A DNA stretch of 64,000 nt, taken from assembly GCA_025462865.1 (NCBI GenBank), contig JAOAPI010000150.1:124001-188000 (forward strand), given 5' to 3'. The stretch is from Candidatus Sulfotelmatobacter sp. (lineage in GTDB: Bacteria > Acidobacteriota > Terriglobia > Terriglobales > Acidobacteriaceae). The position numbers and the translations under genes were made by a program. Numbering within the stretch: position 1 is the first letter of the stretch; each line of letters starts with the position of its first letter. The notes beneath the pieces are model-generated. The model was not told where the DNA came from. It did not search any database and saw only the letters and a list, made by a program, of their open reading frames with translations. Below are positions 1-64,000 of this stretch, piece by piece.

Positions 1-94
1 CAATCAGAGCGGAGACTGCCAGAAACACGCGCGCGGTAGCCAGCCAGCGCTCGATGCGGCGTGTTTCACTGGCATCGGATGGCGCCTGCGCCAT
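1..94 (-). CDS. Partial gene, N-terminus only (probable membrane protein)
   Basis: An ATG at 92-94 on the minus strand opens a frame that runs off the left edge after 31 codons. The visible part begins with a short polar stretch followed by an Arg-rich segment and the start of a hydrophobic helix (RVFLAVSALI). Acidobacterial sensor kinases and diguanylate cyclases often begin in this way, but no domain is visible, so the function is unknown. It is divergent from the histidine kinase to its right, and the 230-odd bases between them presumably hold both promoters. Confidence 0.45.
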   Translation of the reverse strand, partial: MAQAPSDASETRRIERWLATARVFLAVSALI

Positions 95-342
95 TCCAAA
101 AAAACGGTGATTGGTATTCGCGTACAAACTCAATTTACTTCCTGCTCGGCTCGGAGTTATTCAGTACTTTGGAAGCGCCTCGCATACTATTGATAAGAAA
201 GATTGGTAGCAAGCAAAACTTTATTTAGCCCCGGACTCGTGTTTAGGCCTCACTTATTGCTGTCATCTTACTGCCTGCTTGAGGATTACTTACGTAACCA
301 GTGCCTTTTCTGAGCGCAGTCTAAAATAGCAGCGAGGATCGT
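95..342. promoter_or_regulatory. Divergent intergenic region
   Basis: About 250 bases between the partial minus-strand gene and the histidine kinase frame. It is clearly more AT-rich than the flanking coding sequence and has no convincing open frame. Promoters for both genes must lie here, but I cannot name -35/-10 boxes with confidence. A Shine-Dalgarno-like GAGG at 334-337 sits just before the open kinase frame. Confidence 0.3.
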
Positions 343-471
343 ATTTTCCTGCGCGCCTTTTCCAAATTTTGGACCGCCGCGGTCGCAATCTGTCTGGCGA
401 CTCTGGTTCTGGCTGCGCTGTTTCTGCCAAACTCATTCGGTCTTAAAGCCCTCAGTGATGTCATCCAGTGC

Positions 472-2112
472 GTGCTGCTGTTTTCCGGGGCCATGTCTCT
501 CATCCCTCATGTGGTCCGATCACGCGGGCGCTTGCGCCTGTTTTGGACGCTCATCACCACCGGCATCACATTCTGGTTCACTTATCAGCTGTATTGGACG
601 TATTTCGAAGTCTGGCTTCGCACCGATGTCCCGGATTTGTGCGCCGCCGACATGGTTCTGTTTCTACATATTGTGCCTTTGATGGCCGCCTTGGCGATTC
701 GTCCTCATGCCCCGCAAGATGAATACGCCGCGCAACTTCGGCGCCTCGATTTTGCTCTATTAATGGTCTGGTGGGGATATCTCTACATTCTTATTGTGAT
801 TCCCTGGCAGTATGTCGTCGCCGACATCAAGGCTTATAACACCAATCTGAACGCATTGTATCTCCTTGAAAAGGTCGTTTTCCTGACTACCTTATTCATG
901 GCCTGGAGGGGAAGCAAGGGCGGCTGGAAAACTTTTTACGCGAATCTGTTCGGCGGCTGCCTCACTTACGCTGCCAGTTCCTATTTCGCCAATTGGGCTC
1001 TCAACCGAAATTCTTACTACAGCGGAAGTCTCTACGATATTCCTCTGGCGGTCTCAATGGCCTGGGTTACTGTAACCGGTCTTTGGACGGGCGAGAGCGA
1101 ACCGCAGGCCGGCGTCCGCACCACTTCCACCTGGCACGGAGTATGGCTGGCCCGGCTGGGCATGATCGCGGCCTTTTCCCTTCCGCTTTTCGCCGCTTGG
1201 TCGCTACTGAACGAGCCGATTCCTTCGCGTATACGTTCATTTCGCCTGGTCTTGACTCTGGCGGCTGCGCTTCTCATGGGCTTCATGGTTTTCGTCCGTC
1301 AGCGCCTGCTCGACCGGGAATTGCTTCGCTTACTGACTCACTCGCGCGAGTCCATCGCCAATCTGAAACGTTTGCAGGTGCAAATCACGGAGTCCGAAAA
1401 GCTGGCCTCCATCGGACAACTAGTAGGAGGGGCTGCGCACGAACTGAACAATCCCATCACTGCCATGCTGGGTTATTCCGATCTGTTGATGAGCACCTTA
1501 CTAACCCCTGAGCAGAGCGATCTGGCAGGAAAAATTGGGCAGCATGTGCGCCGCACCAGGTCGCTGGTGGCCAGTCTGCTAGGTTTTGCCAAGCAAGGTC
1601 CAGCGGCGATGGCGCCCGTGGATCTCAACACTTTGCTGCGCACGGCTATTAAACTCTCACAACCGCAGTGGCAAGCTCTTCACATCGAAGTGCACACAGA
1701 CTTTGCACAAGAACTTCTGCTTGTGCGCGGAGATTCCAATCAGTTGCTCCAGGTTTACGTTCAGATTATTAACGACGCGCTCCATGTAATTGATCAACAT
1801 GGCGCTCGCAACCTCACCATCGTTTCCGCAAACAGGGACGGCATCGCCATCGTCAATATTTCGGATACCGAGGTCGCCGGCAGTTTCGCGGAATACAAGG
1901 AGCAGGGCCCCGGATCTCCGGAGACCCTTTCCGGCCTGGGCCTAAGCGCCTGCCAGGGTATTTTGCGTCAACATCAGGGGAAACTTCTGTGGCAGCAAGA
2001 TCGCAGTACTGGAACCCGCATCCGCATTGAGATTCCGGTTATCCCCCCGTCGCCGGAGAAATCGACTGGATCTGGAGTTCCGGTGATGTGGCAACCTCAA
2101 CCGTCCGCTTAA
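472..2112 (+). CDS. Membrane sensor histidine kinase
   Basis: Two-component sensor kinase. The N-terminal half is a set of about seven hydrophobic segments with no recognisable ligand domain. A coiled linker leads into a HisKA domain with the phospho-acceptor motif HELNNPITAMLGYSDLL. The C-terminal ATPase domain keeps an N-box-like NDALHVID and a G2-like GLGLSACQG, but the usual DxGxG box is degenerate (SDTEVAGS), so kinase activity may be weak or altered. The listed start is the first canonical one, a GTG without a ribosome site. The frame stays open upstream to 325 and encodes another membrane helix, so the true start may be a rare codon such as the ATT at 343 (GAGG at 334-337). No response regulator is adjacent. 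The 3' end overlaps rlmN tail-to-tail by 74 nt. Confidence 0.85.
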   Translation: MLLFSGAMSLIPHVVRSRGRLRLFWTLITTGITFWFTYQLYWTYFEVWLRTDVPDLCAADMVLFLHIVPLMAALAIRPHAPQDEYAAQLRRLDFALLMVWWGYLYILIVIPWQYVVADIKAYNTNLNALYLLEKVVFLTTLFMAWRGSKGGWKTFYANLFGGCLTYAASSYFANWALNRNSYYSGSLYDIPLAVSMAWVTVTGLWTGESEPQAGVRTTSTWHGVWLARLGMIAAFSLPLFAAWSLLNEPIPSRIRSFRLVLTLAAALLMGFMVFVRQRLLDRELLRLLTHSRESIANLKRLQVQITESEKLASIGQLVGGAAHELNNPITAMLGYSDLLMSTLLTPEQSDLAGKIGQHVRRTRSLVASLLGFAKQGPAAMAPVDLNTLLRTAIKLSQPQWQALHIEVHTDFAQELLLVRGDSNQLLQVYVQIINDALHVIDQHGARNLTIVSANRDGIAIVNISDTEVAGSFAEYKEQGPGSPETLSGLGLSACQGILRQHQGKLLWQQDRSTGTRIRIEIPVIPPSPEKSTGSGVPVMWQPQPSA

Positions 2113-3334
2113 GCTGCCCGCACGCCGCGTAGATATCCCGTCCCCGCGGCCTCCTCACAAACGCAGGAATTCCTGCATCTCGCAGTATTTGTTGGAACAC
2201 CCCAACCTGCTCAGCACCTGGAGTCGTGAAATCAATACCCGGCCCCGGATTCAGAGCGATCAGATTCACCTTGCAACGCAACCCCCGCAACAACTCAGCC
2301 ACTTCTTTCGCATTCTCCGCCCGGTCGTTTACTCCACCCAGCAGCACGTACTCAAATGTGATCCACTCCCGCGTGCGCAGGGGAAACTCGCGTGCCGCCG
2401 TCATCAGCATTTCCAGATTCCATTTCTTGTTCAGGGGCATCAACCGCGTGCGCAACGTGTCATTAGGTGCATTCAGCGAAATCGCCAGCTTCGGCCGAAT
2501 GGCTTCCCTGCCAAAGTCATGGATGCGGGGCACAATCCCTGCCGTCGACACCGTCATCCGCCGCTCCGCGATGCCAACTCCCTCGACTAATAGTCGCGAC
2601 GCCTTGATGAAATTCTCGTAATTCAGAAACGGCTCGCCCATGCCCATGAAAACCAGGTTAATGCGATCCTCTGGCGGCGAAACTACCTGATCCTTAAGCA
2701 CCGCGCAAACCTGCCCCACAATTTCGCCCGCAGTCAGGTTGCGTTTTACCCCGAGCAGAGCTGTAAGACAGAACTGGCAATCCACAGCGCAACCCACCTG
2801 GCTGGAAATACAAATCGTCGACCCGCCTGGTCGGCCCTGATTTTGTCTGTTGCGATTTTGGGTAGGATGTTCTTGGTCAGGGTGATGTTGGTCAGGGCGG
2901 GGCAGGCCTTCAAGGCCTGCATTAAGACCTGTCTCTCGAAACTGGGCTTTAGCCCCTGAGGTACCTATGCCCGAACTCTCAGCTTCCTCCCCTGCCTCAC
3001 TCCCATCTCCCGCTTCCCCGCCATCACCCTCCGGCATCCACACAGTCTCGACGCTCTGCCCATCGGCGAAGCCAATCAAATACCGCACCGTGCCATCCAC
3101 CGACACAAATTTCTTCTCGATCCGCGCCGCCCCTACGGTCACCCCGCTCTGCGCCAGCCGCTCGCGAAACTGCTGCGGCAGTGTGGAAACCTCCTCCAGC
3201 GTTTCAACTCGCTGGCGATACACCGCATCCATGATCTGCTTGGCCCGGTAGGCAGGCTCGCCGGCTTCGCTAATGATGGCCGAAAGTTCCCCTTGATCCA
3301 TTCCGAGCAGCGACGATGTTAAAGCCTTAGCCAT
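2039..3334 (-). CDS. rlmN: 23S rRNA (adenine-2503-C2)-methyltransferase RlmN, with in-frame insertion
   Basis: Radical-SAM enzyme that methylates A2503 of 23S rRNA and A37 of some tRNAs. The [4Fe-4S] motif GCAVDCQFC and the C-terminal methyl-transfer cysteine in RDIYAACGQL are both present, so all catalytic residues look intact. Between the conserved VETVWMPEGD and the TICISSQVGC stretch, where normal family members have a few residues, there are about 65 extra residues: first a Gly/Glu/Ser run, then an Asn/Gln/His/Pro-rich run encoded by palindromic repeat DNA. The chosen ATG gives MAKALTSSLLG; ATG and TTG codons lie 11 and 18 codons upstream, and none has a strong ribosome site. Confidence 0.93.
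   Translation of the reverse strand: MAKALTSSLLGMDQGELSAIISEAGEPAYRAKQIMDAVYRQRVETLEEVSTLPQQFRERLAQSGVTVGAARIEKKFVSVDGTVRYLIGFADGQSVETVWMPEGDGGEAGDGSEAGEEAESSGIGTSGAKAQFRETGLNAGLEGLPRPDQHHPDQEHPTQNRNRQNQGRPGGSTICISSQVGCAVDCQFCLTALLGVKRNLTAGEIVGQVCAVLKDQVVSPPEDRINLVFMGMGEPFLNYENFIKASRLLVEGVGIAERRMTVSTAGIVPRIHDFGREAIRPKLAISLNAPNDTLRTRLMPLNKKWNLEMLMTAAREFPLRTREWITFEYVLLGGVNDRAENAKEVAELLRGLRCKVNLIALNPGPGIDFTTPGAEQVGVFQQILRDAGIPAFVRRPRGRDIYAACGQLKRTVEVATSPELQIQSISPATGG
2822..3025. repeat. Palindromic repeat element inserted in rlmN
   Basis: Stretch that encodes the extra residues of RlmN. It contains a near-perfect 19-nt palindrome (GCAGGCCTT C AAGGCCTGC, 2902-2920), a second short palindrome around GGGCTTTAGCCC (2944-2955), and an imperfect direct repeat TTGGTCAGGG at about 2873 and 2888. 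Similar 'GGGCTAAAGCCC' and 'GGCCTTGAAGGCC' units are, from memory, dispersed intergenic repeats in acidobacterial genomes. Here the element keeps the reading frame open. Its exact boundaries are not defined by target duplications I can see. Confidence 0.6.
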
Positions 3335-3504
3335 AAGGTAACGGTTATAGGATACCCGTAACTCCATGATTATAAACGGATAAATCAATTATTAACAGAC
3401 TCCATGTCCAGCCTCGCAAATATGTAAGAATGATACGTGACGTCCTCGAGCCGACTTTCGCATCAAAGTTAGGTTAACCTTTTTCGAGGACTCGATCTAT
3501 TCAC

Positions 3505-4782
3505 ATGGTAAAAGAAGTACGCAATATTCGCCGTCAGGTGTTGCCCCACGGCCTCACCGTTATCACCGAGCAGATGGAGCACATCCGTTCGGCTTCCATT
3601 GGCATTTGGCTCGAGACAGGTTCACGGGACGAAACGCCGCAGGCTAACGGCATCTCCCACTTCATCGAGCACATGGTCTTCAAAGGCACCAAGCACCGCA
3701 CTGCCGAGGAGATCGCCCGCCAGGTCGATTCCATCGGTGGCAACATGGACGCCTTCACCTCCAAAGAATGCATCTGCTTTAACGTCAAGGTCCTGGATGA
3801 AAACGTTCCTGTCGCCCTTGAGATTCTCACCGATCTCGTCCTGCACCCCACATTCACCTCGGAAGATATCGCCCGCGAACGTGGCGTGATCCTCGAAGAA
3901 ATCAAAATGGACGAGGACAATCCCGACTACCTCGTCCACGAAATCTTCACCCAGAACTTTTGGAAAGATCATCCGCTCGGCAAGCCGATCCTGGGTACGA
4001 AAGAAACGGTCAAGAAGTTCGAGCGCGAAGCCGTGCTCGACACTTATTCACACCGCTTCGCTCCCGGCAACATTATCGTAGCCGCTGCGGGGCATCTTGA
4101 CCACGACCAGTTCGTTGATCTTGTCGTCAAACACTTCGAACACCTGAAGCCCGCGAAGAACGGCTTCCACTCCGCTGAACCAAAAATCGTTCCCCGCATC
4201 GTGCTGCGCAACAAAAAAGCTCTCGAGCAAGTGCAGCTCTGCATCGGCGTTCCCGCCTATCCGATCGCTCACGAGAAGCGCCACGCCGGCTACATTCTCA
4301 ACACTCTGCTCGGCGGCGGCATGAGTTCCCGCCTCTTCCAGAATATCCGCGAGCGTCAGGGTCTGGCCTATTCGATTTATAGCGACCTCAATCCCTACCG
4401 CGATACTGGATGCATGGCCGTTTACGCCGGCACTTCGCTTGCCTCGGCCGCGAAAGTAGTGCGCTCCGTGGTCAACGAATTTCGCGATCTGAAAAATAAG
4501 CCCGTGCCGGAAGAAGAACTGCGCCGCTCAAAAGATCAGCTTAAGGGCAGCCTGATGCTCTCACTCGAATCGAGCACCGCCCGCATGTCAAACCTGGCTC
4601 GACAGGAAATGTATTTCGACCACTTCCAGGACCTCGACGAACTGATCGAAAAGATCGAAGCCGTCACCGCAGACGACCTGCAGAGCCTGGCCCAGGAATT
4701 TTTCAAGACAGAATCCATCGCTGTTACTGCGCTCGGCAATTTGAGCGGTTTGAAGATATCCCGCGACCAGCTCGCGTGCTGA
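3505..4782 (+). CDS. M16 family zinc metallopeptidase
   Basis: Pitrilysin/processing-peptidase-like protease of 425 residues, the single-unit size of the bacterial M16B family. The inverted zinc motif HFIEH lies at residues 52-56, and the downstream acidic ligand is in the EEIKMDEDNPD region. The C-terminal half has the usual R/Y-type substrate motif region (GGGMSSRLFQNIRERQGLAY). No signal peptide is seen, so it is probably cytoplasmic and degrades peptides. It starts 170 bases downstream of the divergent rlmN. A CGAGGA lies upstream at a rather long distance from the ATG. Its physiological substrate is unknown. Confidence 0.93.
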   Translation: MVKEVRNIRRQVLPHGLTVITEQMEHIRSASIGIWLETGSRDETPQANGISHFIEHMVFKGTKHRTAEEIARQVDSIGGNMDAFTSKECICFNVKVLDENVPVALEILTDLVLHPTFTSEDIARERGVILEEIKMDEDNPDYLVHEIFTQNFWKDHPLGKPILGTKETVKKFEREAVLDTYSHRFAPGNIIVAAAGHLDHDQFVDLVVKHFEHLKPAKNGFHSAEPKIVPRIVLRNKKALEQVQLCIGVPAYPIAHEKRHAGYILNTLLGGGMSSRLFQNIRERQGLAYSIYSDLNPYRDTGCMAVYAGTSLASAAKVVRSVVNEFRDLKNKPVPEEELRRSKDQLKGSLMLSLESSTARMSNLARQEMYFDHFQDLDELIEKIEAVTADDLQSLAQEFFKTESIAVTALGNLSGLKISRDQLAC

Positions 4783-4787
4783 GAGCT

Positions 4788-4830
4788 GTGCACTACCCTG
4801 TGTTCCTCCGTGTCCCCTGTGGTTAAGCCT
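4788..4830 (+). repeat. Dispersed CTGTGTCCTCTGTGGTTAAG-type repeat, copy 1
   Basis: The segment reads roughly CCCTGTGTTCCTCCGTGTCC followed by CCTGTGGTTAAG. A related copy lies at 12290-12322. The type is common between genes in many bacteria (reverse-strand reading CTTAACCACAGAGGACACAGAGG). It sits just after the M16 protease stop. Confidence 0.6.
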
Positions 4831-4936
4831 TTGATCTCCCCATTTGTAACTTTCTTCCTCGCGGCTCATCCCATCTCGGCCTGCAGATAAAACCTGCCGG
4901 ACACCTAAATCGAGATTTTCCTCCAAGGAGAAAACT

Positions 4937-5224
4937 ATGAAGAAGATTTTCGGCAATTTCGCGCTCGCCTGTATTTTGATGGCCTCGATCGCCTTCGCTC
5001 AGGATGCGATGAAGCAGGATTCCATGAAACAAGACAGCGCCCAGCAAGACAGCATGAAAAAAGATGATTCGATGAAAAACGATTCCATGAAAAAGGACGA
5101 CACCAAGAAGACCAAGAAATCCAAGACCGCGAAGAAAGACATGAAGAAGAAGGACAACATGAAGCACGACGACAACATGAAACACGATGACAGTATGAAA
5201 AACGACGAAATGAAGCAGAACTAG
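4937..5224 (+). CDS. Secreted MxKDx pentapeptide-repeat small protein
   Basis: A 95-residue protein with a clear signal peptide (ALACILMASIAFAQ) followed by a mature part made almost wholly of repeats around MKxD (for example DSMKKDDSMKNDSMKKDD) and Lys-rich linkers. This matches the pentapeptide MXKDX repeat family as I recall it; the family has no established role. The strong ribosome site AAGGAGA at 4925-4931 supports the start. Composition (Met, Lys, Asp, no Cys) suggests an unstructured, charged periplasmic polypeptide; metal or stress roles would be speculation. Confidence 0.85.
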   Translation: MKKIFGNFALACILMASIAFAQDAMKQDSMKQDSAQQDSMKKDDSMKNDSMKKDDTKKTKKSKTAKKDMKKKDNMKHDDNMKHDDSMKNDEMKQN

Positions 5225-5240
5225 TTCCCGGTCGTATCAA

Positions 5241-5334
5241 TGTCATCCCGAGCAACGCGAGGGACCTTGGTTTTCGCCTGCAGTACCGGCACTGCGAGCC
5301 AACACCAAGGTCCCTCTCTTGGCTCGAGATGACA
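5241..5334. repeat. Long imperfect inverted repeat (TGTCATCCCGAG type)
   Basis: Left arm 5241-5270 and right arm 5305-5334 are complementary at 26 of 30 positions, with a 34-nt spacer. The outer ends read TGTCATC and GATGACA. The inner arms carry GAGGGACCTTGG and CCAAGGTCCCTC. Similar elements are scattered through many genomes. It lies between two convergent genes, so the transcript would form a large hairpin that could stop or stabilise either mRNA. Confidence 0.75.
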
Positions 5335-5371
5335 AATGTGTTTTAGTCCGCGCTCATCCGGTCTATGAATT

Positions 5372-6016
5372 CTATTGTCCCGCCGTGCTGAACACTTCCT
5401 GCGGCTCATTCTCTTCGTCGACCTTCGCCCGAGCCCCGTCAGCGCCTTGCCCACCGTCTTCCCGCGTCAATCCCGTCTTTAAATACTGCCGCAAACACCG
5501 CGGACACGGCACATACCCTTCCCGCATCGCTTCTTTCGCCGTCAGCGTCCGCTCCGTCGCCTTGTCATGAATGAACTCACACCCCGGCACATGAAACAAT
5601 TTAGCTCCTGACGAAACTATAACCACCATGTCGGGAGGAATATCCTTCGCCGGCACCGCGTGCTGGGATCTGAGCGGATGTCCATTCCTCGACGAACTCG
5701 TCATCAGCAGAGTCCCCGCAATCAAAACCATCGCTGCCGCCGGCACCAGCCACGCCGACCAGTGCGACCATCCGCTTTCCTTCACTGCCACTTTCGTCGC
5801 CAGTCTCTTTTCTAATCTGCGGCCAAAACCAGCAGGTACCTCCAGCATTCGCTCATCCCCATAGAGCGCAACCACGTTCCGCGTTCCCGCCAACACCGAT
5901 GCACACTTGCTGCATGTCCGAAAATGTTCATCCATCGACGAACGCAGCGCCGCATCCACATCTCCGTCAACGTAATTCGAAATCTCTCTCCACACCTGAT
6001 CGCAGTTGACTACCAT
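5372..6016 (-). CDS. Anti-sigma factor with N-terminal zinc finger and C-terminal Ada-like Cys/His motif
   Basis: Putative anti-sigma factor of 214 residues. The N-terminus holds the zf-HC2/ZAS motif HFRTCSKC, followed by a linker and a single membrane helix (WLVPAAAMVLIAGTLLM). The C-terminal, predicted periplasmic, part contains FHVPGCEFIH and, about 25 residues later, VPCPRCLRQYL. This Cys/His spacing resembles the zinc domain of Ada. The ATG at 6014-6016 overlaps the sigma stop by 7 nt and follows an AAAGGGA, so the two are translationally coupled. Expected role is to hold the ECF sigma inactive until an envelope or redox signal arrives (inference). Confidence 0.8.
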   Translation of the reverse strand: MVVNCDQVWREISNYVDGDVDAALRSSMDEHFRTCSKCASVLAGTRNVVALYGDERMLEVPAGFGRRLEKRLATKVAVKESGWSHWSAWLVPAAAMVLIAGTLLMTSSSRNGHPLRSQHAVPAKDIPPDMVVIVSSGAKLFHVPGCEFIHDKATERTLTAKEAMREGYVPCPRCLRQYLKTGLTREDGGQGADGARAKVDEENEPQEVFSTAGQ

Positions 6017-6666
6017 GGCTTGGTCCCTTTCTCGAACGGAAGCCGGCTGAACCAGCCCTGCTCCCATCCGGCGGCCAGCAGATCGCGCAGCATTAGCCGC
6101 GCCCGCAACAGCCGCGTCTTCACCGAAGCCACCGTGATTCCCAGCGCTTCGGCCGTCTCCTGAATATTCAAATGTTCCATGTCGCGCAGCATGAAGACCT
6201 CGCGATATTTGCGGTCGAGCGTCCCCAGCGCCTCCGCCAGCCGCTGTCGCACCTCTTTGCGCTCGAGCGCCTCCGACGGAATCTCGCGCCAGTCAGCAAA
6301 ATCCCGCGGCGCGTATTCGTTTTCTTCCTCACGCCGATCGTCCAGTCCTTCCATGCGCACTGTCCGCTCCCTTCGCCGGCGCATCAGTGCCTCATTCACC
6401 GTGATCTGAATCAGCCACGTGCTGAACCGGGCCTCAGCGCGAAATTGCCGGATATTCGAGAACGCCTTCAGCATCGCTTCCTGCGCCGCATCCTCCGCGT
6501 CATGCTCGTTGCGCAAAATTGCCAGAGCCGCCGCATAGACCCGCCGCTCATACGGCCGCACCAGCTCGTAGAACAACTCGCGCTGCCCGCCCTGCACGCT
6601 CAAGATCAAATCCTGCTCGCGGATGCCGGCCTGCCCCGGATTTTCGACACTGGTATTCAAAACCAT
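6010..6666 (-). CDS. ECF RNA polymerase sigma factor
   Basis: Sigma-70 family protein of 218 residues with region 2 (EDAAQEAMLKAFSNIRQF, then FSTWLIQITVNEALMRRRR) and region 4 (LNIQETAEALGITVASVKTR). No extra C-terminal domain. The downstream overlapping gene is its likely membrane anti-sigma. Upstream on the same strand, 99 nt away, lies a cytochrome b and a molybdoenzyme, so these may be either targets or simply operon neighbours. Confidence 0.93.
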   Translation of the reverse strand: MVLNTSVENPGQAGIREQDLILSVQGGQRELFYELVRPYERRVYAAALAILRNEHDAEDAAQEAMLKAFSNIRQFRAEARFSTWLIQITVNEALMRRRRERTVRMEGLDDRREEENEYAPRDFADWREIPSEALERKEVRQRLAEALGTLDRKYREVFMLRDMEHLNIQETAEALGITVASVKTRLLRARLMLRDLLAAGWEQGWFSRLPFEKGTKPW

Positions 6667-6765
6667 TCTTGCTTCCGAGTTTCTTCGCGCATCCGACCAA
6701 ATATTTGATCAACCACCAAGCTCACGAAGCATCACGACAAACTTTCTGAATGTTTTACCAACCGT

Positions 6766-7482
6766 TCAGTAATCCGGATCCCTTTTCCATCCAGTCAACA
6801 TGGACATAAAATTATTCCACCCGTGCAGAATCACCATCACCAGATGTCCGAGCACAAAAAATAAAATTGCCCACATCACTACAAAATGCCAGATGCGTGC
6901 CCAGTGAAATCCTCCCATCATCCATGCCAGCCAGGAAAACTGAACCGGCTTCCATACCGCGAGCCCGGTCAGTACCGACAAAACGCCCAGCAAAATAGCA
7001 GTCGTATACGCTTGCTTCTGCAAAGGGTTGTAGGCTTCGCGCACCGGAGGCTTCGCCCCAAAAAAGAAATAATGCTTCACCATCGGCCACACTCCAGGAA
7101 TGTCACGAGGGGTGAACAGAACCTGCCGATAGTTCCCGCTAAAAATCTGGTACCCCAAATAAAGAATGCCGGTCCCCATGTAGATCCACATGAAAGTCAG
7201 GTGCCACTGCAGCGCGCCCCCCAGCCACCCGCCGATGGCGAACGCTTTCGGCCAATTCAATAAATCTTTCTGCGGAATCTTCGCCCCAAAACTCGGGAAC
7301 GCACGAAAGATCTGCAGCCCGCTGCCCACCATCACAAACAGCGCGACCGTATTCACCCAGTGGCACAGCCTCACGACGTACGGATGCTCGTAAATCGCAC
7401 GCGCAACCACCACAGGCGATTCTTCTTCTCCGCCAGTGCCCTTTTCCTTGGTCTGAACAATCTCGATTACTGCGCCGTTCAT
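6766..7482 (-). CDS. Cytochrome b561 / Ni,Fe-hydrogenase-type b-cytochrome membrane subunit
   Basis: Integral membrane di-heme cytochrome b of 238 residues with four main hydrophobic helices. Candidate heme ligands are the histidines in RLCHWVNT, LQWHLTFMW, RIWHFVVMW and LGHLVMVILHGW. A good AGGGAGG ribosome site precedes the ATG. It follows the sulfite-oxidase-like gene by 43 nt on the same strand, so it most likely exchanges electrons between the quinone pool and that periplasmic enzyme. It differs from MsrQ/YedZ, the usual partner of MsrP. It is not linked to the hydrogenase operon 39 kb away. Confidence 0.85.
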   Translation of the reverse strand: MNGAVIEIVQTKEKGTGGEEESPVVVARAIYEHPYVVRLCHWVNTVALFVMVGSGLQIFRAFPSFGAKIPQKDLLNWPKAFAIGGWLGGALQWHLTFMWIYMGTGILYLGYQIFSGNYRQVLFTPRDIPGVWPMVKHYFFFGAKPPVREAYNPLQKQAYTTAILLGVLSVLTGLAVWKPVQFSWLAWMMGGFHWARIWHFVVMWAILFFVLGHLVMVILHGWNNFMSMLTGWKRDPDY

Positions 7483-7525
7483 GATCCAACCTCCCTAACG
7501 TTGCTATCCCGACGAGGTGTCGCCG

Positions 7526-8263
7526 TTACAACCCGTAAAACCACGAGTACCCCTGGTCTTCCCAGTACCCCACTTTGTCCAGCACGTTCGTGACTTTCAA
7601 CTCCGTCAAATACTTTGCCTGCTTGTACCCAATCTTAGTGGGAATCTGCAAACGCAGCGGCGCTCCATGTGCCCGGCTAAGCGGCTGGTCGTACATCTCA
7701 TAACAAAGCAAAGTCTGCGGATGCAGCGCCGTCGCCATATCCAGGGATTCGTAATAATCATCGGCGCACTTCACGGTGATAAAGCGCGCTGTAGTGTCCG
7801 CGCCCACAGTCTTCAGAAAATCCGAGAGCCGTGCTCCGCCGAATCGTCCGATCACATCCCAGCCTTCAACGCAGATGTGGCGCGTGTTCTGCCGGACGAG
7901 CGGCAACGCCTGCACATGTGACAACTTGTATTCCCCAACCTTCTGCACCTCACCGCCCACCGTCAGTGTCCAGTTTTCGAGATCCACTCCGGGATCGTCC
8001 ACGTCATATCCGTTGATGGGAAATTTCTCGAATGGCGCCACAGCGGCATCGTCGAATGTCGGCGCCAGGTGCCCCGTCCGGAACAGCCGTGCGGAAGCCC
8101 AATCGCTGAATCCTAGCCCCTTCTTCAGCAACCCTTCCTGCAGCCCCGGGATGGCAAAGGCCCCCAGCGCGAGCACCGGTGTCAGCTTCAACAGCTCCCG
8201 CCTGCTGACGCCGCGGAAAGCTTTTTCATCCATCTTGCGATCATCACCACGATTGTTCTTCAT
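7526..8263 (-). CDS. Tat-exported molybdopterin oxidoreductase (sulfite oxidase / MsrP-like)
   Basis: A 245-residue protein with a Tat-type signal (SRRELLKLTPVLALGAFAIPG, motif residues 20-27) and an oxidoreductase molybdopterin-binding domain. The Mo-coordinating cysteine is C131 in RHICVEGW. It lacks the C-terminal dimerisation domain of eukaryotic sulfite oxidase, like MsrP/YedY. MsrP reduces methionine sulfoxide in periplasmic proteins; whether this enzyme does that or oxidises sulfite cannot be told. The adjacent cytochrome b gene is the probable redox partner. Confidence 0.88.
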   Translation of the reverse strand: MKNNRGDDRKMDEKAFRGVSRRELLKLTPVLALGAFAIPGLQEGLLKKGLGFSDWASARLFRTGHLAPTFDDAAVAPFEKFPINGYDVDDPGVDLENWTLTVGGEVQKVGEYKLSHVQALPLVRQNTRHICVEGWDVIGRFGGARLSDFLKTVGADTTARFITVKCADDYYESLDMATALHPQTLLCYEMYDQPLSRAHGAPLRLQIPTKIGYKQAKYLTELKVTNVLDKVGYWEDQGYSWFYGL

Positions 8264-8471
8264 GCTTTGGCCTTCATGGCTTCCTTAATATACGAACACC
8301 CAGGCAAACACACATCGGCCCGTAGCAATGGGATTCGCCAGACCGCCGAAAGTTTCGCCTGAACACCAGTTTGAGGATCATACCGCCCCGCGGGCCAAGT
8401 GGCCTTCACCTTTTGCTAGCCTTTAAAACGTTTTCAAGGCATACTAGCGGAAGCGCCAAACCCCCGGGCGC
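8264..8471. promoter_or_regulatory. Divergent intergenic region
   Basis: About 208 bases between the molybdoenzyme gene (minus) and the TonB-like gene (plus). No open frame of interest. AT-rich pockets occur around 8420-8450. Promoters in both directions are expected; none is called. Confidence 0.25.
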
Positions 8472-9314
8472 GTGCGGCTCCCAGAAATGTCAGATACAGA
8501 ACTGAAAATCACCGTACCCGAAGGGGATCGCGTCTTTCTCGCCCGGCCTCAGCGGGACTTGGCGCATGAGACCAAACAGCGCAAATTGATGCTGAGTTCT
8601 CTCTGCCTGCTTCTGGTCGCTTTGAGCATCGTGATCTGGCATGAGCGCGAATTCTGGTTTCCTGAGGAATCGGACGCGGATGCAGACCAGCCGGCCGAGA
8701 CGATTCCCGCCACCAAGCTCGCTTCGCAGCCCACCGCTTCAGCCCCAGCAAATGCTCCAGCCGCAAAGCCGAAACATCAAGCGGCGGCTCAGCCAAAAAC
8801 TCCTGCTCCACCGGCTGCTGCCGCCCCTGCAGCCGCAACCACAGCCCGCACCGTTTTGCCTCCTCTGGAAGTAGAAGTGGTCGCTGGAGACAGCCATCGC
8901 ACCATCCGGCCGGGCAGCAGCTCGGTTCGCGTTGACTTGCAACCCGGCGCGCCTCCGCAGACTGTGAATGAGCCCGCGATCACCGAGACTGAGACTGCGG
9001 CGAACGTAACCAGCAGCGCCGCCGAACATGTCCAAATGTCCGCCGACGCTTCCGACATCGTCTCCCGCCCAGTCAGGCCCAACTATCCGCTGCTGGCGCG
9101 GCAGATGAAGGTACAAGGTTCGGTGATCCTGCAAGCATTGATCGGCCGGGATGGAATCATCCAGAATCTTCGCGTCGTGAGCGGACCCCATATCCTAGCC
9201 TCCGCAGCCCAGGACGCCGTCCGCCAGTGGCACTTCAAACCGCATTTTCAGGGCAGTGAAGCCGTCGAGACCCAGGCCAAGATCACGGTTAACTTCACCA
9301 TCTCAACCAACTGA
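8472..9314 (+). CDS. TonB-like energy-transducer protein
   Basis: A 280-residue bitopic protein. Residues about 43-58 form the membrane anchor (LMLSSLCLLLVALSIVIW), followed by a long Ala/Pro/Lys linker and a C-terminal TonB domain (RPNYPLLARQMKVQGSVILQ to WHFKPHF). It would link the inner membrane to outer-membrane receptors or serve in envelope protein interactions. No ExbB/ExbD or receptor genes are nearby. The listed start is a GTG; an ATG five codons later is equally possible. Confidence 0.85.
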   Translation: MRLPEMSDTELKITVPEGDRVFLARPQRDLAHETKQRKLMLSSLCLLLVALSIVIWHEREFWFPEESDADADQPAETIPATKLASQPTASAPANAPAAKPKHQAAAQPKTPAPPAAAAPAAATTARTVLPPLEVEVVAGDSHRTIRPGSSSVRVDLQPGAPPQTVNEPAITETETAANVTSSAAEHVQMSADASDIVSRPVRPNYPLLARQMKVQGSVILQALIGRDGIIQNLRVVSGPHILASAAQDAVRQWHFKPHFQGSEAVETQAKITVNFTISTN

Positions 9315-9337
9315 AATCTTTCCTGCAAAAATAACGA

Positions 9338-9368
9338 GCGCCTCGAATCTCTTTCGAGATCGAGGCGC
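9338..9368. other. Strong hairpin downstream of the TonB-like gene
   Basis: The two arms GCGCCTCGAATCTC and GAGATCGAGGCGC pair over 13 bp with one bulged A and a TTTC loop. It lies 24 nt after the TonB-like stop. No U-tract follows on the plus strand, so it is either a stem for Rho-dependent or mRNA-stabilising use, or an atypical terminator. Confidence 0.6.
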
Positions 9369-9604
9369 CCGGGCAGCCCTCCCCCAGAACTGCTCACCTG
9401 CGAAATTAAGCGCCATGCAGGATTTTGCAAATGGCACCCTTGTGCCACAGCGGTTGCCCCAAAGTGCCATCCCGCTTGAGAGCTCAGAAAAATCATCTTT
9501 CCCTACCCGCCAAGGAGTCTTCGATCCTTCAATCACCCGGCCGCTCTGAAGTTCGTTGCCATTCTGCCGATGAATAAACCAGCAACACTCTCTCGCGAGG
9601 CAAC

Positions 9605-10543
9605 ATGCCGCCCTTTAACGACCCCGACATTTGCCGCGACATACTTGACGGCCTGCAGATTGGCGTTAGCGTGCTCGATCTGCAGCACAAGATCGTCTTC
9701 TGGAGTGATGGCGCCGAACGGGTCACCGGATATTCACGCATGGATGTTCTGGGACATTCCTGCGCGGAGAATATTCTCCAACATTGCAATCACATCAGCT
9801 GTGAGATGTGCACCGATGGCTGCCCAATCTCCAGTGCGCTGCACGACGCCAAGCCGATAGAGGCCGTAACTTTTATTCACCACAAATCCGGTCATCGCGC
9901 TCAAGTGCATACCTGGGCAATTCCGTTGCGCGATAAACACGGGTCGATCATCGGCATTATCCAGACTTTTGAAGGCGACTTTGCCCTGGCAGGCCCCGGC
10001 CCAGACGACCACAGCATGAGAGAGCGCGGCTGCCTCGACGACACTACCGGATTGCCCAATGAGGCCATGATGCAGGCCCACCTGCGGGAACTGCTGGGTA
10101 CCTTCGCCGAGCTTCAAATTTCCTTTGGTGTCGTTTGCCTGGAGGTTTCTGATCTCGACAAGTTTCGGGCGCGGTACGGACAAGTGGCAACTAGATCCAT
10201 CCTGCAGGTGCTGGCTCGAACCTTGAGAAACACAGTCTGGCCCACCGATTTTGTGGGCCGCTGGAGCGAGGAGCGATTCCTCGTGATTTTAAGCGGATGT
10301 CACGAGGATGCCCTACGCCTAATCAGCCAGCGCATTTTAAGTATGACGGCGAATGCCACGATCCAATGGTGGGGAGAAGAACTGTCGGTAGCCATATCGA
10401 TCGCTGGAACCGTGGCTCTCGCCGGTGACACGGTGGCTTCGCTCTTGCTGCGGGCACAACAAGGGCTCCGCGGGAATCAAGTCGCGGCATCGGGACATGC
10501 TCTAGCGGCCACCGCGTCAACGTCAACGAATTCAAAGACCTAA
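9605..10543 (+). CDS. PAS domain protein with degenerate GGDEF domain
   Basis: A 312-residue cytoplasmic protein. A PAS domain (residues about 8-125) contains an unusual Cys/His cluster, HCNHISCEMCTDGCP, which could bind metal or sense redox state. The C-terminal part has the fold pattern of a diguanylate cyclase, but the GGDEF active-site loop reads GRWSEERF, so c-di-GMP synthesis is unlikely; it may bind nucleotide or act as a partner. The stop lies 3 nt before motA, so it is in the motor operon and probably modulates stator function (inference). Confidence 0.85.
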   Translation: MPPFNDPDICRDILDGLQIGVSVLDLQHKIVFWSDGAERVTGYSRMDVLGHSCAENILQHCNHISCEMCTDGCPISSALHDAKPIEAVTFIHHKSGHRAQVHTWAIPLRDKHGSIIGIIQTFEGDFALAGPGPDDHSMRERGCLDDTTGLPNEAMMQAHLRELLGTFAELQISFGVVCLEVSDLDKFRARYGQVATRSILQVLARTLRNTVWPTDFVGRWSEERFLVILSGCHEDALRLISQRILSMTANATIQWWGEELSVAISIAGTVALAGDTVASLLLRAQQGLRGNQVAASGHALAATASTSTNSKT

Positions 10544-10546
10544 CTC

Positions 10547-11452
10547 ATGTTCGCGATTATTGGCATTGTCGTGGTTTTCGGCTGCGTGGTGGCCGGCTAT
10601 TTAATGGAGCACGGCAATCTGCGTGTGCTCATTCAGCCGGCAGAACTTGTCACCATCCTCGGCGCTGCCATTGGCACCGTCCTCATTGCCAATCCTCTGC
10701 ACATTCTGAAGCAAATTGCCGGCGGCATCGGCGGCGTCTTCGCCGGCTCCAAATACACCAGGCAGGCCTACATCGATTCACTGAAAATGATGTACGAATT
10801 ACTCAACAAGGCACGCAAAGACGGACTAATGGCCCTCGAAGGCGATGTTGAAGAACCCGAGAAAAGCCCCGTGTTTGCGAAGGGGCCGTCCGTCTTCAGG
10901 AACCATCACGTCCGCGACTTCGTCTGCGATTCGCTGCGCATGGCCATTACCGGCGTCGATGCCTTTGACCTCGATCAAATGCTGGACCTCGACCTCGAAG
11001 TTCATCATCATCAATCCGCACTACCCACCGCAGCGCTCAATAGCATGGCCGATTCCCTGCCCGGTCTCGGAATTGTTGCTGCGGTGCTCGGCATCGTAAT
11101 TACCATGGGCGCGCTCGGCGGACCTCCGGAAGAAATCGGAAAAAAAGTTGCCGCAGCTCTAGTGGGAACATTCCTCGGAATCCTGCTGTGCTATGGACTG
11201 GTCGGCCCGATCGCCGCAAGCATGGGCAAGATCGCCGACGACGAGCACGCTTACCTGTATGTCCTGCGCGTTCTGATCGTCTCTTTTCTAAAAGGCACAG
11301 CTCCCATCATGGCTGTGGAAGTGGCGCGGCGCGCGGTTCCTGGGCATGTTCGGCCATCCTTCAAGGAAGTGGAAACCGCCTGCCGCAACAAAGCACCGTC
11401 CGATGAAGCGGCGGCAACCCCCGAAGCCTCAGCCGCCGCGGCGGGACAGTAG
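10547..11452 (+). CDS. motA: Flagellar-type motor stator protein MotA
   Basis: A 301-residue inner-membrane protein with the MotA pattern: two N-terminal helices, a large cytoplasmic loop (including VRDFVCDSLRMAITG), then two further helices with the conserved Pro region (DSLPGLGIVAAVLGIVITMG) and GTFLGILLCYGLVGP. With MotB it forms the ion channel that powers rotation. It directly follows the PAS protein and precedes motB. No other flagellar gene is in the window. Confidence 0.93.
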   Translation: MFAIIGIVVVFGCVVAGYLMEHGNLRVLIQPAELVTILGAAIGTVLIANPLHILKQIAGGIGGVFAGSKYTRQAYIDSLKMMYELLNKARKDGLMALEGDVEEPEKSPVFAKGPSVFRNHHVRDFVCDSLRMAITGVDAFDLDQMLDLDLEVHHHQSALPTAALNSMADSLPGLGIVAAVLGIVITMGALGGPPEEIGKKVAAALVGTFLGILLCYGLVGPIAASMGKIADDEHAYLYVLRVLIVSFLKGTAPIMAVEVARRAVPGHVRPSFKEVETACRNKAPSDEAAATPEASAAAAGQ

Positions 11453-11472
11453 AGTTCGGACGCGAAATCATT

Positions 11473-12279
11473 ATGGATAAAACTCGTCCCATCATCATCA
11501 AGAAAAAGAGCGGCCACAGCGCCCACCACGGCGGCGCCTGGAAGGTCGCCTACGCTGATTTCGTTACCGCCATGATGTCTCTATTCATCGTCCTGTGGCT
11601 GCTCAGCAGCAGTAAGCCGGTTCAGGAAGCTGTCGGTGGCTATTTCCGGGATCCTAGCGGCACGGCCGACAAAAAAGGATCCGCCGTGGCCGGCGCCGGC
11701 GAAAATTTCATCCTCACCAAAGATGACATGCCAAAGCTGAAAAACCAGCTGGAGGAAAAAATTCGTGAGATGAATGACTTCGAGAAACTCAAGAACCACA
11801 TCGAGATGACGGTCACCAACGAAGGCCTGCGCATCGAACTCATGGAATCCGCTGCCGGTACTTTTTTCGATAGCGGCAGCGCCAAACTGAATGGTGACGG
11901 TCACGAAATGCTTATCGCGCTGGCACAGGAACTGAGTAATCTTCCCAACAAACTTTCCATTGAGGGCCACACCGACTCCAAGCCTTATGCCACATCTGGA
12001 AATTACAGCAATTGGGAACTTTCCACCGACCGTGCCAACGCAGCGCGCCGCCTCATGCAAGCCAATGGAGTCGGCACAGCTCAGATCACTCAGGTCCGCG
12101 GATTCGCCGATCAGCGTCTCCGGAAGCTCGACAACCCCCTCGATCCTTCCAACCGCCGCATTTCTCTCATCGTGCAATACATCGTAAAAAGTCACGAAGG
12201 AGACAACGAGAAACCTTCTGCAGCAGTCGAAGAAAAGAAAGCTGAGGAAAAGCCACCAGCCTCCACTCCCCCTAAATAA
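11473..12279 (+). CDS. motB: Motor stator protein MotB
   Basis: A 268-residue protein with one N-terminal membrane helix preceded by GGAWKVAYADFVTAMM, where Asp29 is the proton-carrying residue. The C-terminal OmpA/MotB peptidoglycan-binding domain includes LSIEGHTDSKPY and the NWELSTDRA motif. It starts 20 nt after motA. The final 25 residues are Lys/Glu/Pro-rich and probably disordered. Confidence 0.93.
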   Translation: MDKTRPIIIKKKSGHSAHHGGAWKVAYADFVTAMMSLFIVLWLLSSSKPVQEAVGGYFRDPSGTADKKGSAVAGAGENFILTKDDMPKLKNQLEEKIREMNDFEKLKNHIEMTVTNEGLRIELMESAAGTFFDSGSAKLNGDGHEMLIALAQELSNLPNKLSIEGHTDSKPYATSGNYSNWELSTDRANAARRLMQANGVGTAQITQVRGFADQRLRKLDNPLDPSNRRISLIVQYIVKSHEGDNEKPSAAVEEKKAEEKPPASTPPK

Positions 12280-12289
12280 CATCGCGATA

Positions 12290-12322
12290 CCCTGTGCAAC
12301 CCTGTGTCCTCTGTGTTTAAGA
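12290..12322 (+). repeat. Dispersed CTGTGTCCTCTGTG-type repeat, copy 2
   Basis: Reads CCCTGTGCAACCCTGTGTCC then TCTGTGTTTAAG. It resembles the copy at 4788-4830. It lies between motB and the M28 peptidase gene. Confidence 0.6.
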
Positions 12323-12393
12323 CTCACATCCGGACGCAATCTCAAAACCCACCCTGTATAATCCCCGTTCGATCCATCTCAGGAGTTTCTGTC

Positions 12394-14010
12394 ATGAAGA
12401 ACTTTGTCCGACGTGCCTGCCTTCTTCTTATCTTGTCCTCGGTCGCACTTTCGTATTCTCAGGAAAAAGTAGATCTGGAAACGATGAGCCGCATCCGTTA
12501 TGAAGGCTTCCGTGACTCCAAAGTGATGGAACTCGCATCCGGCCTCATGGATTCAATCGGAGAGCGTCTCACCGGCTCTCCCAACATGAAGCGTGCTAAC
12601 GAATGGACGCGCGACCAACTGACCGCCATGGGTCTCTCCAACTCGCACCTCGAGGCCTGGGGACCGTTCGGCCGCGGTTGGGCGAATCAGTACGTAAACG
12701 TTCGTATGACCTCGCCCGATGTAGTCACCCTGCTGGCCTACCCCAAAGCATGGACCCCGGGCACCAGCGGCGCGATCCAGGGCAAGTGCATCCGCGCCAC
12801 CATCGACGACAGAAAAGATTTCGACAAATATAAAGGCAAGCTAGCCGGCATGATCGTGATCCTCGGCTCCGACGCCGAAGTGAAACCCATTGCCGAAGCG
12901 CCTTACAAACGTCTAACCGACGATGACCTCGCCAAGCTCGCCGACTACCAGATTCCCGACCGTCCACCCTTCCGCTTCGCCGATTTTTTGAAGCGCCAGC
13001 AATTTACCAAAGACCTCAACCAGTTCTTCGCCGATGAAAAGGTGCTGGCTGTAATCGACCACAGCCGTGGCACTTCGGGCGGCGGCACCGTGTTCGTTCA
13101 GTCCGGCGGATCCTACAAGTCTGGCGAAACCGCCACGATTCCGCAGCTGACCATGGCCTCCGAGCATTGGACCCGTATCGCCCGGTTGCTCCAGCAGAAA
13201 AAAGATGTTTCGCTCGAACTCAACGTCGCCAACAATTTCTACGACGATGATCCCATGCAGTACGACACGATTGCCGAAATTCCCGGTGGCGACAAAAAAG
13301 ATGAAATCGTGATGCTCGGCGCGCACCTCGATTCCTGGCACGCCGGCACTGGCGCCACCGACAATGGCGCTGGCACCATTGTCATGATGGAAGCGGTTCG
13401 TATCCTGAAAGCCCTCGACATCAGGCCCCGCCGCACCATCCGCATCGGCCTGTGGAGTGGCGAGGAACAGGGCTTGCTCGGCTCGCAAAACTATGTCGAA
13501 CATCATTTCGGTTCGCGTCCGCCCATGGACGATCCGTCCATGAAAGGGATGCCAACCTTGCTGCGCCGTGAAGCCGGAGATGTCACGGTTAAGCCCGAGC
13601 AGGCAAAAATTTCCGCCTATTTCAATGTCGATAACGGCACCGGAAAAATTCGTGGCGTCCACCTGCAGGAAAACGAAGCCGTCGCTCCCGTCTTTGAAGC
13701 CTGGATGAAGCCCTTCAAAGATCTCGGCATGACGACTCTTACCATGCGCAACACCGGAGGCACCGACCACCTGTCGTTCGACGCCGTCGGCATTCCGGGA
13801 TTTCAGTTCATCCAGGATCCCATCGAATACGAGACCCGCACTCACCATTCCAACATGGACGTCTATGACCGGCTCCAGCCGGAAGATCTGAAGCAGGCCG
13901 CTGTAATCGTCGCCGCCTTTGTGTACGACGCAGCCATGCGCGACCAGATGCTCCCCCGCAAGCCCATCGAGAAGTCGCTACCGAAAGAACCCGAGAAGAA
14001 AGAAGATTAA
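12394..14010 (+). CDS. Secreted M28 family zinc aminopeptidase
   Basis: A 538-residue peptidase with a signal peptide (CLLLILSSVALSYSQ), an inserted PA-like domain, and the M28 catalytic block: zinc ligands in GAHLDSW and DNGAG, the general-base glutamates in GEEQGLLGSQNY, a further Asp in NVDNGTG, and a final His in THHSNMD. It would trim peptides in the periplasm or outside the cell. The chosen ATG follows AGGAG at 12381-12385 by eight bases and directly begins the signal peptide. A hairpin terminator follows the stop. Confidence 0.92.
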   Translation: MKNFVRRACLLLILSSVALSYSQEKVDLETMSRIRYEGFRDSKVMELASGLMDSIGERLTGSPNMKRANEWTRDQLTAMGLSNSHLEAWGPFGRGWANQYVNVRMTSPDVVTLLAYPKAWTPGTSGAIQGKCIRATIDDRKDFDKYKGKLAGMIVILGSDAEVKPIAEAPYKRLTDDDLAKLADYQIPDRPPFRFADFLKRQQFTKDLNQFFADEKVLAVIDHSRGTSGGGTVFVQSGGSYKSGETATIPQLTMASEHWTRIARLLQQKKDVSLELNVANNFYDDDPMQYDTIAEIPGGDKKDEIVMLGAHLDSWHAGTGATDNGAGTIVMMEAVRILKALDIRPRRTIRIGLWSGEEQGLLGSQNYVEHHFGSRPPMDDPSMKGMPTLLRREAGDVTVKPEQAKISAYFNVDNGTGKIRGVHLQENEAVAPVFEAWMKPFKDLGMTTLTMRNTGGTDHLSFDAVGIPGFQFIQDPIEYETRTHHSNMDVYDRLQPEDLKQAAVIVAAFVYDAAMRDQMLPRKPIEKSLPKEPEKKED

Positions 14011-14029
14011 TAGACAAGTTCCCAAAGTA

Positions 14030-14057
14030 AAGGGTGAGCCGTTTCTGGCTCACCCTT
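14030..14057 (+). terminator. Hairpin terminator between convergent genes
   Basis: An 11-bp perfect stem AAGGGTGAGCC / GGCTCACCCTT with a 6-nt loop, 20 nt after the M28 stop. The trailing sequence CATTGTCTTG is only weakly T-rich. It may act on both the M28 transcript and the converging cupredoxin transcript. Confidence 0.7.
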
Positions 14058-14101
14058 CATTGTCTTGCAGTTTGCCGACTATCCGAGTTCCGCCCAACGG
14101 C

Positions 14102-14728
14102 TTATTTCACTTCGACCTTCACTCGCATCCACGGATGGATGCAGCATTGAAAGTTATGCTGGCCTTTCGACAAATTGGTGACGTCGAGGTGGCTGGCTTG
14201 AAGAATTCGAGTCTTGGCCACGGCGACCGACCCGAATCCGCCGGAACATTCAGGAACAGTAGTCTCTCCCGGCCCGTTGAGCCCCGTGATGAAACCGCCA
14301 CCGAATTGTGCCACCTCGGTGAAGGTGTGAGGCTCGCCACCCTGATCGACTACCGAAAGAGTGTCGCCCTTCTTGATGCTGACTCGGTCCGGCTCGAAGT
14401 CCCAGTTGGGGTCTGGAGTACCTACGGCTGCCTCGGCAAACAGATTATCCAGGGTTGTGAAATATCCAAGCGTGACGTTCTTGCAGAAATCCGCCCCTAA
14501 AGCGGCGTTGAAGGTGGCCGGATCGCATTCGTCCAATGCGACCACCTGCGTGAGACGGGGCGAGTCTTCGCCGCCGCGATCGTGCTGGGTTTTTGCCTGC
14601 GGTTGGCCTTGCCCAAGAACGAACGTCGAGAGACCGAACATTAAGCAGCCAACGAACAGGGTTCTCTGCCCATTTCTCTTACTCTGCCCGGCCAGGTTTC
14701 GCGTCATGATTTTGGTCTTGAATGTCAT
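14102..14728 (-). CDS. Secreted cupredoxin (plastocyanin-like copper protein)
   Basis: A 208-residue protein with an N-terminal signal segment (TLFVGCLMFGLSTFVLGQG). The C-terminal half has the blue-copper fold pattern: VSIKKGDTLSVVDQGGEPHTF supplies the first His and FQCCIHPWMRVKVEV supplies Cys, His and Met ligands. The extra 80-residue segment between signal and cupredoxin domain has no clear homology. Likely function is periplasmic electron transfer or copper handling. AAGGAGA before the ATG supports the start. Confidence 0.85.
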   Translation of the reverse strand: MTFKTKIMTRNLAGQSKRNGQRTLFVGCLMFGLSTFVLGQGQPQAKTQHDRGGEDSPRLTQVVALDECDPATFNAALGADFCKNVTLGYFTTLDNLFAEAAVGTPDPNWDFEPDRVSIKKGDTLSVVDQGGEPHTFTEVAQFGGGFITGLNGPGETTVPECSGGFGSVAVAKTRILQASHLDVTNLSKGQHNFQCCIHPWMRVKVEVK

Positions 14729-14974
14729 ACGATTCTCCTTATTCTCCAGTTTTGTCTCAGAATGCTGACTCGCGATGCACCGATCTCCTAAAGGGCTTGA
14801 GTTTCATGATCCCCTACATGTAACTGCGAAAAACGCCGGCCGATTTGATCATCGGAAGACAAATTATTTTTAGGAGTCGCAAATTCGTCGCTGCCTCTTG
14901 CGGCGTTTGACATGCCAAATGGGAAGGGATAGCCTACACAGCCAAGTGGTTCCAACGTATTAGGGGCAAATCCG

Positions 14975-15568
14975 GTGGCGCATGTTCCTCCGAGTCAAGT
15001 CACAGAACTCTTGCACGGCTGGCGGGCCGGCGACCGCAAAGCCTCAGACGCTCTGCTGCCCCTGGTTTATGACGAGCTCCGTCGTCTGGCCCATCACCGC
15101 TTGAGGAAAGAACGCCCCGACCACACTTTGCAGAGCGCGGCGCTGGTGCATGAAGCATATTTTCGGCTGGTAGGGCAGGACCTTCCGGCCTGGGAAAGCC
15201 GTGCGCATTTTTTCGCAATCGCCGCCCAACTCATGCGCCAGATTCTGGTGGACTATGCTCGCCGCCATCGCGCCTCCAAACGCGGCAGCGGTGTCTGCAT
15301 GCTCACGTTGGACGAAGCTATGGCCCTGCCTCAGCGCAAAGACGTGGATGTCGTCGCCCTCGATGACGCCCTCAACACTCTTGCAGAGATGGATCCGCGG
15401 CAGAGCCGCGTCGTAGAGTTACGTTTCTTCGCCGGCCTTTCGTTGGAGGAAACCTCTGAGGTCATGGGGATCGCGACTGCAACCGTGCAGCGCGATTGGA
15501 CTGCGGCCCGCGCCTGGCTGCATAGGGAAATTTCCCGGAAACCCAGTTCCCGGAGTTCAGGATCATGA
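14975..15568 (+). CDS. ECF-like sigma factor (acidobacterial/planctomycete type)
   Basis: A 197-residue sigma factor whose region 2 (DELRRLAHHRLRKERPDHTL, LVHEAYFRL, ESRAHFFAIAAQLMRQILVD) matches the group that lies next to Ser/Thr kinases in Acidobacteria and Planctomycetes. Region 4 is LSLEETSEVMGIATATVQRD. The GTG start follows AGGGG. Its TGA overlaps the ATG of the kinase gene (ATGA), so they are co-translated and the kinase probably controls sigma activity or a shared output (inference). Confidence 0.9.
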   Translation: MAHVPPSQVTELLHGWRAGDRKASDALLPLVYDELRRLAHHRLRKERPDHTLQSAALVHEAYFRLVGQDLPAWESRAHFFAIAAQLMRQILVDYARRHRASKRGSGVCMLTLDEAMALPQRKDVDVVALDDALNTLAEMDPRQSRVVELRFFAGLSLEETSEVMGIATATVQRDWTAARAWLHREISRKPSSRSSGS

Positions 15569-18500
15569 GCTTGCAACGCTGGGAACGCACCAAAGAAATC
15601 CTGGAGCGATCGCTGCGGCTAGGATTCGAGGAACGGCAATCCTACCTCGATGCAGCATGCGGGTCGGATGCCGACCTGCGCGGTGAAGTAGAGTCTCTAA
15701 TCGCTTCTCACGAGGAGGCCGGAAGCCAGTTTCTCAGTGCAAGCGCACCTGAAGTCCTCCAGATGGCCAGATCACTCCCTCTCGGCACGGGCACGAAGCT
15801 CGGACGGTATGAGATTGTCTCATTGTTGGGCGCCGGTGGGATGGGCGAAGTCTATCGAGCGCGAGATGTAAGCCTCAATCGCAATGTAGCCATTAAAATT
15901 CTGCCCGCCACATTCTTCGCGACTAGCGATCGCTTAAACCGGTTTCAGCAGGAAGCGCGCTCGGCGTCGGCCCTCAACCATCCCAATATCGTTACCATCT
16001 ACGAGCTCGGACAAGAAGGTTCCAGTCACTACATCGCGATGGAACTAATTGAGGGGGACACTCTGCGTGAGTTGCTGGTGTCCGGCTCGCTGCCCATGCG
16101 AAAAGCAATTGAAATCGCGGCGCAGATTGCGGACGGCCTCACCAAGGCCCATGAAGCCGGCATCACCCACCGGGACTTGAAGCCCGAGAATGTGATGATC
16201 TCTCGCGATGGGTTCGTAAAGATCCTCGACTTCGGCTTGGCAAAAGCCACACCGATGAGCAGCGAGCGCTCCGACTTGTGCACCACGTCCCTGACTCCAA
16301 CTGGTCTGGTTTTAGGAACAGTGGGCTACATGTCCCCTGAGCAGGCCGGTGGCGAACGCCTGGACTTCCGGTCAGACCAGTTCTCCTTCGGAGCGCTGCT
16401 GTACGAGATGGTGGCCGGAAAACGCGCCTTCCAAAGAGCCACGACCCCAGAGACGATGGTAGCCATTCTGCGGGAACAGCCGGAGCCGATCGCGATTCAG
16501 AACCGCGATGCTCCCGCTCCTCTATGTTGGGCAATCGAGAGGTGCCTGGCGAAAGATCCCGATAAGCGTTACGTCTCTACCCGTGACCTGGCACGGGACC
16601 TGGCCGCCATCCGCGATCGCTTTTCGGAGAAGGCGAAGCAGCCGGAAACGCGCCCAGCCAATCTTCCCGTACAAAGGACCGGGTTTGTCGGACGCGAGAA
16701 GGAAGTGGCTGCCGCCAAAGAACTCCTACTACGGCAAGACGTACATCTGGTCACGGTCACCGGGCCGGGCGGGATCGGCAAAACGCGCCTTGTATTGCAG
16801 GTAGCGACCGGCCTGGCCGAGATATTCCCCGGTGGCATCCATTTTGTACCGTTGTCTCCGCTGAACGATCCCGGCCTCATCGCCTCCGCGATCGTTCAGA
16901 CCCTGGGATTGGGGGAGGCGGGAAATCAGTCCCCTCTCGAAATACTTAGAGAGAATCTACAAGAATCATTGAGCGCGCCAAGGCTCTTGATCCTGGACAA
17001 TTTCGAGCACCTGATGCAGGCCGCACCTACCGTGGCAGAGCTGTTGGTAATGGGCCCCAATCTTAAAATTCTGGTAACCAGCCGCGCCGCGCTGCACGTA
17101 TACGGCGAGCACGAGTTTCCAGTGCCGCCGCTGGCGCTGCCCGATCCTCGGTCCCTTCCTGCGCTCGAGAGTCTGTCCCAGTACCCTGCAATCGCGCTAT
17201 TCGTGCAACGCGCCGTCGCCGCCAAGCCGGATTTTGAATTGAATCGGGAAAACGCGGTCGCCGTTGCCGAGATTTGCGCCCGGTTGGATGGTTTGCCTCT
17301 CGCGATTGAGCTGGCTGCCGCGCGAGTAAAAGTTCTTTCGCCTTCGTCCATGCGAACACGCCTCGCGAGCCGGTTGCAGCTTTTGACGGGGGGCGCGCGG
17401 GACCTGCCGCGGCGACAGCAGACGCTTCGCGCTGCAATGGATTGGAGCCACGACCTGTTAAGCGCGGCCGAGCAGAAGCTTTTTCGAAGATTATCGGTGT
17501 TCGTAGGCGGATGCAATCTGGAAGGGGTCGAAGCTGTGTGCGACACCAAAGGCGATCTCGACCTGGATTTGCTCGACGGTATGGCATCCATGGTCGACAA
17601 GAGTCTGGCGCAGCAGGTCGAGCACGCGACAGGCGAACCACGCTTCACCATGCTGGAAACCATTCGCGAATACGCTCTGGAAAAGCTGGAGGCAAGCGGC
17701 GAGAAGCCGCTCATCAAGCGCGCCCATGCCGCTTACTGCCTGGTGCTGGCGGAAGAAGGGGCAACGGAACAGACCTCGGAAGGGACGGATTGGCTGCCGC
17801 GCTTAGCGTTCGACCATGACAATTTTCGCTCCGGTCTTGAGTGGCTCACAGAAACCGGAGATGCGGAGTGGGGCCTGCGTCTCGGCACTGCCCTGTTTCG
17901 CTTCTGGGAGATTCGCGAGTATCTTGCCGAAGGCAGGGACAGGTTGGGCAGGCTCCTGAAGTTGCCGGCAGCGGCGGGTCCCACGAAAGCGCGCATGCGC
18001 GCTCTCTTTGCAGCGGGCGTACTCACCGGGGAGCAGGGGGATTACACCTCGGCGGAATCGCTCATCAACCAAAGTCAGGACATCGCGCACGAACTCGGCG
18101 ACAAAACGGGTGTGGCCGTCTCTCTAAACGCACTGGCAGTTTTTGCCCGCGACCGCGGCGACGTGGCTGTTGCGAATGTTTTGTTTGAAGCAAGTCTCGG
18201 GCTATGGAGAGAATTAGGCGACCGGAAGGCAATCGCTCGGGCTTTAAGTAACCTGGCCAATGTTCTCAAGTTGCGTGGAGACTACGCTCGCGCACGCGCG
18301 CTATACGCGGAATGTCTTGCAATCTTCAAAGACCTGGGAGACCGGACTGGTATCGCCTGGTCGCTAAACTACCAGGGCGATGTCGCACGCGATCAGGGGG
18401 ATGGCCCTGCGGCGCAGGTGTTGTACGAACAGAGCCTCACACTTTTTCGCGAACTCGGTGATCCCTGGGGCATGGGTGGCACTCTTGCGGATCTGGGGAG

Positions 18501-18864
18501 CTTGGCCAGGGAACAGGAGAATTATTCCGTAGCCCTCTCTCTGTACCGGGAAAGCATAAAACTTTTCCAGCAACTCGAACACAAACGCGGGATCGCGCGC
18601 CTGCTGGAATGTTTCGCTTGCTCCGCGGCGGCGCAACTCGAGGCCGAGCGTTCGCTGCGGCTGGCGGGAGCAGCGGCGGCGCTTCGCCAAAGCATTGGCG
18701 CTCCGCTCACTCCGGCCGAGCAAGCTAAGTTGCAATCCACTTTGGATTCGGCGCGGCGTGCACTGACCAACGGAGGCGTAGCAGCGTGGCTGGAAGGTTG
18801 GGCTTTGCCGGTGGAGAACGCTATACAAGAGGTACTGATGTCCGAGCCTGCACGCTCGCTTTAG
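15565..18864 (+). CDS. Ser/Thr protein kinase fused to STAND ATPase and TPR repeats
   Basis: A 1099-residue soluble protein. Residues 1-70 resemble the short helical segment usual in this group. A eukaryotic-type kinase domain at about 80-350 has GAGGMGEVYRARD, the lysine in VAIKIL, HRDLKPENVMI and DFGLAKA, so it should be active. A STAND/AfsR-like NTPase follows, with Walker A GPGGIGKT near residue 400 and Walker B LLILDNFEHL. The last third is a run of about 40-residue TPR repeats (RELGDRKAIARALSNLANVL and neighbours). The design suggests ligand- or protein-driven oligomerisation that switches the kinase. It is coupled to the sigma gene upstream. Confidence 0.92.
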   Translation: MSLQRWERTKEILERSLRLGFEERQSYLDAACGSDADLRGEVESLIASHEEAGSQFLSASAPEVLQMARSLPLGTGTKLGRYEIVSLLGAGGMGEVYRARDVSLNRNVAIKILPATFFATSDRLNRFQQEARSASALNHPNIVTIYELGQEGSSHYIAMELIEGDTLRELLVSGSLPMRKAIEIAAQIADGLTKAHEAGITHRDLKPENVMISRDGFVKILDFGLAKATPMSSERSDLCTTSLTPTGLVLGTVGYMSPEQAGGERLDFRSDQFSFGALLYEMVAGKRAFQRATTPETMVAILREQPEPIAIQNRDAPAPLCWAIERCLAKDPDKRYVSTRDLARDLAAIRDRFSEKAKQPETRPANLPVQRTGFVGREKEVAAAKELLLRQDVHLVTVTGPGGIGKTRLVLQVATGLAEIFPGGIHFVPLSPLNDPGLIASAIVQTLGLGEAGNQSPLEILRENLQESLSAPRLLILDNFEHLMQAAPTVAELLVMGPNLKILVTSRAALHVYGEHEFPVPPLALPDPRSLPALESLSQYPAIALFVQRAVAAKPDFELNRENAVAVAEICARLDGLPLAIELAAARVKVLSPSSMRTRLASRLQLLTGGARDLPRRQQTLRAAMDWSHDLLSAAEQKLFRRLSVFVGGCNLEGVEAVCDTKGDLDLDLLDGMASMVDKSLAQQVEHATGEPRFTMLETIREYALEKLEASGEKPLIKRAHAAYCLVLAEEGATEQTSEGTDWLPRLAFDHDNFRSGLEWLTETGDAEWGLRLGTALFRFWEIREYLAEGRDRLGRLLKLPAAAGPTKARMRALFAAGVLTGEQGDYTSAESLINQSQDIAHELGDKTGVAVSLNALAVFARDRGDVAVANVLFEASLGLWRELGDRKAIARALSNLANVLKLRGDYARARALYAECLAIFKDLGDRTGIAWSLNYQGDVARDQGDGPAAQVLYEQSLTLFRELGDPWGMGGTLADLGSLAREQENYSVALSLYRESIKLFQQLEHKRGIARLLECFACSAAAQLEAERSLRLAGAAAALRQSIGAPLTPAEQAKLQSTLDSARRALTNGGVAAWLEGWALPVENAIQEVLMSEPARSL

Positions 18865-18918
18865 CGAACGGAAACACAAAAGCTGACAGCCGAGATTCCA
18901 TCCAGGCTGAGCCCATCC

Positions 18919-19191
18919 TCACATTGCGCTGGTCGGGTCGATAAGCCGGCGCACAGCGGAGACGCGATTAGCGGGTAATCCCACGCGCCGTGCGTGTTCC
19001 TGGATCGTCGCCTCGTCCGGGGCGAGATAGACGCAATACACTTTGTCGCCGGTTACGTAGCTATGGAGCCACTGGATTTCGGGACCCATCCCTTCCAAAA
19101 TGCTCACCGACTTTTGCGAAATTTCCCGCAATTGAGCATAGGACAGATCTCCAGCTCCTGGAACCTCGCGTTCGATTACGAATTTAGGCAT
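18919..19191 (-). CDS. Small DUF4242-like protein (possible nickel-binding ferredoxin-fold)
   Basis: A 90-residue protein, MPKFVIEREVPGAGDLSYAQ onward, with the pattern of DUF4242 (SCO4226-like) proteins, which form a ferredoxin-like dimer that binds nickel in at least one case. GGGAGA lies seven bases before the selected ATG; upstream ATGs in frame lack a ribosome site. Its neighbours are unrelated. The recall of the family is good, but function is unproven. Confidence 0.75.
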   Translation of the reverse strand: MPKFVIEREVPGAGDLSYAQLREISQKSVSILEGMGPEIQWLHSYVTGDKVYCVYLAPDEATIQEHARRVGLPANRVSAVRRLIDPTSAM

Positions 19192-19308
19192 GAGCATTCT
19201 CCCGATTTCCACACATGCTAGCATGCACATTGGACGCCTTCAATACGGCCTGGCCGAGTCCGAAGCTCCCCGCGGGTAACCGGGAATGGCCAAGCACAAA
19301 GGAACGTT

Positions 19309-19812
19309 ATGGATATTCGATCCCTTCAGAAGCCGCTCAAAGAACAATACCGCAATGATCCCAATGCGTCGCTAATCACAATTCGGGCAAAAGGTGGAGA
19401 GACCCATGTGCCGATGGCCTGCTCCATCGACATAGGACGTGCCATCTACCAGGCCGAAGCTCACCAGGGAGTTGGCGGCGCCGGCACCGGAGCCTGTTCC
19501 GGAGATCTCTTGCTTGGAGCTCTGGCGGCGTGCGCCCAGATCACCTGCCAGATGGTCGCCGCCGCCATGGGCATACCAACTGACCGGGTTCAGGTTACGG
19601 TAGAAGGAGATTTGGATCTCCGAGGTACCCTCGGCATCTCAAAAGAGGTTCCCGTCGGCTTCGAAAATATTCATCTTCGTTTCGATGTTGCGGCTCCCAA
19701 AGCTACCCCCGAACAACTGCGCGGATTGCGCGAGAAAACCGAACAATATTGCGTGGTGATGCAAACTCTGATGCGGCCTCCGAGAATCCAGACCGAGTGG
19801 AGTGGCGAATGA
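19309..19812 (+). CDS. OsmC family protein
   Basis: A 167-residue protein with OsmC/Ohr fold features, including the helix GDLLLGALAACAQITCQMVA with a cysteine pair-like arrangement and the C-terminal REKTEQYCVV. OsmC/Ohr proteins reduce organic hydroperoxides with two cysteines; this member is closer to the general OsmC-like branch, so peroxidase activity is probable but unproved. It is a single-gene unit that converges on the lactate permease gene. Confidence 0.88.
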   Translation: MDIRSLQKPLKEQYRNDPNASLITIRAKGGETHVPMACSIDIGRAIYQAEAHQGVGGAGTGACSGDLLLGALAACAQITCQMVAAAMGIPTDRVQVTVEGDLDLRGTLGISKEVPVGFENIHLRFDVAAPKATPEQLRGLREKTEQYCVVMQTLMRPPRIQTEWSGE

Positions 19813-19846
19813 GTTGGCGGAATAAGGATGCAGCTACGCAAACATC

Positions 19847-21619
19847 CTACTTCACAAATGTCAGCCCGTGCGGCACTGCCCACTGGAAAACATAGGCATA
19901 GAGCAACACGATAATCCCGACGACTGCGCCCAGCGCTACCGAGTGCCACACCACAAAGCGGAAAATGATTCCTTCATTGCCCACCTGCTCAGTGGCCGCC
20001 GTCGCAATGGTGATGGACTGCGCGTCCACCATTTTCCCCATCACCCCGCCGGCGCTGTTGGCTGCGCACATCAGCACGGGGTCGATGCCAAGCTGCTGAG
20101 AAGTAATTTTCTGCAGGCTGCCAAACAGCGCGTTCGACGACGTGTCGCTTCCGGTGAGCGCAACTCCCAGCCATCCCAGAAACGTTCCAAAGAATGGATA
20201 GAACCATCCTGTCCTCGTAAACGCCAGGCCCAGCACCGCATCCAGTCCCGAGTAGCGCGTCACGTAGCCCAGCCCCAGCATGAATGAGATCGCAACCATT
20301 GCCAGGCGCATTCGTACTAGCGTTTTCCAGAAAATCCTCATCAGCTGCACCGGTCCCCGGCCGAGCAGCAACCCGGAAACGATTGCCGCAAAAAAGCATC
20401 CAGTTCCCGTAGCCGAAAGCCAGTTGAAATCGTATCGCGCCGCCTCAGGCGTCAGCTTCGCGACAATCGGTGCCGAGCGCGAAATCGCATTGTGCAAGTA
20501 GGGGACATCCCACCCCGCCGGTCCCGGCCGCACTTTGCCATTCGGTAGCGTCACTCGAAACGACGGTGTGGTCGCCAGGTTCATAGCCAGTTTTATTTTT
20601 GGCAGACCCCACAACAATACAAACAGCGACAGGATCGCAAACGGCATCCATGCCTTCAAAACTTGACCCACGCTATAGGAACGAGCTTTTACCAGGCCAT
20701 CAAACTGACGCGCGGTCCATTCTCCGCCGACATCATCGCTGATCTTTCCCGTTGCCGCCGTCACTGCGGCCGGTTTGTCGTCGTAATCAAATCGCCAGAT
20801 CTTCTTCGGTTTCCAGAACCGGAAAAAAATCAACGCCGCCGCAATCGAAATCACTCCCCCCATAATGTCAACCAGATTGCTGTCCACATAATTCGACCAG
20901 AAGAACTGCGTAAGCGCGAACGAAATGCCGATCACCAGGATGGCGGGAAGCACCTCGAAAGTATCGCTCCAGCTCACCATCGTCTTCACCAGCCAAAAAG
21001 GGACGAGCACCGCGGTGAATGGAAGAATGCGCCCGATCATCGCGTTGAGATCCGACTCCGGCAGAGCCGTCACCGCTGCGAGCGTATGAACCGGCGTACC
21101 GATCGCTCCCCAGGCCACGGGCGCGGTATTGGCAATCAGATTCAATGCAGCCGCATGGAACGGCTTGAATCCCAGCCCAATCATGAACGCCCCGGCAATT
21201 GCCACCGGCGCGCCGAATCCCGCCGCTCCTTCGATGAACGCGCCAAAACAAAAAGCCACCAGCAGTACCTGCAGCCGCCGATCCGCCGTAATCCCGGCAA
21301 TCGATTCCTTCATGATTTCAAACTGCCCGGTCTCCACCGAAATGTCGTAGAGATACACCGCCGCCAGCACGATCCACGCAATCTTCAAAACACCGAACGC
21401 CACGCCGTACCCAAAACTGAGCGCCGCCAGGACGGGAGGCATTTTAAAAAAAATAATTGCCACCGCCACCGCAGTTGCTGCCCCGGCAATTGCGCACCAG
21501 TGCGGCTTTACCTTGAGACCTGCGAGCAGGCTAAACAGAACAATGATAGGAAGCGCTGCCACCAGCGTGGAAAGCCACCAATGACCGAGTGGATCGTAGA
21601 CCTGTGTCCACTGCATCAC
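19847..21619 (-). CDS. lldP: L-lactate permease
   Basis: A 590-residue membrane protein with about 12-14 helices and lactate permease family blocks (FGAFIEGAAGFGAPVAIAGA, NLIANTAPVAWGAIGTPVHT, LTGSDTSSNALFGSLQ, CAANSAGGVMGKM). It imports L- or D-lactate (and glycolate in some members) with protons. It is slightly longer than the usual 550 residues because of a loop near residues 335-390. It lies downstream of the lactate dehydrogenase-like gene on the same strand with a 114-nt gap containing a small palindrome. Confidence 0.93.
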   Translation of the reverse strand: MMQWTQVYDPLGHWWLSTLVAALPIIVLFSLLAGLKVKPHWCAIAGAATAVAVAIIFFKMPPVLAALSFGYGVAFGVLKIAWIVLAAVYLYDISVETGQFEIMKESIAGITADRRLQVLLVAFCFGAFIEGAAGFGAPVAIAGAFMIGLGFKPFHAAALNLIANTAPVAWGAIGTPVHTLAAVTALPESDLNAMIGRILPFTAVLVPFWLVKTMVSWSDTFEVLPAILVIGISFALTQFFWSNYVDSNLVDIMGGVISIAAALIFFRFWKPKKIWRFDYDDKPAAVTAATGKISDDVGGEWTARQFDGLVKARSYSVGQVLKAWMPFAILSLFVLLWGLPKIKLAMNLATTPSFRVTLPNGKVRPGPAGWDVPYLHNAISRSAPIVAKLTPEAARYDFNWLSATGTGCFFAAIVSGLLLGRGPVQLMRIFWKTLVRMRLAMVAISFMLGLGYVTRYSGLDAVLGLAFTRTGWFYPFFGTFLGWLGVALTGSDTSSNALFGSLQKITSQQLGIDPVLMCAANSAGGVMGKMVDAQSITIATAATEQVGNEGIIFRFVVWHSVALGAVVGIIVLLYAYVFQWAVPHGLTFVK

Positions 21620-21675
21620 AACCCTCCTTGCTAACGGAGTCTGCTGCTAATGGAAATCCGAGCTTCGATTTAGGA

Positions 21676-21691
21676 TATGCCTTCAGGCATA
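21676..21691. repeat. Small palindrome between lldD and lldP
   Basis: TATGCCT-TC-AGGCATA, a 7-bp stem with a 2-nt loop, in the gap between the dehydrogenase and permease genes. It may be a remnant of a dispersed repeat or an mRNA processing stem. Confidence 0.45.
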
Positions 21692-21733
21692 CTGCAAACG
21701 CCACTAATTGAGCGCCTTCAATCGCTGCGCTTC

Positions 21734-22924
21734 TCATCCCGCTTCCCAACTCTGCGGAACGTTCACATAAGACCGATCCAACTCCCCCACCGACGCACAC
21801 CCCAGCAGCCGCAGAGTCCGTTCCAAATCCACTCGCAAAATCTCAATCGCCCGATCAACTCCTGCCTCCCCAGCCGCGGCCAATCCGTACGCGTAAGCTC
21901 GCCCACACAGCACCGCGCGCGCTCCCATACAAAGAGCCTTCGCAATATCAGTTCCGCGGCGAATGCCTCCATCCATCAGCACCTCAATGCGTCCCTTCAC
22001 CGCTTCCACTACTTCCGGCAACACTCGCAAAGAAGCGGGAACTCCATCCAGTTGCCGCCCACCGTGATTCGAAACCGAAATCGCCGCCGCCCCTTCATCA
22101 ATCGAGCGCAACGCATCATCGCCCGTCAAAACGCCCTTCACGACAATGGGCCCCTTCCAGATTTCTCTAATCCATTTCAGGTCTGCCCACGTCACCGCCG
22201 ATTCCGCCAGCGCCGCGGCCACATCAACCAGGGGCAACGGTCCCTTGCCCGGCACAATCACATTCGGAAGTCCCGGCAAACCGCCATCCAGAAAATAACT
22301 GACAAGCCATCCCGGTCGCGACAATATCTGCGGAAGATACGGAATCTTCTCGAACGGTCCCCCGCTGATGAGTTCCTTCATCCCATTGCGATAATCGCGC
22401 TCGCGAATTCCCGATACCGGAGTATCAATCGTCACCACTAGCGCGTTAAATCCCGCAACCCGCGCTCGTTCAATCGCAGCCTCAGCGGCCCCGCGTCCTC
22501 CCATCAAATAGAGCTGATAGAAAACCGGTCCCGTCGAGCCCTCCCGCACATCTTCCAGCTTGTGTCCGGAAATCGTCGAAAGAATATATCCCAGGCCCGC
22601 CCGCCCTGCAGCCCGCGCCGCCGCCACTTCCCCGCCCGGATGCATCAGCCGGCTATATCCCACCGGTGCCAGCAGAATCGGCAGCGCCAGCTTGAAACCG
22701 AGCACCGTCGTACACATGCTGCATTCCGACAGCGACACTGCGTGTCTCGGGCGAAAAGTAACGTCGTTGAACACACGACAATTTTCTCGAAGAGTTACCT
22801 CGCCCTCGGCGCCGCCGTCGAGATAGTCGAACACTGATTTTGGGATTCGCTGGCGTGCGATGGGACGGAAGTCCTCGATGCTGACAACATGTGGCGACGC
22901 TACCGATCGTGCGGCTCTCGTCAT
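21734..22924 (-). CDS. lldD: FMN-dependent alpha-hydroxy-acid dehydrogenase (L-lactate dehydrogenase-like)
   Basis: A 396-residue TIM-barrel flavoenzyme. The active-site motif SNHGGRQLDG (catalytic His, substrate-binding Arg), the FMN-phosphate region MDGGIRRGTDI, and the N-terminal YLDGGAEGEVTLREN are all present. It most likely oxidises L-lactate to pyruvate and feeds the respiratory chain; glycolate or mandelate remain possible. The permease gene downstream strongly supports lactate. The ATG chosen starts MTRAARSVASP; the frame extends 21 codons upstream. Confidence 0.88.
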   Translation of the reverse strand: MTRAARSVASPHVVSIEDFRPIARQRIPKSVFDYLDGGAEGEVTLRENCRVFNDVTFRPRHAVSLSECSMCTTVLGFKLALPILLAPVGYSRLMHPGGEVAAARAAGRAGLGYILSTISGHKLEDVREGSTGPVFYQLYLMGGRGAAEAAIERARVAGFNALVVTIDTPVSGIRERDYRNGMKELISGGPFEKIPYLPQILSRPGWLVSYFLDGGLPGLPNVIVPGKGPLPLVDVAAALAESAVTWADLKWIREIWKGPIVVKGVLTGDDALRSIDEGAAAISVSNHGGRQLDGVPASLRVLPEVVEAVKGRIEVLMDGGIRRGTDIAKALCMGARAVLCGRAYAYGLAAAGEAGVDRAIEILRVDLERTLRLLGCASVGELDRSYVNVPQSWEAG

Positions 22925-23029
22925 CTCAATTCCAAAACCTTGAATCTGGAAGCAGGCGGATATCCTAACACCCTCTAATAGCCGCAAAGTAAATTTTACT
23001 GTGGGGAAACTCGTGTCTTGCGCTGCCTT

Positions 23030-24388
23030 TTACTCGACCGTCACCGGTGACGATCCCGCCAGTACCCGACGCCGATGCCGGACCCACAAATACGCCACTG
23101 GCCCTGTAGCCAAATTTAGCAGCCCCCACTTTCGAGTCGTCACATCGCTGTAGATCATCGCCCACACAAAAAGAAGCGTCGGAGCGAGCACGACCGCAGC
23201 CGCACCCACAGCTCCTCCGGCCACGCGGAAACTCCGCGGTGCGTCTGGATATTTCCGCCGCAATTTCCAAAACGAGAGCACGGTCTCGATGGAGGTCGCT
23301 ATCCGAGTCCACGCATACACGCCTATGAGCTGGGGCACTGTGAAGAACGCCAGCGCCGCGCAAAAGACCGTCGAAAGCACGATCGACCTCACGGGAGTTC
23401 CAAAACGCGCGCTTACTTTTGCCAGCGCAGGATGAAGAAATCCGTCTTCCGCCATGGTGAGCGGCACGCGCGTGATCGAAAGCAACGTACTGTCCAGCAA
23501 GACGAAATTACAAATCACCGCCGCCACAAACATCGACGTGCCCAGCACGTTCCCTCCCAGCAAGCGCGCCGCCGTCACCAGATATCCCGTTTCCCACTCC
23601 CTCCAATTCCCCAGCGCCGTCAGCCCGGCCGCGAGCGTGGTTACATAAATTCCAATCGCCAGCGGCAACACAATGGCCAGGCCTATCGGGAAATTTCGCG
23701 CCGGGTTCTCGACTTCCTCTATTACCGTCGATAGCTCTTCATACCCGGCATAAGACCACAGAGCAATCGCAAGTCCCACGCCGAACCCTCCCTGCCAGGG
23801 CATTCCTGTCGGGAGAAATGGATGGAATGGATTAAATCGCGCATGATGAAAACCCAGCACAATAAAAATCACCAGCGGGACGGACATGGCAAGCAGCAGA
23901 ACGAGTGTCAGGTTCCCCACCAAATGAATTCCTCTTACATTCAGGTAGGCCACTACCAGAAGAAAAACAAAGGCCACCCCCCAGTGTTCGGCGCGGGAAT
24001 GCATGGGCATCCAATCTTCAAGGTAATCGGCCATCGCCACACCGTAAGCGGCGCTCATCAGAAATGTTCCCGTCCAATTCCACCACCCGCATTGGAAGCC
24101 CCAAAAATCTCCCAGCGCAGCGCGGCTCCAGCGGTAGAAGCCGCCTTCCACCGGCATCAGCGTGGTCATTTCCGCGGTAGCTAAAGCAATGGGAAGCGCA
24201 AACAGCAATGGCACCACAAGGAGAAAAGTGAGTCCCAGTCCAGGCCCCGATGTTGAGATCATCGATTCCAGCGAGAAAGGCCCGCCCGCACAATAGGCGA
24301 ACAGCAGCGCAACAAACGGCGCTAAACCAATCCGCCGCAGATTCTTAGTTGGAGCGTACAGACCTGTGGGGCCGGAGGCAGAACTCAT
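23030..24388 (-). CDS. APC superfamily amino-acid permease
   Basis: A 452-residue protein with 12 predicted helices and the APC N-terminal pattern IGLAPFVALLFAYCAGGPFS, ending the usual first two helices. It belongs to the broad amino acid/polyamine/organocation family; the substrate is not readable. The ATG overlaps the stop of the GNAT gene (ATGA), making it the last gene of an aminotransferase, reductase, acetyltransferase, permease operon, so an amino acid or derivative is a likely substrate. Confidence 0.88.
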   Translation of the reverse strand: MSSASGPTGLYAPTKNLRRIGLAPFVALLFAYCAGGPFSLESMISTSGPGLGLTFLLVVPLLFALPIALATAEMTTLMPVEGGFYRWSRAALGDFWGFQCGWWNWTGTFLMSAAYGVAMADYLEDWMPMHSRAEHWGVAFVFLLVVAYLNVRGIHLVGNLTLVLLLAMSVPLVIFIVLGFHHARFNPFHPFLPTGMPWQGGFGVGLAIALWSYAGYEELSTVIEEVENPARNFPIGLAIVLPLAIGIYVTTLAAGLTALGNWREWETGYLVTAARLLGGNVLGTSMFVAAVICNFVLLDSTLLSITRVPLTMAEDGFLHPALAKVSARFGTPVRSIVLSTVFCAALAFFTVPQLIGVYAWTRIATSIETVLSFWKLRRKYPDAPRSFRVAGGAVGAAAVVLAPTLLFVWAMIYSDVTTRKWGLLNLATGPVAYLWVRHRRRVLAGSSPVTVE

Positions 24389-24942
24389 AGAGAAGCTTTC
24401 GGATCTCGCACAAACATGATCGTAGGATGACTCTTATACGTCGCAACTTGGAATTGACTATATCCACACTTCTCGGCGACGCGAACGGATGCAGAATTAC
24501 CAGGAGCGATAATGCAAGCGGTACGTGCGCCATCAAAGCGAATATCGCCCCATTTCACAACGGCGCGAACCGCTTCGGTCGCAAACCCTCTCCCATGGGC
24601 CGCGGAAGCGAGCACCCAACCGATCTCCGGCACGCCTTTCAGCGATGGCTCAATGTCCCGCTTGTACTCGGCGAATCCAATCTCTCCCACAAACATACCC
24701 GACGTTTTTTCTTCCGCTACCCAATAACCGAATCCCAGCAATGACCAATGCCCAACGTAGCGCAGAAACTTCGTCCAGGATTCTTCTTCCGTAAGCGGCT
24801 TTCCGCCGATGAATTGAGTCACCTGCGGGTCACCCCACATGGCTGCGCACTGCACAAAATCCTCGAGTCGATGCCCGCGCAGTCTGAGCCGTTCCGTTTC
24901 GAGCACGGGCACGTGTACAGCCGAAGAGAAAGATTCAGGCAT
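24385..24942 (-). CDS. GNAT family N-acetyltransferase (RimJ/RimL-like)
   Basis: A 185-residue acetyltransferase that starts with the RimJ/RimL signature ETERLRLRGHRLEDF and contains the acetyl-CoA-binding region EIGWVLASAAHGRGFATEA followed by NSASVRVAEKCGY. Substrate unknown; proteins, amino acids or small amines are acetylated by relatives. It is joined to the permease by an ATGA overlap and follows the proC-like gene by 33 nt. Confidence 0.88.
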   Translation of the reverse strand: MPESFSSAVHVPVLETERLRLRGHRLEDFVQCAAMWGDPQVTQFIGGKPLTEEESWTKFLRYVGHWSLLGFGYWVAEEKTSGMFVGEIGFAEYKRDIEPSLKGVPEIGWVLASAAHGRGFATEAVRAVVKWGDIRFDGARTACIIAPGNSASVRVAEKCGYSQFQVATYKSHPTIMFVRDPKASL

Positions 24943-24975
24943 TGCAGCAGTCTACTGCCTGAATGCGCTTGGGAA

Positions 24976-25770
24976 TCATCGTCCCGCATTCTTTCGTGCT
25001 TGCCTGATGCCGGCGCGCAGGCCCTGCTCCACGATCCTTCGATATCCCGCATCGTTCATCGAAGCCATCACCGCGGCCGCGGTGCCCCCGGGCGTAGTGG
25101 CCTCTTCTATTAGTTCATCGAGCGGCGTATTTCCCTCGCGCCAGGCGGCAATCGCATCCCCCAGCCCGTGCGCTGCCGCAATGCGTGCCGTCTTTCGATC
25201 GAGCCCGACAGCTTCAGCCGCCGCGATCAGCGTCCCCAGCGCGTGATAACCCTGACTGCTGGAGAATGTCACGGTGAAAGCGTCGAACTGCTCTTCAGAT
25301 ATTTCGACGATTTTCCCGACCAGTGAAAATACATTTAGAACTTCCGCGCGGGCTGCCCGGGGAAAGTTTCCACTGAATGCCATCGCCGTCAACCCCCGGC
25401 GCGTTCTGCACAGTGGGCTTGGCATGGCCCGCACCCAGCGTACCGGCGAACGTAATCCCGTCCTCAGCGTAGAAAGAGGAATGCCCGCCGCCAGACTCAC
25501 CGCTGTCACTGGCCGATGGATGTAAGGCGCGACCTCTTTCAGCAATCCACGCACGGAATCCGGCCGCACCGCAATGATTAGCAACCGAGCCGATTCCACA
25601 GCCCGATGAAGATCCGTTTCGATCATCACTCCGTACTGCCGCTTGAGCTTTTGTAATTTTGAGGGATGCCGATCGTGCACAACGATGGGCTCGCCGAACT
25701 TGGCAAGACGCAATCCCGCGATCAAAGCGCTAGTGATTCTTCCGCCGCCAAGAAAGACAATGGCTTTCAC
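24976..25770 (-). CDS. Pyrroline-5-carboxylate reductase-like NAD(P)-dependent reductase
   Basis: A 264-residue protein with the ProC plan: an N-terminal Rossmann motif FLGGGRITSALIAGL, the AVRPD motif, and a C-terminal helical dimerisation domain ending in EEATTPGGTAAAVMASM (the ProC signature). ProC makes proline from pyrroline-5-carboxylate. The chosen GTG overlaps the stop of the aminotransferase gene as GTGA; an ATG five codons upstream would give a longer overlap. The middle region is rather divergent, so a relative acting on another imine is possible. Confidence 0.82.
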   Translation of the reverse strand: MKAIVFLGGGRITSALIAGLRLAKFGEPIVVHDRHPSKLQKLKRQYGVMIETDLHRAVESARLLIIAVRPDSVRGLLKEVAPYIHRPVTAVSLAAGIPLSTLRTGLRSPVRWVRAMPSPLCRTRRGLTAMAFSGNFPRAARAEVLNVFSLVGKIVEISEEQFDAFTVTFSSSQGYHALGTLIAAAEAVGLDRKTARIAAAHGLGDAIAAWREGNTPLDELIEEATTPGGTAAAVMASMNDAGYRRIVEQGLRAGIRQARKNAGR

Positions 25771-27107
25771 GAAAGTCCCGTGCAAGCCTGATCGGCAGCT
25801 TCGACGAGCGCTTGCACATCAGACTCAGTGTGCGCAGTCGAAATAATCCAGTGCAGGCCGTTCGACGGCGTCATATAGATGCCTCGATCCAGCAACAGGT
25901 GTATGAAACGAGAATAAAGCTTCGTGTCCACGTACTTGCAGTAGTCGCGATAATCGTGAATGGCATCGCGCTCCGTGAAGTAAATCTGGAACATTGGTCC
26001 GAAGCCTTGCACGATCGCTTTCACCTTCCGCCGGCGAAATACTTCCCGCAGTCCGGCGATGGCAGCATTTCCCACGGCATGGAATTTTTGATAAACATTT
26101 TCCGCAGCCAGCAAATCAAGATTCGCCGCAATCACTTTCATCGTCAGCCGATGCCCATTAAAAGTGCCGTAGTGCAGCACCATGTGTTCGCTCCAGCGCA
26201 TGCGCTCAAGAATGGATCGCGGTCCCGCCACAGCCCCCACGGGAAATCCCGCGCCCAAGGCCTTACCGAAGGTGCTGATGTCAGGCTGCACTCCGTAATA
26301 TTCCTGGCAGCCGCCAGGCGCATAGCGGAAGCCGGTCACAACCTCGTCAAGAATCAGCAACGCGCCGCAGTCGCGCGTGAGTTCGCGCATTCGCTGCAGA
26401 TATCCCTCTCGCGGAAGAATGCAGCCCATGTTTGCCATGATCGGCTCAGTGATCATCGCGGCCAGGTCGTGCCCATGCCGCTTCATCACTTTTTCCAGCG
26501 CGGCGGTATCGTTCCACGGCGCAAGCACCACGTCGTCAAAAATCGAAAGCGGGATTCCTTCAGAGTCAGGAATCCGAGTCGGATTCTCGACTGGCCCCAA
26601 CTGCTCCGGCTGATGGCTATGGGCATTCAAAAGAAAAGGATCGTACCAGCCGTGATAGTGTCCTTCAAATTTTAGAAATTTATTTCGCCCTGTGTGGGCA
26701 CGAGCCAGGCGCAACGCCAGCATCGTCGCCTCGCTGCCGGTATTGGTGAAGCGAACCACTTCAGCCGATGGCACCATGCCTCGAAAGCGCTCTGCCGCCT
26801 CTACCTCCGCCGAAGTCGCCGCCGCAAAGTGCGACCCTTCCGCCATCGCCTCGGAAACAGTCTTAACCAAATTTGGATGAGCGTGCCCTTGGATGAGCGC
26901 GCCGAACGACATCATGAAGTCAATGTATTCATTGCCGTCAATGTCCCAAACATGCGATCCGTTGCCACGTTCCAGCAAGACCGGCCCGTCCGCATAGACC
27001 GCAGCCCCCCGCGATGGTGAGTTCACACCCTCCACCAGCGACTTCTGCGCCCGTTCAAACCACTGCCGGGAAAGGGTGCGGCTTCGCTTTTGAATTGTTT
27101 CCCCCAT
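25767..27107 (-). CDS. Class III aminotransferase (glutamate-1-semialdehyde aminomutase-like)
   Basis: A 446-residue PLP enzyme. The PLP lysine lies in STFGKALGAGFPVGA, the Asp that contacts the pyridine nitrogen in LILDEVVTGFR, and the phosphate loop in NTGSEATMLALR. It resembles HemL (glutamate-1-semialdehyde to 5-aminolevulinate) but shares features with related aminotransferases of amino-acid catabolism. Its operon partners (ProC-like, GNAT, permease) argue for amino-acid metabolism rather than heme synthesis, so I do not assign hemL. Confidence 0.82.
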   Translation of the reverse strand: MGETIQKRSRTLSRQWFERAQKSLVEGVNSPSRGAAVYADGPVLLERGNGSHVWDIDGNEYIDFMMSFGALIQGHAHPNLVKTVSEAMAEGSHFAAATSAEVEAAERFRGMVPSAEVVRFTNTGSEATMLALRLARAHTGRNKFLKFEGHYHGWYDPFLLNAHSHQPEQLGPVENPTRIPDSEGIPLSIFDDVVLAPWNDTAALEKVMKRHGHDLAAMITEPIMANMGCILPREGYLQRMRELTRDCGALLILDEVVTGFRYAPGGCQEYYGVQPDISTFGKALGAGFPVGAVAGPRSILERMRWSEHMVLHYGTFNGHRLTMKVIAANLDLLAAENVYQKFHAVGNAAIAGLREVFRRRKVKAIVQGFGPMFQIYFTERDAIHDYRDYCKYVDTKLYSRFIHLLLDRGIYMTPSNGLHWIISTAHTESDVQALVEAADQACTGLS

Positions 27108-27198
27108 TTGAAGTGAATCTACTGCGGCACATAATATCAGGACGGAATTGTCCCTTTGATGAAGCGGGCAAGGAATTGCACCTACTTCTTAGCATGAA

Positions 27199-27417
27199 TC
27201 ATTTCGATAGCCGGCGATACTCCCATAGGAATCCGAGAGAGAAGATCACAGCAACCGTAACCCAGAAGCCGACAGTTCTGTAGTGCACGTGCCAACCGAA
27301 AATGAGGTCTGGCCCGACCAACATCGCCACGTACGCAGCGATGGAGAGAAATAGTGGGACTATCACAACCGCCAACACCCCTACGAAAGCACTTTTCAAA
27401 TAGATCACGGCAGTCAT
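27199..27417 (-). CDS. Small two-helix membrane protein
   Basis: A 72-residue protein with two hydrophobic helices (FVGVLAVVIVPLFLSIAAYV and TVGFWVTVAVIFSLGFLWEY) and a short basic tail YRRLSK. AAGAGAAG upstream of the ATG supports translation. I do not recognise a family. Similar short membrane proteins are common and uncharacterised in this phylum. Confidence 0.55.
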   Translation of the reverse strand: MTAVIYLKSAFVGVLAVVIVPLFLSIAAYVAMLVGPDLIFGWHVHYRTVGFWVTVAVIFSLGFLWEYRRLSK

Positions 27418-27468
27418 TTATCAGAGCTTCTCTTTGAAGCCTTTTCCGTCGCCCAAAGTAGGGCGGAG

Positions 27469-27600
27469 TCACCGGGACGAAGACGCGGGTTTCTTCTGGC
27501 GCTCAGCGACAATCTCTTTCAATCGCTTCCGCTCGATGGCTACCCCTTTTCGGGCCGCCTGTGCCATCTTTTGCGCCATCTCTCTCAGGTTCACAACCAT
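27469..27600 (-). CDS. Possible 43-residue helical peptide
   Basis: An ATG at 27598-27600 opens a 43-codon frame, MVVNLREMAQKMAQAARKGV onward, rich in Lys, Arg, Glu and Ala and ending AERQKKPASSSR. The pattern predicts one long amphipathic helix. The nearest GGAG is 13 bases upstream, which is weak. It precedes the two-helix membrane protein on the same strand. Coding status is uncertain. Confidence 0.3.
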   Translation of the reverse strand: MVVNLREMAQKMAQAARKGVAIERKRLKEIVAERQKKPASSSR

Positions 27601-27648
27601 GACTTTAAAAATACTCCAATACGACTTTTTGTGAAGACAACTTCAAGC

Positions 27649-28410
27649 TCAATCCGCCAATCCGCCCCCATCCACCACCAGCGCCGCCCCGGTCATAAAC
27701 GATGAATCATCCGAAGCCAGAAACAACGCCGCCTTCGCAATCTCATCCGTCGTCCCGATCCTTCCCATAGGACGGTCAGCGCATCCCGCCAGATAATCCT
27801 CCCACTTCAAGCCGCGCATTCGCGCATCTTCCGGAAGCATCGGAGTGTCCACATCCCCCGGGCAAATACAATTCACGCGAATCCCCTGCCTCCCGTGATC
27901 AATCGCCATCGCCTTGGTCAACAGCACCACGCCGCCCTTCGAGGCGCAATAGGCAACCGCCGAATCGCCGCCCGCGATCCCCCATCCCGAACTATTATTG
28001 ATGATCACGCCGCGCCCTCGTTCGATCATGCCGGGCAATACAGCCTTCGACATCAGAAAAGTTCCCTTCAGATTGATATCCATCTGCAGATCCCACTCTT
28101 CCTCCGTGCAATCAAGAATGGTGCGCGGATAGAAAACACCGGCGTTGTTGAACAAGATGTCGAGCCCGGTAAATGTCCGCTGTGTCTCGTCCACAGCATG
28201 ACGACAGTCTGCTGATTTGCGAACATCGGTGCGGACGAAGATCGCCTTACCGCCCTCGTCCACAATTTTCTTCACTACCTCTCGTCCCCGATCCTCATTG
28301 CGGCCCGTGATTGTGACCATCGCACCTTCACGGGCAAACAGCATAGCCGCAGCTTCCCCAATGCCGGAAGTCCCGCCCGTAATCAACGCGATTTTGTTTT
28401 TCAACCGCAT
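27649..28410 (-). CDS. SDR family NAD(P)-dependent oxidoreductase (copy 2)
   Basis: A 253-residue classical short-chain dehydrogenase. Cofactor motif TGGTSGIGEAA at the N-terminus, NNAG, catalytic Ser in NNSSGWG, and YCASK supplying Tyr and Lys. The start ATG lies four bases after the stop of the upstream SDR and has GAAGAG before it. It shares long stretches with that neighbour (AMAIDHGR, IRVNC.CPGD), so the two arose by tandem duplication. Substrate unknown; an alcohol/ketone or sugar. Confidence 0.9.
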   Translation of the reverse strand: MRLKNKIALITGGTSGIGEAAAMLFAREGAMVTITGRNEDRGREVVKKIVDEGGKAIFVRTDVRKSADCRHAVDETQRTFTGLDILFNNAGVFYPRTILDCTEEEWDLQMDINLKGTFLMSKAVLPGMIERGRGVIINNSSGWGIAGGDSAVAYCASKGGVVLLTKAMAIDHGRQGIRVNCICPGDVDTPMLPEDARMRGLKWEDYLAGCADRPMGRIGTTDEIAKAALFLASDDSSFMTGAALVVDGGGLAD

Positions 28411-28414
28411 CTCT

Positions 28415-29224
28415 TCAACCTGAACTCGCAAGCCCTCCGCCATCCACCACCAGCGCCGTGCCAGTCACAAAAGATGCCGCATCGCTGGCCAGATAAAGTG
28501 CGGCCTCCGCGATTTCTTCCGGCCTTCCCATCCGGCCCAGAGGACGTTTCGCAGACTCAACTAGAAATCGATCTTCCTCTTCCCCCAATTGCCGCGCTTC
28601 ATTCCGCAGCATCGCAGTATCTGTATCGCCGGGGCAGAGGCAGTTTACCCGAATATTCTCCCGCCCGTGATCAATGGCCATGGCCTTCGTCATCAAAACC
28701 ACTGCGCCTTTAGAAGCGCAATAAGCCGCCGCCCGCGCTCCTCCTGCCAATCCCCATCCTGATGCCGAATTGATAATCGAACCGCCCTTCGCCTTCACCA
28801 TGATCGGAATCACTTCTCGACACATAAAGAACATGGATTTTACATTGACCTTCATCACCGCGTCCCAATCTTCCTCACTGATCTCAACCACCGATGCCCG
28901 CCGGATAATTCCCGCATTGTTAAACAGCACATCAATTCCACCGAACTCCCGAATCGTTCGCTCGACCACGCGCCGGCAATCGCTGGATGACGTCACATCG
29001 GCGCACTCGAAAATCCCGCGCCCACCAACTTCATGAATTTCGCGCACAATATCCTGTCCCGCATCCCGGTTCAAGTCGACCACACTTACCGCTGCCCCCT
29101 CGCGCGCAAACAGCAACGCCGCCGCGCGCCCAATCCCGCCAGCGCCTCCCGTGATAATTGCGGCCTTACCCCGAAGTTGCGTCCCCACCAATATTCTCCT
29201 GACGATTCCAGCGCCGCTGAGCAT
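28415..29224 (-). CDS. SDR family NAD(P)-dependent oxidoreductase (copy 1)
   Basis: A 269-residue SDR with TGGAGGIGRAAALLFAREG, NNAG, the serine in INSASGWG and the YCASK catalytic pair. An Asp (VVDLN) at the end of beta-2 suggests preference for NAD(H), whereas copy 2 has TGRN there, which suits NADP(H): the pair may differ in cofactor. The N-terminus is longer than usual, so the real start could be a codon about 12-15 residues downstream of the listed ATG. Confidence 0.9.
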   Translation of the reverse strand: MLSGAGIVRRILVGTQLRGKAAIITGGAGGIGRAAALLFAREGAAVSVVDLNRDAGQDIVREIHEVGGRGIFECADVTSSSDCRRVVERTIREFGGIDVLFNNAGIIRRASVVEISEEDWDAVMKVNVKSMFFMCREVIPIMVKAKGGSIINSASGWGLAGGARAAAYCASKGAVVLMTKAMAIDHGRENIRVNCLCPGDTDTAMLRNEARQLGEEEDRFLVESAKRPLGRMGRPEEIAEAALYLASDAASFVTGTALVVDGGGLASSG

Positions 29225-29471
29225 TCATAGACTACCCGACATTACGCGAATGCAGATTCGCGTCAAGCACATCGGCCTCATCACTCAAGCTTCAACAACA
29301 AAAAGGAATGAATAATTTAAGAAGAAGGGATAATACAAGAATTCTGTCGCGTCGCCCCTTAGACCTCTTGAAGCAGAAGGTACGGAATCAACCCCGTCCC
29401 CCTATTGCAACCCCAATTTACAAAATGGAATTATCGACTCCGCTCGGCGGGATGGCTTATGCCCGGTTGGG
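29225..29471. other. Intergenic stretch without a gene
   Basis: About 247 bases between the LLM oxidoreductase stop (minus) and the upstream end of the SDR pair. It contains an A-rich run near 29295-29335. I see no RNA gene or coding frame; it should hold the promoter of the SDR genes. Confidence 0.3.
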
Positions 29472-30542
29472 CTACCTTCTCGAGGCTACTTTTCGCTGAG
29501 GAGCAGCGGAGGCAAGTTCTTTCCGAACGATGGGTGCGACACGCGTGCCTAATATCTCGATGGCACGCAGCATCTTCTGATGAGGAAGGGTAGAGACGCC
29601 CATCTGGAACGTGATGCGTGAGATTCCGCCGAGAACTTCATTGTCGTACAGTATTTTTTCCGCAACAGTTTCGGCGTCGCCGATTAAGAGTGCGCCGGTG
29701 GGCCCGCGCACCGCGTCGAACTGCCCCCGTGTGGTCGGCGGCCAACCACGTTCCTTGCCGATCTCGGTGAACGTGTGCGCGTACCCCGGATAAAAATCGT
29801 CGGCAGCTTGCTGGGTAGTATCCGCCAGAAATCCGATGGAGTGAAGTCCCACAATAAGCTTCTCGGCGGGATGACCGGCGCGGCGGCCTGCCTCGCGATA
29901 AGCATCAATGAGGGGACGGAATCGCCTGGGCTCTCCACCGATGATGGCGACCATGAGCGGCAATCCCAGCATGCCGGCGCGGACGAAGGACGCCGGCGTG
30001 CCGCCGACGCCGACCCATATGGGCAGCGGATCCTGCAGCGGACGCGGGTAAACTGCCTGCCCGGTGAGCGGCGCGCGGTGCTTGCCAGACCATCTGACGT
30101 GCGTGTTCTCGCGCAGCGCAAGCAGCAGACCGAGCTTTTCAACGAACAGTTCGTCGTAGTCTTCGAGACGGAGGCCGAACAGCGGATACGACTCCACGAA
30201 TGAGCCGCGGCCAGCGACAATCTCAGCGCGGCCGTGGGAGATCAGGTCGAGCGTGGCGAATTCCTGGAAGACTCGCACGGGATCGGCGGCGCTGAGAACA
30301 GTTACGGCGCTGGTGAGGCGAATATTTTTAGTGCGCGCCGCAGCCGCTGCCAGGATCACCGCCGGGGCGGAGTCCAAGAACTCTGCGCGGTGATGTTCGC
30401 CGATTCCGAAAACGTCCAGGCCGACCTGGTCGGCGAGTTCGATCTCTTCCAGCAAGTGCTGCATGCGCTCGACAGGGCTGAGCGCCAGACCGGTGGCCGG
30501 ATCGGAGATAGCTGCCGCAAAACTGTCAATGCCGATCTGCAT
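29472..30542 (-). CDS. LLM class flavin-dependent oxidoreductase
   Basis: A 356-residue luciferase-like monooxygenase family TIM barrel. It starts [15 protein letters not shown], contains [35 protein letters not shown] and [12 protein letters not shown], and ends with family-typical [19 protein letters not shown]. It would bind FMN (or F420) and oxidise an unknown substrate. It is divergent from the GH31 gene, with about 160 bases between the start codons. Confidence 0.88.
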
Positions 30543-30704
30543 CGTTCCGGCTCCTGTCTCCGGTTCCTATTGGATGATGCGCCGGCATTTTTGTTGCATG
30601 TTTGTAACTGAAGCGAAATGCGGCCGGAACCAGATGCTACGTCTCCGTCTGCAACCCTTGCGGCTGGTATGATGTTGCCTGTTCTGAAGGCTTTTCCGAC
30701 AACT

Positions 30705-33260
30705 ATGGCATCCTTTTCTTTTCAACGATTCCCTGTTTTGTTCTTGGCGATGTCAGCCCTCGCATCAGTCTCTGCGAAAGCACAAACGGCCCCCGCGTCA
30801 GCACCTTATATTGCGGTCGAAAAGATAACCGGTTCCCAGTCTCTACGCGATGGCATTGAGGTTCAGGCAGGCGCGGCAACATTGCGCATCACCGCACTTC
30901 GAGACGACATTCTCCGGATACGAGTTGCCTCCGCTGGCACTTTTCCCGAGGACGCTTCCTGGGCGGTCCTTCCTGCATCGCGCAGCAAGTCCGTCGATGT
31001 GCATCAGAGCGAAGATGCCGGCTCTGTCGGCTTCCGGACCGCGTCACTTGACGTCCGTGTTGAGCGTAGTCCTCTTCGCCTCGTCATTCGCGACCTCGAC
31101 GGCACTATAATCTCCGCCGACGCTGTCGGTCGCGCCACCACGTTCCAGCATGGGGGCTTTTCGGTCTATAAGGACATGCCCACCAACGAGCATTACTTCG
31201 GATTGGGGGATAAGACCGGTTCTTTCGACCGCAGAAACCAGGCCTTCACGCTGTGGAATACTGACGTTGGGTTTCAGGAATCCATCGACCCGATCTATAA
31301 AAGCATTCCTTTCTTTATGGGTATCAATGGCGGCCGCAGCTACGGCCTCTTCCTCGACAACACCTGGCGCACATGGTTCGACTTCGGCAAGCAGTCACGC
31401 GACTCTTATTCCTTCGGCGCTGATGGCGGCCCGCTCGACTATTTCTTGATTTACGGTCCCACTCCGAAACAGGTTGTGGAAGGATACGCCTACCTCACTG
31501 GAAAACCGCCGCTGCCTCCGCTGTGGACTCTTGGCTTCCAGCAGTCACGCTACAGTTACACTCCGGAATCCCAAGTCCGGGAGATCGCCGACCGCCTACG
31601 GGCGGACAAGATTCCTTCCGACGTTCTGTATCTTGATATTGATTACCAGTACAAGAATCGGCCTTTCACCGTCGATCCAAAAACTTTTCCTAACTTTCCT
31701 GGACTCGTATCAGATCTTCGCAAGCAACATTTTCATCTCGTCACAATTACTGACCTGCACATTGCCCACGCCCCCGCCCAAGGCTATACCCCCTATGACA
31801 GCGGTACGGCGGGCGACCACTTTGTAAAAAATCCTGATGGCAGCGAGTTTGTCGGTATCGTCTGGCCCGGCCCTGCAGTATTCCCCGATTTCACACGCGC
31901 CAGCACGCGCGAGTGGTGGGGCGGTCTCTATAAGCAATTCGCCCAGGAAGGCGTTGCCGGCTTCTGGAACGATATGAACGAGCCCTCGGTCTTTGACGGA
32001 CCCGGCAAAACCATGCCGTTGAATTCCGTGCATCGCATCGAAGAGCCGGGCTTCGCGACTCGCACGGCAACGCACGCGGAGATACATAATATCGTTGGAC
32101 TTGAGAATGCGCGCGCCACTTACGAAGGCCTTCTCAAACTGCATCCAGATGAGCGTCCCTTCGTCCTCACCCGAGCCACTTTCGCTGGCGGACAGCGTTA
32201 CGGGTTCACCTGGACCGGAGATAATGCCGCTACGTGGAACCATCTTCGCCTCGCGACTCAGATGCTGCTCAACCTCGGCCTCAGCGGCATTTCTTTCGTC
32301 GGTGATGACGTCGGCGGATTCAACCGCTCTCCCGGACCTGAACTGCTTACGCGTTGGATCGAAGTTGGAGCCTTCAATCCTTTCTATCGCGATCACGCCG
32401 AGAAGGGTTCTCTGCCACACGAAGTCTGGGTCCACGGCCCAGAGCAGGAAGCGATTCGTCGTCGCTACATTGAAACCCGCTATCGTCTGTTGCCATATCT
32501 CTACACGCTTGCCGACGAGGCAAGTCGTACCGGCATTCCAATCATGCGTCCCATCTTTCTTGAATTTCCCGAGGTCTTCGCGCCATCGTCCTCTGCCTTC
32601 AATGGTCTCGATACGGAGTTCCTCCTGGGCCCCAGCCTATTAATCGCTCCATCGCCATTCGGCGAGACCCCCGATGACTACACTGTCTCTTTTCCAAAAG
32701 GTCAGTGGTACGACTTCTGGACTGGACTCAAGACTGCTACTCCTCCGCCATCTCCCTCGAGCTTTGATATCGTCACCGGAGCCACGGGAGCCAACTCTCC
32801 AGCGACTGCCAGAATCCATCCGGTACTCGATACCCTGCCTGTGTATGTGCGAGGCGGAAGCATTCTGCCGGTCCAGCCACTCATTCAGAGCACGGATGAA
32901 ACGCCCGTGGGTCCGCTGGAACTTCGCATCTATCCCGGAAAGGAATGCGCAGGGTCCCTCTATCTTGATGACGGACATACATTCCGTTACCAGCACGGCG
33001 AATTTCTGCGGCAGAACTTCACTTGCGAGTCAGACGGGAACTCTGTGCGCGTAGGTTTCGGTGTGCGCCAAGGCACCTACGCCCCATGGTGGAAGACAGT
33101 GGAGGTTGTGATTTACGACTGGCCCTCTAAGCAGGTTGATGCGGCGCTCTCCAACAACACGGCCCAGCTCAAGACCACCTATGACGCCTCAAAGCGAGCT
33201 CTCCACATCCTGATGCCCGACAGTGCTAAGGAGACTGAACTGCGAGTGAGAACGCACTAG
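30705..33260 (+). CDS. Secreted GH31 alpha-glucosidase
   Basis: An 851-residue glycoside hydrolase with a signal peptide (FPVLFLAMSALASVSAKAQ). The family 31 N-terminal beta-sandwich precedes the barrel. The catalytic nucleophile Asp lies in GFWNDMNEPSVF and the acid/base Asp in FTWTGDNAATW, followed by GLSGISFVGDDVGGF. A C-terminal DUF5110-like beta domain closes the protein. It releases glucose from alpha-glucans or oligosaccharides outside the cytoplasm. The chosen ATG starts the signal peptide directly; earlier in-frame ATGs at 30669 and 30672 are less likely. Confidence 0.92.
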   Translation: MASFSFQRFPVLFLAMSALASVSAKAQTAPASAPYIAVEKITGSQSLRDGIEVQAGAATLRITALRDDILRIRVASAGTFPEDASWAVLPASRSKSVDVHQSEDAGSVGFRTASLDVRVERSPLRLVIRDLDGTIISADAVGRATTFQHGGFSVYKDMPTNEHYFGLGDKTGSFDRRNQAFTLWNTDVGFQESIDPIYKSIPFFMGINGGRSYGLFLDNTWRTWFDFGKQSRDSYSFGADGGPLDYFLIYGPTPKQVVEGYAYLTGKPPLPPLWTLGFQQSRYSYTPESQVREIADRLRADKIPSDVLYLDIDYQYKNRPFTVDPKTFPNFPGLVSDLRKQHFHLVTITDLHIAHAPAQGYTPYDSGTAGDHFVKNPDGSEFVGIVWPGPAVFPDFTRASTREWWGGLYKQFAQEGVAGFWNDMNEPSVFDGPGKTMPLNSVHRIEEPGFATRTATHAEIHNIVGLENARATYEGLLKLHPDERPFVLTRATFAGGQRYGFTWTGDNAATWNHLRLATQMLLNLGLSGISFVGDDVGGFNRSPGPELLTRWIEVGAFNPFYRDHAEKGSLPHEVWVHGPEQEAIRRRYIETRYRLLPYLYTLADEASRTGIPIMRPIFLEFPEVFAPSSSAFNGLDTEFLLGPSLLIAPSPFGETPDDYTVSFPKGQWYDFWTGLKTATPPPSPSSFDIVTGATGANSPATARIHPVLDTLPVYVRGGSILPVQPLIQSTDETPVGPLELRIYPGKECAGSLYLDDGHTFRYQHGEFLRQNFTCESDGNSVRVGFGVRQGTYAPWWKTVEVVIYDWPSKQVDAALSNNTAQLKTTYDASKRALHILMPDSAKETELRVRTH

Positions 33261-33336
33261 AGGCCTTCAACGGGGGACTACGAGCGTCGCCTCTCACGCC
33301 TCGCCTCGCCACAAAATCCTAAGCTGCTTCGTCGCT

Positions 33337-34215
33337 CTAGGAGGCGCGGCTGCCAACTAAATCTTGTCGGAGCAGCTCCATTTGCGCAGCTGCTTCGTTC
33401 ATCTGCTCAGCATATTCGTGGCCTTGTCGCGGAAGGAAACCTCCGTAATTCTCCAACAGCAACCGGGAGTTCATATTGATGGCAACGATGTTGGAACGCG
33501 CCTCGCCGGAAAGGGCAGATGTTAGTTTTTGCAGCTGCAAATCTCTCACGGCCAGCTCAATTTTGTTCTGCGAGGCTTCTTCTCCAAGCAGCCGCAAGTG
33601 CCGGCGGATGAGCCCGAACAACCCTGCTGCCACAACAAGCAATACAAAATTAGAGAGCATGGTTACCGACAATGCGCGTTTCCGTGTCGCGATCCTCTCT
33701 CTGTCAAGCCCTGAGTAATTGCTGCTCTCCGCTGCATCCAGCGAAGAGACAATATGGCGAATCTCTTCCATGTAATCGTTGCCTTCGTTTGTATCGATGA
33801 GTTTGAATGAGCGACGGCGATACCCCTGTTGCCGCAAAGCAATGGAGCGATCCATCTCAGCCTGCTTTGATTTATCCAAAGTCTCCAACTGCGACTCCAT
33901 CGATTGTTCGCGCTGCGTCCGGCGAGCGAGCCCGGCCCGAAGTTTCAGGAAATCTGTTCCGATCCTTCCCTTCGCATCAGCGTAGGGCTGCAGGTACTCA
34001 GCGTTCCCGCTTAGCAGATATCCGCGCTGGCCTGTTTCCATATCGGTCACATCTTTCAAAACATTGAAGAGTTCCGCTCGGATCGTGGAGCTTTCAACTG
34101 TGAGCGCCGCAATGCTCTCCACCCGATTGAGATGGTTGACCGCAAGGTACGCATTCCACGCAATGAAAGCGAGTAGCGCGGGGACTCCTATTTGCAGCAT
34201 AGCTTTTCGAATCAT
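33337..34215 (-). CDS. CHASE3 membrane sensor with degenerate, truncated kinase region
   Basis: A 292-residue protein: an N-terminal helix (GVPALLAFIAWNAYLAV), a CHASE3 extracytoplasmic domain (DVTDMETGQRGYLLSGN is the family signature), a second helix (FVLLVVAAGLFGLI), and a C-terminal pair of helices (SALSGEARSNIVAINMNSRL to EAAAQMELLRQDL). That last part aligns with the HisKA dimerisation region but the phospho-accepting His is replaced and no ATPase domain follows. It may dimerise with intact kinases and modulate them. A 61-residue protein precedes it by 16 nt. Confidence 0.82.
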   Translation of the reverse strand: MIRKAMLQIGVPALLAFIAWNAYLAVNHLNRVESIAALTVESSTIRAELFNVLKDVTDMETGQRGYLLSGNAEYLQPYADAKGRIGTDFLKLRAGLARRTQREQSMESQLETLDKSKQAEMDRSIALRQQGYRRRSFKLIDTNEGNDYMEEIRHIVSSLDAAESSNYSGLDRERIATRKRALSVTMLSNFVLLVVAAGLFGLIRRHLRLLGEEASQNKIELAVRDLQLQKLTSALSGEARSNIVAINMNSRLLLENYGGFLPRQGHEYAEQMNEAAAQMELLRQDLVGSRAS

Positions 34216-34231
34216 CTGGTTTTGCCGCCCT

Positions 34232-34417
34232 TCACGTGACGTTGAGAACACCCTCACTCGTGATTCGACTAGCCTTGCAAATCTCCTTGGCAACTTTGAC
34301 CGCTGCCTTGCTGCTGTTGACGGGGCCTTCCGCTGACATTACCGAACTGGCAGCCAGAGTAAAAAGCAAAGCATCCTGCTCCTTGTCGAAGTAAAGCACC
34401 ACTTGATTCACTGCCAT
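34232..34417 (-). CDS. Small conserved-looking protein upstream of the CHASE3 gene
   Basis: A 61-residue protein, MAVNQVVLYFDKEQDALLFT onward, with a mixed beta/alpha pattern and no membrane segment. AGGAG sits eight bases before the ATG, supporting translation. The short gap to the CHASE3 start implies co-transcription. I do not recognise a family. It might be a soluble partner of the sensor. Confidence 0.6.
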   Translation of the reverse strand: MAVNQVVLYFDKEQDALLFTLAASSVMSAEGPVNSSKAAVKVAKEICKASRITSEGVLNVT

Positions 34418-34619
34418 GTGCGTAGCTCCTACTGACTGTTCTTAGCGGATGATAGGCCGATTCAGTGCACGAACGGGGTTATCTCTTTTGGTGCACTCAT
34501 TGTGAAAATCTTTGGTCCGGCAAGAGCCGGTAATGGCCGCATTCCTGTTTGCCCAATAAAAGCCTTCGACACGCACCCCACCTTTGCTTGGAGAAGCGCA
34601 TCCAAGACCTTAACTGCCT
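34418..34619. promoter_or_regulatory. Divergent intergenic region
   Basis: Two hundred bases between the 61-residue gene (minus) and the phosphoesterase (plus). No open frame or strong repeat is evident. Promoters for both are expected. Confidence 0.25.
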
Positions 34620-36131
34620 ATGCGGAATTTCACTCGTCGAGAACTACTTAAACTAGGAACTGCCGCGGCCGCAGCCGAACTGGCATCTTTGGGTCTGCAC
34701 GGCTGTGGTATCTCTCGGTCGACTCCTCCCGTCCTGTCGAGTTGCTCCAAAATAACCGACATCGAACATGTAGTGATCTTGATGCAGGAAAACCGTTCTT
34801 TCGATCACTACTTTGGAAGCTACCGTGGCGTCCGCGGATTTTCCGATCAAAGCGCGGCATTCCAACAACCGGATCCAGCGAACACTGCAAGCTCACCGGC
34901 AGGTGTTCTTTTGCCATTCCACCTCGACACCTCCAAAGCGAATGCAGCCTGCACGCACGACATTAGTCACGACTGGGTGCCACAGCATCAGAGTTGGAAC
35001 AGCGGCGCAATGGATGGTTTCGTGACTTCGCGTCTTCCGATCGATTCCAACGACGCCGTATTGAGCATGGGCTACTACACTCGTGCAGACCTTCCCTACT
35101 ATTACGCTCTGGCTGATGCCTTCACGATCTGCGACAACTACTTTTGCTCGGTGATGGGTCCGACGGATCCGAATCGTCTCTACTCGATGGCAGCTTCCCT
35201 CGACCCGGACGGAATAAACGGCGGCCCTGTTTTGCAGACAATCGTCACAAACCGCTCATCCTTTTCCGGGCGTCTGACGTACACAACAATGCCTGAGCAG
35301 CTTCAATCCCGGGGAATTTCTTGGAAGGTCTACTCGTCGCCCGACGAAACTATTCTCGGCGGGATTCTGTCGGACAATGTTCTCTCCTACTTCAAGAATT
35401 TTCAGGATCCCGCATCGGTGCTCCACCAGAATGCATTTGGACCACAGTTCCCTGTCGACTTCCTCTCCGATTTAATCTCCGGAAATCTGCCCCAAGTCTC
35501 CTGGCTGATCGGGTCGATCCTGACTTCGGATCACCCGCCCGCCCCCTCACTCTTTGGTGAGAATATTCTTTCTCTCATTGTCAATGCTCTAGCAGCGAAT
35601 CCGGCCCTGTGGGCGAAGACTGTCTTGCTTGTCACCTACGATGAGAATGGGGGATTTTTTGATCACGTTGCACCGGTAACGGCGCCTCTCGGCACGGCAG
35701 GCGAATATGTGACCGCGCCCGCGGTGCCGGACCCGAACGTAATCGGCAGTCCGGCCATTACCGGCCCAATTGGTTTAGGTTTTCGCGTTCCCATGCTGAT
35801 CATCTCGCCGTTCAGTCGAGGCGGATTCGTGTCATCGGATCTCTTCGATCACACTTCGATCTTGCGATTCCTCGAAACTCGATTCGGCGCCGAAGTGCCC
35901 AACTTGAGCGCCTGGCGCCGTGCGACGGTCGGAGATCTGACTAGCGCGTTCAATTTCAATAAACCCGACCAGTCGATTCCGAATCTGCCGTCCACGTTGC
36001 AGGGCGACCCGCAGGCAATCTCGCAATGTGCCGCGAACCTGGCAGGAACGACGCCATACATGGTGCCAAGCACGCAGACCCTTCCGACTCAGGAGTCCGG
36101 CACGCCGACTCGCCCCAGCGGAGTGTGCTAG
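34620..36131 (+). CDS. Secreted phosphoesterase (phospholipase C / acid phosphatase family)
   Basis: A 503-residue protein with a twin-arginine-like signal (FTRRELLKLGTAAAAAELAS) and possible lipobox-like LHGCG. The phosphoesterase domain shows the family hallmarks: HVVILMQENRSFDHYFGSYRGVRGF at the start, DHPPAPS in the middle, and VTYDENGGFFDHVAPV near the end. These supply metal and catalytic residues in phosphatidylcholine-hydrolysing phospholipase C and AcpA-like phosphatases. Likely function is phosphate or lipid scavenging in the envelope. Confidence 0.9.
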   Translation: MRNFTRRELLKLGTAAAAAELASLGLHGCGISRSTPPVLSSCSKITDIEHVVILMQENRSFDHYFGSYRGVRGFSDQSAAFQQPDPANTASSPAGVLLPFHLDTSKANAACTHDISHDWVPQHQSWNSGAMDGFVTSRLPIDSNDAVLSMGYYTRADLPYYYALADAFTICDNYFCSVMGPTDPNRLYSMAASLDPDGINGGPVLQTIVTNRSSFSGRLTYTTMPEQLQSRGISWKVYSSPDETILGGILSDNVLSYFKNFQDPASVLHQNAFGPQFPVDFLSDLISGNLPQVSWLIGSILTSDHPPAPSLFGENILSLIVNALAANPALWAKTVLLVTYDENGGFFDHVAPVTAPLGTAGEYVTAPAVPDPNVIGSPAITGPIGLGFRVPMLIISPFSRGGFVSSDLFDHTSILRFLETRFGAEVPNLSAWRRATVGDLTSAFNFNKPDQSIPNLPSTLQGDPQAISQCAANLAGTTPYMVPSTQTLPTQESGTPTRPSGVC

Positions 36132-36144
36132 TCACAAAAACAAA

Positions 36145-36166
36145 AGAGGGGCTCGGGAGCCCCTCT
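36145..36166 (-). terminator. Intrinsic terminator (minus-strand T-tract)
   Basis: AGAGGGGCT-CGGG-AGCCCCTCT, a 9-bp stem with a 4-nt loop. On the minus strand it is followed by CTTTTGTTTTTGTG shape T-runs, so it fits termination of the small secreted protein gene. On the plus strand it can also mark the end of the phosphoesterase transcript. Confidence 0.78.
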
Positions 36167-36188
36167 AGAGTCGCAGTGAAACAGATAG

Positions 36189-36590
36189 CTACCGCTGACA
36201 AGAGTCGCTGACCATCTTCACGTCCGTAACCTTCAAATGCCCGTGCTCGGTGTTGTTCTTCTTCATGCCCGTGTCTTTCGCCGCGTCTTTCGAATCTTCC
36301 TTAAGGTTATGAGCCATCGCGTTCGACACCACACCTGTTGCGGAAATCGTGTGGCCCACATGATTGGCGAGGTCTACGCCGCTCTTGCTTCCTCGCACTT
36401 CCCAGGTACTCCCGTTGCTTCCCGTGAGCATGAACTCATCGGCACCGTCGCCTTTGGTCAGGCAACCCGTTACGGTTCGTACGTCCGACTTTGACTTGGA
36501 ATCACTGGTGTCATCTTGCGCCGCCGCCCATGACGCGGTGAGACCGGCAAGAATGAGAAGCATCAGCAAACGATTCACTTTGGTTGTCAT
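36189..36590 (-). CDS. Small secreted protein of unknown function
   Basis: A 133-residue protein with a signal peptide (LLMLLILAGLTASWAAAQ). The mature part has a beta-rich core beginning VRTVTGCLTKGDGADEFML and including GHTISATGVVS, an OB-like pattern often annotated as a DUF in Acidobacteria, and a charged tail with KKNNTEHGHLKVTDV. AAAGGAG precedes the chosen ATG; the frame runs 31 codons further upstream without support. Confidence 0.8.
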   Translation of the reverse strand: MTTKVNRLLMLLILAGLTASWAAAQDDTSDSKSKSDVRTVTGCLTKGDGADEFMLTGSNGSTWEVRGSKSGVDLANHVGHTISATGVVSNAMAHNLKEDSKDAAKDTGMKKNNTEHGHLKVTDVKMVSDSCQR

Positions 36591-36992
36591 TGGTTCTCCT
36601 TTGAGTACTGCGCCAGCAAGATTTTCACTGAGCAAAGACGCACAACCCGCGGTGCGCCTGAAACGAACATAAGTTAGTTGCACAAAACTTCACACGCGAC
36701 CTCAGCCAACAAAATATATTTGTTCGTAATTTCTAAACCCAATTGAAAATCGTTCGAGTAAACGGGTGCACAACCACAGCAAATTGTCCATAGTTCTGTC
36801 GCCGAATCCCAGCGCATCTCGCCTTTCTCCATAGAGATACAGCATGAACCTGATGGCTGGTAAGCGAGATAAACCATAGATTGGACATAGCTGATACCAC
36901 ATCGCAAGCGTATGGCACCCGTGGCCGACCGCAACTGAGGGCTTTGATAAAAACCTCATGGTTGTGCCCGCCGCTGGTCCAGGATTTCGACC
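36591..36992. promoter_or_regulatory. Divergent intergenic region
   Basis: Four hundred bases between the small secreted protein (minus) and the GT4 gene (plus). Open frames of up to 94 codons exist on the minus strand but lack ribosome sites and protein-like composition. An AT-rich patch near 36705-36735 could hold a promoter. No known RNA is seen. Confidence 0.3.
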
Positions 36993-38090
36993 ATGAGGAT
37001 TGCTCAGGTAGCGCCACTGTATGAAAGCGTTCCCCCCAAGCTATATGGCGGGACGGAGCGCGTCGTCTCCTGGCTTACGGAAGAATTGGTCCGCGATGGC
37101 CATGAGGTCACCCTGTTCGCTAGTGGCGACTCATTGACCACAGCGCGCCTGGTGGCGCCTTGTAAAAAGGCTTTGCGGCTGGATCCGGACTGCGTCGACC
37201 AGGTGGCCCATCACATAATCATGCTGGACCAGGTTTTCAGCGAAGAGAAGAACTTCGACATAATTCATTATCACGTGGACTATCTACATTTCCCGTTCAG
37301 TCGGCAGCATCAGGTTGCAACTGTGACAACCCTTCACGGCAGCCTCGACCTTCCTGATCTGGTGCCGGTTTACCAGCACTTCAAAGCGGTGCCAGTGATC
37401 TCGATTTCGGATGCTCAGCGTGAGCCTATTCCGTGGGCGAATTGGCAAGGAACTGTTCATCATGGTATGCCCCGAAATTATTTTCCCTTAGGCAATGGCA
37501 AAGGCGGATACTTGGCGTTTCTGGGACGAACCTCGCCCGAGAAGGGTTTGGATCAGGCTATCGAAATTGCCAAACGAGCCGGAGTGCCGTTAAAGATCGC
37601 AGCCAAGATCGATCGGGTTGATGTGGGATATTTTGAGGCCGTAATCGAGCCGATGCTCGACCATCCTCTTATCGAGTTCATCGGTGAGATTGGCCAGTCG
37701 GAGAAAGGGGCTTTCCTGGGAAATGCCGCCGGACTTCTTTTTCCGATTAATTGGCGCGAACCCTTTGGCTTGGTCATGATTGAGGCCATGGCATGCGGTA
37801 CCCCGGTGATTGCTTACCCGATGGGTTCTGTTCCCGAGGTCATCCAAGACGGCATCACCGGCTTTTTAGTGCATGACGTGGAAGGCGCACTAAAAGCAGT
37901 GAACAGGCTGGGAGAAATCAACAGACGAAAATGCCAGTGGCAATGTGAACAGTATTTTAATGCTGAACGCATGGCCCAGGATTATTTGAACATTTACCGG
38001 CGGATGACCCGAAGCGAATCCCCTTCCATCCCCGTTTCCGATGGAGTTCTCAGTTGCCTGAAGATCGCGTCACACAACAGTACTACATAG
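36993..38090 (+). CDS. Family 4 glycosyltransferase
   Basis: A 365-residue GT-B enzyme. The N-terminus MRIAQVAPLYESVPPKLYGG holds the donor/acceptor glycine loop, and the C-terminal nucleotide-sugar site includes LAFLGRTSPEKGLDQAI and the EPFGLVMIEAMACGTPVIA motif with both glutamates. Its next neighbours are a glycogen debranching enzyme and a 4-alpha-glucanotransferase, so it may build or modify an alpha-glucan or a glycoside linked to that pathway (inference). The stop lies 37 nt inside the next gene. Confidence 0.9.
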   Translation: MRIAQVAPLYESVPPKLYGGTERVVSWLTEELVRDGHEVTLFASGDSLTTARLVAPCKKALRLDPDCVDQVAHHIIMLDQVFSEEKNFDIIHYHVDYLHFPFSRQHQVATVTTLHGSLDLPDLVPVYQHFKAVPVISISDAQREPIPWANWQGTVHHGMPRNYFPLGNGKGGYLAFLGRTSPEKGLDQAIEIAKRAGVPLKIAAKIDRVDVGYFEAVIEPMLDHPLIEFIGEIGQSEKGAFLGNAAGLLFPINWREPFGLVMIEAMACGTPVIAYPMGSVPEVIQDGITGFLVHDVEGALKAVNRLGEINRRKCQWQCEQYFNAERMAQDYLNIYRRMTRSESPSIPVSDGVLSCLKIASHNSTT

Positions 38091-40258
38091 CGACAAAGTC
38101 ATCGCCGGTTGATGACCGTGCGCAAGTTCTAAAATACGGCAGACTATTCTCTGTCTTCGACCATCTCGGGGATATCCAGACTTCCGGGCTCGGCGAGCAG
38201 GGACTATTCTTCGAGGGCACCCGTCATCTTTCAGAGCTTCTTCTTGGATTATGGAATGCCCGGCCATTGCCTCTTAGTTCTACCATCGAGACAAATAACT
38301 TTCTTTTCCGCGCCCATCTCACCAATCTCGATGTCTCCAAGGAGAATCAGGTCGTAATACCTCGTGGCATGCTCCATCTGCAGCGCTCAATTTTTTTGTG
38401 GCGCGATGTCTGCTATCAGGAGTTTGCTTTCGTCAACTATGGCCTTCAATCTCTTCTCGTCCCCTTCAGCCTGACTGTGGGGGCAGACTTCGCCGATATC
38501 TTCGAAGTGCGTGGCATGCAGCGGCAAAAGAGAGGAAGCCGATTGGAAGACCGCATTGAGAAACATTTTGTGCTGCTCTCGTATGAAGGCCTCGACAAAA
38601 CAATTCGTCAGACGCGTATTCAATGCGATCCCGCACCCACAGCGATCTCGGCCTCAGCAATTCAATTCGAAGTAAATCTCCAGCCCAGAGAGAAGCTCAC
38701 GTTCCATTTGGAGATCTCTTGCGATTCTCATGTCGTCCCGAATTCGATTGGCTATTCCCGTGCCATCGGTTCTGCCAGGGGTGAACAAGAACAGCTCTCC
38801 GAAACATTCCCGCAGATTTGCAGTTCAAATTCCCGTTTCAATGATTGGATCGGACGGTCGGCTTCCGATGTACAGATGATGACGATCGGTAACCCTGAAG
38901 TGAACTATCCCTACGCCGGGGTTCCGTGGTTCAGCACGGTCTTTGGCCGGGACGGAATCATTACGGCTCTCCAAATGCTCTGGTGCAGCCCTTGGATCGC
39001 TCACGGGGTTCTGCAATATTTGGCGAAAACCCAGGCTAAAGACTTCGATCCAGCGATTGAATCCGAACCCGGCAAGATCCTGCACGAAATGCGCAACGGC
39101 GAAATGGCCGCCTTGGGAGAAATCCCGTTCGGGCGTTATTACGGGAGTGTCGACTCGACCCCACTCTTCATTGTGCTGGCCGGCGCATATTACGATCGCA
39201 CCGGGGATCGCGACTTTCTGCAGCAGTTGTGGCCGCACATTGACCTCGCCCTGCAATGGATTGACCAACGCGGAGACATGGATGGTGATGGATTTGTGGA
39301 GTACGCCCAACGCTCCCCCAAAGGCTTAGTTCAGCAGGGATGGAAAGATTCGAATGACTCAGTTTTCCACGTCAACGGAACGCTCGCGGAAGCGCCCATC
39401 GCTTTATGCGAAGTTCAGGGTTATGTGTATGCGGCGAAACGGGCAGCGGCCCGACTGAGCAACGTGTTGGGTGACAAAGAGAAATGCAAGACCCTGGAAT
39501 CTGAGGCGGAAAAACTTCGCATGAGGTTTGAAGAGGCTTTTTGGTGCGACGAGCTGTCGACTTACGTGTTGGCTCTCGATGGACACAAAAAGCAGTGCCG
39601 AGTGCGAACGTCAAATGCGGGGCATTGCCTTTACACCGGCATCGCCACCGCTAACAGAGCTCGGCGGGTCGCGGAGACGCTGATGAGCGCGGATTCCTTC
39701 AGCGGTTGGGGCGTGCGCACCCTCGCTGCGGGACAGGCGCGTTACAATCCCCTCTCCTATCACAATGGTTCTATCTGGCCGCATGACAACTCCATCGTTG
39801 CATGCGGCCTCGCCAGATACGGATTCAAGGAAAAGGCGGGCCGAATCCTGCTGGCAATGCTCGACACCAGCAGGTGGGCGGATCTCGGCCGCCTTCCGGA
39901 ATTATTCTGTGGACTCGATCGTCATCGCGGTCAAGGCCCAACTCTTTATCCCGTCGCTTGCTCTCCCCAGGCCTGGGCGGCGGGGGCTGCGTTCCTATTG
40001 ATTCAATCGTGTTTGGGACTCTCGATTGAAGGCATCGGCAATCGCGTCTTGTTTGACCGTCCTTACCTCCCAGCAGGCATCCCACAGCTGACAATTAAAG
40101 GTCTTCGCAGCGGCGACGGTTCTGTGGATGTTTTTGTTGAACGCCAAGATGGTGCTGTGCGATGTGATGTGACTGACCAGCAAGGCGAGATCGAAGTAGT
40201 ATCGCTTCCCGTCGTAGGAGACAACGAGCGGACCGTAGCTCCGTTTCAAGAACAATAA
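38054..40258 (+). CDS. Amylo-alpha-1,6-glucosidase (glycogen debranching-type)
   Basis: A 734-residue enzyme. The N-terminal domain (SGLGEQGLFFEGTRHLSELL) is the bacterial GDE N-terminal type, and the C-terminal (alpha/alpha)6 barrel carries VPWFSTVFGRDGIITALQML and YHNGSIWPHDNSIVACGL. It hydrolyses alpha-1,6 branch glucose in glycogen-like polymers. The start is a TTG with GGAG seven bases upstream (38043-38046), overlapping the GT4 gene by 37 nt; no better start exists nearby. It precedes malQ by about 80 nt. Confidence 0.9.
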   Translation: MPEDRVTQQYYIATKSSPVDDRAQVLKYGRLFSVFDHLGDIQTSGLGEQGLFFEGTRHLSELLLGLWNARPLPLSSTIETNNFLFRAHLTNLDVSKENQVVIPRGMLHLQRSIFLWRDVCYQEFAFVNYGLQSLLVPFSLTVGADFADIFEVRGMQRQKRGSRLEDRIEKHFVLLSYEGLDKTIRQTRIQCDPAPTAISASAIQFEVNLQPREKLTFHLEISCDSHVVPNSIGYSRAIGSARGEQEQLSETFPQICSSNSRFNDWIGRSASDVQMMTIGNPEVNYPYAGVPWFSTVFGRDGIITALQMLWCSPWIAHGVLQYLAKTQAKDFDPAIESEPGKILHEMRNGEMAALGEIPFGRYYGSVDSTPLFIVLAGAYYDRTGDRDFLQQLWPHIDLALQWIDQRGDMDGDGFVEYAQRSPKGLVQQGWKDSNDSVFHVNGTLAEAPIALCEVQGYVYAAKRAAARLSNVLGDKEKCKTLESEAEKLRMRFEEAFWCDELSTYVLALDGHKKQCRVRTSNAGHCLYTGIATANRARRVAETLMSADSFSGWGVRTLAAGQARYNPLSYHNGSIWPHDNSIVACGLARYGFKEKAGRILLAMLDTSRWADLGRLPELFCGLDRHRGQGPTLYPVACSPQAWAAGAAFLLIQSCLGLSIEGIGNRVLFDRPYLPAGIPQLTIKGLRSGDGSVDVFVERQDGAVRCDVTDQQGEIEVVSLPVVGDNERTVAPFQEQ

Positions 40259-40336
40259 GTACGCTGGTTCATCTCGGAATATTTTTCGGTCCGAACCCTA
40301 TTGCATGGCTGCTCTCGGAAGCATAACGTTAAGAGG

Positions 40337-41860
40337 GTGATCTTTCCTCGATGTAGTGGAATCCTTCTCCACATCACATCCCTGCCCGGCGGCCACGGTA
40401 TTGGCGATCTCGGAAGTTCGGCTTACGAGTTTGCGGACTTCCTTACCGATTCAGGCCAGAAAATCTGGCAGGTATTGCCACTGAGTCCCACCGGGTACGG
40501 CGATTCCCCTTACCAATGTTTTTCAGCCTTCGCGGGCAATCCCCTATTTATCGATTTGGCCGACCTCGGTCAGCAAGACCTTCTAACCGCGCAAGACCTG
40601 GCCAATGCCCCGAGCTTTCCTGAGGAGCACATCGAGTACGAGCGCGTTATCGATTTCAAACTGGGCCTGCTTCGAAAGGCCGCACACACTTTTCTTGCGG
40701 ACAGCGGTCAGGCTGACCGTCGGGCCTTCGACACTTTTTGCCAGCAAAACAGCGACTGGCTGGACGATTACGCGCTTTTCATGGCTTGCAAGACGGTCTA
40801 CAAGAACGCGGCTTGGTCACATTGGGACCACGATATCCGACACCGAGATCCCTCTGCAGTAAAAGAATGGCAAACCAAACTGTCGTCCGAGACAGAAGTT
40901 CACAAGTTTGCCCAGTTCGAATTTTTTCGCCAATGGGAAAAGCTGAGGACGCACTGCAGTCATCGAGGGATAAAAATTATGGGCGACATTCCCATCTACG
41001 TCGCTCACGACAGTGCTGACGTGTGGGCTCATCCTGAGCTATTTCGTTTGGATGACCAAGGGAACCCCGAGGCGGTGGCAGGCGTTCCTCCTGATTATTT
41101 CAGCGCAACCGGTCAACTTTGGGGAAACCCTCTCTATCGTTGGGATGTGTCTGCTCGTTCTGGTCACCGATGGTGGATTGATCGCGTCCGGGCATCGCTC
41201 AAACTTTTTGATCTTGTGCGCCTCGATCACTTCCGCGGCTTCGAGGCCTATTGGGAGGTCCTTGCCGGCTCTCCGACGGCGGCCGGAGGCAGGTGGGAGA
41301 AGGGCCCGGGTGCCGAGTTTTTCCAAACATTACAAACTGAATTGAAAGAATTGCCATTCATCGCAGAAAACCTTGGTGTAATTACTCCCGAAGTGGAAGC
41401 TCTGCGGAAGCAGTTCGGCTTCCCCGGCATGAGCCTGCTGCAGTTTGCTTTCGGAAACGATCCGCAAGGCCCCAGCTTCCGTCCGCACAATTATTCTCCC
41501 GAACTTGTGGCGTACACGGGCGGCCACGACAACGACACAACTGTTGGATGGTGGACCAGTTCCGGCACAGGAGAGAGCACTCGGAGCGCGCAAGACATCC
41601 GCAACGAACACGATTTCACCCGAGCATACCTGAATTTTAGAGACGAGCCGGTAAATTGGGTGTTCATTCGTACCGTGCTGGCGTCTGTGGCAAACGTTGC
41701 GATCATTCCCCTGCAGGATGTTTTGGGTCTCGGCAGCAACGCGCGTATGAATTTACCCGGCACGTTGAGGGGAAATTGGAAATGGCGCTACAAGCCGAAA
41801 GCGCTGACGAAGGAAATTACTGAACAGTTACGGAGGCTCACTACTCTTTACGATCGTTGA
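40337..41860 (+). CDS. malQ: 4-alpha-glucanotransferase
   Basis: A 507-residue GH77 enzyme that transfers alpha-1,4-glucan segments between chains. The nucleophile Asp is in VRLDHFRGFEAYW, the acid/base Glu in FIAENLGVITPEVEAL, and the transition-state Asp in GGHDNDTTVGWW. PLSPTGYGDSPYQCFSAFAG is the family N-terminal signature. The GTG chosen gives a start MIFPRCSGILLHITSLPGG like known MalQ proteins; the frame also has a TTG 12 codons upstream, and neither has a clean ribosome site. Confidence 0.93.
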   Translation: MIFPRCSGILLHITSLPGGHGIGDLGSSAYEFADFLTDSGQKIWQVLPLSPTGYGDSPYQCFSAFAGNPLFIDLADLGQQDLLTAQDLANAPSFPEEHIEYERVIDFKLGLLRKAAHTFLADSGQADRRAFDTFCQQNSDWLDDYALFMACKTVYKNAAWSHWDHDIRHRDPSAVKEWQTKLSSETEVHKFAQFEFFRQWEKLRTHCSHRGIKIMGDIPIYVAHDSADVWAHPELFRLDDQGNPEAVAGVPPDYFSATGQLWGNPLYRWDVSARSGHRWWIDRVRASLKLFDLVRLDHFRGFEAYWEVLAGSPTAAGGRWEKGPGAEFFQTLQTELKELPFIAENLGVITPEVEALRKQFGFPGMSLLQFAFGNDPQGPSFRPHNYSPELVAYTGGHDNDTTVGWWTSSGTGESTRSAQDIRNEHDFTRAYLNFRDEPVNWVFIRTVLASVANVAIIPLQDVLGLGSNARMNLPGTLRGNWKWRYKPKALTKEITEQLRRLTTLYDR

Positions 41861-41883
41861 TCGTTGATGTTGATCGTTGATCG
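41852..41883 (+). repeat. Short GATCGTTGAT tandem-like repeat
   Basis: GATCGTTGA appears in three closely spaced imperfect units over the malQ stop codon and the next 20 bases, with GATCGTTGAT exact at 41852-41861 and 41872-41881. It looks like slippage-type duplication and has no clear regulatory reading. Confidence 0.6.
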
Positions 41884-41934
41884 CGGACTCCCTTTGCGTC
41901 TGGCTTTCATCAGAATTGTGGTGGATAATGCCGC

Positions 41935-42255
41935 ATGCATGCTGAGGCGGTCCGATACGATGCCATGCCATCGAAGCCGGGACTACTCCATGATGACGGC
42001 CGTCCGGTTCGGTGCGATGAATGCGACATCAAATATCATCTGCACTACGATAGCGAAGCGGAGACTTCAATCACGTTCTGCAGCATACTAGCCGACGAAA
42101 TCGTTACGGCTCTCCATCCGGAGCATCGAAGCAATGTCGTGCTGGATCTAGCTCCGCTAGGCGAGAACCACTCACAGAAATCAGAAGTGCTATGGTCGAT
42201 CCGAATTCCCTTAGTGATCCCGCTGAAAAAGAAGCCCAAACATTCGCTGGAATAG
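41935..42255 (+). CDS. Possible small Cys-containing protein
   Basis: A 106-residue frame with protein-like character: the segment VRCDECDIKYHLHYDSEAET, then SITFCSILADEIVTALHPEH and a basic tail PLKKKPKHSLE. The CxxC plus nearby His/Asp suggests a zinc-binding or small regulatory fold. The ribosome site is weak and the first 20 residues may not be translated. It occupies most of a 435-base gap between malQ and the converging mechanosensitive-channel gene. Confidence 0.5.
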   Translation: MHAEAVRYDAMPSKPGLLHDDGRPVRCDECDIKYHLHYDSEAETSITFCSILADEIVTALHPEHRSNVVLDLAPLGENHSQKSEVLWSIRIPLVIPLKKKPKHSLE

Positions 42256-42295
42256 CTTGAGCAGAGCGAAATAGATTTCTTCGACCTTGGCTGAA

Positions 42296-43000
42296 CTAAA
42301 GAGGCGAGAGCTCGTCTTCGTTTTCTTCCGCCTTGCCGCGAACAAACTTCTTCTCCAGAAACCGGCGTGCCAGATCTTTACCGCCCAGGCCGAATGCAAT
42401 TGCCAGGCCGAACATTGCTGCTCCAAAAACAATTCCGAAGGCAACCAGCATGGTCTGCTCTGCCAGACCCAATTCTTCAAAGACAATAGACAGCACGAAA
42501 ACGATAATGATGCTTCGAACAGCAACGCTTACAACGCGCGGAGAAGGCACGCTCCCATTTACTGCAGCCAGCAGCGCGGCGCGCGAAAAGAAGCTGGCTG
42601 CCAGCAGACCAAAAAACATGATGAACATGGCAACGAACAAACGCGGCAGGAAAAGAAAGAACCTTGCGATTTGCTCCTGAAGGCCCAATATCCCGAGCAC
42701 GCTTACTCCCAGCAGAATGAAGCCAAGCCAGGCCACCCAGAAGACGAACCGGCTCAATACCTCCGACGCCGAAGGCATGGCAGCCTTATTCAGCAGTTGA
42801 GAGGCGCCCGCGTTTTCAGACAGCTTATCGAACTTCATGAGCCGTAGAATGCTGCGCAGGGCCACTTTTACAAGGTACGCAATCACCCACCCTACAAACG
42901 CGAGGATCAGCAACACGATAAGACGAGGAAGGAAGTGGGCGAAGCCCCTGGCAAGTTCGTGCAGTGCCTGAGTCAATTCGCTGATAATCATTTCCCGCAT
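42296..43000 (-). CDS. Mechanosensitive-channel-like TM-helix repeat protein
   Basis: A 234-residue membrane protein with about five hydrophobic segments. It contains the 'conserved TM helix' type repeat (FLPRLIVLLILAFVGWVIAY and FLPRLFVAMFIMFFGLLAAS) and ends with FGLAIAFGLGGKDLARRFLE, as in CmpX-type MscS relatives that lack the cytosolic vestibule. It likely gives osmotic release or membrane-stress function, fitting with the trehalose synthase upstream in the same operon. It starts seven bases after the glycosyltransferase stop. Confidence 0.85.
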   Translation of the reverse strand: MREMIISELTQALHELARGFAHFLPRLIVLLILAFVGWVIAYLVKVALRSILRLMKFDKLSENAGASQLLNKAAMPSASEVLSRFVFWVAWLGFILLGVSVLGILGLQEQIARFFLFLPRLFVAMFIMFFGLLAASFFSRAALLAAVNGSVPSPRVVSVAVRSIIIVFVLSIVFEELGLAEQTMLVAFGIVFGAAMFGLAIAFGLGGKDLARRFLEKKFVRGKAEENEDELSPL

Positions 43001-43007
43001 AGTTGCC

Positions 43008-44345
43008 TCACTCTCCCGATTTCCACACTTGCAGCAGATAGGGTTTTAATCTCTCAAACTCCAGGCATAAACCTTCGATATTGTTCTCAACATCATTCGC
43101 GGACGCGTTGCGGTTCTCAGTGAGGAACGTGAACGCTCTCCCGCGGAAAAGCGGGGCCAGAGCCTGGATAATATGATCCCGACTGATTACAGATTTCTGA
43201 AATGACGCGGCAAACTCGTAAACCGTCTTGACCCACAGTTCACCAGAGTAATGAAACTCGTCTTCTCCCGAACGCGCGATTCGCTGCAGCTCTGCCAGGG
43301 TCGACGGGGAAAGAATTGATCGAAACACTGACTCCAATTCCACAATTCCGGTCGAGAACATTTCGCGCAGCCGTTTCCGATTCACCCGCATTGGGTCCAG
43401 AAGCGCGCCCGGACCGCCCCCTGTCGGAACCTCAGGTTGCGCGACAGCCACGGTACTCCACTTAGCAAAGTCTGACTCCAGCGCCGAGAACAGGACACCC
43501 ACGGTTTCTCGCAGCGTCGGCACTAGGTCAGAGGCGCGTCGCTCGACATGGTCCTTTTCTCCCAGGAAGGACTCGCTGATGCGGTATCCTCCGGTAATTG
43601 CAGCCAATGTGAGGCGGAGTTCAACACCCTGGCCGTCATTCCAACCGTTTTGGCTAAGGAATTGGCTGCCGAGACGCCCGGAGAATCCGAACTCAGACGT
43701 ATAGGGCTCATGGATTCTTACCCCGTAAAGTGCGCGGATCATCGGGTACAGCAGGTTCGTCATCAGCAAACCTTCAAACTTGTGTCTGCGGTAGGTGGGT
43801 GTCACCAGATCGAAGCCATCGCGATATATGGGACGAAGAAGTTTTGATAGCCACTCAGTTTCGATGTTCGTGGACTCCGGCGACATCACGACACACGCCT
43901 TGGCCCGGAGCAACTCGGCTGCAGCCAGAATAGTCCGCAATGCAACTCCGCTCGACGGGCTGCCGGCATACCTCGTGCTTATGGAGTGCAGAGTCCGGAG
44001 AGCAAAAAGATTTGAGGCTGGACGCCCGTCATCGATAGAAATTCCCGTAACCAGTTCGGGAGTGCCATCACGCGATCCTCCATCGGCATTTACGATTACA
44101 GCTCGCTCGCGGGGAAAGCTGCGTAGGATGCCGCTTTGTATCGCGCGCACGACCGATCCAATAGTCTTGGCATTATTGTAGGTCGGCAAACCCACCAGGA
44201 TATCTACTTCGCCGACGTTAATCAGTTGACGAAGAAAGTTATCCGTAAGAAAGGTTTCATCTTCCACTTTCAGCTCTGTATGGATCGCAGCCACACGTTC
44301 TCTGGAAGGCGCGCTTTGTGACTTGGTTTCCATATCTACATTCAT
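43008..44345 (-). CDS. GT-A glycosyltransferase (glucosyl-3-phosphoglycerate synthase-like)
   Basis: A 445-residue enzyme with GT-A features: VDILVGLPTYNNAKTIGSVV at the nucleotide-binding strand, VNADGGSRDGTPEL around the metal-binding Asp, and EFGFSGRLGSQFL downstream. The plan recalls the GT81/GT2 enzymes that make glucosyl- or mannosyl-3-phosphoglycerate, compatible solutes. The start ATG directly follows the TreS stop with no gap, so a role in osmolyte synthesis is likely. The donor and acceptor are not proven by sequence. Confidence 0.8.
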   Translation of the reverse strand: MNVDMETKSQSAPSRERVAAIHTELKVEDETFLTDNFLRQLINVGEVDILVGLPTYNNAKTIGSVVRAIQSGILRSFPRERAVIVNADGGSRDGTPELVTGISIDDGRPASNLFALRTLHSISTRYAGSPSSGVALRTILAAAELLRAKACVVMSPESTNIETEWLSKLLRPIYRDGFDLVTPTYRRHKFEGLLMTNLLYPMIRALYGVRIHEPYTSEFGFSGRLGSQFLSQNGWNDGQGVELRLTLAAITGGYRISESFLGEKDHVERRASDLVPTLRETVGVLFSALESDFAKWSTVAVAQPEVPTGGGPGALLDPMRVNRKRLREMFSTGIVELESVFRSILSPSTLAELQRIARSGEDEFHYSGELWVKTVYEFAASFQKSVISRDHIIQALAPLFRGRAFTFLTENRNASANDVENNIEGLCLEFERLKPYLLQVWKSGE

Positions 44346-45986
44346 CTAGACTCGCCGCAACCGGAACCAGTAAAACTGATAAGGACCCATCGTCAGTAAA
44401 TACGGCAGCTCTCCCACCCGCGGAAAGATATTATTTCCAAACATCTCGATCAGAATATTTCCCTTATAGCGCTGCAAATCGAGTTCAACAGCTTGCGCTG
44501 AGTTCGAAAGATTATTCACAACCAGCACGGCTTCCTTGCCCAGTCGCCGCAAGTAGGCCAGTATCCGGTGATTGGCCGCATGAAGAAACTCAATCGATCC
44601 TCTGCCGAAAACTCCGGTCGATCTGCGGACCGTTACAATGCGTTGCATCCAACGGAGGAGCGAGTGTTCGCTCTCTCTTTGAGCCAGCACATTGACTGCG
44701 GGATAACCATACACAGGATCCTGAATCAGCGGAGCACACAGACGTTCCGCCTCCGCGCCAGAAAAACCCCCGTTTTTTCCCCCACTCCACTGCATCGGGG
44801 TCCTCACCCCGTTGCGGTCGCCCAGACTAATGTTATCGCCCATTCCGATTTCGTCGCCGTAATAGATGATAGGAGTGCCCGGTAAAGACATCAGCATCCC
44901 GTTCATCAACTCGACGCGCCTCCGGTCGTTGTTCAACAACGGAGCAAGCCTCCTTCGAATTCCAAGGTTCAGCCGCATCGTCTTATTTTCGGCGTACATG
45001 TCGTACATGTAGTCGCGTTCCATGTCGGTCACCATCTCCAGAGTTAACTCGTCATGGTTGCGCAGGAACAGGGACCACTGGCATGAGGGCGGGATTTCCG
45101 GAGTCTGCTGCAAAATTTCAGTAATTGGCTTCCGATCTTCCAGCTTCAACCCCATGAACATCCTGGGCATTAATGGAAAATGAAACGCCATGTGGAATTC
45201 ATCTCCTTCGCCGAAATATGGGCGAAGATCCGCTGGCCACTGATTGGCTTCGGCCAGGAGCATCCGGCCGGTAAATTGTTCGTCGAGTTTTCGCCGCAAC
45301 TCCTTCAAAATATTGTGGGTCTCCGGCAAGTTCTCGCAATTTGTATCCTCGCGTTCCACCAGGTACGGCACCGCGTCCAATCGGAACGCATCCACACCCA
45401 TATCCAGCCAGAACTTCATCACATTCCACATCTGCTCCCGAACCGCGGGATTGTCGTAGTTGAGATCGGGCTGGTGACTGAAAAAACGATGCCAATAGAA
45501 AGATTTCGAAATCGGGTCCCACGCCCAGTTGGACGTTTCTGTGTCGAGAAAGATGATGCGAGCCCCTTTGTACCGCGCATCCGTATCGCTCCACACGTAC
45601 CAGTCTCGGCGTGGATTCTCCCGCGAACTTCGTGCCTCTTGGAACCACGGATGCTGATCGGATGTATGATTCAACACCATTTCGATGATGACCCGGATTC
45701 CCCGCTCGTGGGCCGCCTCCAGCAGTTTGCGGAAATCCTCCAATGTTCCGTAGCTCGAATGCACCCCGTTGTAATCAGCGATATCGTAGCCATCGTCGCG
45801 CAGAGGCGATGGGAAAAATGGCATAAGCCAGATCGCACTAATCCCCAGTTCTTGCAGGTAATCCAGCTTTTTTTCGAGTCCTTGGAAATCCCCGATTCCA
45901 TCCCCGTTGCTGTCATGAAAAGTGCGAACGTGCACTTGATAGATGATGGCGTCCTTATACCAAAGAGCATCCTTGCTTAGCGGCAA
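44346..45986 (-). CDS. treS: Trehalose synthase (maltose alpha-D-glucosyltransferase)
   Basis: A 546-residue GH13 enzyme. The nucleophile Asp is in DAFRLDAVPYLVERE, the acid/base Glu in RMLLAEANQWP, and the third Asp in RNHDELTLEMVTD, all in TreS-specific contexts. It interconverts maltose and trehalose. There is no fused maltokinase domain. It heads a three-gene minus-strand operon with the GT-A glycosyltransferase and a mechanosensitive-channel-like protein. Confidence 0.93.
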   Translation of the reverse strand: MPLSKDALWYKDAIIYQVHVRTFHDSNGDGIGDFQGLEKKLDYLQELGISAIWLMPFFPSPLRDDGYDIADYNGVHSSYGTLEDFRKLLEAAHERGIRVIIEMVLNHTSDQHPWFQEARSSRENPRRDWYVWSDTDARYKGARIIFLDTETSNWAWDPISKSFYWHRFFSHQPDLNYDNPAVREQMWNVMKFWLDMGVDAFRLDAVPYLVEREDTNCENLPETHNILKELRRKLDEQFTGRMLLAEANQWPADLRPYFGEGDEFHMAFHFPLMPRMFMGLKLEDRKPITEILQQTPEIPPSCQWSLFLRNHDELTLEMVTDMERDYMYDMYAENKTMRLNLGIRRRLAPLLNNDRRRVELMNGMLMSLPGTPIIYYGDEIGMGDNISLGDRNGVRTPMQWSGGKNGGFSGAEAERLCAPLIQDPVYGYPAVNVLAQRESEHSLLRWMQRIVTVRRSTGVFGRGSIEFLHAANHRILAYLRRLGKEAVLVVNNLSNSAQAVELDLQRYKGNILIEMFGNNIFPRVGELPYLLTMGPYQFYWFRLRRV

Positions 45987-46228
45987 ACCGTTTTCTCCTC
46001 AACTAATTTCGTTATCTCTCTCAGCGCAGGGCAAAACGCAAGTTTATACGAAGTGACAGGCGTTTCCACGCAATGGAAGTCGGTGATTCAAGTGATGTGG
46101 TGGTAAGGAGTGTAGTGACGTGGCGAAATTCCGCAGTGGCGCATTCCACAAATAATGCCGCTGCCACTTTGGAAAGAACACGGCTCATTCATTGCAACTG
46201 GACGACGACGGGCGATTGCCACTGATCC
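45987..46228. other. Intergenic stretch between hypB and treS
   Basis: About 242 bases. It must hold the treS promoter (minus) and the downstream end of the hydrogenase operon. No clear terminator hairpin with T-run was found after hypB, so read-through toward treS is conceivable. No coding frame is convincing. Confidence 0.3.
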
Positions 46229-46918
46229 TTAAACTACCGCCGATTGGCGCAACTGGCTCAGGCGCGCGCCAAGAAAATTCAACTGCTCTTCCATCCCCTC
46301 GCCGGTCTTCGCCGAGAGTTTAAACACCTGCATGCCCGGGCGTACGGACTGAATGTTTTTGTACGCGGTCTCCCAGCTAAATTCCACCGCCGCCGCCAAA
46401 TCAATCTTCGTGACCACAGCAACGTCTGCACTATTGAAAATTGTCGGATATTTCAGTGGTTTGTCTTCGCCCTCAGTCACTGAAATAAGTACGATCCGAA
46501 GATCTTCGCCCAAATCATAGGACGAGGGACACACGAGGTTGCCAACGTTTTCGATGAAGAGAAAATCTAACCGGTTGATGTCCCATTCTTCCTCTTCCAG
46601 CGCGTTTTGGACCATGGCAGCTTCGAGATGGCAAAGAGTACCCGTTGTAATTTGCCTGACTGGCGCCTTACTGCGGGCCAGCCGGAGGGCATCGTTCTCC
46701 GTGGCAAGATCGCCCACTAATGCAGCCACGCGATAGTTTGAGCGAAGAAGAGTGAGAATCTTCTCGAGAAACGCAGTCTTCCCTGATCCGGGGCTCGAGA
46801 CCAGACTCACCACGAACACTCCAGCGGCACGAAAGCGGTCGCGAAGGGATCGGGCCACCACATCATTCTGCTTCAGCACATTCTTTCTAACTTCAATCAA
46901 ACGGGGTTCGGCATGCAT
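46229..46918 (-). CDS. hypB: Hydrogenase nickel-incorporation GTPase HypB
   Basis: A 229-residue SIMIBI GTPase that inserts nickel into the hydrogenase large subunit with HypA. Walker A is SSPGSGKTAFLEK, and the metal-site motif is TTGTLCHLEA. ENVGNLVCPSSYDLGE is typical. It lacks the N-terminal CxxCGC and the His-rich tail seen in some HypB proteins, so only the G-domain metal site remains. It overlaps hypA by 22 nt and is the last gene of the operon. Confidence 0.95.
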   Translation of the reverse strand: MHAEPRLIEVRKNVLKQNDVVARSLRDRFRAAGVFVVSLVSSPGSGKTAFLEKILTLLRSNYRVAALVGDLATENDALRLARSKAPVRQITTGTLCHLEAAMVQNALEEEEWDINRLDFLFIENVGNLVCPSSYDLGEDLRIVLISVTEGEDKPLKYPTIFNSADVAVVTKIDLAAAVEFSWETAYKNIQSVRPGMQVFKLSAKTGEGMEEQLNFLGARLSQLRQSAVV

Positions 46919-47259
46919 TCTTCAATCTCCAATGCAACTACTTCGAGTTCCTTACCATGCACGATCTCCGAAGTTGGAGTGCCGCACTCCGGACAGCAGA
47001 ACATCTGCATCGATGTAAGAGGGCGTTGCGCGCGACAATTCGGGCAAAAGATAACTATTGCAACATCTTTCACCACCAGCCGCGACCCTTGCAGCGGACT
47101 TCCCTCGCAAGCCATTTCATAACACGAGAGGAGAGCTTCTTTCACCACTCCGGACAGTACTCCCAACTTCAGATGCACGGCGTTAATCTGCACGCCGCGG
47201 CGCTCAGCTTCTTCCTCGGCCAGTTCCACAATACTCATCGCTATCGAAAGTTCGTGCAT
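46897..47259 (-). CDS. hypA: Hydrogenase nickel metallochaperone HypA
   Basis: A 120-residue protein starting MHELSIAMSIVELAEEEAER, where MHE is the nickel site, and with the structural zinc motif FCPNCRAQ and FCCPECGTP. It delivers nickel to the large subunit together with HypB. It starts seven nt after the hypF stop and overlaps hypB. Confidence 0.95.
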   Translation of the reverse strand: MHELSIAMSIVELAEEEAERRGVQINAVHLKLGVLSGVVKEALLSCYEMACEGSPLQGSRLVVKDVAIVIFCPNCRAQRPLTSMQMFCCPECGTPTSEIVHGKELEVVALEIEECMPNPV

Positions 47260-47266
47260 AGGATCT

Positions 47267-49561
47267 TCACTTTTTCTGATCGTGGTTCATTCCCGCAGGT
47301 ACGTCGAAGCGGCCAAAAGCCGCCAGCGCGGCCTGCCCCAGGCTGATGCCGCCATCGTTGGGCGGCACAGCATGGTTCGTCCACGCCTGCAGCGATTCCT
47401 GTGCCAGATGAGATTTCAAATCTTCCAGCAGCAATTCATTTTGGAAAACTCCTCCAGATAGAACAACCGTATCCAATGCGTAGCTTCCAGCGATGACATG
47501 CAGGGCATCGCATAAACCCTGAGCAATTCCGCGATGAAAGGCTCGAGCGATTTCCCGCACATTACGGCCACGAACCCGGTCCTGCGCAACGGCCAGAAGT
47601 AGCGGGCGAAAATCCAGTTCGTCGTCGACGAATGAAAATGGATACGGTTCCGTCAAAGGTGCGCCGCGCGCAAGTTGCTCCAACCAGATTGCAGCCTGCC
47701 CTTCGAAAGTGATCTCGCGAGTGAATCCGACCAACGCCGCTGCCGTATCGAAGAGGCGTCCCACGGACGTTGTGCCAAACGTTCGCACGTCTTTGGGTAC
47801 CAACTCCAAAGCATGGCAATAGCGCTCCGGAAAATCGAATGGGCTGGAAAGCACATCGGGTATGCCATCCACTTGTGCGAGGAACCCAGCTGCAGCCTGT
47901 ACTGGATTTTTTGCAGCGGCATCGCCGCCCGCCAAGACTGCCCTCCGAAGGTGGGCCACGCGCTCGAAGCCATCCTGCACGCTGCCCACAAAAATCTCCC
48001 CTCCCCAGATCGATCCATCATCGCCGTATCCCGTACCATCGAAACTCACGCCTATGACGCGCTTGGTCCATTCCCCTCGTTCTGCCAACACCGACGCGAC
48101 GTGAGCACGGTGGTGTTGCACCGCGTGGCTCTCCGGAACTCCGAGCGTCGCGGCGTGACATGTGGAAAGATATTGCGGGTGAAGGTCGCACACTAACAGC
48201 AATTCGTCCCACCGAACTTCGTACATGGAGACGAGATCCTCAATCGTTTCCTGGAATGCACGGAATGATTGGTAATGGTCCAGGTCGCCGATATGCTGGC
48301 TGACAAAAGCCTGACCATCCACAGCCAGCGTGATTGAATTTTTTAAGTCCGCGCCAAGCGCGAGGATGGGACGGACAGTAGGGAGCGATGCGACCGCGCC
48401 CGGAGCGTATCCACGAGCGCGGCGCAGGATGACAGGACCGCAGGCTCCGACTCGGGCCACCGAGTCGTCTACTCGCCGTGCGATTGGCCTCTGCCCAATC
48501 AGAAATGAGTCCGCGATTCCCGCGAGACGCTGCAATGCGTCATCGTCCTCATAAGCGATCGGCTCACTCGACCGATTCGCGCTGGTCATGACCAGGATTT
48601 CCGGAGCGCCGGCAGCGAATAGTAAATGGTGCAGAGGAGTGTAAGGCAGCATCACGCCGAGTTCGTTGTTCCCTGGAGCAACTTCAGGAAGGCCGATTCT
48701 TGCCGGGGCAAGCACGATGGGCCGGGCTGCAGAGGTGAGCAGCAACTGGGAGTCCGCTGATAACTCCACTAAAGTCCGCGCAACGGCGATATCCTTCGCC
48801 ATAAGAGCAAAGGGTTTTTCCTTCCGGTATTTGCGATCCCGCAAAGCCGCGACTGCAGCGGGATTCCGAGCATCGCACGCCAGATGGTATCCTCCGAGCC
48901 CTTTCACCGCGAGAATTCCGCCAGCACGAAGAACTTCCGCCGCACGGCGGATGCTTCCCCCACTTCCACCATCGTTTGAGTGAAGATGTGGATGCAGATA
49001 ATAATTTGGACCGCAAGCCGAACATGCCACAGGCTGAGCGTGAAAACGGCGATCGCCGGGATTTGTATATTCCGCGGTGCAGTGCTCATCGAGCGGCCAA
49101 TCCTTCATGGTGGTCTTAGGCCGGTCATAAGGCAGACCAAGCACCACGCTATAACGCGGCCCGCAATTCGTGCAGTTGATATAAGGATACAAATAGCGCC
49201 GATTGCTGGGATCGAACAGCTCTCTTAGACAGTCATTACAAACGGGAAGATCCGGCGAAATGCGAACCGTGGGCCGTTCCCCCTGCTGGCTGCTTCGGAT
49301 GGTGAATTCGTGCACGCCGACTGGCTCCGTCCGTCGCACATCAATTTCCGCGATGCTGGCTGCTGGTGGCGGCTGCGCTCTCAAGTCGCGAACAAAAGCT
49401 TCCAGTCCCGTCTCTGCGCCTTCAAGGTGAATCTCAATTCCCTCTTCCGCATTCAACACCCATCCACTCAAAGTGTTGGCGCAGGCCAGGCGATAAACAA
49501 AGGGACGAAATCCTACACCCTGCACGACTCCCCGAACTCGGATAGAACAAGCGCTGGCCAT
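47267..49561 (-). CDS. hypF: Carbamoyltransferase HypF
   Basis: A 764-residue protein that makes carbamoyl adenylate and loads it onto HypE for cyanide ligand synthesis. In order: acylphosphatase domain (RVRGVVQGVGFRPFVYRLA), two zinc-finger modules (CNDCLRELFDP with CTNCGPRYS, and CSACGPNYY), YrdC-like domain, and Kae1-like C-terminus with VQHHRAHVAS and SGGVFQNELL. Length is normal. The start follows the glutaredoxin-like gene by 34 nt. Confidence 0.95.
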   Translation of the reverse strand: MASACSIRVRGVVQGVGFRPFVYRLACANTLSGWVLNAEEGIEIHLEGAETGLEAFVRDLRAQPPPAASIAEIDVRRTEPVGVHEFTIRSSQQGERPTVRISPDLPVCNDCLRELFDPSNRRYLYPYINCTNCGPRYSVVLGLPYDRPKTTMKDWPLDEHCTAEYTNPGDRRFHAQPVACSACGPNYYLHPHLHSNDGGSGGSIRRAAEVLRAGGILAVKGLGGYHLACDARNPAAVAALRDRKYRKEKPFALMAKDIAVARTLVELSADSQLLLTSAARPIVLAPARIGLPEVAPGNNELGVMLPYTPLHHLLFAAGAPEILVMTSANRSSEPIAYEDDDALQRLAGIADSFLIGQRPIARRVDDSVARVGACGPVILRRARGYAPGAVASLPTVRPILALGADLKNSITLAVDGQAFVSQHIGDLDHYQSFRAFQETIEDLVSMYEVRWDELLLVCDLHPQYLSTCHAATLGVPESHAVQHHRAHVASVLAERGEWTKRVIGVSFDGTGYGDDGSIWGGEIFVGSVQDGFERVAHLRRAVLAGGDAAAKNPVQAAAGFLAQVDGIPDVLSSPFDFPERYCHALELVPKDVRTFGTTSVGRLFDTAAALVGFTREITFEGQAAIWLEQLARGAPLTEPYPFSFVDDELDFRPLLLAVAQDRVRGRNVREIARAFHRGIAQGLCDALHVIAGSYALDTVVLSGGVFQNELLLEDLKSHLAQESLQAWTNHAVPPNDGGISLGQAALAAFGRFDVPAGMNHDQKK

Positions 49562-49595
49562 TCTGTTGTTTTACTCGCCGAATTTATCGATCGCC

Positions 49596-49829
49596 TTATT
49601 CGTCTACCAGGCAACCGTGACCCTGCCAACCCACTTGAACCACCTTGCCGTCTTCGACCAGGATTGGCACGGTTCGCTGCCCGCCTGAAATCTTCCGCAT
49701 CCGTGCACGCGCTGCACGATCCGCTTCCACGTCATACTCAACAAATTCACTGCGCTTCCACTCCAGCCAGTCGCGCATTTCCTCGGTATGCGGGCAGCGG
49801 GCAGTTCCATAGAGTTCAAGCTTGGCCAC
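49596..49829 (-). CDS. Glutaredoxin-like protein of the hydrogenase operon
   Basis: A 77-residue thioredoxin-fold protein, MAKLELYGTARCPHTEEMRD onward, with a CPHT active site (single redox Cys plus Thr) and the TVPIL cis-Pro motif, and a C-terminal Cys in QGHGCLVDE. It resembles a family I recall as UXX-star (seleno)proteins, in which the first residue can be selenocysteine; here the codon is TGC. It overlaps the SIS gene by 14 nt, so it probably serves hydrogenase maturation or redox protection. Confidence 0.82.
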   Translation of the reverse strand: MAKLELYGTARCPHTEEMRDWLEWKRSEFVEYDVEADRAARARMRKISGGQRTVPILVEDGKVVQVGWQGHGCLVDE

Positions 49830-51000
49830 GGCTCAATACCTCCAACGATTCGCGAATCACGTGGTAGATCGACGCCTGCACTTCCTGTATGCGTGGGATG
49901 TAATCGCAATTCACTACCACGGGAAAGTCGGCCAGTCCCTTGCGTTTGATCTCCCCTCCGTCATAGCCGAGCAGAGCCACGGTCAGCAGATTGCGCTTGC
50001 GAGATTCTTCCAGCGCCATGATGATGTTCCGCGATCCACCGCTGGTGGAGATGCCGATTGCAATATCTTCCGGACGAGCCTGCGCGATCAACTGTCGGAG
50101 GAAAATTGCGTCGGTGCCGATGTCGTTGGCAACGGCCGTAATGTTGGCCGGTTCCAGGGAAAGTGAAACCGCAGGGACGGATTGGTAGCCGGGAGGCGGG
50201 AGCACGCAATCAATAGCAAAATCGTTGGCGTCTGTGGCCGAGCCACCATTGCCAAAAAGGATGAGCTTTCCGCCGAGACGCAGACGTTCATGGATCGCAA
50301 CCGCGCTGCTACTGATCTGCTCAGATTCTTCTCGTGCCAACTGCTCTCGCAGTTTTGTGTCATCGCGAACCTTCATCAGAATGGACGATGCCACCTCAGC
50401 AACTAACCCACTAGTTCCCTGCTTTTCGGTTCCCAAAAACGGGTAGAGAAATGCCGACTCCCCGACGTCATGGCCCAGTTCGCGGTGCTCGAAAAAAACG
50501 TGCACAGTCTCCCAAAGCGTGTGATAGAGGATCTCGATCATCTCCTGATGTAAGAAGGGATCTTGCGTGGCCGCGTCGACCGCATAAGAACCTTCAACAC
50601 CGGGCAGAGCGAATGTCATCGCGTCTTGACGGTGCGCCTCCTGAAGCGTAGCCCAAACTTCGGGATCGCCTTCGGGGGGACCAAATCCCATAACGATGTC
50701 TTCGGGACGCAGAATCGCTTCGATCCAAGGTCGAAACAGAACCGAGAGATCCAGCGCGGGCAGCGCGCGCTTGCCCACGATAACTGGATGAACGAACTCC
50801 ACAGAGACGTGTTGCGCGTCGGTGGCATAGGGTCCGCGCCCAAACGCCAGCAGGCGGCCTCCGCGGAGAAATCGTTCTGACATCTCTCGGCAAGCTTCCG
50901 CCAGACGAGGCGCCTCGCGCGAGAAGAATCGTTCGAAAAGCTGATTGCGCTCAAGCAAACGCTCTTCGATCTGACTCGCAAGTTTATATGTGGTTGCCAT
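49816..51000 (-). CDS. Double-SIS domain protein in hydrogenase operon
   Basis: A 394-residue protein with two SIS domains. The C-terminal one is canonical (GGKLILFGNGGSATDAND, later GISTSGGSRNIIMALEESRK) and like GmhA phosphoheptose isomerase. The N-terminal one is degenerate (LLAFGRGPYATDAQHVSVEF) and lacks the GNGGSA loop. SIS domains bind phospho-sugars; none is expected for hydrogenase work, so the tight placement between hypE and the glutaredoxin gene (5 and 14 nt) is unexplained. Similar genes occur, from memory, in other group 1h loci. Confidence 0.82.
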   Translation of the reverse strand: MATTYKLASQIEERLLERNQLFERFFSREAPRLAEACREMSERFLRGGRLLAFGRGPYATDAQHVSVEFVHPVIVGKRALPALDLSVLFRPWIEAILRPEDIVMGFGPPEGDPEVWATLQEAHRQDAMTFALPGVEGSYAVDAATQDPFLHQEMIEILYHTLWETVHVFFEHRELGHDVGESAFLYPFLGTEKQGTSGLVAEVASSILMKVRDDTKLREQLAREESEQISSSAVAIHERLRLGGKLILFGNGGSATDANDFAIDCVLPPPGYQSVPAVSLSLEPANITAVANDIGTDAIFLRQLIAQARPEDIAIGISTSGGSRNIIMALEESRKRNLLTVALLGYDGGEIKRKGLADFPVVVNCDYIPRIQEVQASIYHVIRESLEVLSRGQA

Positions 51001-51004
51001 GTGG

Positions 51005-52045
51005 TCAACAAATTCGCGGCAATGGATCGCCGACCAGCATATCGACGATCCGGCTACCCCCGTAAAGGGTTGTCACCAACACCGTTCCCGCCGGTTGTTC
51101 GCGTACCTCGCCAATGACCTGAGCTTCGCTTCCGCCCGGTGCCAGACTCAATGCATTGATCGCCGCGTCTGCGTACTCCGGAGATACAACCGCGAGAAAC
51201 TGTCCTTCGTTCGCAATATGCAGCGGGTCGAGTCCGAGCAATTCACACGCGCCGCGCACAGTATCGCGCACCGGAATCTGATCTTCGAAGAGAACCATGC
51301 CTAGTCCGCAATCGCGCGCTAATTCATTTAGGGATGTAGCAACACCGCCGCGTGTTGGATCGCGCATCCAGCGGATGCCCGGTCCGGCATCGTGAATGAG
51401 GGCTTCCACAAGAGAAAGCACAGAGCGCGTGTCAGAACGAAGATCGGCTTCGAGATCCAACTCACCGCGTGCCAGCAAGATAGTGATGCCGTGATCGCCA
51501 ATGGGTCCGGAGAGCAGAATCCTGTCGCCCACCCGCACCGAGCGAGGATCGACGATCACTCCAGGAAGCAGGCGGCCAATGCCAGTCGTAGTCACATACA
51601 TCTGATCTGCCTTGCCGTGCTCAACGACTTTTGTGTCTCCAGAAGCAATGCGAACTCCAGCGTCCCGGGCGGCTTTCGCCATAGCTCGGACTTCGGCTTC
51701 AAGAACTGACGTAGGCAGTCCGGCTTCAAGCACATAACTGACCACGAGAGCTTCTGCCCGAGCACCTGAAACTGCGAGGTCGTTCACGGTGCCGTTCACC
51801 GCGAGTTCACCAATCGACCCGCCGGGGAAACTTATTGGCTTAACCACAAAACTATCGGTCGTAATCGCAACGGTGGTGCCATTGATGTCGACATGCGCGG
51901 CATCACCGAGTGGGCCGGGAGCGGCGCCAAAAAGAAGAGGAGCGAAGAGTCCTTCGACCAACTTGCGGCTGGCTTTTCCTCCGGCCCCGTGCGCCATCTC
52001 GATCTGAGGATCGCGGAAGCGGGTAGGGGCGGATTCGGCAATCAC
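51005..52045 (-). CDS. hypE: Hydrogenase maturation protein HypE
   Basis: A 346-residue PurM-like ATPase that converts a carbamoyl group on its C-terminal cysteine to thiocyanate, the CN source. The protein ends GDPLPRIC with the essential last Cys. MAHGAGGKASRKLVEGLF is the N-terminal signature. I chose the GTG at 52043-52045, 14 nt after the hypD stop, which gives a normal length; the frame is open for another 44 codons inside hypD. Confidence 0.94.
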   Translation of the reverse strand: MIAESAPTRFRDPQIEMAHGAGGKASRKLVEGLFAPLLFGAAPGPLGDAAHVDINGTTVAITTDSFVVKPISFPGGSIGELAVNGTVNDLAVSGARAEALVVSYVLEAGLPTSVLEAEVRAMAKAARDAGVRIASGDTKVVEHGKADQMYVTTTGIGRLLPGVIVDPRSVRVGDRILLSGPIGDHGITILLARGELDLEADLRSDTRSVLSLVEALIHDAGPGIRWMRDPTRGGVATSLNELARDCGLGMVLFEDQIPVRDTVRGACELLGLDPLHIANEGQFLAVVSPEYADAAINALSLAPGGSEAQVIGEVREQPAGTVLVTTLYGGSRIVDMLVGDPLPRIC

Positions 52046-52059
52046 GGACGCCGTCGAAC

Positions 52060-53187
52060 TCAGGCGATCGAACTCAGACTTACCATTGCTGCCTTGCGAT
52101 GTTCGTAGTTGTGATAGGCGGCGCATGATCCTTCCGATGAGACCATGAGTGCGCCGATAGGATGCTCCGGTGTGCACTCGCGGCCAAAAAGTTTACACTG
52201 ATGGGGCTTCAGCACGCCCTTCAACACTTCTCCACACTGCGCGGCTTTGGGATCTGTTACGCGAATGCCTGGGACTTCAAAGCGCTGTTCTGCATCCCAC
52301 TCGGCGTACTTGTCGTTAACGCGCAATGCAGACTGCGAGATGAACCCCAAACCGCGCCATTCAAAGTAAGGACGCAGCTCAAAAACTTCCGCCATGGCCC
52401 GAAGCGCGGCGCGGTTGCCTTCCCAGGGCACAACCCGCTTGTACTGATTTTCAACTTTGGCCTCGCCCGCCTTCAATTGTCGTAAAAGCATGACGATCGA
52501 TTGCAGCATGTCCAATGGCTCGAAGCCTGAGACCACGATGGGTTTGCGTTCGTTACGCGCAATCCACTCGTAAGGTCGGCAGCCGATGACAGTCGAGACG
52601 TGGCCCGGACCAATGAAGGCGTCGAGACGCATATCAGGAGAGTCCAAAATAGCCCTGATCGCGGGAATGATGGTGACGTGATTGCAGAACACGGAGAAAT
52701 TGCGAATGCCTTCCACCTTAGCGCGCATCATCGTAAGCGCTGTGGAAGGAGCGGTGGTCTCAAATCCGATGGCAAAGAACATGACGTGCTTGTCGGGATT
52801 GAGCCGGGCCAGCTTCAGCGCATCGGAAGGCGAATACACAATGCGAACATCCATGCCGCGCGCTTTATGCTCAAGCGGGCTGCCTTGAGTTCCGGGTACG
52901 CGCATCATATCGCCGAAGGCGGCGAAGATAACATCGGGCTCGTGCGCGATGGCTAGACCATCGTCGATTCTTCCCATGGGAAGCACGCAGACCGGGCAGC
53001 CGGGGCCGTGAATCAATTCGATGTTCTCAGGAAGGATATCTTTTAGTCCAAAGCGATAAATGGCGTGAGTATGTCCCCCACAGACTTCCATCGTGCGGTA
53101 GTGACGGTCGGTTCCGGCGAGGCGGCGAATTTCTTCCGCTGTCTTCGAAATCAGTTCGGGTTCGCGGAACTCATCAACGAATCTCAT
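52060..53187 (-). CDS. hypD: Hydrogenase maturation protein HypD
   Basis: A 375-residue iron-sulfur protein that, with HypC, assembles the Fe(CN)2CO unit. Conserved motifs are EVCGGHTHAIYRFG, HGPGCPVCVLP, GFETTAPSTA and the C-terminal cluster ligands including CGEVLKGVLKPHQCKLFG. It begins 33 nt after hypC. All hallmark cysteines are present. Confidence 0.95.
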   Translation of the reverse strand: MRFVDEFREPELISKTAEEIRRLAGTDRHYRTMEVCGGHTHAIYRFGLKDILPENIELIHGPGCPVCVLPMGRIDDGLAIAHEPDVIFAAFGDMMRVPGTQGSPLEHKARGMDVRIVYSPSDALKLARLNPDKHVMFFAIGFETTAPSTALTMMRAKVEGIRNFSVFCNHVTIIPAIRAILDSPDMRLDAFIGPGHVSTVIGCRPYEWIARNERKPIVVSGFEPLDMLQSIVMLLRQLKAGEAKVENQYKRVVPWEGNRAALRAMAEVFELRPYFEWRGLGFISQSALRVNDKYAEWDAEQRFEVPGIRVTDPKAAQCGEVLKGVLKPHQCKLFGRECTPEHPIGALMVSSEGSCAAYHNYEHRKAAMVSLSSIA

Positions 53188-53220
53188 GCGAATCCCTTTT
53201 GTTCGGACTTGAGTTGAACG

Positions 53221-53499
53221 TCAATTGACGTCCTCCAACCCATATCCCTGAATTTCCTGCATCGCGCCGTCGATTTCTCCCAGCATACGGAGCGTACTCA
53301 TCTGGTCGGCGGCGTCCTGCTCGCTGATCTTGCTCATAGCAAAGCCGACATGGATAAGCACCCAGTCGCCCGGCACGGGCTTGTCATCCTGTAGCAGACC
53401 CAAATCAATCTTGCGCCGCACGCCGACCACGTCCACGAGCGCCGAATCCTGGTTGTCGGAAGAGATCTCAACGATCTTCCCCGGTATGGCTAGACACAT
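53221..53499 (-). CDS. hypC: Hydrogenase assembly chaperone HypC
   Basis: A 92-residue chaperone starting MCLAIPGKIVEI, with the essential Cys2 that binds the Fe cofactor and the large-subunit precursor. GGAGG precedes the ATG. GDWVLIHVGFAMSKISEQDA is the usual OB-fold segment. The protein passes the cofactor from HypD to the large subunit. Confidence 0.95.
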   Translation of the reverse strand: MCLAIPGKIVEISSDNQDSALVDVVGVRRKIDLGLLQDDKPVPGDWVLIHVGFAMSKISEQDAADQMSTLRMLGEIDGAMQEIQGYGLEDVN

Positions 53500-53571
53500 G
53501 CGGCATCCTCCCGCGACATCATGATTCGCTTCATCCCGATCCATCTTTGTAAGTCTCGTGCCGCCCGCAGG

Positions 53572-54423
53572 TCACTCCTGCTCGCGAGCGGACATATCAA
53601 ACCCATCACCGTTGAGAATTCTGTTGATGATCGATTCCACCAATTTAACGGCGTGATCCACGGCAGCTTCGATTGGTGCGCTCAGCCCCATCTGGCCTTC
53701 TTCGCCTCCAAGGGTTTCCGGCTCGCAGCCCACCAGCAGCACATTCTTGACCTCAATATTCATCGCCCGGGCCATGCGCAACACGCTCACAGGATTCATC
53801 GCATGGGCTTCAATTACGGCCGGCGGATCGTCCGGACCATCCAGCGCTTTCAAATCGGGTTCGATTACGTACAACGTCCCCGGAACATCGCCACGCGGAC
53901 AAGCGTCGACCAGAATTGTGGTCTCGTAGCCATCCTGTAGAGCATAGGCCAGGTCAAAACCGCGAATGCCAAAATCAACCACACGCACGCTTTGTGACAA
54001 CCCACGGCTGGCGAGACGGCGAACCACTTCCACCCCGAACCCATCATCCCCGAGGAAGATGTTGCCGATGCCGGCAACGAGGATGGTTGGTTTCTTCGCA
54101 GTAGCGGTTTGCGGAAATTCATCGGGAGACAGCGGCTCAACTTCTTCCGCATCGAAGAAGAAGCGATGACCCGGCTGACGCAGCAGTCCCATATCCCTGC
54201 CGGGATCGTTATCCAGCACAACGCAGACGTGCTGCTTGCCCTCGTAATCCTGCTCGATGCATTCGATGGTGGCGATTTGTCCGGCGAGCGCGATGTCCAT
54301 TACATCGCCGTGCGGACGCGGCCGCAGGCGCACCCGGCTTCCCGTCCTCACCTCGACTCCCGCAATTTCGAGATGATCGATCGGAGTTTTCTCCTCGAGA
54401 AGTTGCCATTCCCACTCGTTCAT
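53572..54423 (-). CDS. Hydrogenase maturation protease with extra N-terminal domain
   Basis: A 283-residue fusion. The C-terminal 165 residues are a HycI/HyaD-type endopeptidase: VAGIGNIFLGDDGFGVEV with the nickel-sensing acidic residue, LVDACPRGD, and HAMNPVSVLRMA. It removes the C-terminal peptide of the large subunit after nickel insertion. The first 110 residues form a beta-rich domain (VRLRPRPHGDVMDIALAGQI, CVVLDNDPGRDMGL) with no counterpart in classical proteases. The start overlaps the upstream gene as ATGA. Confidence 0.9.
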   Translation of the reverse strand: MNEWEWQLLEEKTPIDHLEIAGVEVRTGSRVRLRPRPHGDVMDIALAGQIATIECIEQDYEGKQHVCVVLDNDPGRDMGLLRQPGHRFFFDAEEVEPLSPDEFPQTATAKKPTILVAGIGNIFLGDDGFGVEVVRRLASRGLSQSVRVVDFGIRGFDLAYALQDGYETTILVDACPRGDVPGTLYVIEPDLKALDGPDDPPAVIEAHAMNPVSVLRMARAMNIEVKNVLLVGCEPETLGGEEGQMGLSAPIEAAVDHAVKLVESIINRILNGDGFDMSAREQE

Positions 54424-55481
54424 TGCCTGTCCTCCTTGAGTGGGCGCAGACTTCGCATGACTCCGTGCAACTTCATAAAATGTTCCATCGGCATGGTTTC
54501 GGTGCGTTTCAGCATCTGGCGGGCGCGCTCATCCGACTGGCTCATCTCGAGCTTCTCATCGTCGGTCAGCGTCATGATGCGCAAGGAGAGAATCTCATCA
54601 ATCTCGGTGCCGTCAAATAAATCTCCAGCGCTCTCCGGTGCAATCTGCGGATAGTCATAGAGAATGATCGGGGCAGAGAGCATCGTGTCACGCTGTCCTT
54701 CTTCCCCGACCAGCACTGGCCACGTTCCCACATTTTTGCAACGAGCCGCCTCTTCACGAAGATGCTCATGAGGCGCGATCTGCGAAACAAATCTTCCATC
54801 CTGCACGCCGATAACGGTATGAGTGGAGGCCATAGAACTCAGCAAGGCCTGGTCCCGGCTGGAATCCTCTGCGAGTTCGAACGGAGTGGTGTTGCGGACC
54901 AGCACGCTCACCTTAAACACTCCATCCTCAATCCGTTCCGCCATCACTTCGAGAGCGCCGCGGATCGCTTTTCGCTCGCGCACGATGATGCCGGCAAGTT
55001 CTCCATTTCCGGATTGCAGATGTTCAATTTGTTTTTCGTCAGCGAAACTAAAAGATTCGTGGATTTGCGCATGACTCAGCGCCTCCACGTTGTACACCGG
55101 CAAAACCAGTTCTCGCTCGATTGCTTCCTGCCAAGGCCGATATACGCGACCATTCGCTTCCAGTCTCTCAACCAGCCGAAACTCCGGCACTTCGCCCGGC
55201 AACTCACTCACCGGCGTGGTCAACTCGCCGACAGAACGTGCGACCAACTGCAGAAAACGCACTCGAACTTCGATCCCGGTTAGCGAACTACCTTCCACCA
55301 GGCATTCAGTCAACATGATCGAGGCCTCGCCACCGTTCTGCGCTTCGCAGTACGATTGCGGGCACAGCACACCAAAGTTCCAGCGCTGCTGATTCTTCAC
55401 CGAAGATGGGCGATACGGATAGAGCATGTATCCCTCATACAGCACCGCTTTCGCGATCTTCTCCACCGCCTGGAGGTTCAC
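54420..55481 (-). CDS. Hydrogenase-locus protein of unknown function, 353 residues
   Basis: A soluble, acidic protein without clear motifs. It starts with a helical segment (LQAVEKIAKAVLYEGYMLYP), continues with YRPSSVKNQQRWNFGVLCPQ and a mixed alpha/beta middle, and ends with a helical acidic tail. The GTG start overlaps the preceding stop by one base (TAGTG) with AGAAGG seven bases ahead, and its own stop overlaps the protease start (ATGA). This tight coupling to both a DUF6084-like gene and the protease argues for a hydrogenase assembly role. I do not recognise any enzymatic signature. Confidence 0.85.
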   Translation of the reverse strand: MNLQAVEKIAKAVLYEGYMLYPYRPSSVKNQQRWNFGVLCPQSYCEAQNGGEASIMLTECLVEGSSLTGIEVRVRFLQLVARSVGELTTPVSELPGEVPEFRLVERLEANGRVYRPWQEAIERELVLPVYNVEALSHAQIHESFSFADEKQIEHLQSGNGELAGIIVRERKAIRGALEVMAERIEDGVFKVSVLVRNTTPFELAEDSSRDQALLSSMASTHTVIGVQDGRFVSQIAPHEHLREEAARCKNVGTWPVLVGEEGQRDTMLSAPIILYDYPQIAPESAGDLFDGTEIDEILSLRIMTLTDDEKLEMSQSDERARQMLKRTETMPMEHFMKLHGVMRSLRPLKEDRQ

Positions 55482-56125
55482 TACATCACCTTCTCTTCCA
55501 CGGGAATAATGCTCTCTAAAACTTCTTCCCAAGTGGGAATCCCGCGCTGCATTTTGTATTGGTACAAGCGGTCGAAGGCGTCTTTGTGTAGGCACAGCCA
55601 GGCGCTGTTGGGGTAATAGGCCTGCATCATGTCGCGCCAGACTCTCACAGGCAGTCTGAATCGAGTTTCCTTGTCCCAGGAAATGGGAGCGACCTGAAGT
55701 CCGCCTTCCGCGCCAGCATAAAAAACAGTTCCACTGAACTGCAGGCAGATTGGGACTTCTCCATCAGCCACTCCATCAAAGTATTTGGTAGCCGCAACAT
55801 TGAAATCGAAGCTGCACGGCACGGGCAGATCAACCAGCGTCGATCCTTTAAACGAAGGCACGACCAGATTGGCGTGGGTCCACAAAAGATTTCGCAGAGT
55901 CTGGCCCCAGCGGCTGGGCTCGCCAAACAAATCGAGCAGGCGCTCCTGATCTTCGGGCGTATATTTTCGCCGCGTGACTTCGAGCTGGATCTGACATCGC
56001 AGCGCGACCGTGTGAATGGTTTGCTCGGGATTAATGTCCGTCAAACGAAGTTTGAACGCCAGTAGTGGAGAGGCTGCATTCGCTACCACTTCGGCGCCTT
56101 CGACCTGAAAGCTCAGATCAGGCAT
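55481..56125 (-). CDS. DUF6084-like hydrogenase-locus protein
   Basis: A 214-residue beta-rich protein, MPDLSFQVEGAEVVANAASP onward, with a central IQLEVTRRKYTPEDQERLLD and RWGQTLRNLLWTHANLVVPS. It resembles DUF6084 proteins as I recall them from group 1h loci in Actinobacteria. No Cys cluster or catalytic motif is visible. The ATG overlaps the preceding stop by 8 nt and is preceded by GAGGAG; the stop overlaps the next gene by 1 nt. Function unknown, probably maturation or assembly. Confidence 0.82.
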   Translation of the reverse strand: MPDLSFQVEGAEVVANAASPLLAFKLRLTDINPEQTIHTVALRCQIQLEVTRRKYTPEDQERLLDLFGEPSRWGQTLRNLLWTHANLVVPSFKGSTLVDLPVPCSFDFNVAATKYFDGVADGEVPICLQFSGTVFYAGAEGGLQVAPISWDKETRFRLPVRVWRDMMQAYYPNSAWLCLHKDAFDRLYQYKMQRGIPTWEEVLESIIPVEEKVM

Positions 56126-56804
56126 GAGACTCCTCTCCCATATTCGAAGCCTCTTTAGTTTCAACCGCGACCTCGACCGATCGTGCTTTCACGCGTGTGA
56201 AGAACTCCCCCAGCTCCTTCCAAACTTCCGTGCCACCGGATAGACCTTTCCAGTGCAGGCGAATCAGGCCCACCAGTTTGTAACATTCATCAATCGGAAG
56301 CAGATAGTATTCGGCCGCAGAATATCCGCGGGAATAACCGAGTCGATTTACCAGCAACCCTTCCACATCGGATTCCATTTCGTTCAGAATCGGATTACGC
56401 GCCACAATGTCATTCCAGGATTCCAGCGCGAGCAGAGACTCAGTGGCTCCCGCCGGACTGGGATAAAGAGCAATGACGCGATTCTCCAGACTGTTTCTGA
56501 AGAAGAAAGCCATGTTGATGGGAACCATCAGGCCATTCCACTCGGCATCGCTGAGATTGAAAGCGGGAAGAGAGAGCACCCGCCTCGGCACGCGCTTGAA
56601 TTTCACACCCTGCCCGCTGAACAGAATCGCACAAGCGTCACAGGTGCAAAGCAGTTTTCGCTGCGCCAGCTCAATCAAATGGGGATGATCGGGCCGTAGG
56701 CCCACGCTGCACATCTCGCAGCGTTCGAGCGGCCGCTCGCGCCGCGCAAACTGTCGCAACGCTCCAAAGCCATCAGCCGATCCCGTAAATTGCCCCGCGC
56801 TCAT
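56118..56804 (-). CDS. DUF5947-like Cys-rich hydrogenase-locus protein
   Basis: A 228-residue protein with an N-terminal metal-binding motif: RCEMCSVGLRPDHPHL followed by LLCTCDACAILF, giving cysteines 29, 32, 53, 55 and 58 and histidines 40 and 42. A C-terminal globular part (VPINMAFFFRNSLENRVIAL and YYLLPIDECYKLVGLIRLHW) follows. The pattern matches DUF5947 as I recall it. The Cys arrangement would suit zinc or an Fe-S cluster, so it could be a metallochaperone or electron-transfer adaptor for the hydrogenase. It starts 24 nt after the NifU-like gene. Confidence 0.83.
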   Translation of the reverse strand: MSAGQFTGSADGFGALRQFARRERPLERCEMCSVGLRPDHPHLIELAQRKLLCTCDACAILFSGQGVKFKRVPRRVLSLPAFNLSDAEWNGLMVPINMAFFFRNSLENRVIALYPSPAGATESLLALESWNDIVARNPILNEMESDVEGLLVNRLGYSRGYSAAEYYLLPIDECYKLVGLIRLHWKGLSGGTEVWKELGEFFTRVKARSVEVAVETKEASNMGEESHA

Positions 56805-56828
56805 GATTTCAGAATCTTCCTGCGTCTC

Positions 56829-57416
56829 TTAATCTCCGCCGTTGGGTTCCAGAGCGACGGGCTGCTGCATGATTGCCACCCCGCTCATTAACTTATCTAA
56901 AGCTACAAATCCGGAAGCGCTCTTCTCTTCCAGACCCTCAATCACCAGAGAAGTCAGATCGGGCGCGGCGTCGTACATTGCCCCCTCGAGAGTCGCATGC
57001 ACGGTTTTTGCTGTTGAGCCGCAGGCATGCGAACCAGTTTCAACTCGCAGGCGGATTTCACCCTCGTTCACGCCGAGCAGTTCGAGTTCGCAACCCTGTT
57101 TCCGCAACTGCGGCCTCACCTTTTCTACTGCCTTTACCACTCGTGCCTCAACGTCCTCAGGGTGCAGGCCGTACAGAATCAGAACGCTGCTCACCAGCGG
57201 ATCACGGCCCAACCGGTCAATGATGTTCATTCCCGGGTCTCCGGCTTCGGCCACAATGTCGAGCGCTTTCTCCAGCGCCGCGCCGTGCAAATCCATGAGC
57301 GATTGCACCAGGCCCTTGGTGGCCGCTCTTACCGAGGGATCGGCGATCGATTCCATCTCCTGGACCAGCCCGCCGATCCGTTGCATGTCCTCTCGAAAAT
57401 CTCTCCCGTCAGCCAC
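56829..57416 (-). CDS. NifU-like scaffold protein lacking the CxxC pair
   Basis: A 195-residue protein. The C-terminal NifU domain (LELLGVNEGEIRLRVETGSH, then ACGSTAKTVHATLEGAMYDA) has one Cys where normal scaffolds have CxxC, so it cannot ligate a cluster alone in the usual way. The N-terminal half is helical (GGLVQEMESIADPSVRAATK). The GTG start is preceded by AGGAG. It is the first accessory gene after the large subunit and is probably part of Fe-S delivery to the small subunit, or a structural subunit. Confidence 0.85.
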   Translation of the reverse strand: MADGRDFREDMQRIGGLVQEMESIADPSVRAATKGLVQSLMDLHGAALEKALDIVAEAGDPGMNIIDRLGRDPLVSSVLILYGLHPEDVEARVVKAVEKVRPQLRKQGCELELLGVNEGEIRLRVETGSHACGSTAKTVHATLEGAMYDAAPDLTSLVIEGLEEKSASGFVALDKLMSGVAIMQQPVALEPNGGD

Positions 57417-57587
57417 AGGGCTCCTTAATAAATGATGAATTAATGTGACACGCAATAAAACCCAATCGTAGAGACGTTGCTTGCAACGTCTCTGCCAACA
57501 GCACCTCAAACTACGCTTTCATCGATGCTGCCTGTAGAACCTTAGCCAGCTGCGTCTCTACGATCATCAAGCTCGCTTAGCGACGAG
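57417..57587. other. Intercistronic stretch with strong hairpin
   Basis: The 171-base gap between hhyL and the NifU-like gene is the largest inside the operon. It contains an 11-bp perfect stem, AGAGACGTTGC-TT-GCAACGTCTCT (57470-57493), of the dispersed-repeat type, and a second small inverted repeat AGCTCG...CGAGCT near 57571-57590. It could set different levels of the structural and accessory mRNAs by processing or partial termination. Confidence 0.55.
57470..57493. repeat. Palindromic GTAGAGACGTTGC-type repeat
   Basis: Perfect 11-bp inverted repeat with a 2-nt loop. Related sequences are scattered in acidobacterial and cyanobacterial genomes, from memory. It sits between the large-subunit and NifU-like genes. 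Confidence 0.7.
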
Positions 57588-59384
57588 CTACGGTTGAAGA
57601 CCAAACATTGGGGAATGGTGCGTCTTCAACACTTTTCCGTTCCCCAAATACATGTGAACCCCACAAGGTAGGCACGGATCGAAGCTTCTCACCGCCCGCA
57701 TGATGTCTATCCCCTTAAATTTGTCCGGGCCGTTCTCTTCGAAGATCGGCGTATTCTGCACTGCATCCTCATAAGGCCCCGGAGTTCCGTAAATGTCCCG
57801 AGGATTAGCATTCCAGGGCGTCGGCGGATACGGGTGGTAGTTCGCGATTTTGCCTTTGCGGATTACCACATGGTGCGACAGCACTCCGCGAACTGCTTCG
57901 TGGAAGCCGCAGCCAATGGCTTCCTCAGGCACTTTGAAATCAGTCCACGTTCTGGTCCTGCCGGCATGGAGTTCAGCCAGCGCCTGCTCGGCAAAATAAA
58001 GCGCCGCAGCCGCCGAGTAAGCCTGGAAATAAGTGCGAGCCCGGTCGCGTTCAATGGCATTGCTCCACTTCGGAATCTTCCACTCGAACTCCACTTCTGG
58101 TTTGGAAGCAGTCTTGGGCAGATAAATCTTCACGCTCTGGCCCGTGGACTTGATGTAGCCAATGTCCACGAGTCCAGCGAGCGCCGTCGCCCACAAGCGG
58201 GCAATCGGACCACCGCCAGTATCCAGCGCAAGGTGATCGCCCGTTCGCTTGTCGAACCATCGAGGCGACATGACCCACGTGTACTTTCCATCAAAGTCGC
58301 GCTTTTGCGGACGAGGAATCGTGGTCTGGTTCCAGGGATGATTCTTATCCACTGGATTGCCCAGTGGATCAGTCTTAACGAACGTCTCAGAGTTTTTCCA
58401 ATCGTCGTAGTACGAACTGCCTAACAGAATCCGGATGTTCAGGTTGATGTCAACCAAATCTGTGGTTACGAGTTTTCCGTCCACGACAACGCCCGGGGTT
58501 ACGTACATCGCTCGACCCCATTCGGTCATGTGTTCGTATTTGTAATCGCAAACGTCGGGATTTTGGAATGATCCCCAGCAACCCAGCAGTATTCTTCTAC
58601 GCCCCACCTCTTCGTATCCCGGCAGCGCGTCATAGAAGAAGTCGAACAAATCATCGTGCAGCGGCAGGACCTTCTTCATGAACTCCACATATTTGATCAG
58701 CCGCACGATGTAATCAGTGAAAAGTTGAATCGTCGGCACAGTTCCTACTCCGCCCGGATACAGCGTCGAGGGATGCACGTGGCGTCCTTCCATCAGGCAA
58801 AACATCTCGCGGGTCATGCGGCTCATCTGCAGAGCCTCAAGATAGAAGGCTCCCGTAAAGGGATTGAGCGCCGTCATGATATCTGCGATGGTTCGATAGC
58901 CGTGCTGGTTGGAGTGTGGCGCCGCCGTGGACTGCGCCTTGGTCCAGACCTTTGGATTCGTCTCTTTGACCATCTGCTCGCAAAAATCCACGCCGACCAA
59001 ATTATCCTGAAAGATATTGTGATCGAACATGTATTCGGCGGCTTCGCCTAGATTCACAATGCACTCCGCAATATTCGGAGGTCGAACTCCGAACGCCATG
59101 TTTTGTGCGTAGGTGGCACAGGTCGCGTGATTGTCGCCGCAGATCCCGCAGATGCGGCTGGTGATGAAATGAGCATCGCGCGGATCCTTGCCTTTCATGA
59201 AAATGCTGTACCCGCGAAAAATGGACGAGGTGCTGTGACACTCGACCACATGGCGGTTCTCAAAATCGATTTTGGTGAAAATACCCAGGCTGCCCACGAT
59301 CCGAGTGATCGGGTCCCAATTCATTTCCACGAGATTTCTTTTTTTGCTGGGGACGTCCTTAGTCGGTGCGGTAATAGTGCTCAT
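57588..59384 (-). CDS. hhyL: [NiFe]-hydrogenase large subunit, group 1h/5 type
   Basis: A 598-residue catalytic subunit. The N-terminal nickel motif is SRICGICGDNHATCATYA and the C-terminal motif is SFDPCLPCGVHMYLG; both Cys pairs that bind Ni-Fe are intact. Twenty-one residues follow the final His and would be cut off by the maturation protease. Motif contexts match the high-affinity, oxygen-tolerant actinobacterial/acidobacterial group, in which the enzyme oxidises atmospheric H2. The ATG starts 22 nt after the small subunit stop. Confidence 0.95.
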   Translation of the reverse strand: MSTITAPTKDVPSKKRNLVEMNWDPITRIVGSLGIFTKIDFENRHVVECHSTSSIFRGYSIFMKGKDPRDAHFITSRICGICGDNHATCATYAQNMAFGVRPPNIAECIVNLGEAAEYMFDHNIFQDNLVGVDFCEQMVKETNPKVWTKAQSTAAPHSNQHGYRTIADIMTALNPFTGAFYLEALQMSRMTREMFCLMEGRHVHPSTLYPGGVGTVPTIQLFTDYIVRLIKYVEFMKKVLPLHDDLFDFFYDALPGYEEVGRRRILLGCWGSFQNPDVCDYKYEHMTEWGRAMYVTPGVVVDGKLVTTDLVDINLNIRILLGSSYYDDWKNSETFVKTDPLGNPVDKNHPWNQTTIPRPQKRDFDGKYTWVMSPRWFDKRTGDHLALDTGGGPIARLWATALAGLVDIGYIKSTGQSVKIYLPKTASKPEVEFEWKIPKWSNAIERDRARTYFQAYSAAAALYFAEQALAELHAGRTRTWTDFKVPEEAIGCGFHEAVRGVLSHHVVIRKGKIANYHPYPPTPWNANPRDIYGTPGPYEDAVQNTPIFEENGPDKFKGIDIMRAVRSFDPCLPCGVHMYLGNGKVLKTHHSPMFGLQP

Positions 59385-59406
59385 TCGAGTCGCTCCTTAT
59401 GCCGTG

Positions 59407-60471
59407 TCAGTAAGATCGTGGATGGTATCCGGTGGTCAGTTCAGCGCGAGGGTGACGCCATTTGGGTTCTTTGTTGACAGTATGTTGAGTGATTGAGCGC
59501 AGGGCACGAATCGCACGGCCATAAGCGCCGACGGCGGCGCTGGAGACTTTTCCACCGGGTGGCTCATCCATAAAAGGCATGAACTTGTCGGGGAAGCCGG
59601 GCATCGTGCAGCCGATGCAAATACCGCCCACATTCGGACAGCCTCCGATTCCCGCCATCCATCCCCGTTTGGGAACGTTGCAGTTCACCACCGGCCCCCA
59701 GCATCCCAATTTCACAATGCACTTTGGTGATCCGTACACTTCGGCGAAATCGCCCTGCTCGTAGTAACCAGCTCGATCGCAGCCTTCGTGCACCGTTTTG
59801 CCGAACAGCCATGTGGGACGCAGCTGATCGTCCAGCGGAATCATGGGCGCAAGTCCAGCCACCTGATAAAGCAGGTAAAGCAGCGTCTCCATGAAGTTGT
59901 CGGGCTGAACCGGACACCCGGGAACATTCACGATCGGTAGACCGGCTTTCGACTTCCAGTCCCACCCCAGGTAATCCGCGAGTCCCATGCAGCCCGTCGG
60001 ATTGCCTTCCATGGCGTGAATCCCGCCATAGGTCGCGCACGTACCGCAGGCTACGACCGCCAATGCTTTGGGAACAAGGCGATCAATCCATTCGTTGGTG
60101 GTGATGGGCTGTTTCGTATTGGGGTTGGTACCAAGCCCTGCCCAATAGCCTTCCTTCTTAATCTTTTCGTTGGGAATCGATCCTTCCACCACCAGGACAA
60201 ACGGTTCGAGTTTCCCTTCTTCCGCCTGGTACCAATACTTCATGAAGTCGTCGCCAACTTCATATGCGAGCACAGGATTGTGCAAGTGAACCTTGGGGAG
60301 TCCGGGAATCGCTCCTAACAGAACATCCTCGATGCTGGGTTGAGTTGCTGCCGTGATGGAAACCGAATCTCCGTCACAGCCCAAACCTGCGGTGATCCAG
60401 AGAATATGAACTTCGGCGACGGGGGATGGTCTTTGCGTGACTCGACCGTACGGAACCGCTTGCGCTGCCAT
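59407..60471 (-). CDS. hhyS: [NiFe]-hydrogenase small subunit, group 1h/5 type
   Basis: A 354-residue Fe-S subunit. The proximal cluster site reads GLGCDGDSVS: C32 followed by Asp35 where most hydrogenases have the second Cys, then ACGTCATYGG and NVPGCPVQPDNF. Distal and medial cluster ligands lie in VHEGCDRAGYY, KCIVKLGCWG, GGCPNVGG and CIGCTMPGFPD. No Tat signal is present, unlike most membrane-bound uptake hydrogenases. The ATG at 60469-60471 follows AAGGAGAACCCC; an upstream ATG lacks this. The 3Cys-1Asp proximal cluster is known from the Ralstonia eutropha group 5 enzyme. Confidence 0.95.
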   Translation of the reverse strand: MAAQAVPYGRVTQRPSPVAEVHILWITAGLGCDGDSVSITAATQPSIEDVLLGAIPGLPKVHLHNPVLAYEVGDDFMKYWYQAEEGKLEPFVLVVEGSIPNEKIKKEGYWAGLGTNPNTKQPITTNEWIDRLVPKALAVVACGTCATYGGIHAMEGNPTGCMGLADYLGWDWKSKAGLPIVNVPGCPVQPDNFMETLLYLLYQVAGLAPMIPLDDQLRPTWLFGKTVHEGCDRAGYYEQGDFAEVYGSPKCIVKLGCWGPVVNCNVPKRGWMAGIGGCPNVGGICIGCTMPGFPDKFMPFMDEPPGGKVSSAAVGAYGRAIRALRSITQHTVNKEPKWRHPRAELTTGYHPRSY

Positions 60472-60778
60472 GGGGTTCTCCTTTCCCATAGAAAACTTAA
60501 TTAGGAGTGGGAGCCGACGGTTCCTTCATGCGTGAAAAGGAATCGCAAATTGTGGAACTAAACATCCGAAAGAGTGACCTCGCGTCTCGCTCAAGACGGG
60601 TGCACGGGGTTAAGGATCAACGTTACGGGGGCGGCTCACAAGCGGGAGCACCACTTTTTCCAACGGAGGAAAATCCTAGGGATTTCGTCGGGGATTTCCC
60701 TAGGGTGCGTTCCTTAGGTTAATTGCCCTAACAAGCAAACTGACCCATCGGTTGCAGGACGCCGAGCAAGCGAGGAGC
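60472..60778 (-). promoter_or_regulatory. Hydrogenase promoter region
   Basis: About 300 bases between the response-regulator stop and hhyS. It contains the CCTAGGGA/TCCCTAGG inverted repeat listed separately, located about 230 bases before hhyS. No open frame of interest. A -35/-10 or -24/-12 assignment would be guesswork, so none is called. Confidence 0.6.
60675..60718. promoter_or_regulatory. CCTAGGGA inverted repeat, candidate operator
   Basis: CCTAGGGA (60675-60682) and TCCCTAGG (60697-60704) are perfectly complementary with a 14-nt spacer. A third half-site-like TCCTTAGG lies at 60711-60718. Spacing of about two helical turns between half-sites (22 nt centre to centre) fits binding of a dimeric LuxR/NarL-type regulator; the gene for such a regulator ends 61 nt away. 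Confidence 0.6.
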
Positions 60779-61468
60779 TCAGCCTGTTTTCTCATTCATG
60801 TTCCACTGAATCGCGTGCTGCATTAGTTCGCGAGCGCTTCGAAGCGAAAGTTTTTCTTTGATGTGCGCCTGGTAGGACTCGACAGTCTTAATGCTGAGGT
60901 GAAGTTCCTCGGCGATCTGCCGGGTTCCGTGACCTTCTCCAATCAAACGAAACACTTCCAGTTCGCGGTCACTCAGGTCGGCAATGAAAGAGTTTTTCGT
61001 AGCGCCTGAGCCAGCGATGTAGTGCTTAAGCATCTTGTTGGCGATGCGGTCGCTCACATAAATTTCGCCGTTCAGAATACGGCGCACGGCGACAAGCACT
61101 TTTTCCGTCGCTTCCTGTTTCATGATGTACCCGTTGGCGCCGGCGCGTAACGCGCGTTCCGCGTAGATCGACTCATCGTGCATGGAGAGGATCAGCACGG
61201 GCAGAGTGGGATGAGTGGCGCGAATGTTCTTCAGCAGATCGAGGCCATCGGGGCCATTCAGTGAGATGTCCACAATCAGAACATCAGGCCTTGAGGACGC
61301 CAGCACGAGCATCGCCCCGGTTGCGTCCTCCGCTTCCCCGCTCACCACCAGGTCGGCCTCACGGTTCACCATCATCGCCAAACCTTGGCGAACGATAGGA
61401 TGGTCGTCGACCACCAGAATCCTTCTCTTCACCCGGTCTTGAACTTGTACTTTGTGGGAGGGGTTCAT
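60779..61468 (-). CDS. LuxR/NarL-family response regulator
   Basis: A 229-residue regulator. The receiver domain (RRILVVDDHPIVRQGLAMMV, phosphorylated Asp in VLIVDISLNGPDG, Lys in MKQEAT) is followed by a GerE-type helix-turn-helix (LSDRELEVFRLIGEGHGTRQ and LSIKTVESYQAHIKEKL). The ATG overlaps the kinase stop (ATGA), so the pair is coupled. It lies just upstream of the hydrogenase operon on the same strand and is the best candidate for its regulator. Confidence 0.92.
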   Translation of the reverse strand: MNPSHKVQVQDRVKRRILVVDDHPIVRQGLAMMVNREADLVVSGEAEDATGAMLVLASSRPDVLIVDISLNGPDGLDLLKNIRATHPTLPVLILSMHDESIYAERALRAGANGYIMKQEATEKVLVAVRRILNGEIYVSDRIANKMLKHYIAGSGATKNSFIADLSDRELEVFRLIGEGHGTRQIAEELHLSIKTVESYQAHIKEKLSLRSARELMQHAIQWNMNEKTG

Positions 61469-63135
61469 GCTCCCTTCACTCTGTCTCGATCGACCGGAAA
61501 CAAACACGTGACAATCGTCCCGCCCGTCGCCACCGATTTCACGTCGAGCGATCCTCCGACGATGCGAGCCCGATAGCTCATCAGATGAAGCCCCATTCCT
61601 TTATTATCTCGGGCAATTGCACCGATGCCGCAACCGTCGTCCTCAATCGAAAGTGTTCCCTGATGTTGATCGGCGGCCAGACGAATAAAGATATGACTCG
61701 GGTGACCGTGCTTGATGGCATTGTTCACTGCTTCGCGAGCGATGTGATACAAATGCGTGGCTACCGTATCGTCGTGAATCAACACCGGGGTCAAACACCG
61801 AAACTGGCAGCTCACCGCGAACAAATCCTCCACTTCGCCGGCCCACTGCTTCAGGGCAGACATCAGCCCTTGCGCGTCAGACACGACCGGAAGTAGTCCG
61901 CGCGCCAACTCGCGGGTCTTGTGGATGGCCTCATTTACCAGCTTCACAATCTTCGTGGCGTCGCCGGCTTCACACAGGCCCTTTTCCATCAGCTTTTGTT
62001 CCTGCACCTTGCTCATGAAGGCAATGCCGGTCAGATGCTGGCCCAGACCGTCATGCAAATCCTGTCCAATACGGCGCTGTTCGCGGGCACTGACTTCCAG
62101 AATGGTTTTTTCCAGATGTTTGCGCTCGGTAATATCAATTCCCGAGGCGATGACATAAGAGGCAGCTTCGCTGCTCGCGGGCAAGGCAGTGGCAGACCAT
62201 GCAATTATTCTTTGTTTCCCGTCGCGGCGCACCCAGCTGCTTTCGTATTCGTGCGAACCCTCATCCGCGCGAGTCTTGTGGAACGAATCCTTGAACGCCT
62301 CCACCTCTTCGGGGACCAGAAACAAATCCCAGACAAATTTTCCATGAACCTCCGCGAAGGAGTATCCCGTCATCAATTCACAGGCGCGATTAAAGCGCAT
62401 GATGCGCCCTTCCGGGTTCAGCACCACGACCAAGGCGCCCACGGTGTCGAGAATGGCGGAGACAACATTACGCTCATCCTGCAGTGCCTTTTCAGTCTGC
62501 TTCAGATCGGTAATGTCAAATCCCACGCCGTGAATGAACCAGGGCTCACCATTTTCCTTGCGGATCATCTTGGCTTCGCAATGAAACCAGATCACCCGGC
62601 CGTCGCGTGAAATAACACGATATGCCGATCGCAGCGGATTGCCGGTAAGAAACATTTCCGCCGCTTCCGTGCTCCAGCGATCCTTGTCTTCGGGATGGAT
62701 GTGGCTGTACCAGCGAATAGGATCTTCCAGCCATTCTTCCTGGGAAAAGCCTAGCGCAGCCTCAATCTGAGGGCTGACATAAGCCTCGCCGTTCCCGCGA
62801 TCGAGATACGCCATGAACACCACGGCGGGAATCTGCTCGACCAGTGCGCGATATCTGGCCTCAAGATTTGGCAGCGGCGCATCCTCATCTTTGGACCACC
62901 CTTGGTCCGGCCGTTCCGGTGGATATACGACGTGTCTTGCAACTGCGGGATTTTGGTGCTGACTGAATACTTCGGCGAGGCCCTGAAGAATTTCTTCAGC
63001 TTGTGTGGGATTTAGGTTCGCCCCCGCCACCCCAGAAGAGTGCTCCCCATGAGAGTACTTCCCAGGAGACCGATCGTCCGAGGGATGGCCCGCAGCCACA
63101 CCGTCGCTTTGATTCGGCCACGAAAACGAAACCAT
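61465..63135 (-). CDS. PAS-domain sensor histidine kinase (NarX-type)
   Basis: A 556-residue soluble kinase. Two PAS domains (residues about 90-220 and 225-345; YVSPQIEAALGFSQEEWLED and VLNPEGRIMRFNRACELMTG) precede a HisKA_3 domain with REQRRIGQDLHDGLGQHLTG and an ATPase domain (REAVNNAIKHG, SIEDDGCGIG, GMGLHLMSYRA). No membrane helix is present, so it senses a cytoplasmic signal, perhaps redox or carbon state. It is coupled to the response regulator. Confidence 0.92.
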   Translation of the reverse strand: MVSFSWPNQSDGVAAGHPSDDRSPGKYSHGEHSSGVAGANLNPTQAEEILQGLAEVFSQHQNPAVARHVVYPPERPDQGWSKDEDAPLPNLEARYRALVEQIPAVVFMAYLDRGNGEAYVSPQIEAALGFSQEEWLEDPIRWYSHIHPEDKDRWSTEAAEMFLTGNPLRSAYRVISRDGRVIWFHCEAKMIRKENGEPWFIHGVGFDITDLKQTEKALQDERNVVSAILDTVGALVVVLNPEGRIMRFNRACELMTGYSFAEVHGKFVWDLFLVPEEVEAFKDSFHKTRADEGSHEYESSWVRRDGKQRIIAWSATALPASSEAASYVIASGIDITERKHLEKTILEVSAREQRRIGQDLHDGLGQHLTGIAFMSKVQEQKLMEKGLCEAGDATKIVKLVNEAIHKTRELARGLLPVVSDAQGLMSALKQWAGEVEDLFAVSCQFRCLTPVLIHDDTVATHLYHIAREAVNNAIKHGHPSHIFIRLAADQHQGTLSIEDDGCGIGAIARDNKGMGLHLMSYRARIVGGSLDVKSVATGGTIVTCLFPVDRDRVKGA

Positions 63136-63406
63136 TTCTACTCCTCAGAACGTGTAGGCGGGCACGCGTCCCTACACAACCTCCGCAAACTGCGGCCGCT
63201 CGTAGAAGCTAACGGGCATATTCTAGCGGATTCGCTCTCATCCATGCTTTGGAGGCGTGCTCGTGCGCCGTGGCAACAGTCGGAAATCCGTCTCCCGTTG
63301 GACCACGACCACCGGCGACACCTTTCTTCAGTTTCCCATCGTTTTTCAGAGCTGCTCTTTGCGCGAGGAGGGCATCTTACGGTAAATTCATTGCCAAGGA
63401 GATCTC
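63136..63406. promoter_or_regulatory. Divergent promoter region
   Basis: The 271-base gap lies between the kinase gene (minus) and the 39-residue gene (plus). It presumably carries promoters in both directions. No clear operator or RNA element is visible. Confidence 0.3.
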
Positions 63407-63526
63407 ATGAGGACATTCCTAAAACTCACCAGCGGTGTTGGGATAGCAACCTTGCTTTTCGCGGGATATGTATTCATCCACGCGATTCCAGACATGGGCC
63501 GCTACCTCAAGATCAGCAGGATGTAA
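63407..63526 (+). CDS. Small membrane peptide, 39 residues (DUF6893-like)
   Basis: A 39-codon gene, MRTFLKLTSGVGIATLLFAG onward, with a single hydrophobic helix and the ending IPDMGRYLKISRM. AAGGAGA nine bases before the ATG gives a strong ribosome site. The helix plus PD(M/I)xRYLKIxxM ending matches a small actinobacterial/acidobacterial family that I recall as DUF6893, of unknown function. Confidence 0.65.
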   Translation: MRTFLKLTSGVGIATLLFAGYVFIHAIPDMGRYLKISRM

Positions 63527-63843
63527 GGCAGGACGTATCGCAGCCTGATCCGGCTCGCGGTCCAATCCGGCGGTTCACTCGTTGGTCAGCCGTTCCAGGC
63601 CCGTTCTCTGCCCCGCAATTGAGTGTTTCGCCACTTCCCTATTCTTAACAATCCAAGGGCGGATTCCTTCCTCACTCACTCATAGCAGTTCACATTCGTT
63701 CTCGCTGTTACCACGGAACGACTATTTCCAACAGGACACTGTCCTTTGGTAATTAGGAGTTAAGGGTATTGAGGCGACCCCTCCTCCTGCGGCAATATCC
63801 AATATGTGAGGCAGTTCTCACGAATTTCTTGAGGAGTATCACA
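63527..63843. other. Intergenic stretch before the right-edge gene
   Basis: About 317 bases with no convincing gene, repeat or RNA fold. It includes an AT-rich patch at 63745-63775 that could hold the promoter of the next gene. Confidence 0.3.
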
Positions 63844-64000
63844 ATGCAGACGTACGAGCACTCTTTGAAAGTAGTGCGTTCACTTCTGGAGCCTGAGACA
63901 CGCAAAGCGTTGTCGCTTCCCCTGGCAGCCCTGATCACCGGCGCTTTATCACAAGTGGATGCCACAATCGAGCTTACGAACCGCGTTTGCGATTCGGTAT
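63844..64000 (+). CDS. Partial gene at right edge
   Basis: ATG at 63844 preceded by GAGGAG, then 52 codons that run off the window. The visible part, MQTYEHSLKVVRSLLEPETR onward, is helical and soluble-looking, with LAALITGALSQVDATIELTN. I do not recognise a family. Confidence 0.6.
   Translation, partial: MQTYEHSLKVVRSLLEPETRKALSLPLAALITGALSQVDATIELTNRVCDSV

Follow-up and report, generated by a model that had tools for sequence, protein, structure and literature searches.

A complete group 1h [NiFe]-hydrogenase locus of an acidobacterium, its usual companion genes, and a domain shared between the 353-residue protein and the maturation protease

Introduction

Group 1h [NiFe]-hydrogenases have been linked to soil as a sink for atmospheric H2, and what is at stake in their gene clusters is both how electrons exit from these enzymes and how the enzymes are assembled in air. 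The NiFe(CN)2CO site is built and inserted by the proteins HypABCDEF.

Among the closest described systems is the actinobacterial hydrogenase (AH) of Cupriavidus necator H16, HofKG (PHG064/065; PDB 5aa5), which is accompanied by PHG066-070. The part of PMC4377017 considered here lists PHG066-069 as being of “unknown function”, and PHG067 has been proposed as an electron acceptor (Schaefer 2013, as cited in PMC6883350). The Hhy enzyme of Mycobacterium smegmatis (MSMEG_2722-2718, HhyE, MSMEG_2717) also belongs to group 1h, its large subunit being followed by the NifU-like HhyE. The excerpts of PMC6883350 used here give a CxxC in the NifU domain as a feature of HhyE, with truncated forms also noted, and report that deletion of hhyE abolishes Hhy activity, phenocopying hhyL deletion, and that HhyE is required for activity even with an artificial acceptor, a requirement compatible with a role in assembly and equally with one in electron transfer. 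The accessory module, which the first-pass annotation of the DNA analyzed here had taken to be biochemically undescribed, is therefore already in print as a gene set, through C. necator PHG066-070 (PMC4377017) and through HhyE in M. smegmatis (PMC6883350).

The Hydrogenase Locus and Its Group Assignment

The window, meaning the whole stretch of 64,000 nucleotides that was analyzed, carries on its minus strand a single cluster (46229-60489) in which the genes of a group 1h [NiFe]-hydrogenase lie together with the complete set of six hyp genes, accessory genes and the gene of a maturation protease. Every gene named in the first-pass annotation was recovered on this one strand:

59407..60489, minus strand: HhyS, hydrogenase small subunit (PF14720, PF01058; its second ATG gives the 60471 of the earlier annotation)
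57588..59384, minus strand: HhyL, hydrogenase large subunit (PF00374)
56829..57386, minus strand: HhyE-type NifU-like protein, short form (PF01106, E 1.3e-7; ORF 56829-57509, with the ATG at 57386 as chosen start)
56118..56804, minus strand: DUF5947 protein, PHG067 family by gene order (PF19372, E 5.8e-68)
55481..56125, minus strand: DUF6084 protein (PF19562, E 8.4e-88)
54420..55481, minus strand: 353-residue protein, PHG069 family by gene order (GTG start)
53572..54423, minus strand: HycI-type maturation protease with N-terminal NX domain (PF01750, TIGR00072)
53221..53544, minus strand: HypC (TIGR00074)
52060..53187, minus strand: HypD (TIGR00075)
51005..52045, minus strand: HypE (TIGR02124 from ORF residue 58; GTG start chosen, ORF extends to 52177)
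49816..51000, minus strand: double-SIS protein, 394 aa (PF13580 in the C half; scored half by half)
49596..49829, minus strand: glutaredoxin-like protein, Uxx-star family (NCBIfam NF041212)
47267..49561, minus strand: HypF (TIGR00143)
46897..47259, minus strand: HypA (PF01155)
46229..46918, minus strand: HypB (TIGR00073)
60779..61507, minus strand: LuxR-type response regulator, candidate cluster regulator (PF00072, PF00196)
61465..63135, minus strand: PAS histidine kinase, candidate regulator (PF08447, PF07730, PF02518)

With the starts chosen here, the 14 junctions overlap or are at most 34 bases apart, except for the 201 bases between HhyL and the NifU-like gene, and the gene order is shared with loci of other phyla far beyond chance. 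The response regulator and PAS histidine kinase directly upstream of the cluster (60779-63135) had not been noted previously; a response regulator occurs in 24/70 loci and a histidine kinase likewise in 24/70, counted anywhere in the stretch examined.

The locus is a complete one for an acidobacterial [NiFe]-hydrogenase, and we place the enzyme in group 1h (Hhy), as initially assigned, because HhyL has both L1 (TSRICGICGDNH) and L2 (SFDPCLPCGVH) and is 84.7% identical to C. necator HofG, HhyS has the Cys/Asp motif GLGCDGDS, for which a 3Cys1Asp proximal cluster would be expected, and the match to PDB 5aa5_C stops at HhyL residue 577. A C-terminal propeptide follows His577, and the comparison supports this residue as the predicted cleavage site. 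Across the 85 loci surveyed, L1 and L2 occur together in 84 (with a slightly relaxed L2 pattern), L033 having a variant L1, and the Cys/Asp pattern occurs in 79, not being found in the best small-subunit frame of L014, L036, L044, L046, L059 and L066. Neither a twin-arginine signal nor a C-terminal membrane helix was seen in HhyS when its sequence was read by eye. High affinity for H2 and O2 tolerance characterize group 1h, and from group membership we infer a high affinity of the window enzyme for atmospheric H2.

Conservation of the Accessory Genes

The C. necator cluster has the same order of small subunit, large subunit, NifU, DUF5947, DUF6084, 353-residue homologue and protease, but differs from the window in its single SIS gene, which separates hypC from hypD, and in lacking, as far as the stretch examined shows, a glutaredoxin-like gene. 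In a sample made up of the 80 best matches and four plasmid loci, which favors close relatives, the 70 informative loci contain the NifU-like gene in 66 cases, DUF5947 in 65, DUF6084 in 64, the 353-residue protein in 67 and the protease in 66, with the exact core order in 52. Rather than being absent from most group 1h loci, which the first-pass annotation had set as its own refutation, these five genes are the usual group 1h companion set. The six families that it had joined into one dedicated module do not all share this status: the NifU-like, DUF5947, DUF6084 and 353-residue families stand, whereas SIS (44/70) and glutaredoxin (8/70) are rejected as core parts by their counts. Each half of the double-SIS protein matches one member of a tandem SIS gene pair in other hyp clusters, Pfam SIS being found only in the C half and the N half being recognized by similarity to such SIS genes. 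The glutaredoxin-like protein scores 70.9 bits against NF041212 (cut-off 66), has the Cys form (CPHT) and belongs to an Uxx-star family of glutaredoxin-like (seleno)proteins that is lineage-specific in this setting.

Among 297 Acidobacteriota genomes, DUF5947 was found in 14/14 with a large subunit of at least 79% and in 0/283 others (Fisher p about 3e-24). It is missing from five of the 70 loci. Of these, L061 is truncated some 1.7 kb to the left of its large subunit, and the remaining four (L044, L053, L067, L073) share one supported five-row clade with L082, where DUF5947 is present and DUF6084 absent. Since there are loci without DUF5947, four of them in one clade, the accessory module is not strictly obligatory. 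The large-subunit tree is a quick tree with 26/82 inner forks weak, so the change counts given below are approximate.

Metal Ligands of HhyE and DUF5947

The NifU-like domain of the window lies directly after the large subunit, as in the definition of HhyE. Its cluster motif is reduced to S119-x-x-C122 (alignment-row numbering), one Cys of the CxxC being lost, an observation absent from the earlier annotation. In 80 HhyE proteins (L013 dropped as truncated, L005 called from a doubtful alignment column) the CxxC is intact in 41, has one Cys in 20 and none in 19; the full motif is thus missing in 39, including the window protein and PHG066, which, unlike the window protein, has no Cys at this site. 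Parsimony on the quick tree gives 10 changes between intact and broken motifs. The C-terminal CxxC pair is found by pattern in 26/81 and is absent in the window protein. The HhyE proteins of mycobacteria other than M. smegmatis in the surveyed set keep both the CxxC and the C-terminal pair, whereas the window HhyE has neither. On this pattern of residues we reject HhyE as a universal iron-sulfur carrier.

By contrast, the six Cys and two His of DUF5947 (C29, C32, H40, H42, C53, C55, C58 and C174) are invariant in 75/75, and this difference from the 41/80 of HhyE is new here. In the AF2 model (pLDDT 88.8), residues 24-66 give weak zinc-finger fold matches (best Z 4.2 over 45 residues), so that the N-terminus may weakly resemble a treble clef; the model as a whole gave no Foldseek match at E <= 0.001. 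Against PDB sequences, the best E was 0.55 for the DUF5947 profile and 0.37 for that of DUF6084, with none up to 1 for that of the 353-residue protein.

The NX Domain

The window protease matches TIGR00072 (112.4 bits) like the HycI/HybD maturation proteases, but unlike them it bears an extra N-terminal domain of ~85 residues, here named NX, which the earlier annotation did not describe. Of 85 loci, 44 have NX joined to the 353-residue protein (as in C. necator), 11 have it joined to HycI (the window included) and 20 have it on its own; in nine, neither NX nor the 353-residue protein was found. In L062, NX, the 353-residue protein and HycI all lie in one 669-aa frame. The architecture changes 10 times by parsimony on the quick tree, and the NX-HycI fusions fall in two clades separated by well-supported forks. 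That one domain is shared among the 353-residue protein, the protease and a stand-alone gene is new here.

Since NX is fused to both partners and all three are linked in L062, the 353-residue protein can be tied to protease-step maturation. Of the two roles first proposed for the accessory genes, assembly or electron transfer, the domain fusions suggest the former for the 353-residue part; what they show is functional linkage, not mechanism.

Proposed Model and Alternatives

We consider it somewhat probable that the 353-residue protein and NX form a dedicated platform on which the precursor of the large subunit is held for processing by the HycI-type protease; cleavage after His577 would remove the C-terminal peptide and thereby allow docking of the small subunit. 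The enzyme's principal metal-binding partner would then be DUF5947, as an electron relay or as a factor completing the 3Cys1Asp cluster of the small subunit, and HhyE would keep a structural or docking role, its own cluster presumably being unneeded in about half of the proteins, with DUF6084, the SIS protein and the Uxx-star glutaredoxin as putative helpers. The survey thereby yields testable points (the DUF5947 Cys/His, the need for the HhyE cluster, the 353-residue protein and NX at the protease step) and a candidate minimal gene list for heterologous expression.

It is possible, though rather doubtful, that HhyE, DUF5947, DUF6084 and the 353-residue protein are instead permanent subunits, comparable to HucM in the group 2a enzyme, that would tether the soluble enzyme and pass electrons from its small subunit to quinone in the membrane. 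Such a complex would suit the placing of these genes among the structural genes of the operon, immediately behind those of the small and large subunits, as well as the eight invariant Cys/His of DUF5947. A gene of the YceI family, whose members bind polyisoprenoids, also occurs in at least 11 loci (as taken from a neighbor clustering whose list had many antisense or shadow frames), but not in the cluster of the window. In the relevant parts of PMC6883350, these M. smegmatis operons are described as having no cytochrome b-type subunit, and HhyL, HhyS and HhyE are cited as co-localizing on native gels. What permanent subunits would leave unexplained is that NX has been fused repeatedly, with the protease as well as with the 353-residue protein, and that half of the HhyE proteins have lost ligands.

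Highly improbable as a general scheme is that electrons always pass first to the iron-sulfur cluster of HhyE, the rest being minor: the deletion phenotype in M. smegmatis agrees with it (PMC6883350, as excerpted), but the 39 proteins with cluster Cys partly or wholly missing, the window protein and PHG066 among them, and the repeated changes on the tree speak against it. In lineages with intact Cys it may nevertheless apply. That the accessory genes are chance neighbors or general iron-sulfur or sugar-metabolism genes has next to no likelihood and, for the core genes, is refuted, since these accompany the hydrogenase in different phyla and DUF5947 did not turn up in any of the 283 sampled acidobacterial genomes that lack a close large subunit; for SIS and glutaredoxin, which belong to broad families and are patchy, it may hold.

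Likeness to DrmA

The 353-residue protein has no significant Pfam or NCBIfam match, and nothing convincing was found for its family, the best listed being Phage_TAC_7 in 7/46 members (1.3e-4). Its AF2 model (pLDDT 84.3) gave no match to a viral structure library at E <= 0.001. Residues 16-275 of the model align to 148-424 of the N-terminal chassis of DrmA, the DISARM anti-phage helicase (PDB 7s9v/7s9w), with a VIA Z of 11.2 over 197 residues at rmsd 4.3 (when a larger set is searched, Z values of 7-8 are often obtained even for models that have no clear match); the next best entry outside DrmA has Z 4.8, and Foldseek gives E 1e-5 with a TM-score of only 0.33 of the query. The window protein also matches the PADLOC profile PDLC02573 (E 1.5e-7), which, with an E limit of 10, is listed for 33/46 members of the family (lowest E 1.9e-12), the match being confined to profile positions 153-331 of 1018. 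DrmA matches were found in 0/49 of the DUF6084 family and 0/46 of the DUF5947 family.

The predicted likeness thus draws on one modeled fold and one profile, and covers the chassis only: the tandem RecA helicase domains of DrmA are absent from the 353-residue protein, which sits in a hydrogenase operon and not in a defense locus. A tentative extension, which as a joint claim we think unlikely, is that the 353-residue protein and the DrmA chassis derive from one ancestral scaffold recruited both to anti-phage helicases and to the maturation of atmospheric-H2 hydrogenases, where a mobile NX would gate the large-subunit protease, and that group 1h enzymes in general would have DUF5947, not HhyE, as their metal-bearing partner.

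The fold match, likewise new here, has no counterpart in sequence among ten DrmA-type plasmid helicases (four annotated drmA), against which the family HMM scored no better than -0.9 bits and hhalign gave a probability of at most 6.4% over 27 columns. Seven of the eight helicases checked against PADLOC are listed for PDLC02573 with their best stretch only in the helicase part (positions >=342), so none of the eight resembles the clade with an N-terminus like the 353-residue protein. L099-L147 gave no helicase match, and full members of the PDLC02573 clade were found in none of 199 Acidobacteriota, 299 G355-phylum and 256 G356-phylum genomes, where scoring covered in most cases two or three candidates from each genome, at E limits of 1e-4, 1e-15 and 1e-6. 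The six matches to PDLC02573 positions 80-344 among those listed are all genes of the 353-residue family, and their genomes all have a close large subunit.

Organization and identity of the hydrogenase locus

The cluster runs on the minus strand from 60489 (HhyS) to 46229 (HypB) and encodes, in order, the small and large subunits (S and L) of a group 1h [NiFe]-hydrogenase, a NifU-like protein (HhyE), DUF5947 and DUF6084 proteins, a 353-residue protein (353-aa protein), a HycI-type protease, HypC, HypD, HypE, a double SIS protein, a glutaredoxin-like protein, HypF, HypA and HypB. With the start codons we chose, neighboring genes overlap or lie at most 34 bases apart throughout, except for 201 bases between L and the NifU-like gene, and the cluster is apparently a single operon. 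The first-pass annotation of both structural genes, a full hyp set and interleaved accessory genes is upheld, and the locus is a complete, ordinary example of an already-known type.

The genome is that of an acidobacterium and has one clear [NiFe]-hydrogenase, its sole other PF00374 match scoring 26.9 bits. The large subunit shares 84.7% identity with Cupriavidus necator HofG, which is also its top PDB match (5aa5), and carries both group 1h motifs named in the accessible part of PMC5364354; the small subunit has a Cys/Asp motif. Since the 5aa5 chain stops at the position of window L residue 577, the final His of L2, removal of a C-terminal peptide from the large subunit is consistent with the structure.

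Directly upstream (60779-63135) are genes for a response regulator and a PAS histidine kinase, candidates for H2 or starvation control of the cluster. Such a pair is similarly placed in the compared loci L009-L013, L015-L017, L022, L026 and L029, and is not in the upstream position in L030 or L045. Immediately downstream, on the same strand, is a trehalose synthase-type gene (TIGR02456, 44346-45986).

In the published portions available, hofKG is accompanied by hyp genes, hupD and four unknown ORFs, PHG066-069 (PMC4377017), and four CDS of unknown function adjoin group 1h genes in methanotrophs (PMC12319191). Partial text of PMC6883350 states that Mycobacterium smegmatis Hhy activity needs HhyE, that HucE and HhyE are missing in 9.5% of species surveyed, and, by citation, that PHG067 was proposed as electron acceptor; because the gene order matches, PHG067 is the DUF5947 protein. 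A survey of [NiFe]-hydrogenase neighbor genes (PMC12727194) mentions NifU and SIS, and its accessible part, which does not include those mentions, does not name the module. In a search mostly of literature outside subscription journals, DUF5947 and DUF6084 were named together in a single paper, which is, by title, on antibiotic biosynthesis. The interest of the locus lies in three readings that render open questions testable, namely DUF5947, in place of HhyE, as a putative general metal partner, the 353-aa protein and the NX domain (about 85 residues) together serving the protease step, and a scaffold fold possibly common with an anti-phage helicase.

Generality of the accessory module

We compared 84 named loci (the best 80 of 546 confirmed contig matches and 4 of 12 plasmid records with a match), a sample biased toward close relatives, and excluded 14 with less than 6 kb downstream of L. 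The expectation that the accessory families co-occur in group 1h loci holds for the core, each member being present in 64-67 of these 70 loci drawn from the best 80 and 4 plasmids (353-aa protein 67, NifU-like 66, protease 66, DUF5947 65, DUF6084 64; S 70); SIS (44/70) and glutaredoxin (8/70) are not part of that core. In the same set, HypC is found in 62, HypA and HypD in 53 each, HypF in 51, HypE in 47, HypB in 42, and the kinase and the regulator in 24 each; 52 of the 70 keep the strict order S-L-NifU-5947-6084-353-protease. By this count no protease was found in L052, L053, L062 and L083, and in L062 it is present as a fusion with the 353-aa protein.

DUF5947 occurs in 14 of 297 sampled Acidobacteriota genomes, and exactly these 14 encode a large subunit matching at 79% identity or more (Fisher p ~3e-24); in a 15th genome the match reaches only 40% and DUF5947 is absent. 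DUF6084 is present in 13 of the 14, being absent from genome G254, and fragments of it occur in G111, a genome without a listed large-subunit match.

Loci L044, L053, L067, L073 and L082 form one supported five-row clade, spanning planctomycete, Chloroflexota and Polyangiaceae records, in which the module is partly lost; L044, L053 and L073 are without NifU, DUF5947 and DUF6084. The acidobacterial L041 has two divergent S-L pairs, with no module genes seen beside the second in the stretch examined. Large-subunit relatives of 39-40% identity occur in genomes G333 (contig C14) and G349 (C2), the latter alongside a true group 1h enzyme. In the one-contig genome G275 the large-subunit gene is split over two overlapping frames (contig 1, 569576-571347), through either a frameshift or misassembly. 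On a plasmid of Mycobacterium intracellulare (L006), a series of nuo (complex I) genes comes after the group 1h genes (20919-29785).

Putative metal ligands of HhyE and DUF5947

We aligned 81 NifU-like proteins from the best-80-of-546 and plasmid loci and counted 80, that of L013 being cut by a contig end. The HhyE CxxC motif is intact in 41, reduced to one Cys in 20 (including L005, whose alignment is doubtful) and without Cys in 19, C. necator among them; on a quickly built large-subunit tree, in which 26 of 82 inner forks are weak, parsimony gives 10 switches between the intact and broken states. The accessible text of PMC6883350 gives the motif as present, based on 26 full-length HhyE sequences, whereas it is incomplete in 39 of our 80. 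DUF5947, in contrast, has C29, C32, H40, H42, C53, C55, C58 and C174 invariant in all 75 aligned proteins from the same loci. AF2 models the protein with confidence (pLDDT 88.8), and residues 24-66 of this predicted model weakly resemble treble-clef zinc fingers (Z at most 4.2). C29/C32/C55/C58 would form one putative metal site and H40/H42/C53/C174 possibly a second, the split being our own assignment, and we infer that DUF5947 rather than HhyE is the general metal partner.

The NX domain and its proposed role at the protease step

NX sits within the first ~105 residues of the window protease. Across 85 loci, including the best 80 of 546 and plasmids, it forms the C-terminal end of the 353-aa protein in 44, is a separate protein in 20 and is fused to the protease in 11; in 9, several being short contigs, the stretch showed no NX and no 353-aa protein. 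In L062, a single 669-residue open frame holds the 353-aa protein, NX and the protease, with NX linking the other two. Independent evidence for the split form comes from the phylum of G360 (a Ktedonosporobacter, the genome of L050), where 16 of 141 genomes have a match and two adjacent frames match consecutive model parts in most of the 16. Parsimony on the quickly built large-subunit tree (26 of 82 inner forks weak) counts 10 changes of NX architecture, and protease-NX fusions fall in two clades (Terriglobia; Microtetraspora and a relative) with well-supported forks between. Because NX is repeatedly fused to both partners, which is our best evidence, the 353-aa protein, NX and protease seem to act together, and a 353-aa/NX unit would work at the protease step. 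The related literature, in the parts available and mostly without subscription journals, yielded no description of an NX-protease fusion.

Resemblance of the 353-residue protein to DrmA

The 353-aa family has nothing convincing in NCBIfam or Pfam. Its AF2 model (pLDDT 84.3) matches the anti-phage DISARM helicase DrmA (7s9w/7s9v) in Foldseek with E 1e-5 and a TM-score of 0.33 of the query. By VIA, model residues 16-275 lie on DrmA 148-424 (Z 11.2, 197 residues, rmsd 4.3), the best entry outside DrmA reaching Z 4.8. The window protein is matched by the PADLOC DrmA profile PDLC02573 with E 1.5e-7 (27.8 bits), as are 33 of the 46 members of its family at an E limit of 10 (best 1.9e-12). Against the link to DrmA, the 353-family profile has no match, by HMM or hhalign, to ten plasmid DrmA-type helicases; in those checked, any PDLC02573 match is restricted to its helicase part. 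The fold similarity, for a predicted model, is well supported and common descent is plausible, and the protein may share a scaffold fold with the helicase. No text naming both DrmA and hydrogenase is among the matches listed, mostly from non-subscription literature.

SIS, glutaredoxin-like and YceI-type genes

In L040, L043, L047, L049 and L050, which we take to be Chloroflexota from their genera, two SIS genes stand in tandem; the two halves of the double SIS protein have their highest scores with the first and the second of these, respectively, so the protein looks like a fused tandem pair. The glutaredoxin-like protein belongs to the Uxx-star family in its Cys form, and the eight loci with its gene (of the 70 from the best 80 of 546 and 4 plasmids) are all acidobacterial by record title, counting Thermoanaerobaculum as acidobacterial.

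A YceI-type gene, absent from the window's cluster, follows the protease in 11 loci, mostly just before hypC or hypA. Ten are acidobacterial and one is from Gemmataceae (L038); in L011 it is in two frames. PF04264 confirms it in L010 and L015, the others being identified by phmmer, as in these examples:

L009, 14460-15104, YceI-type gene (phmmer)
L010, 16256-16894, YceI-type gene (Pfam PF04264)
L015, 15792-16391, YceI-type gene (Pfam PF04264)

The YceI-type protein may provide a quinone link.
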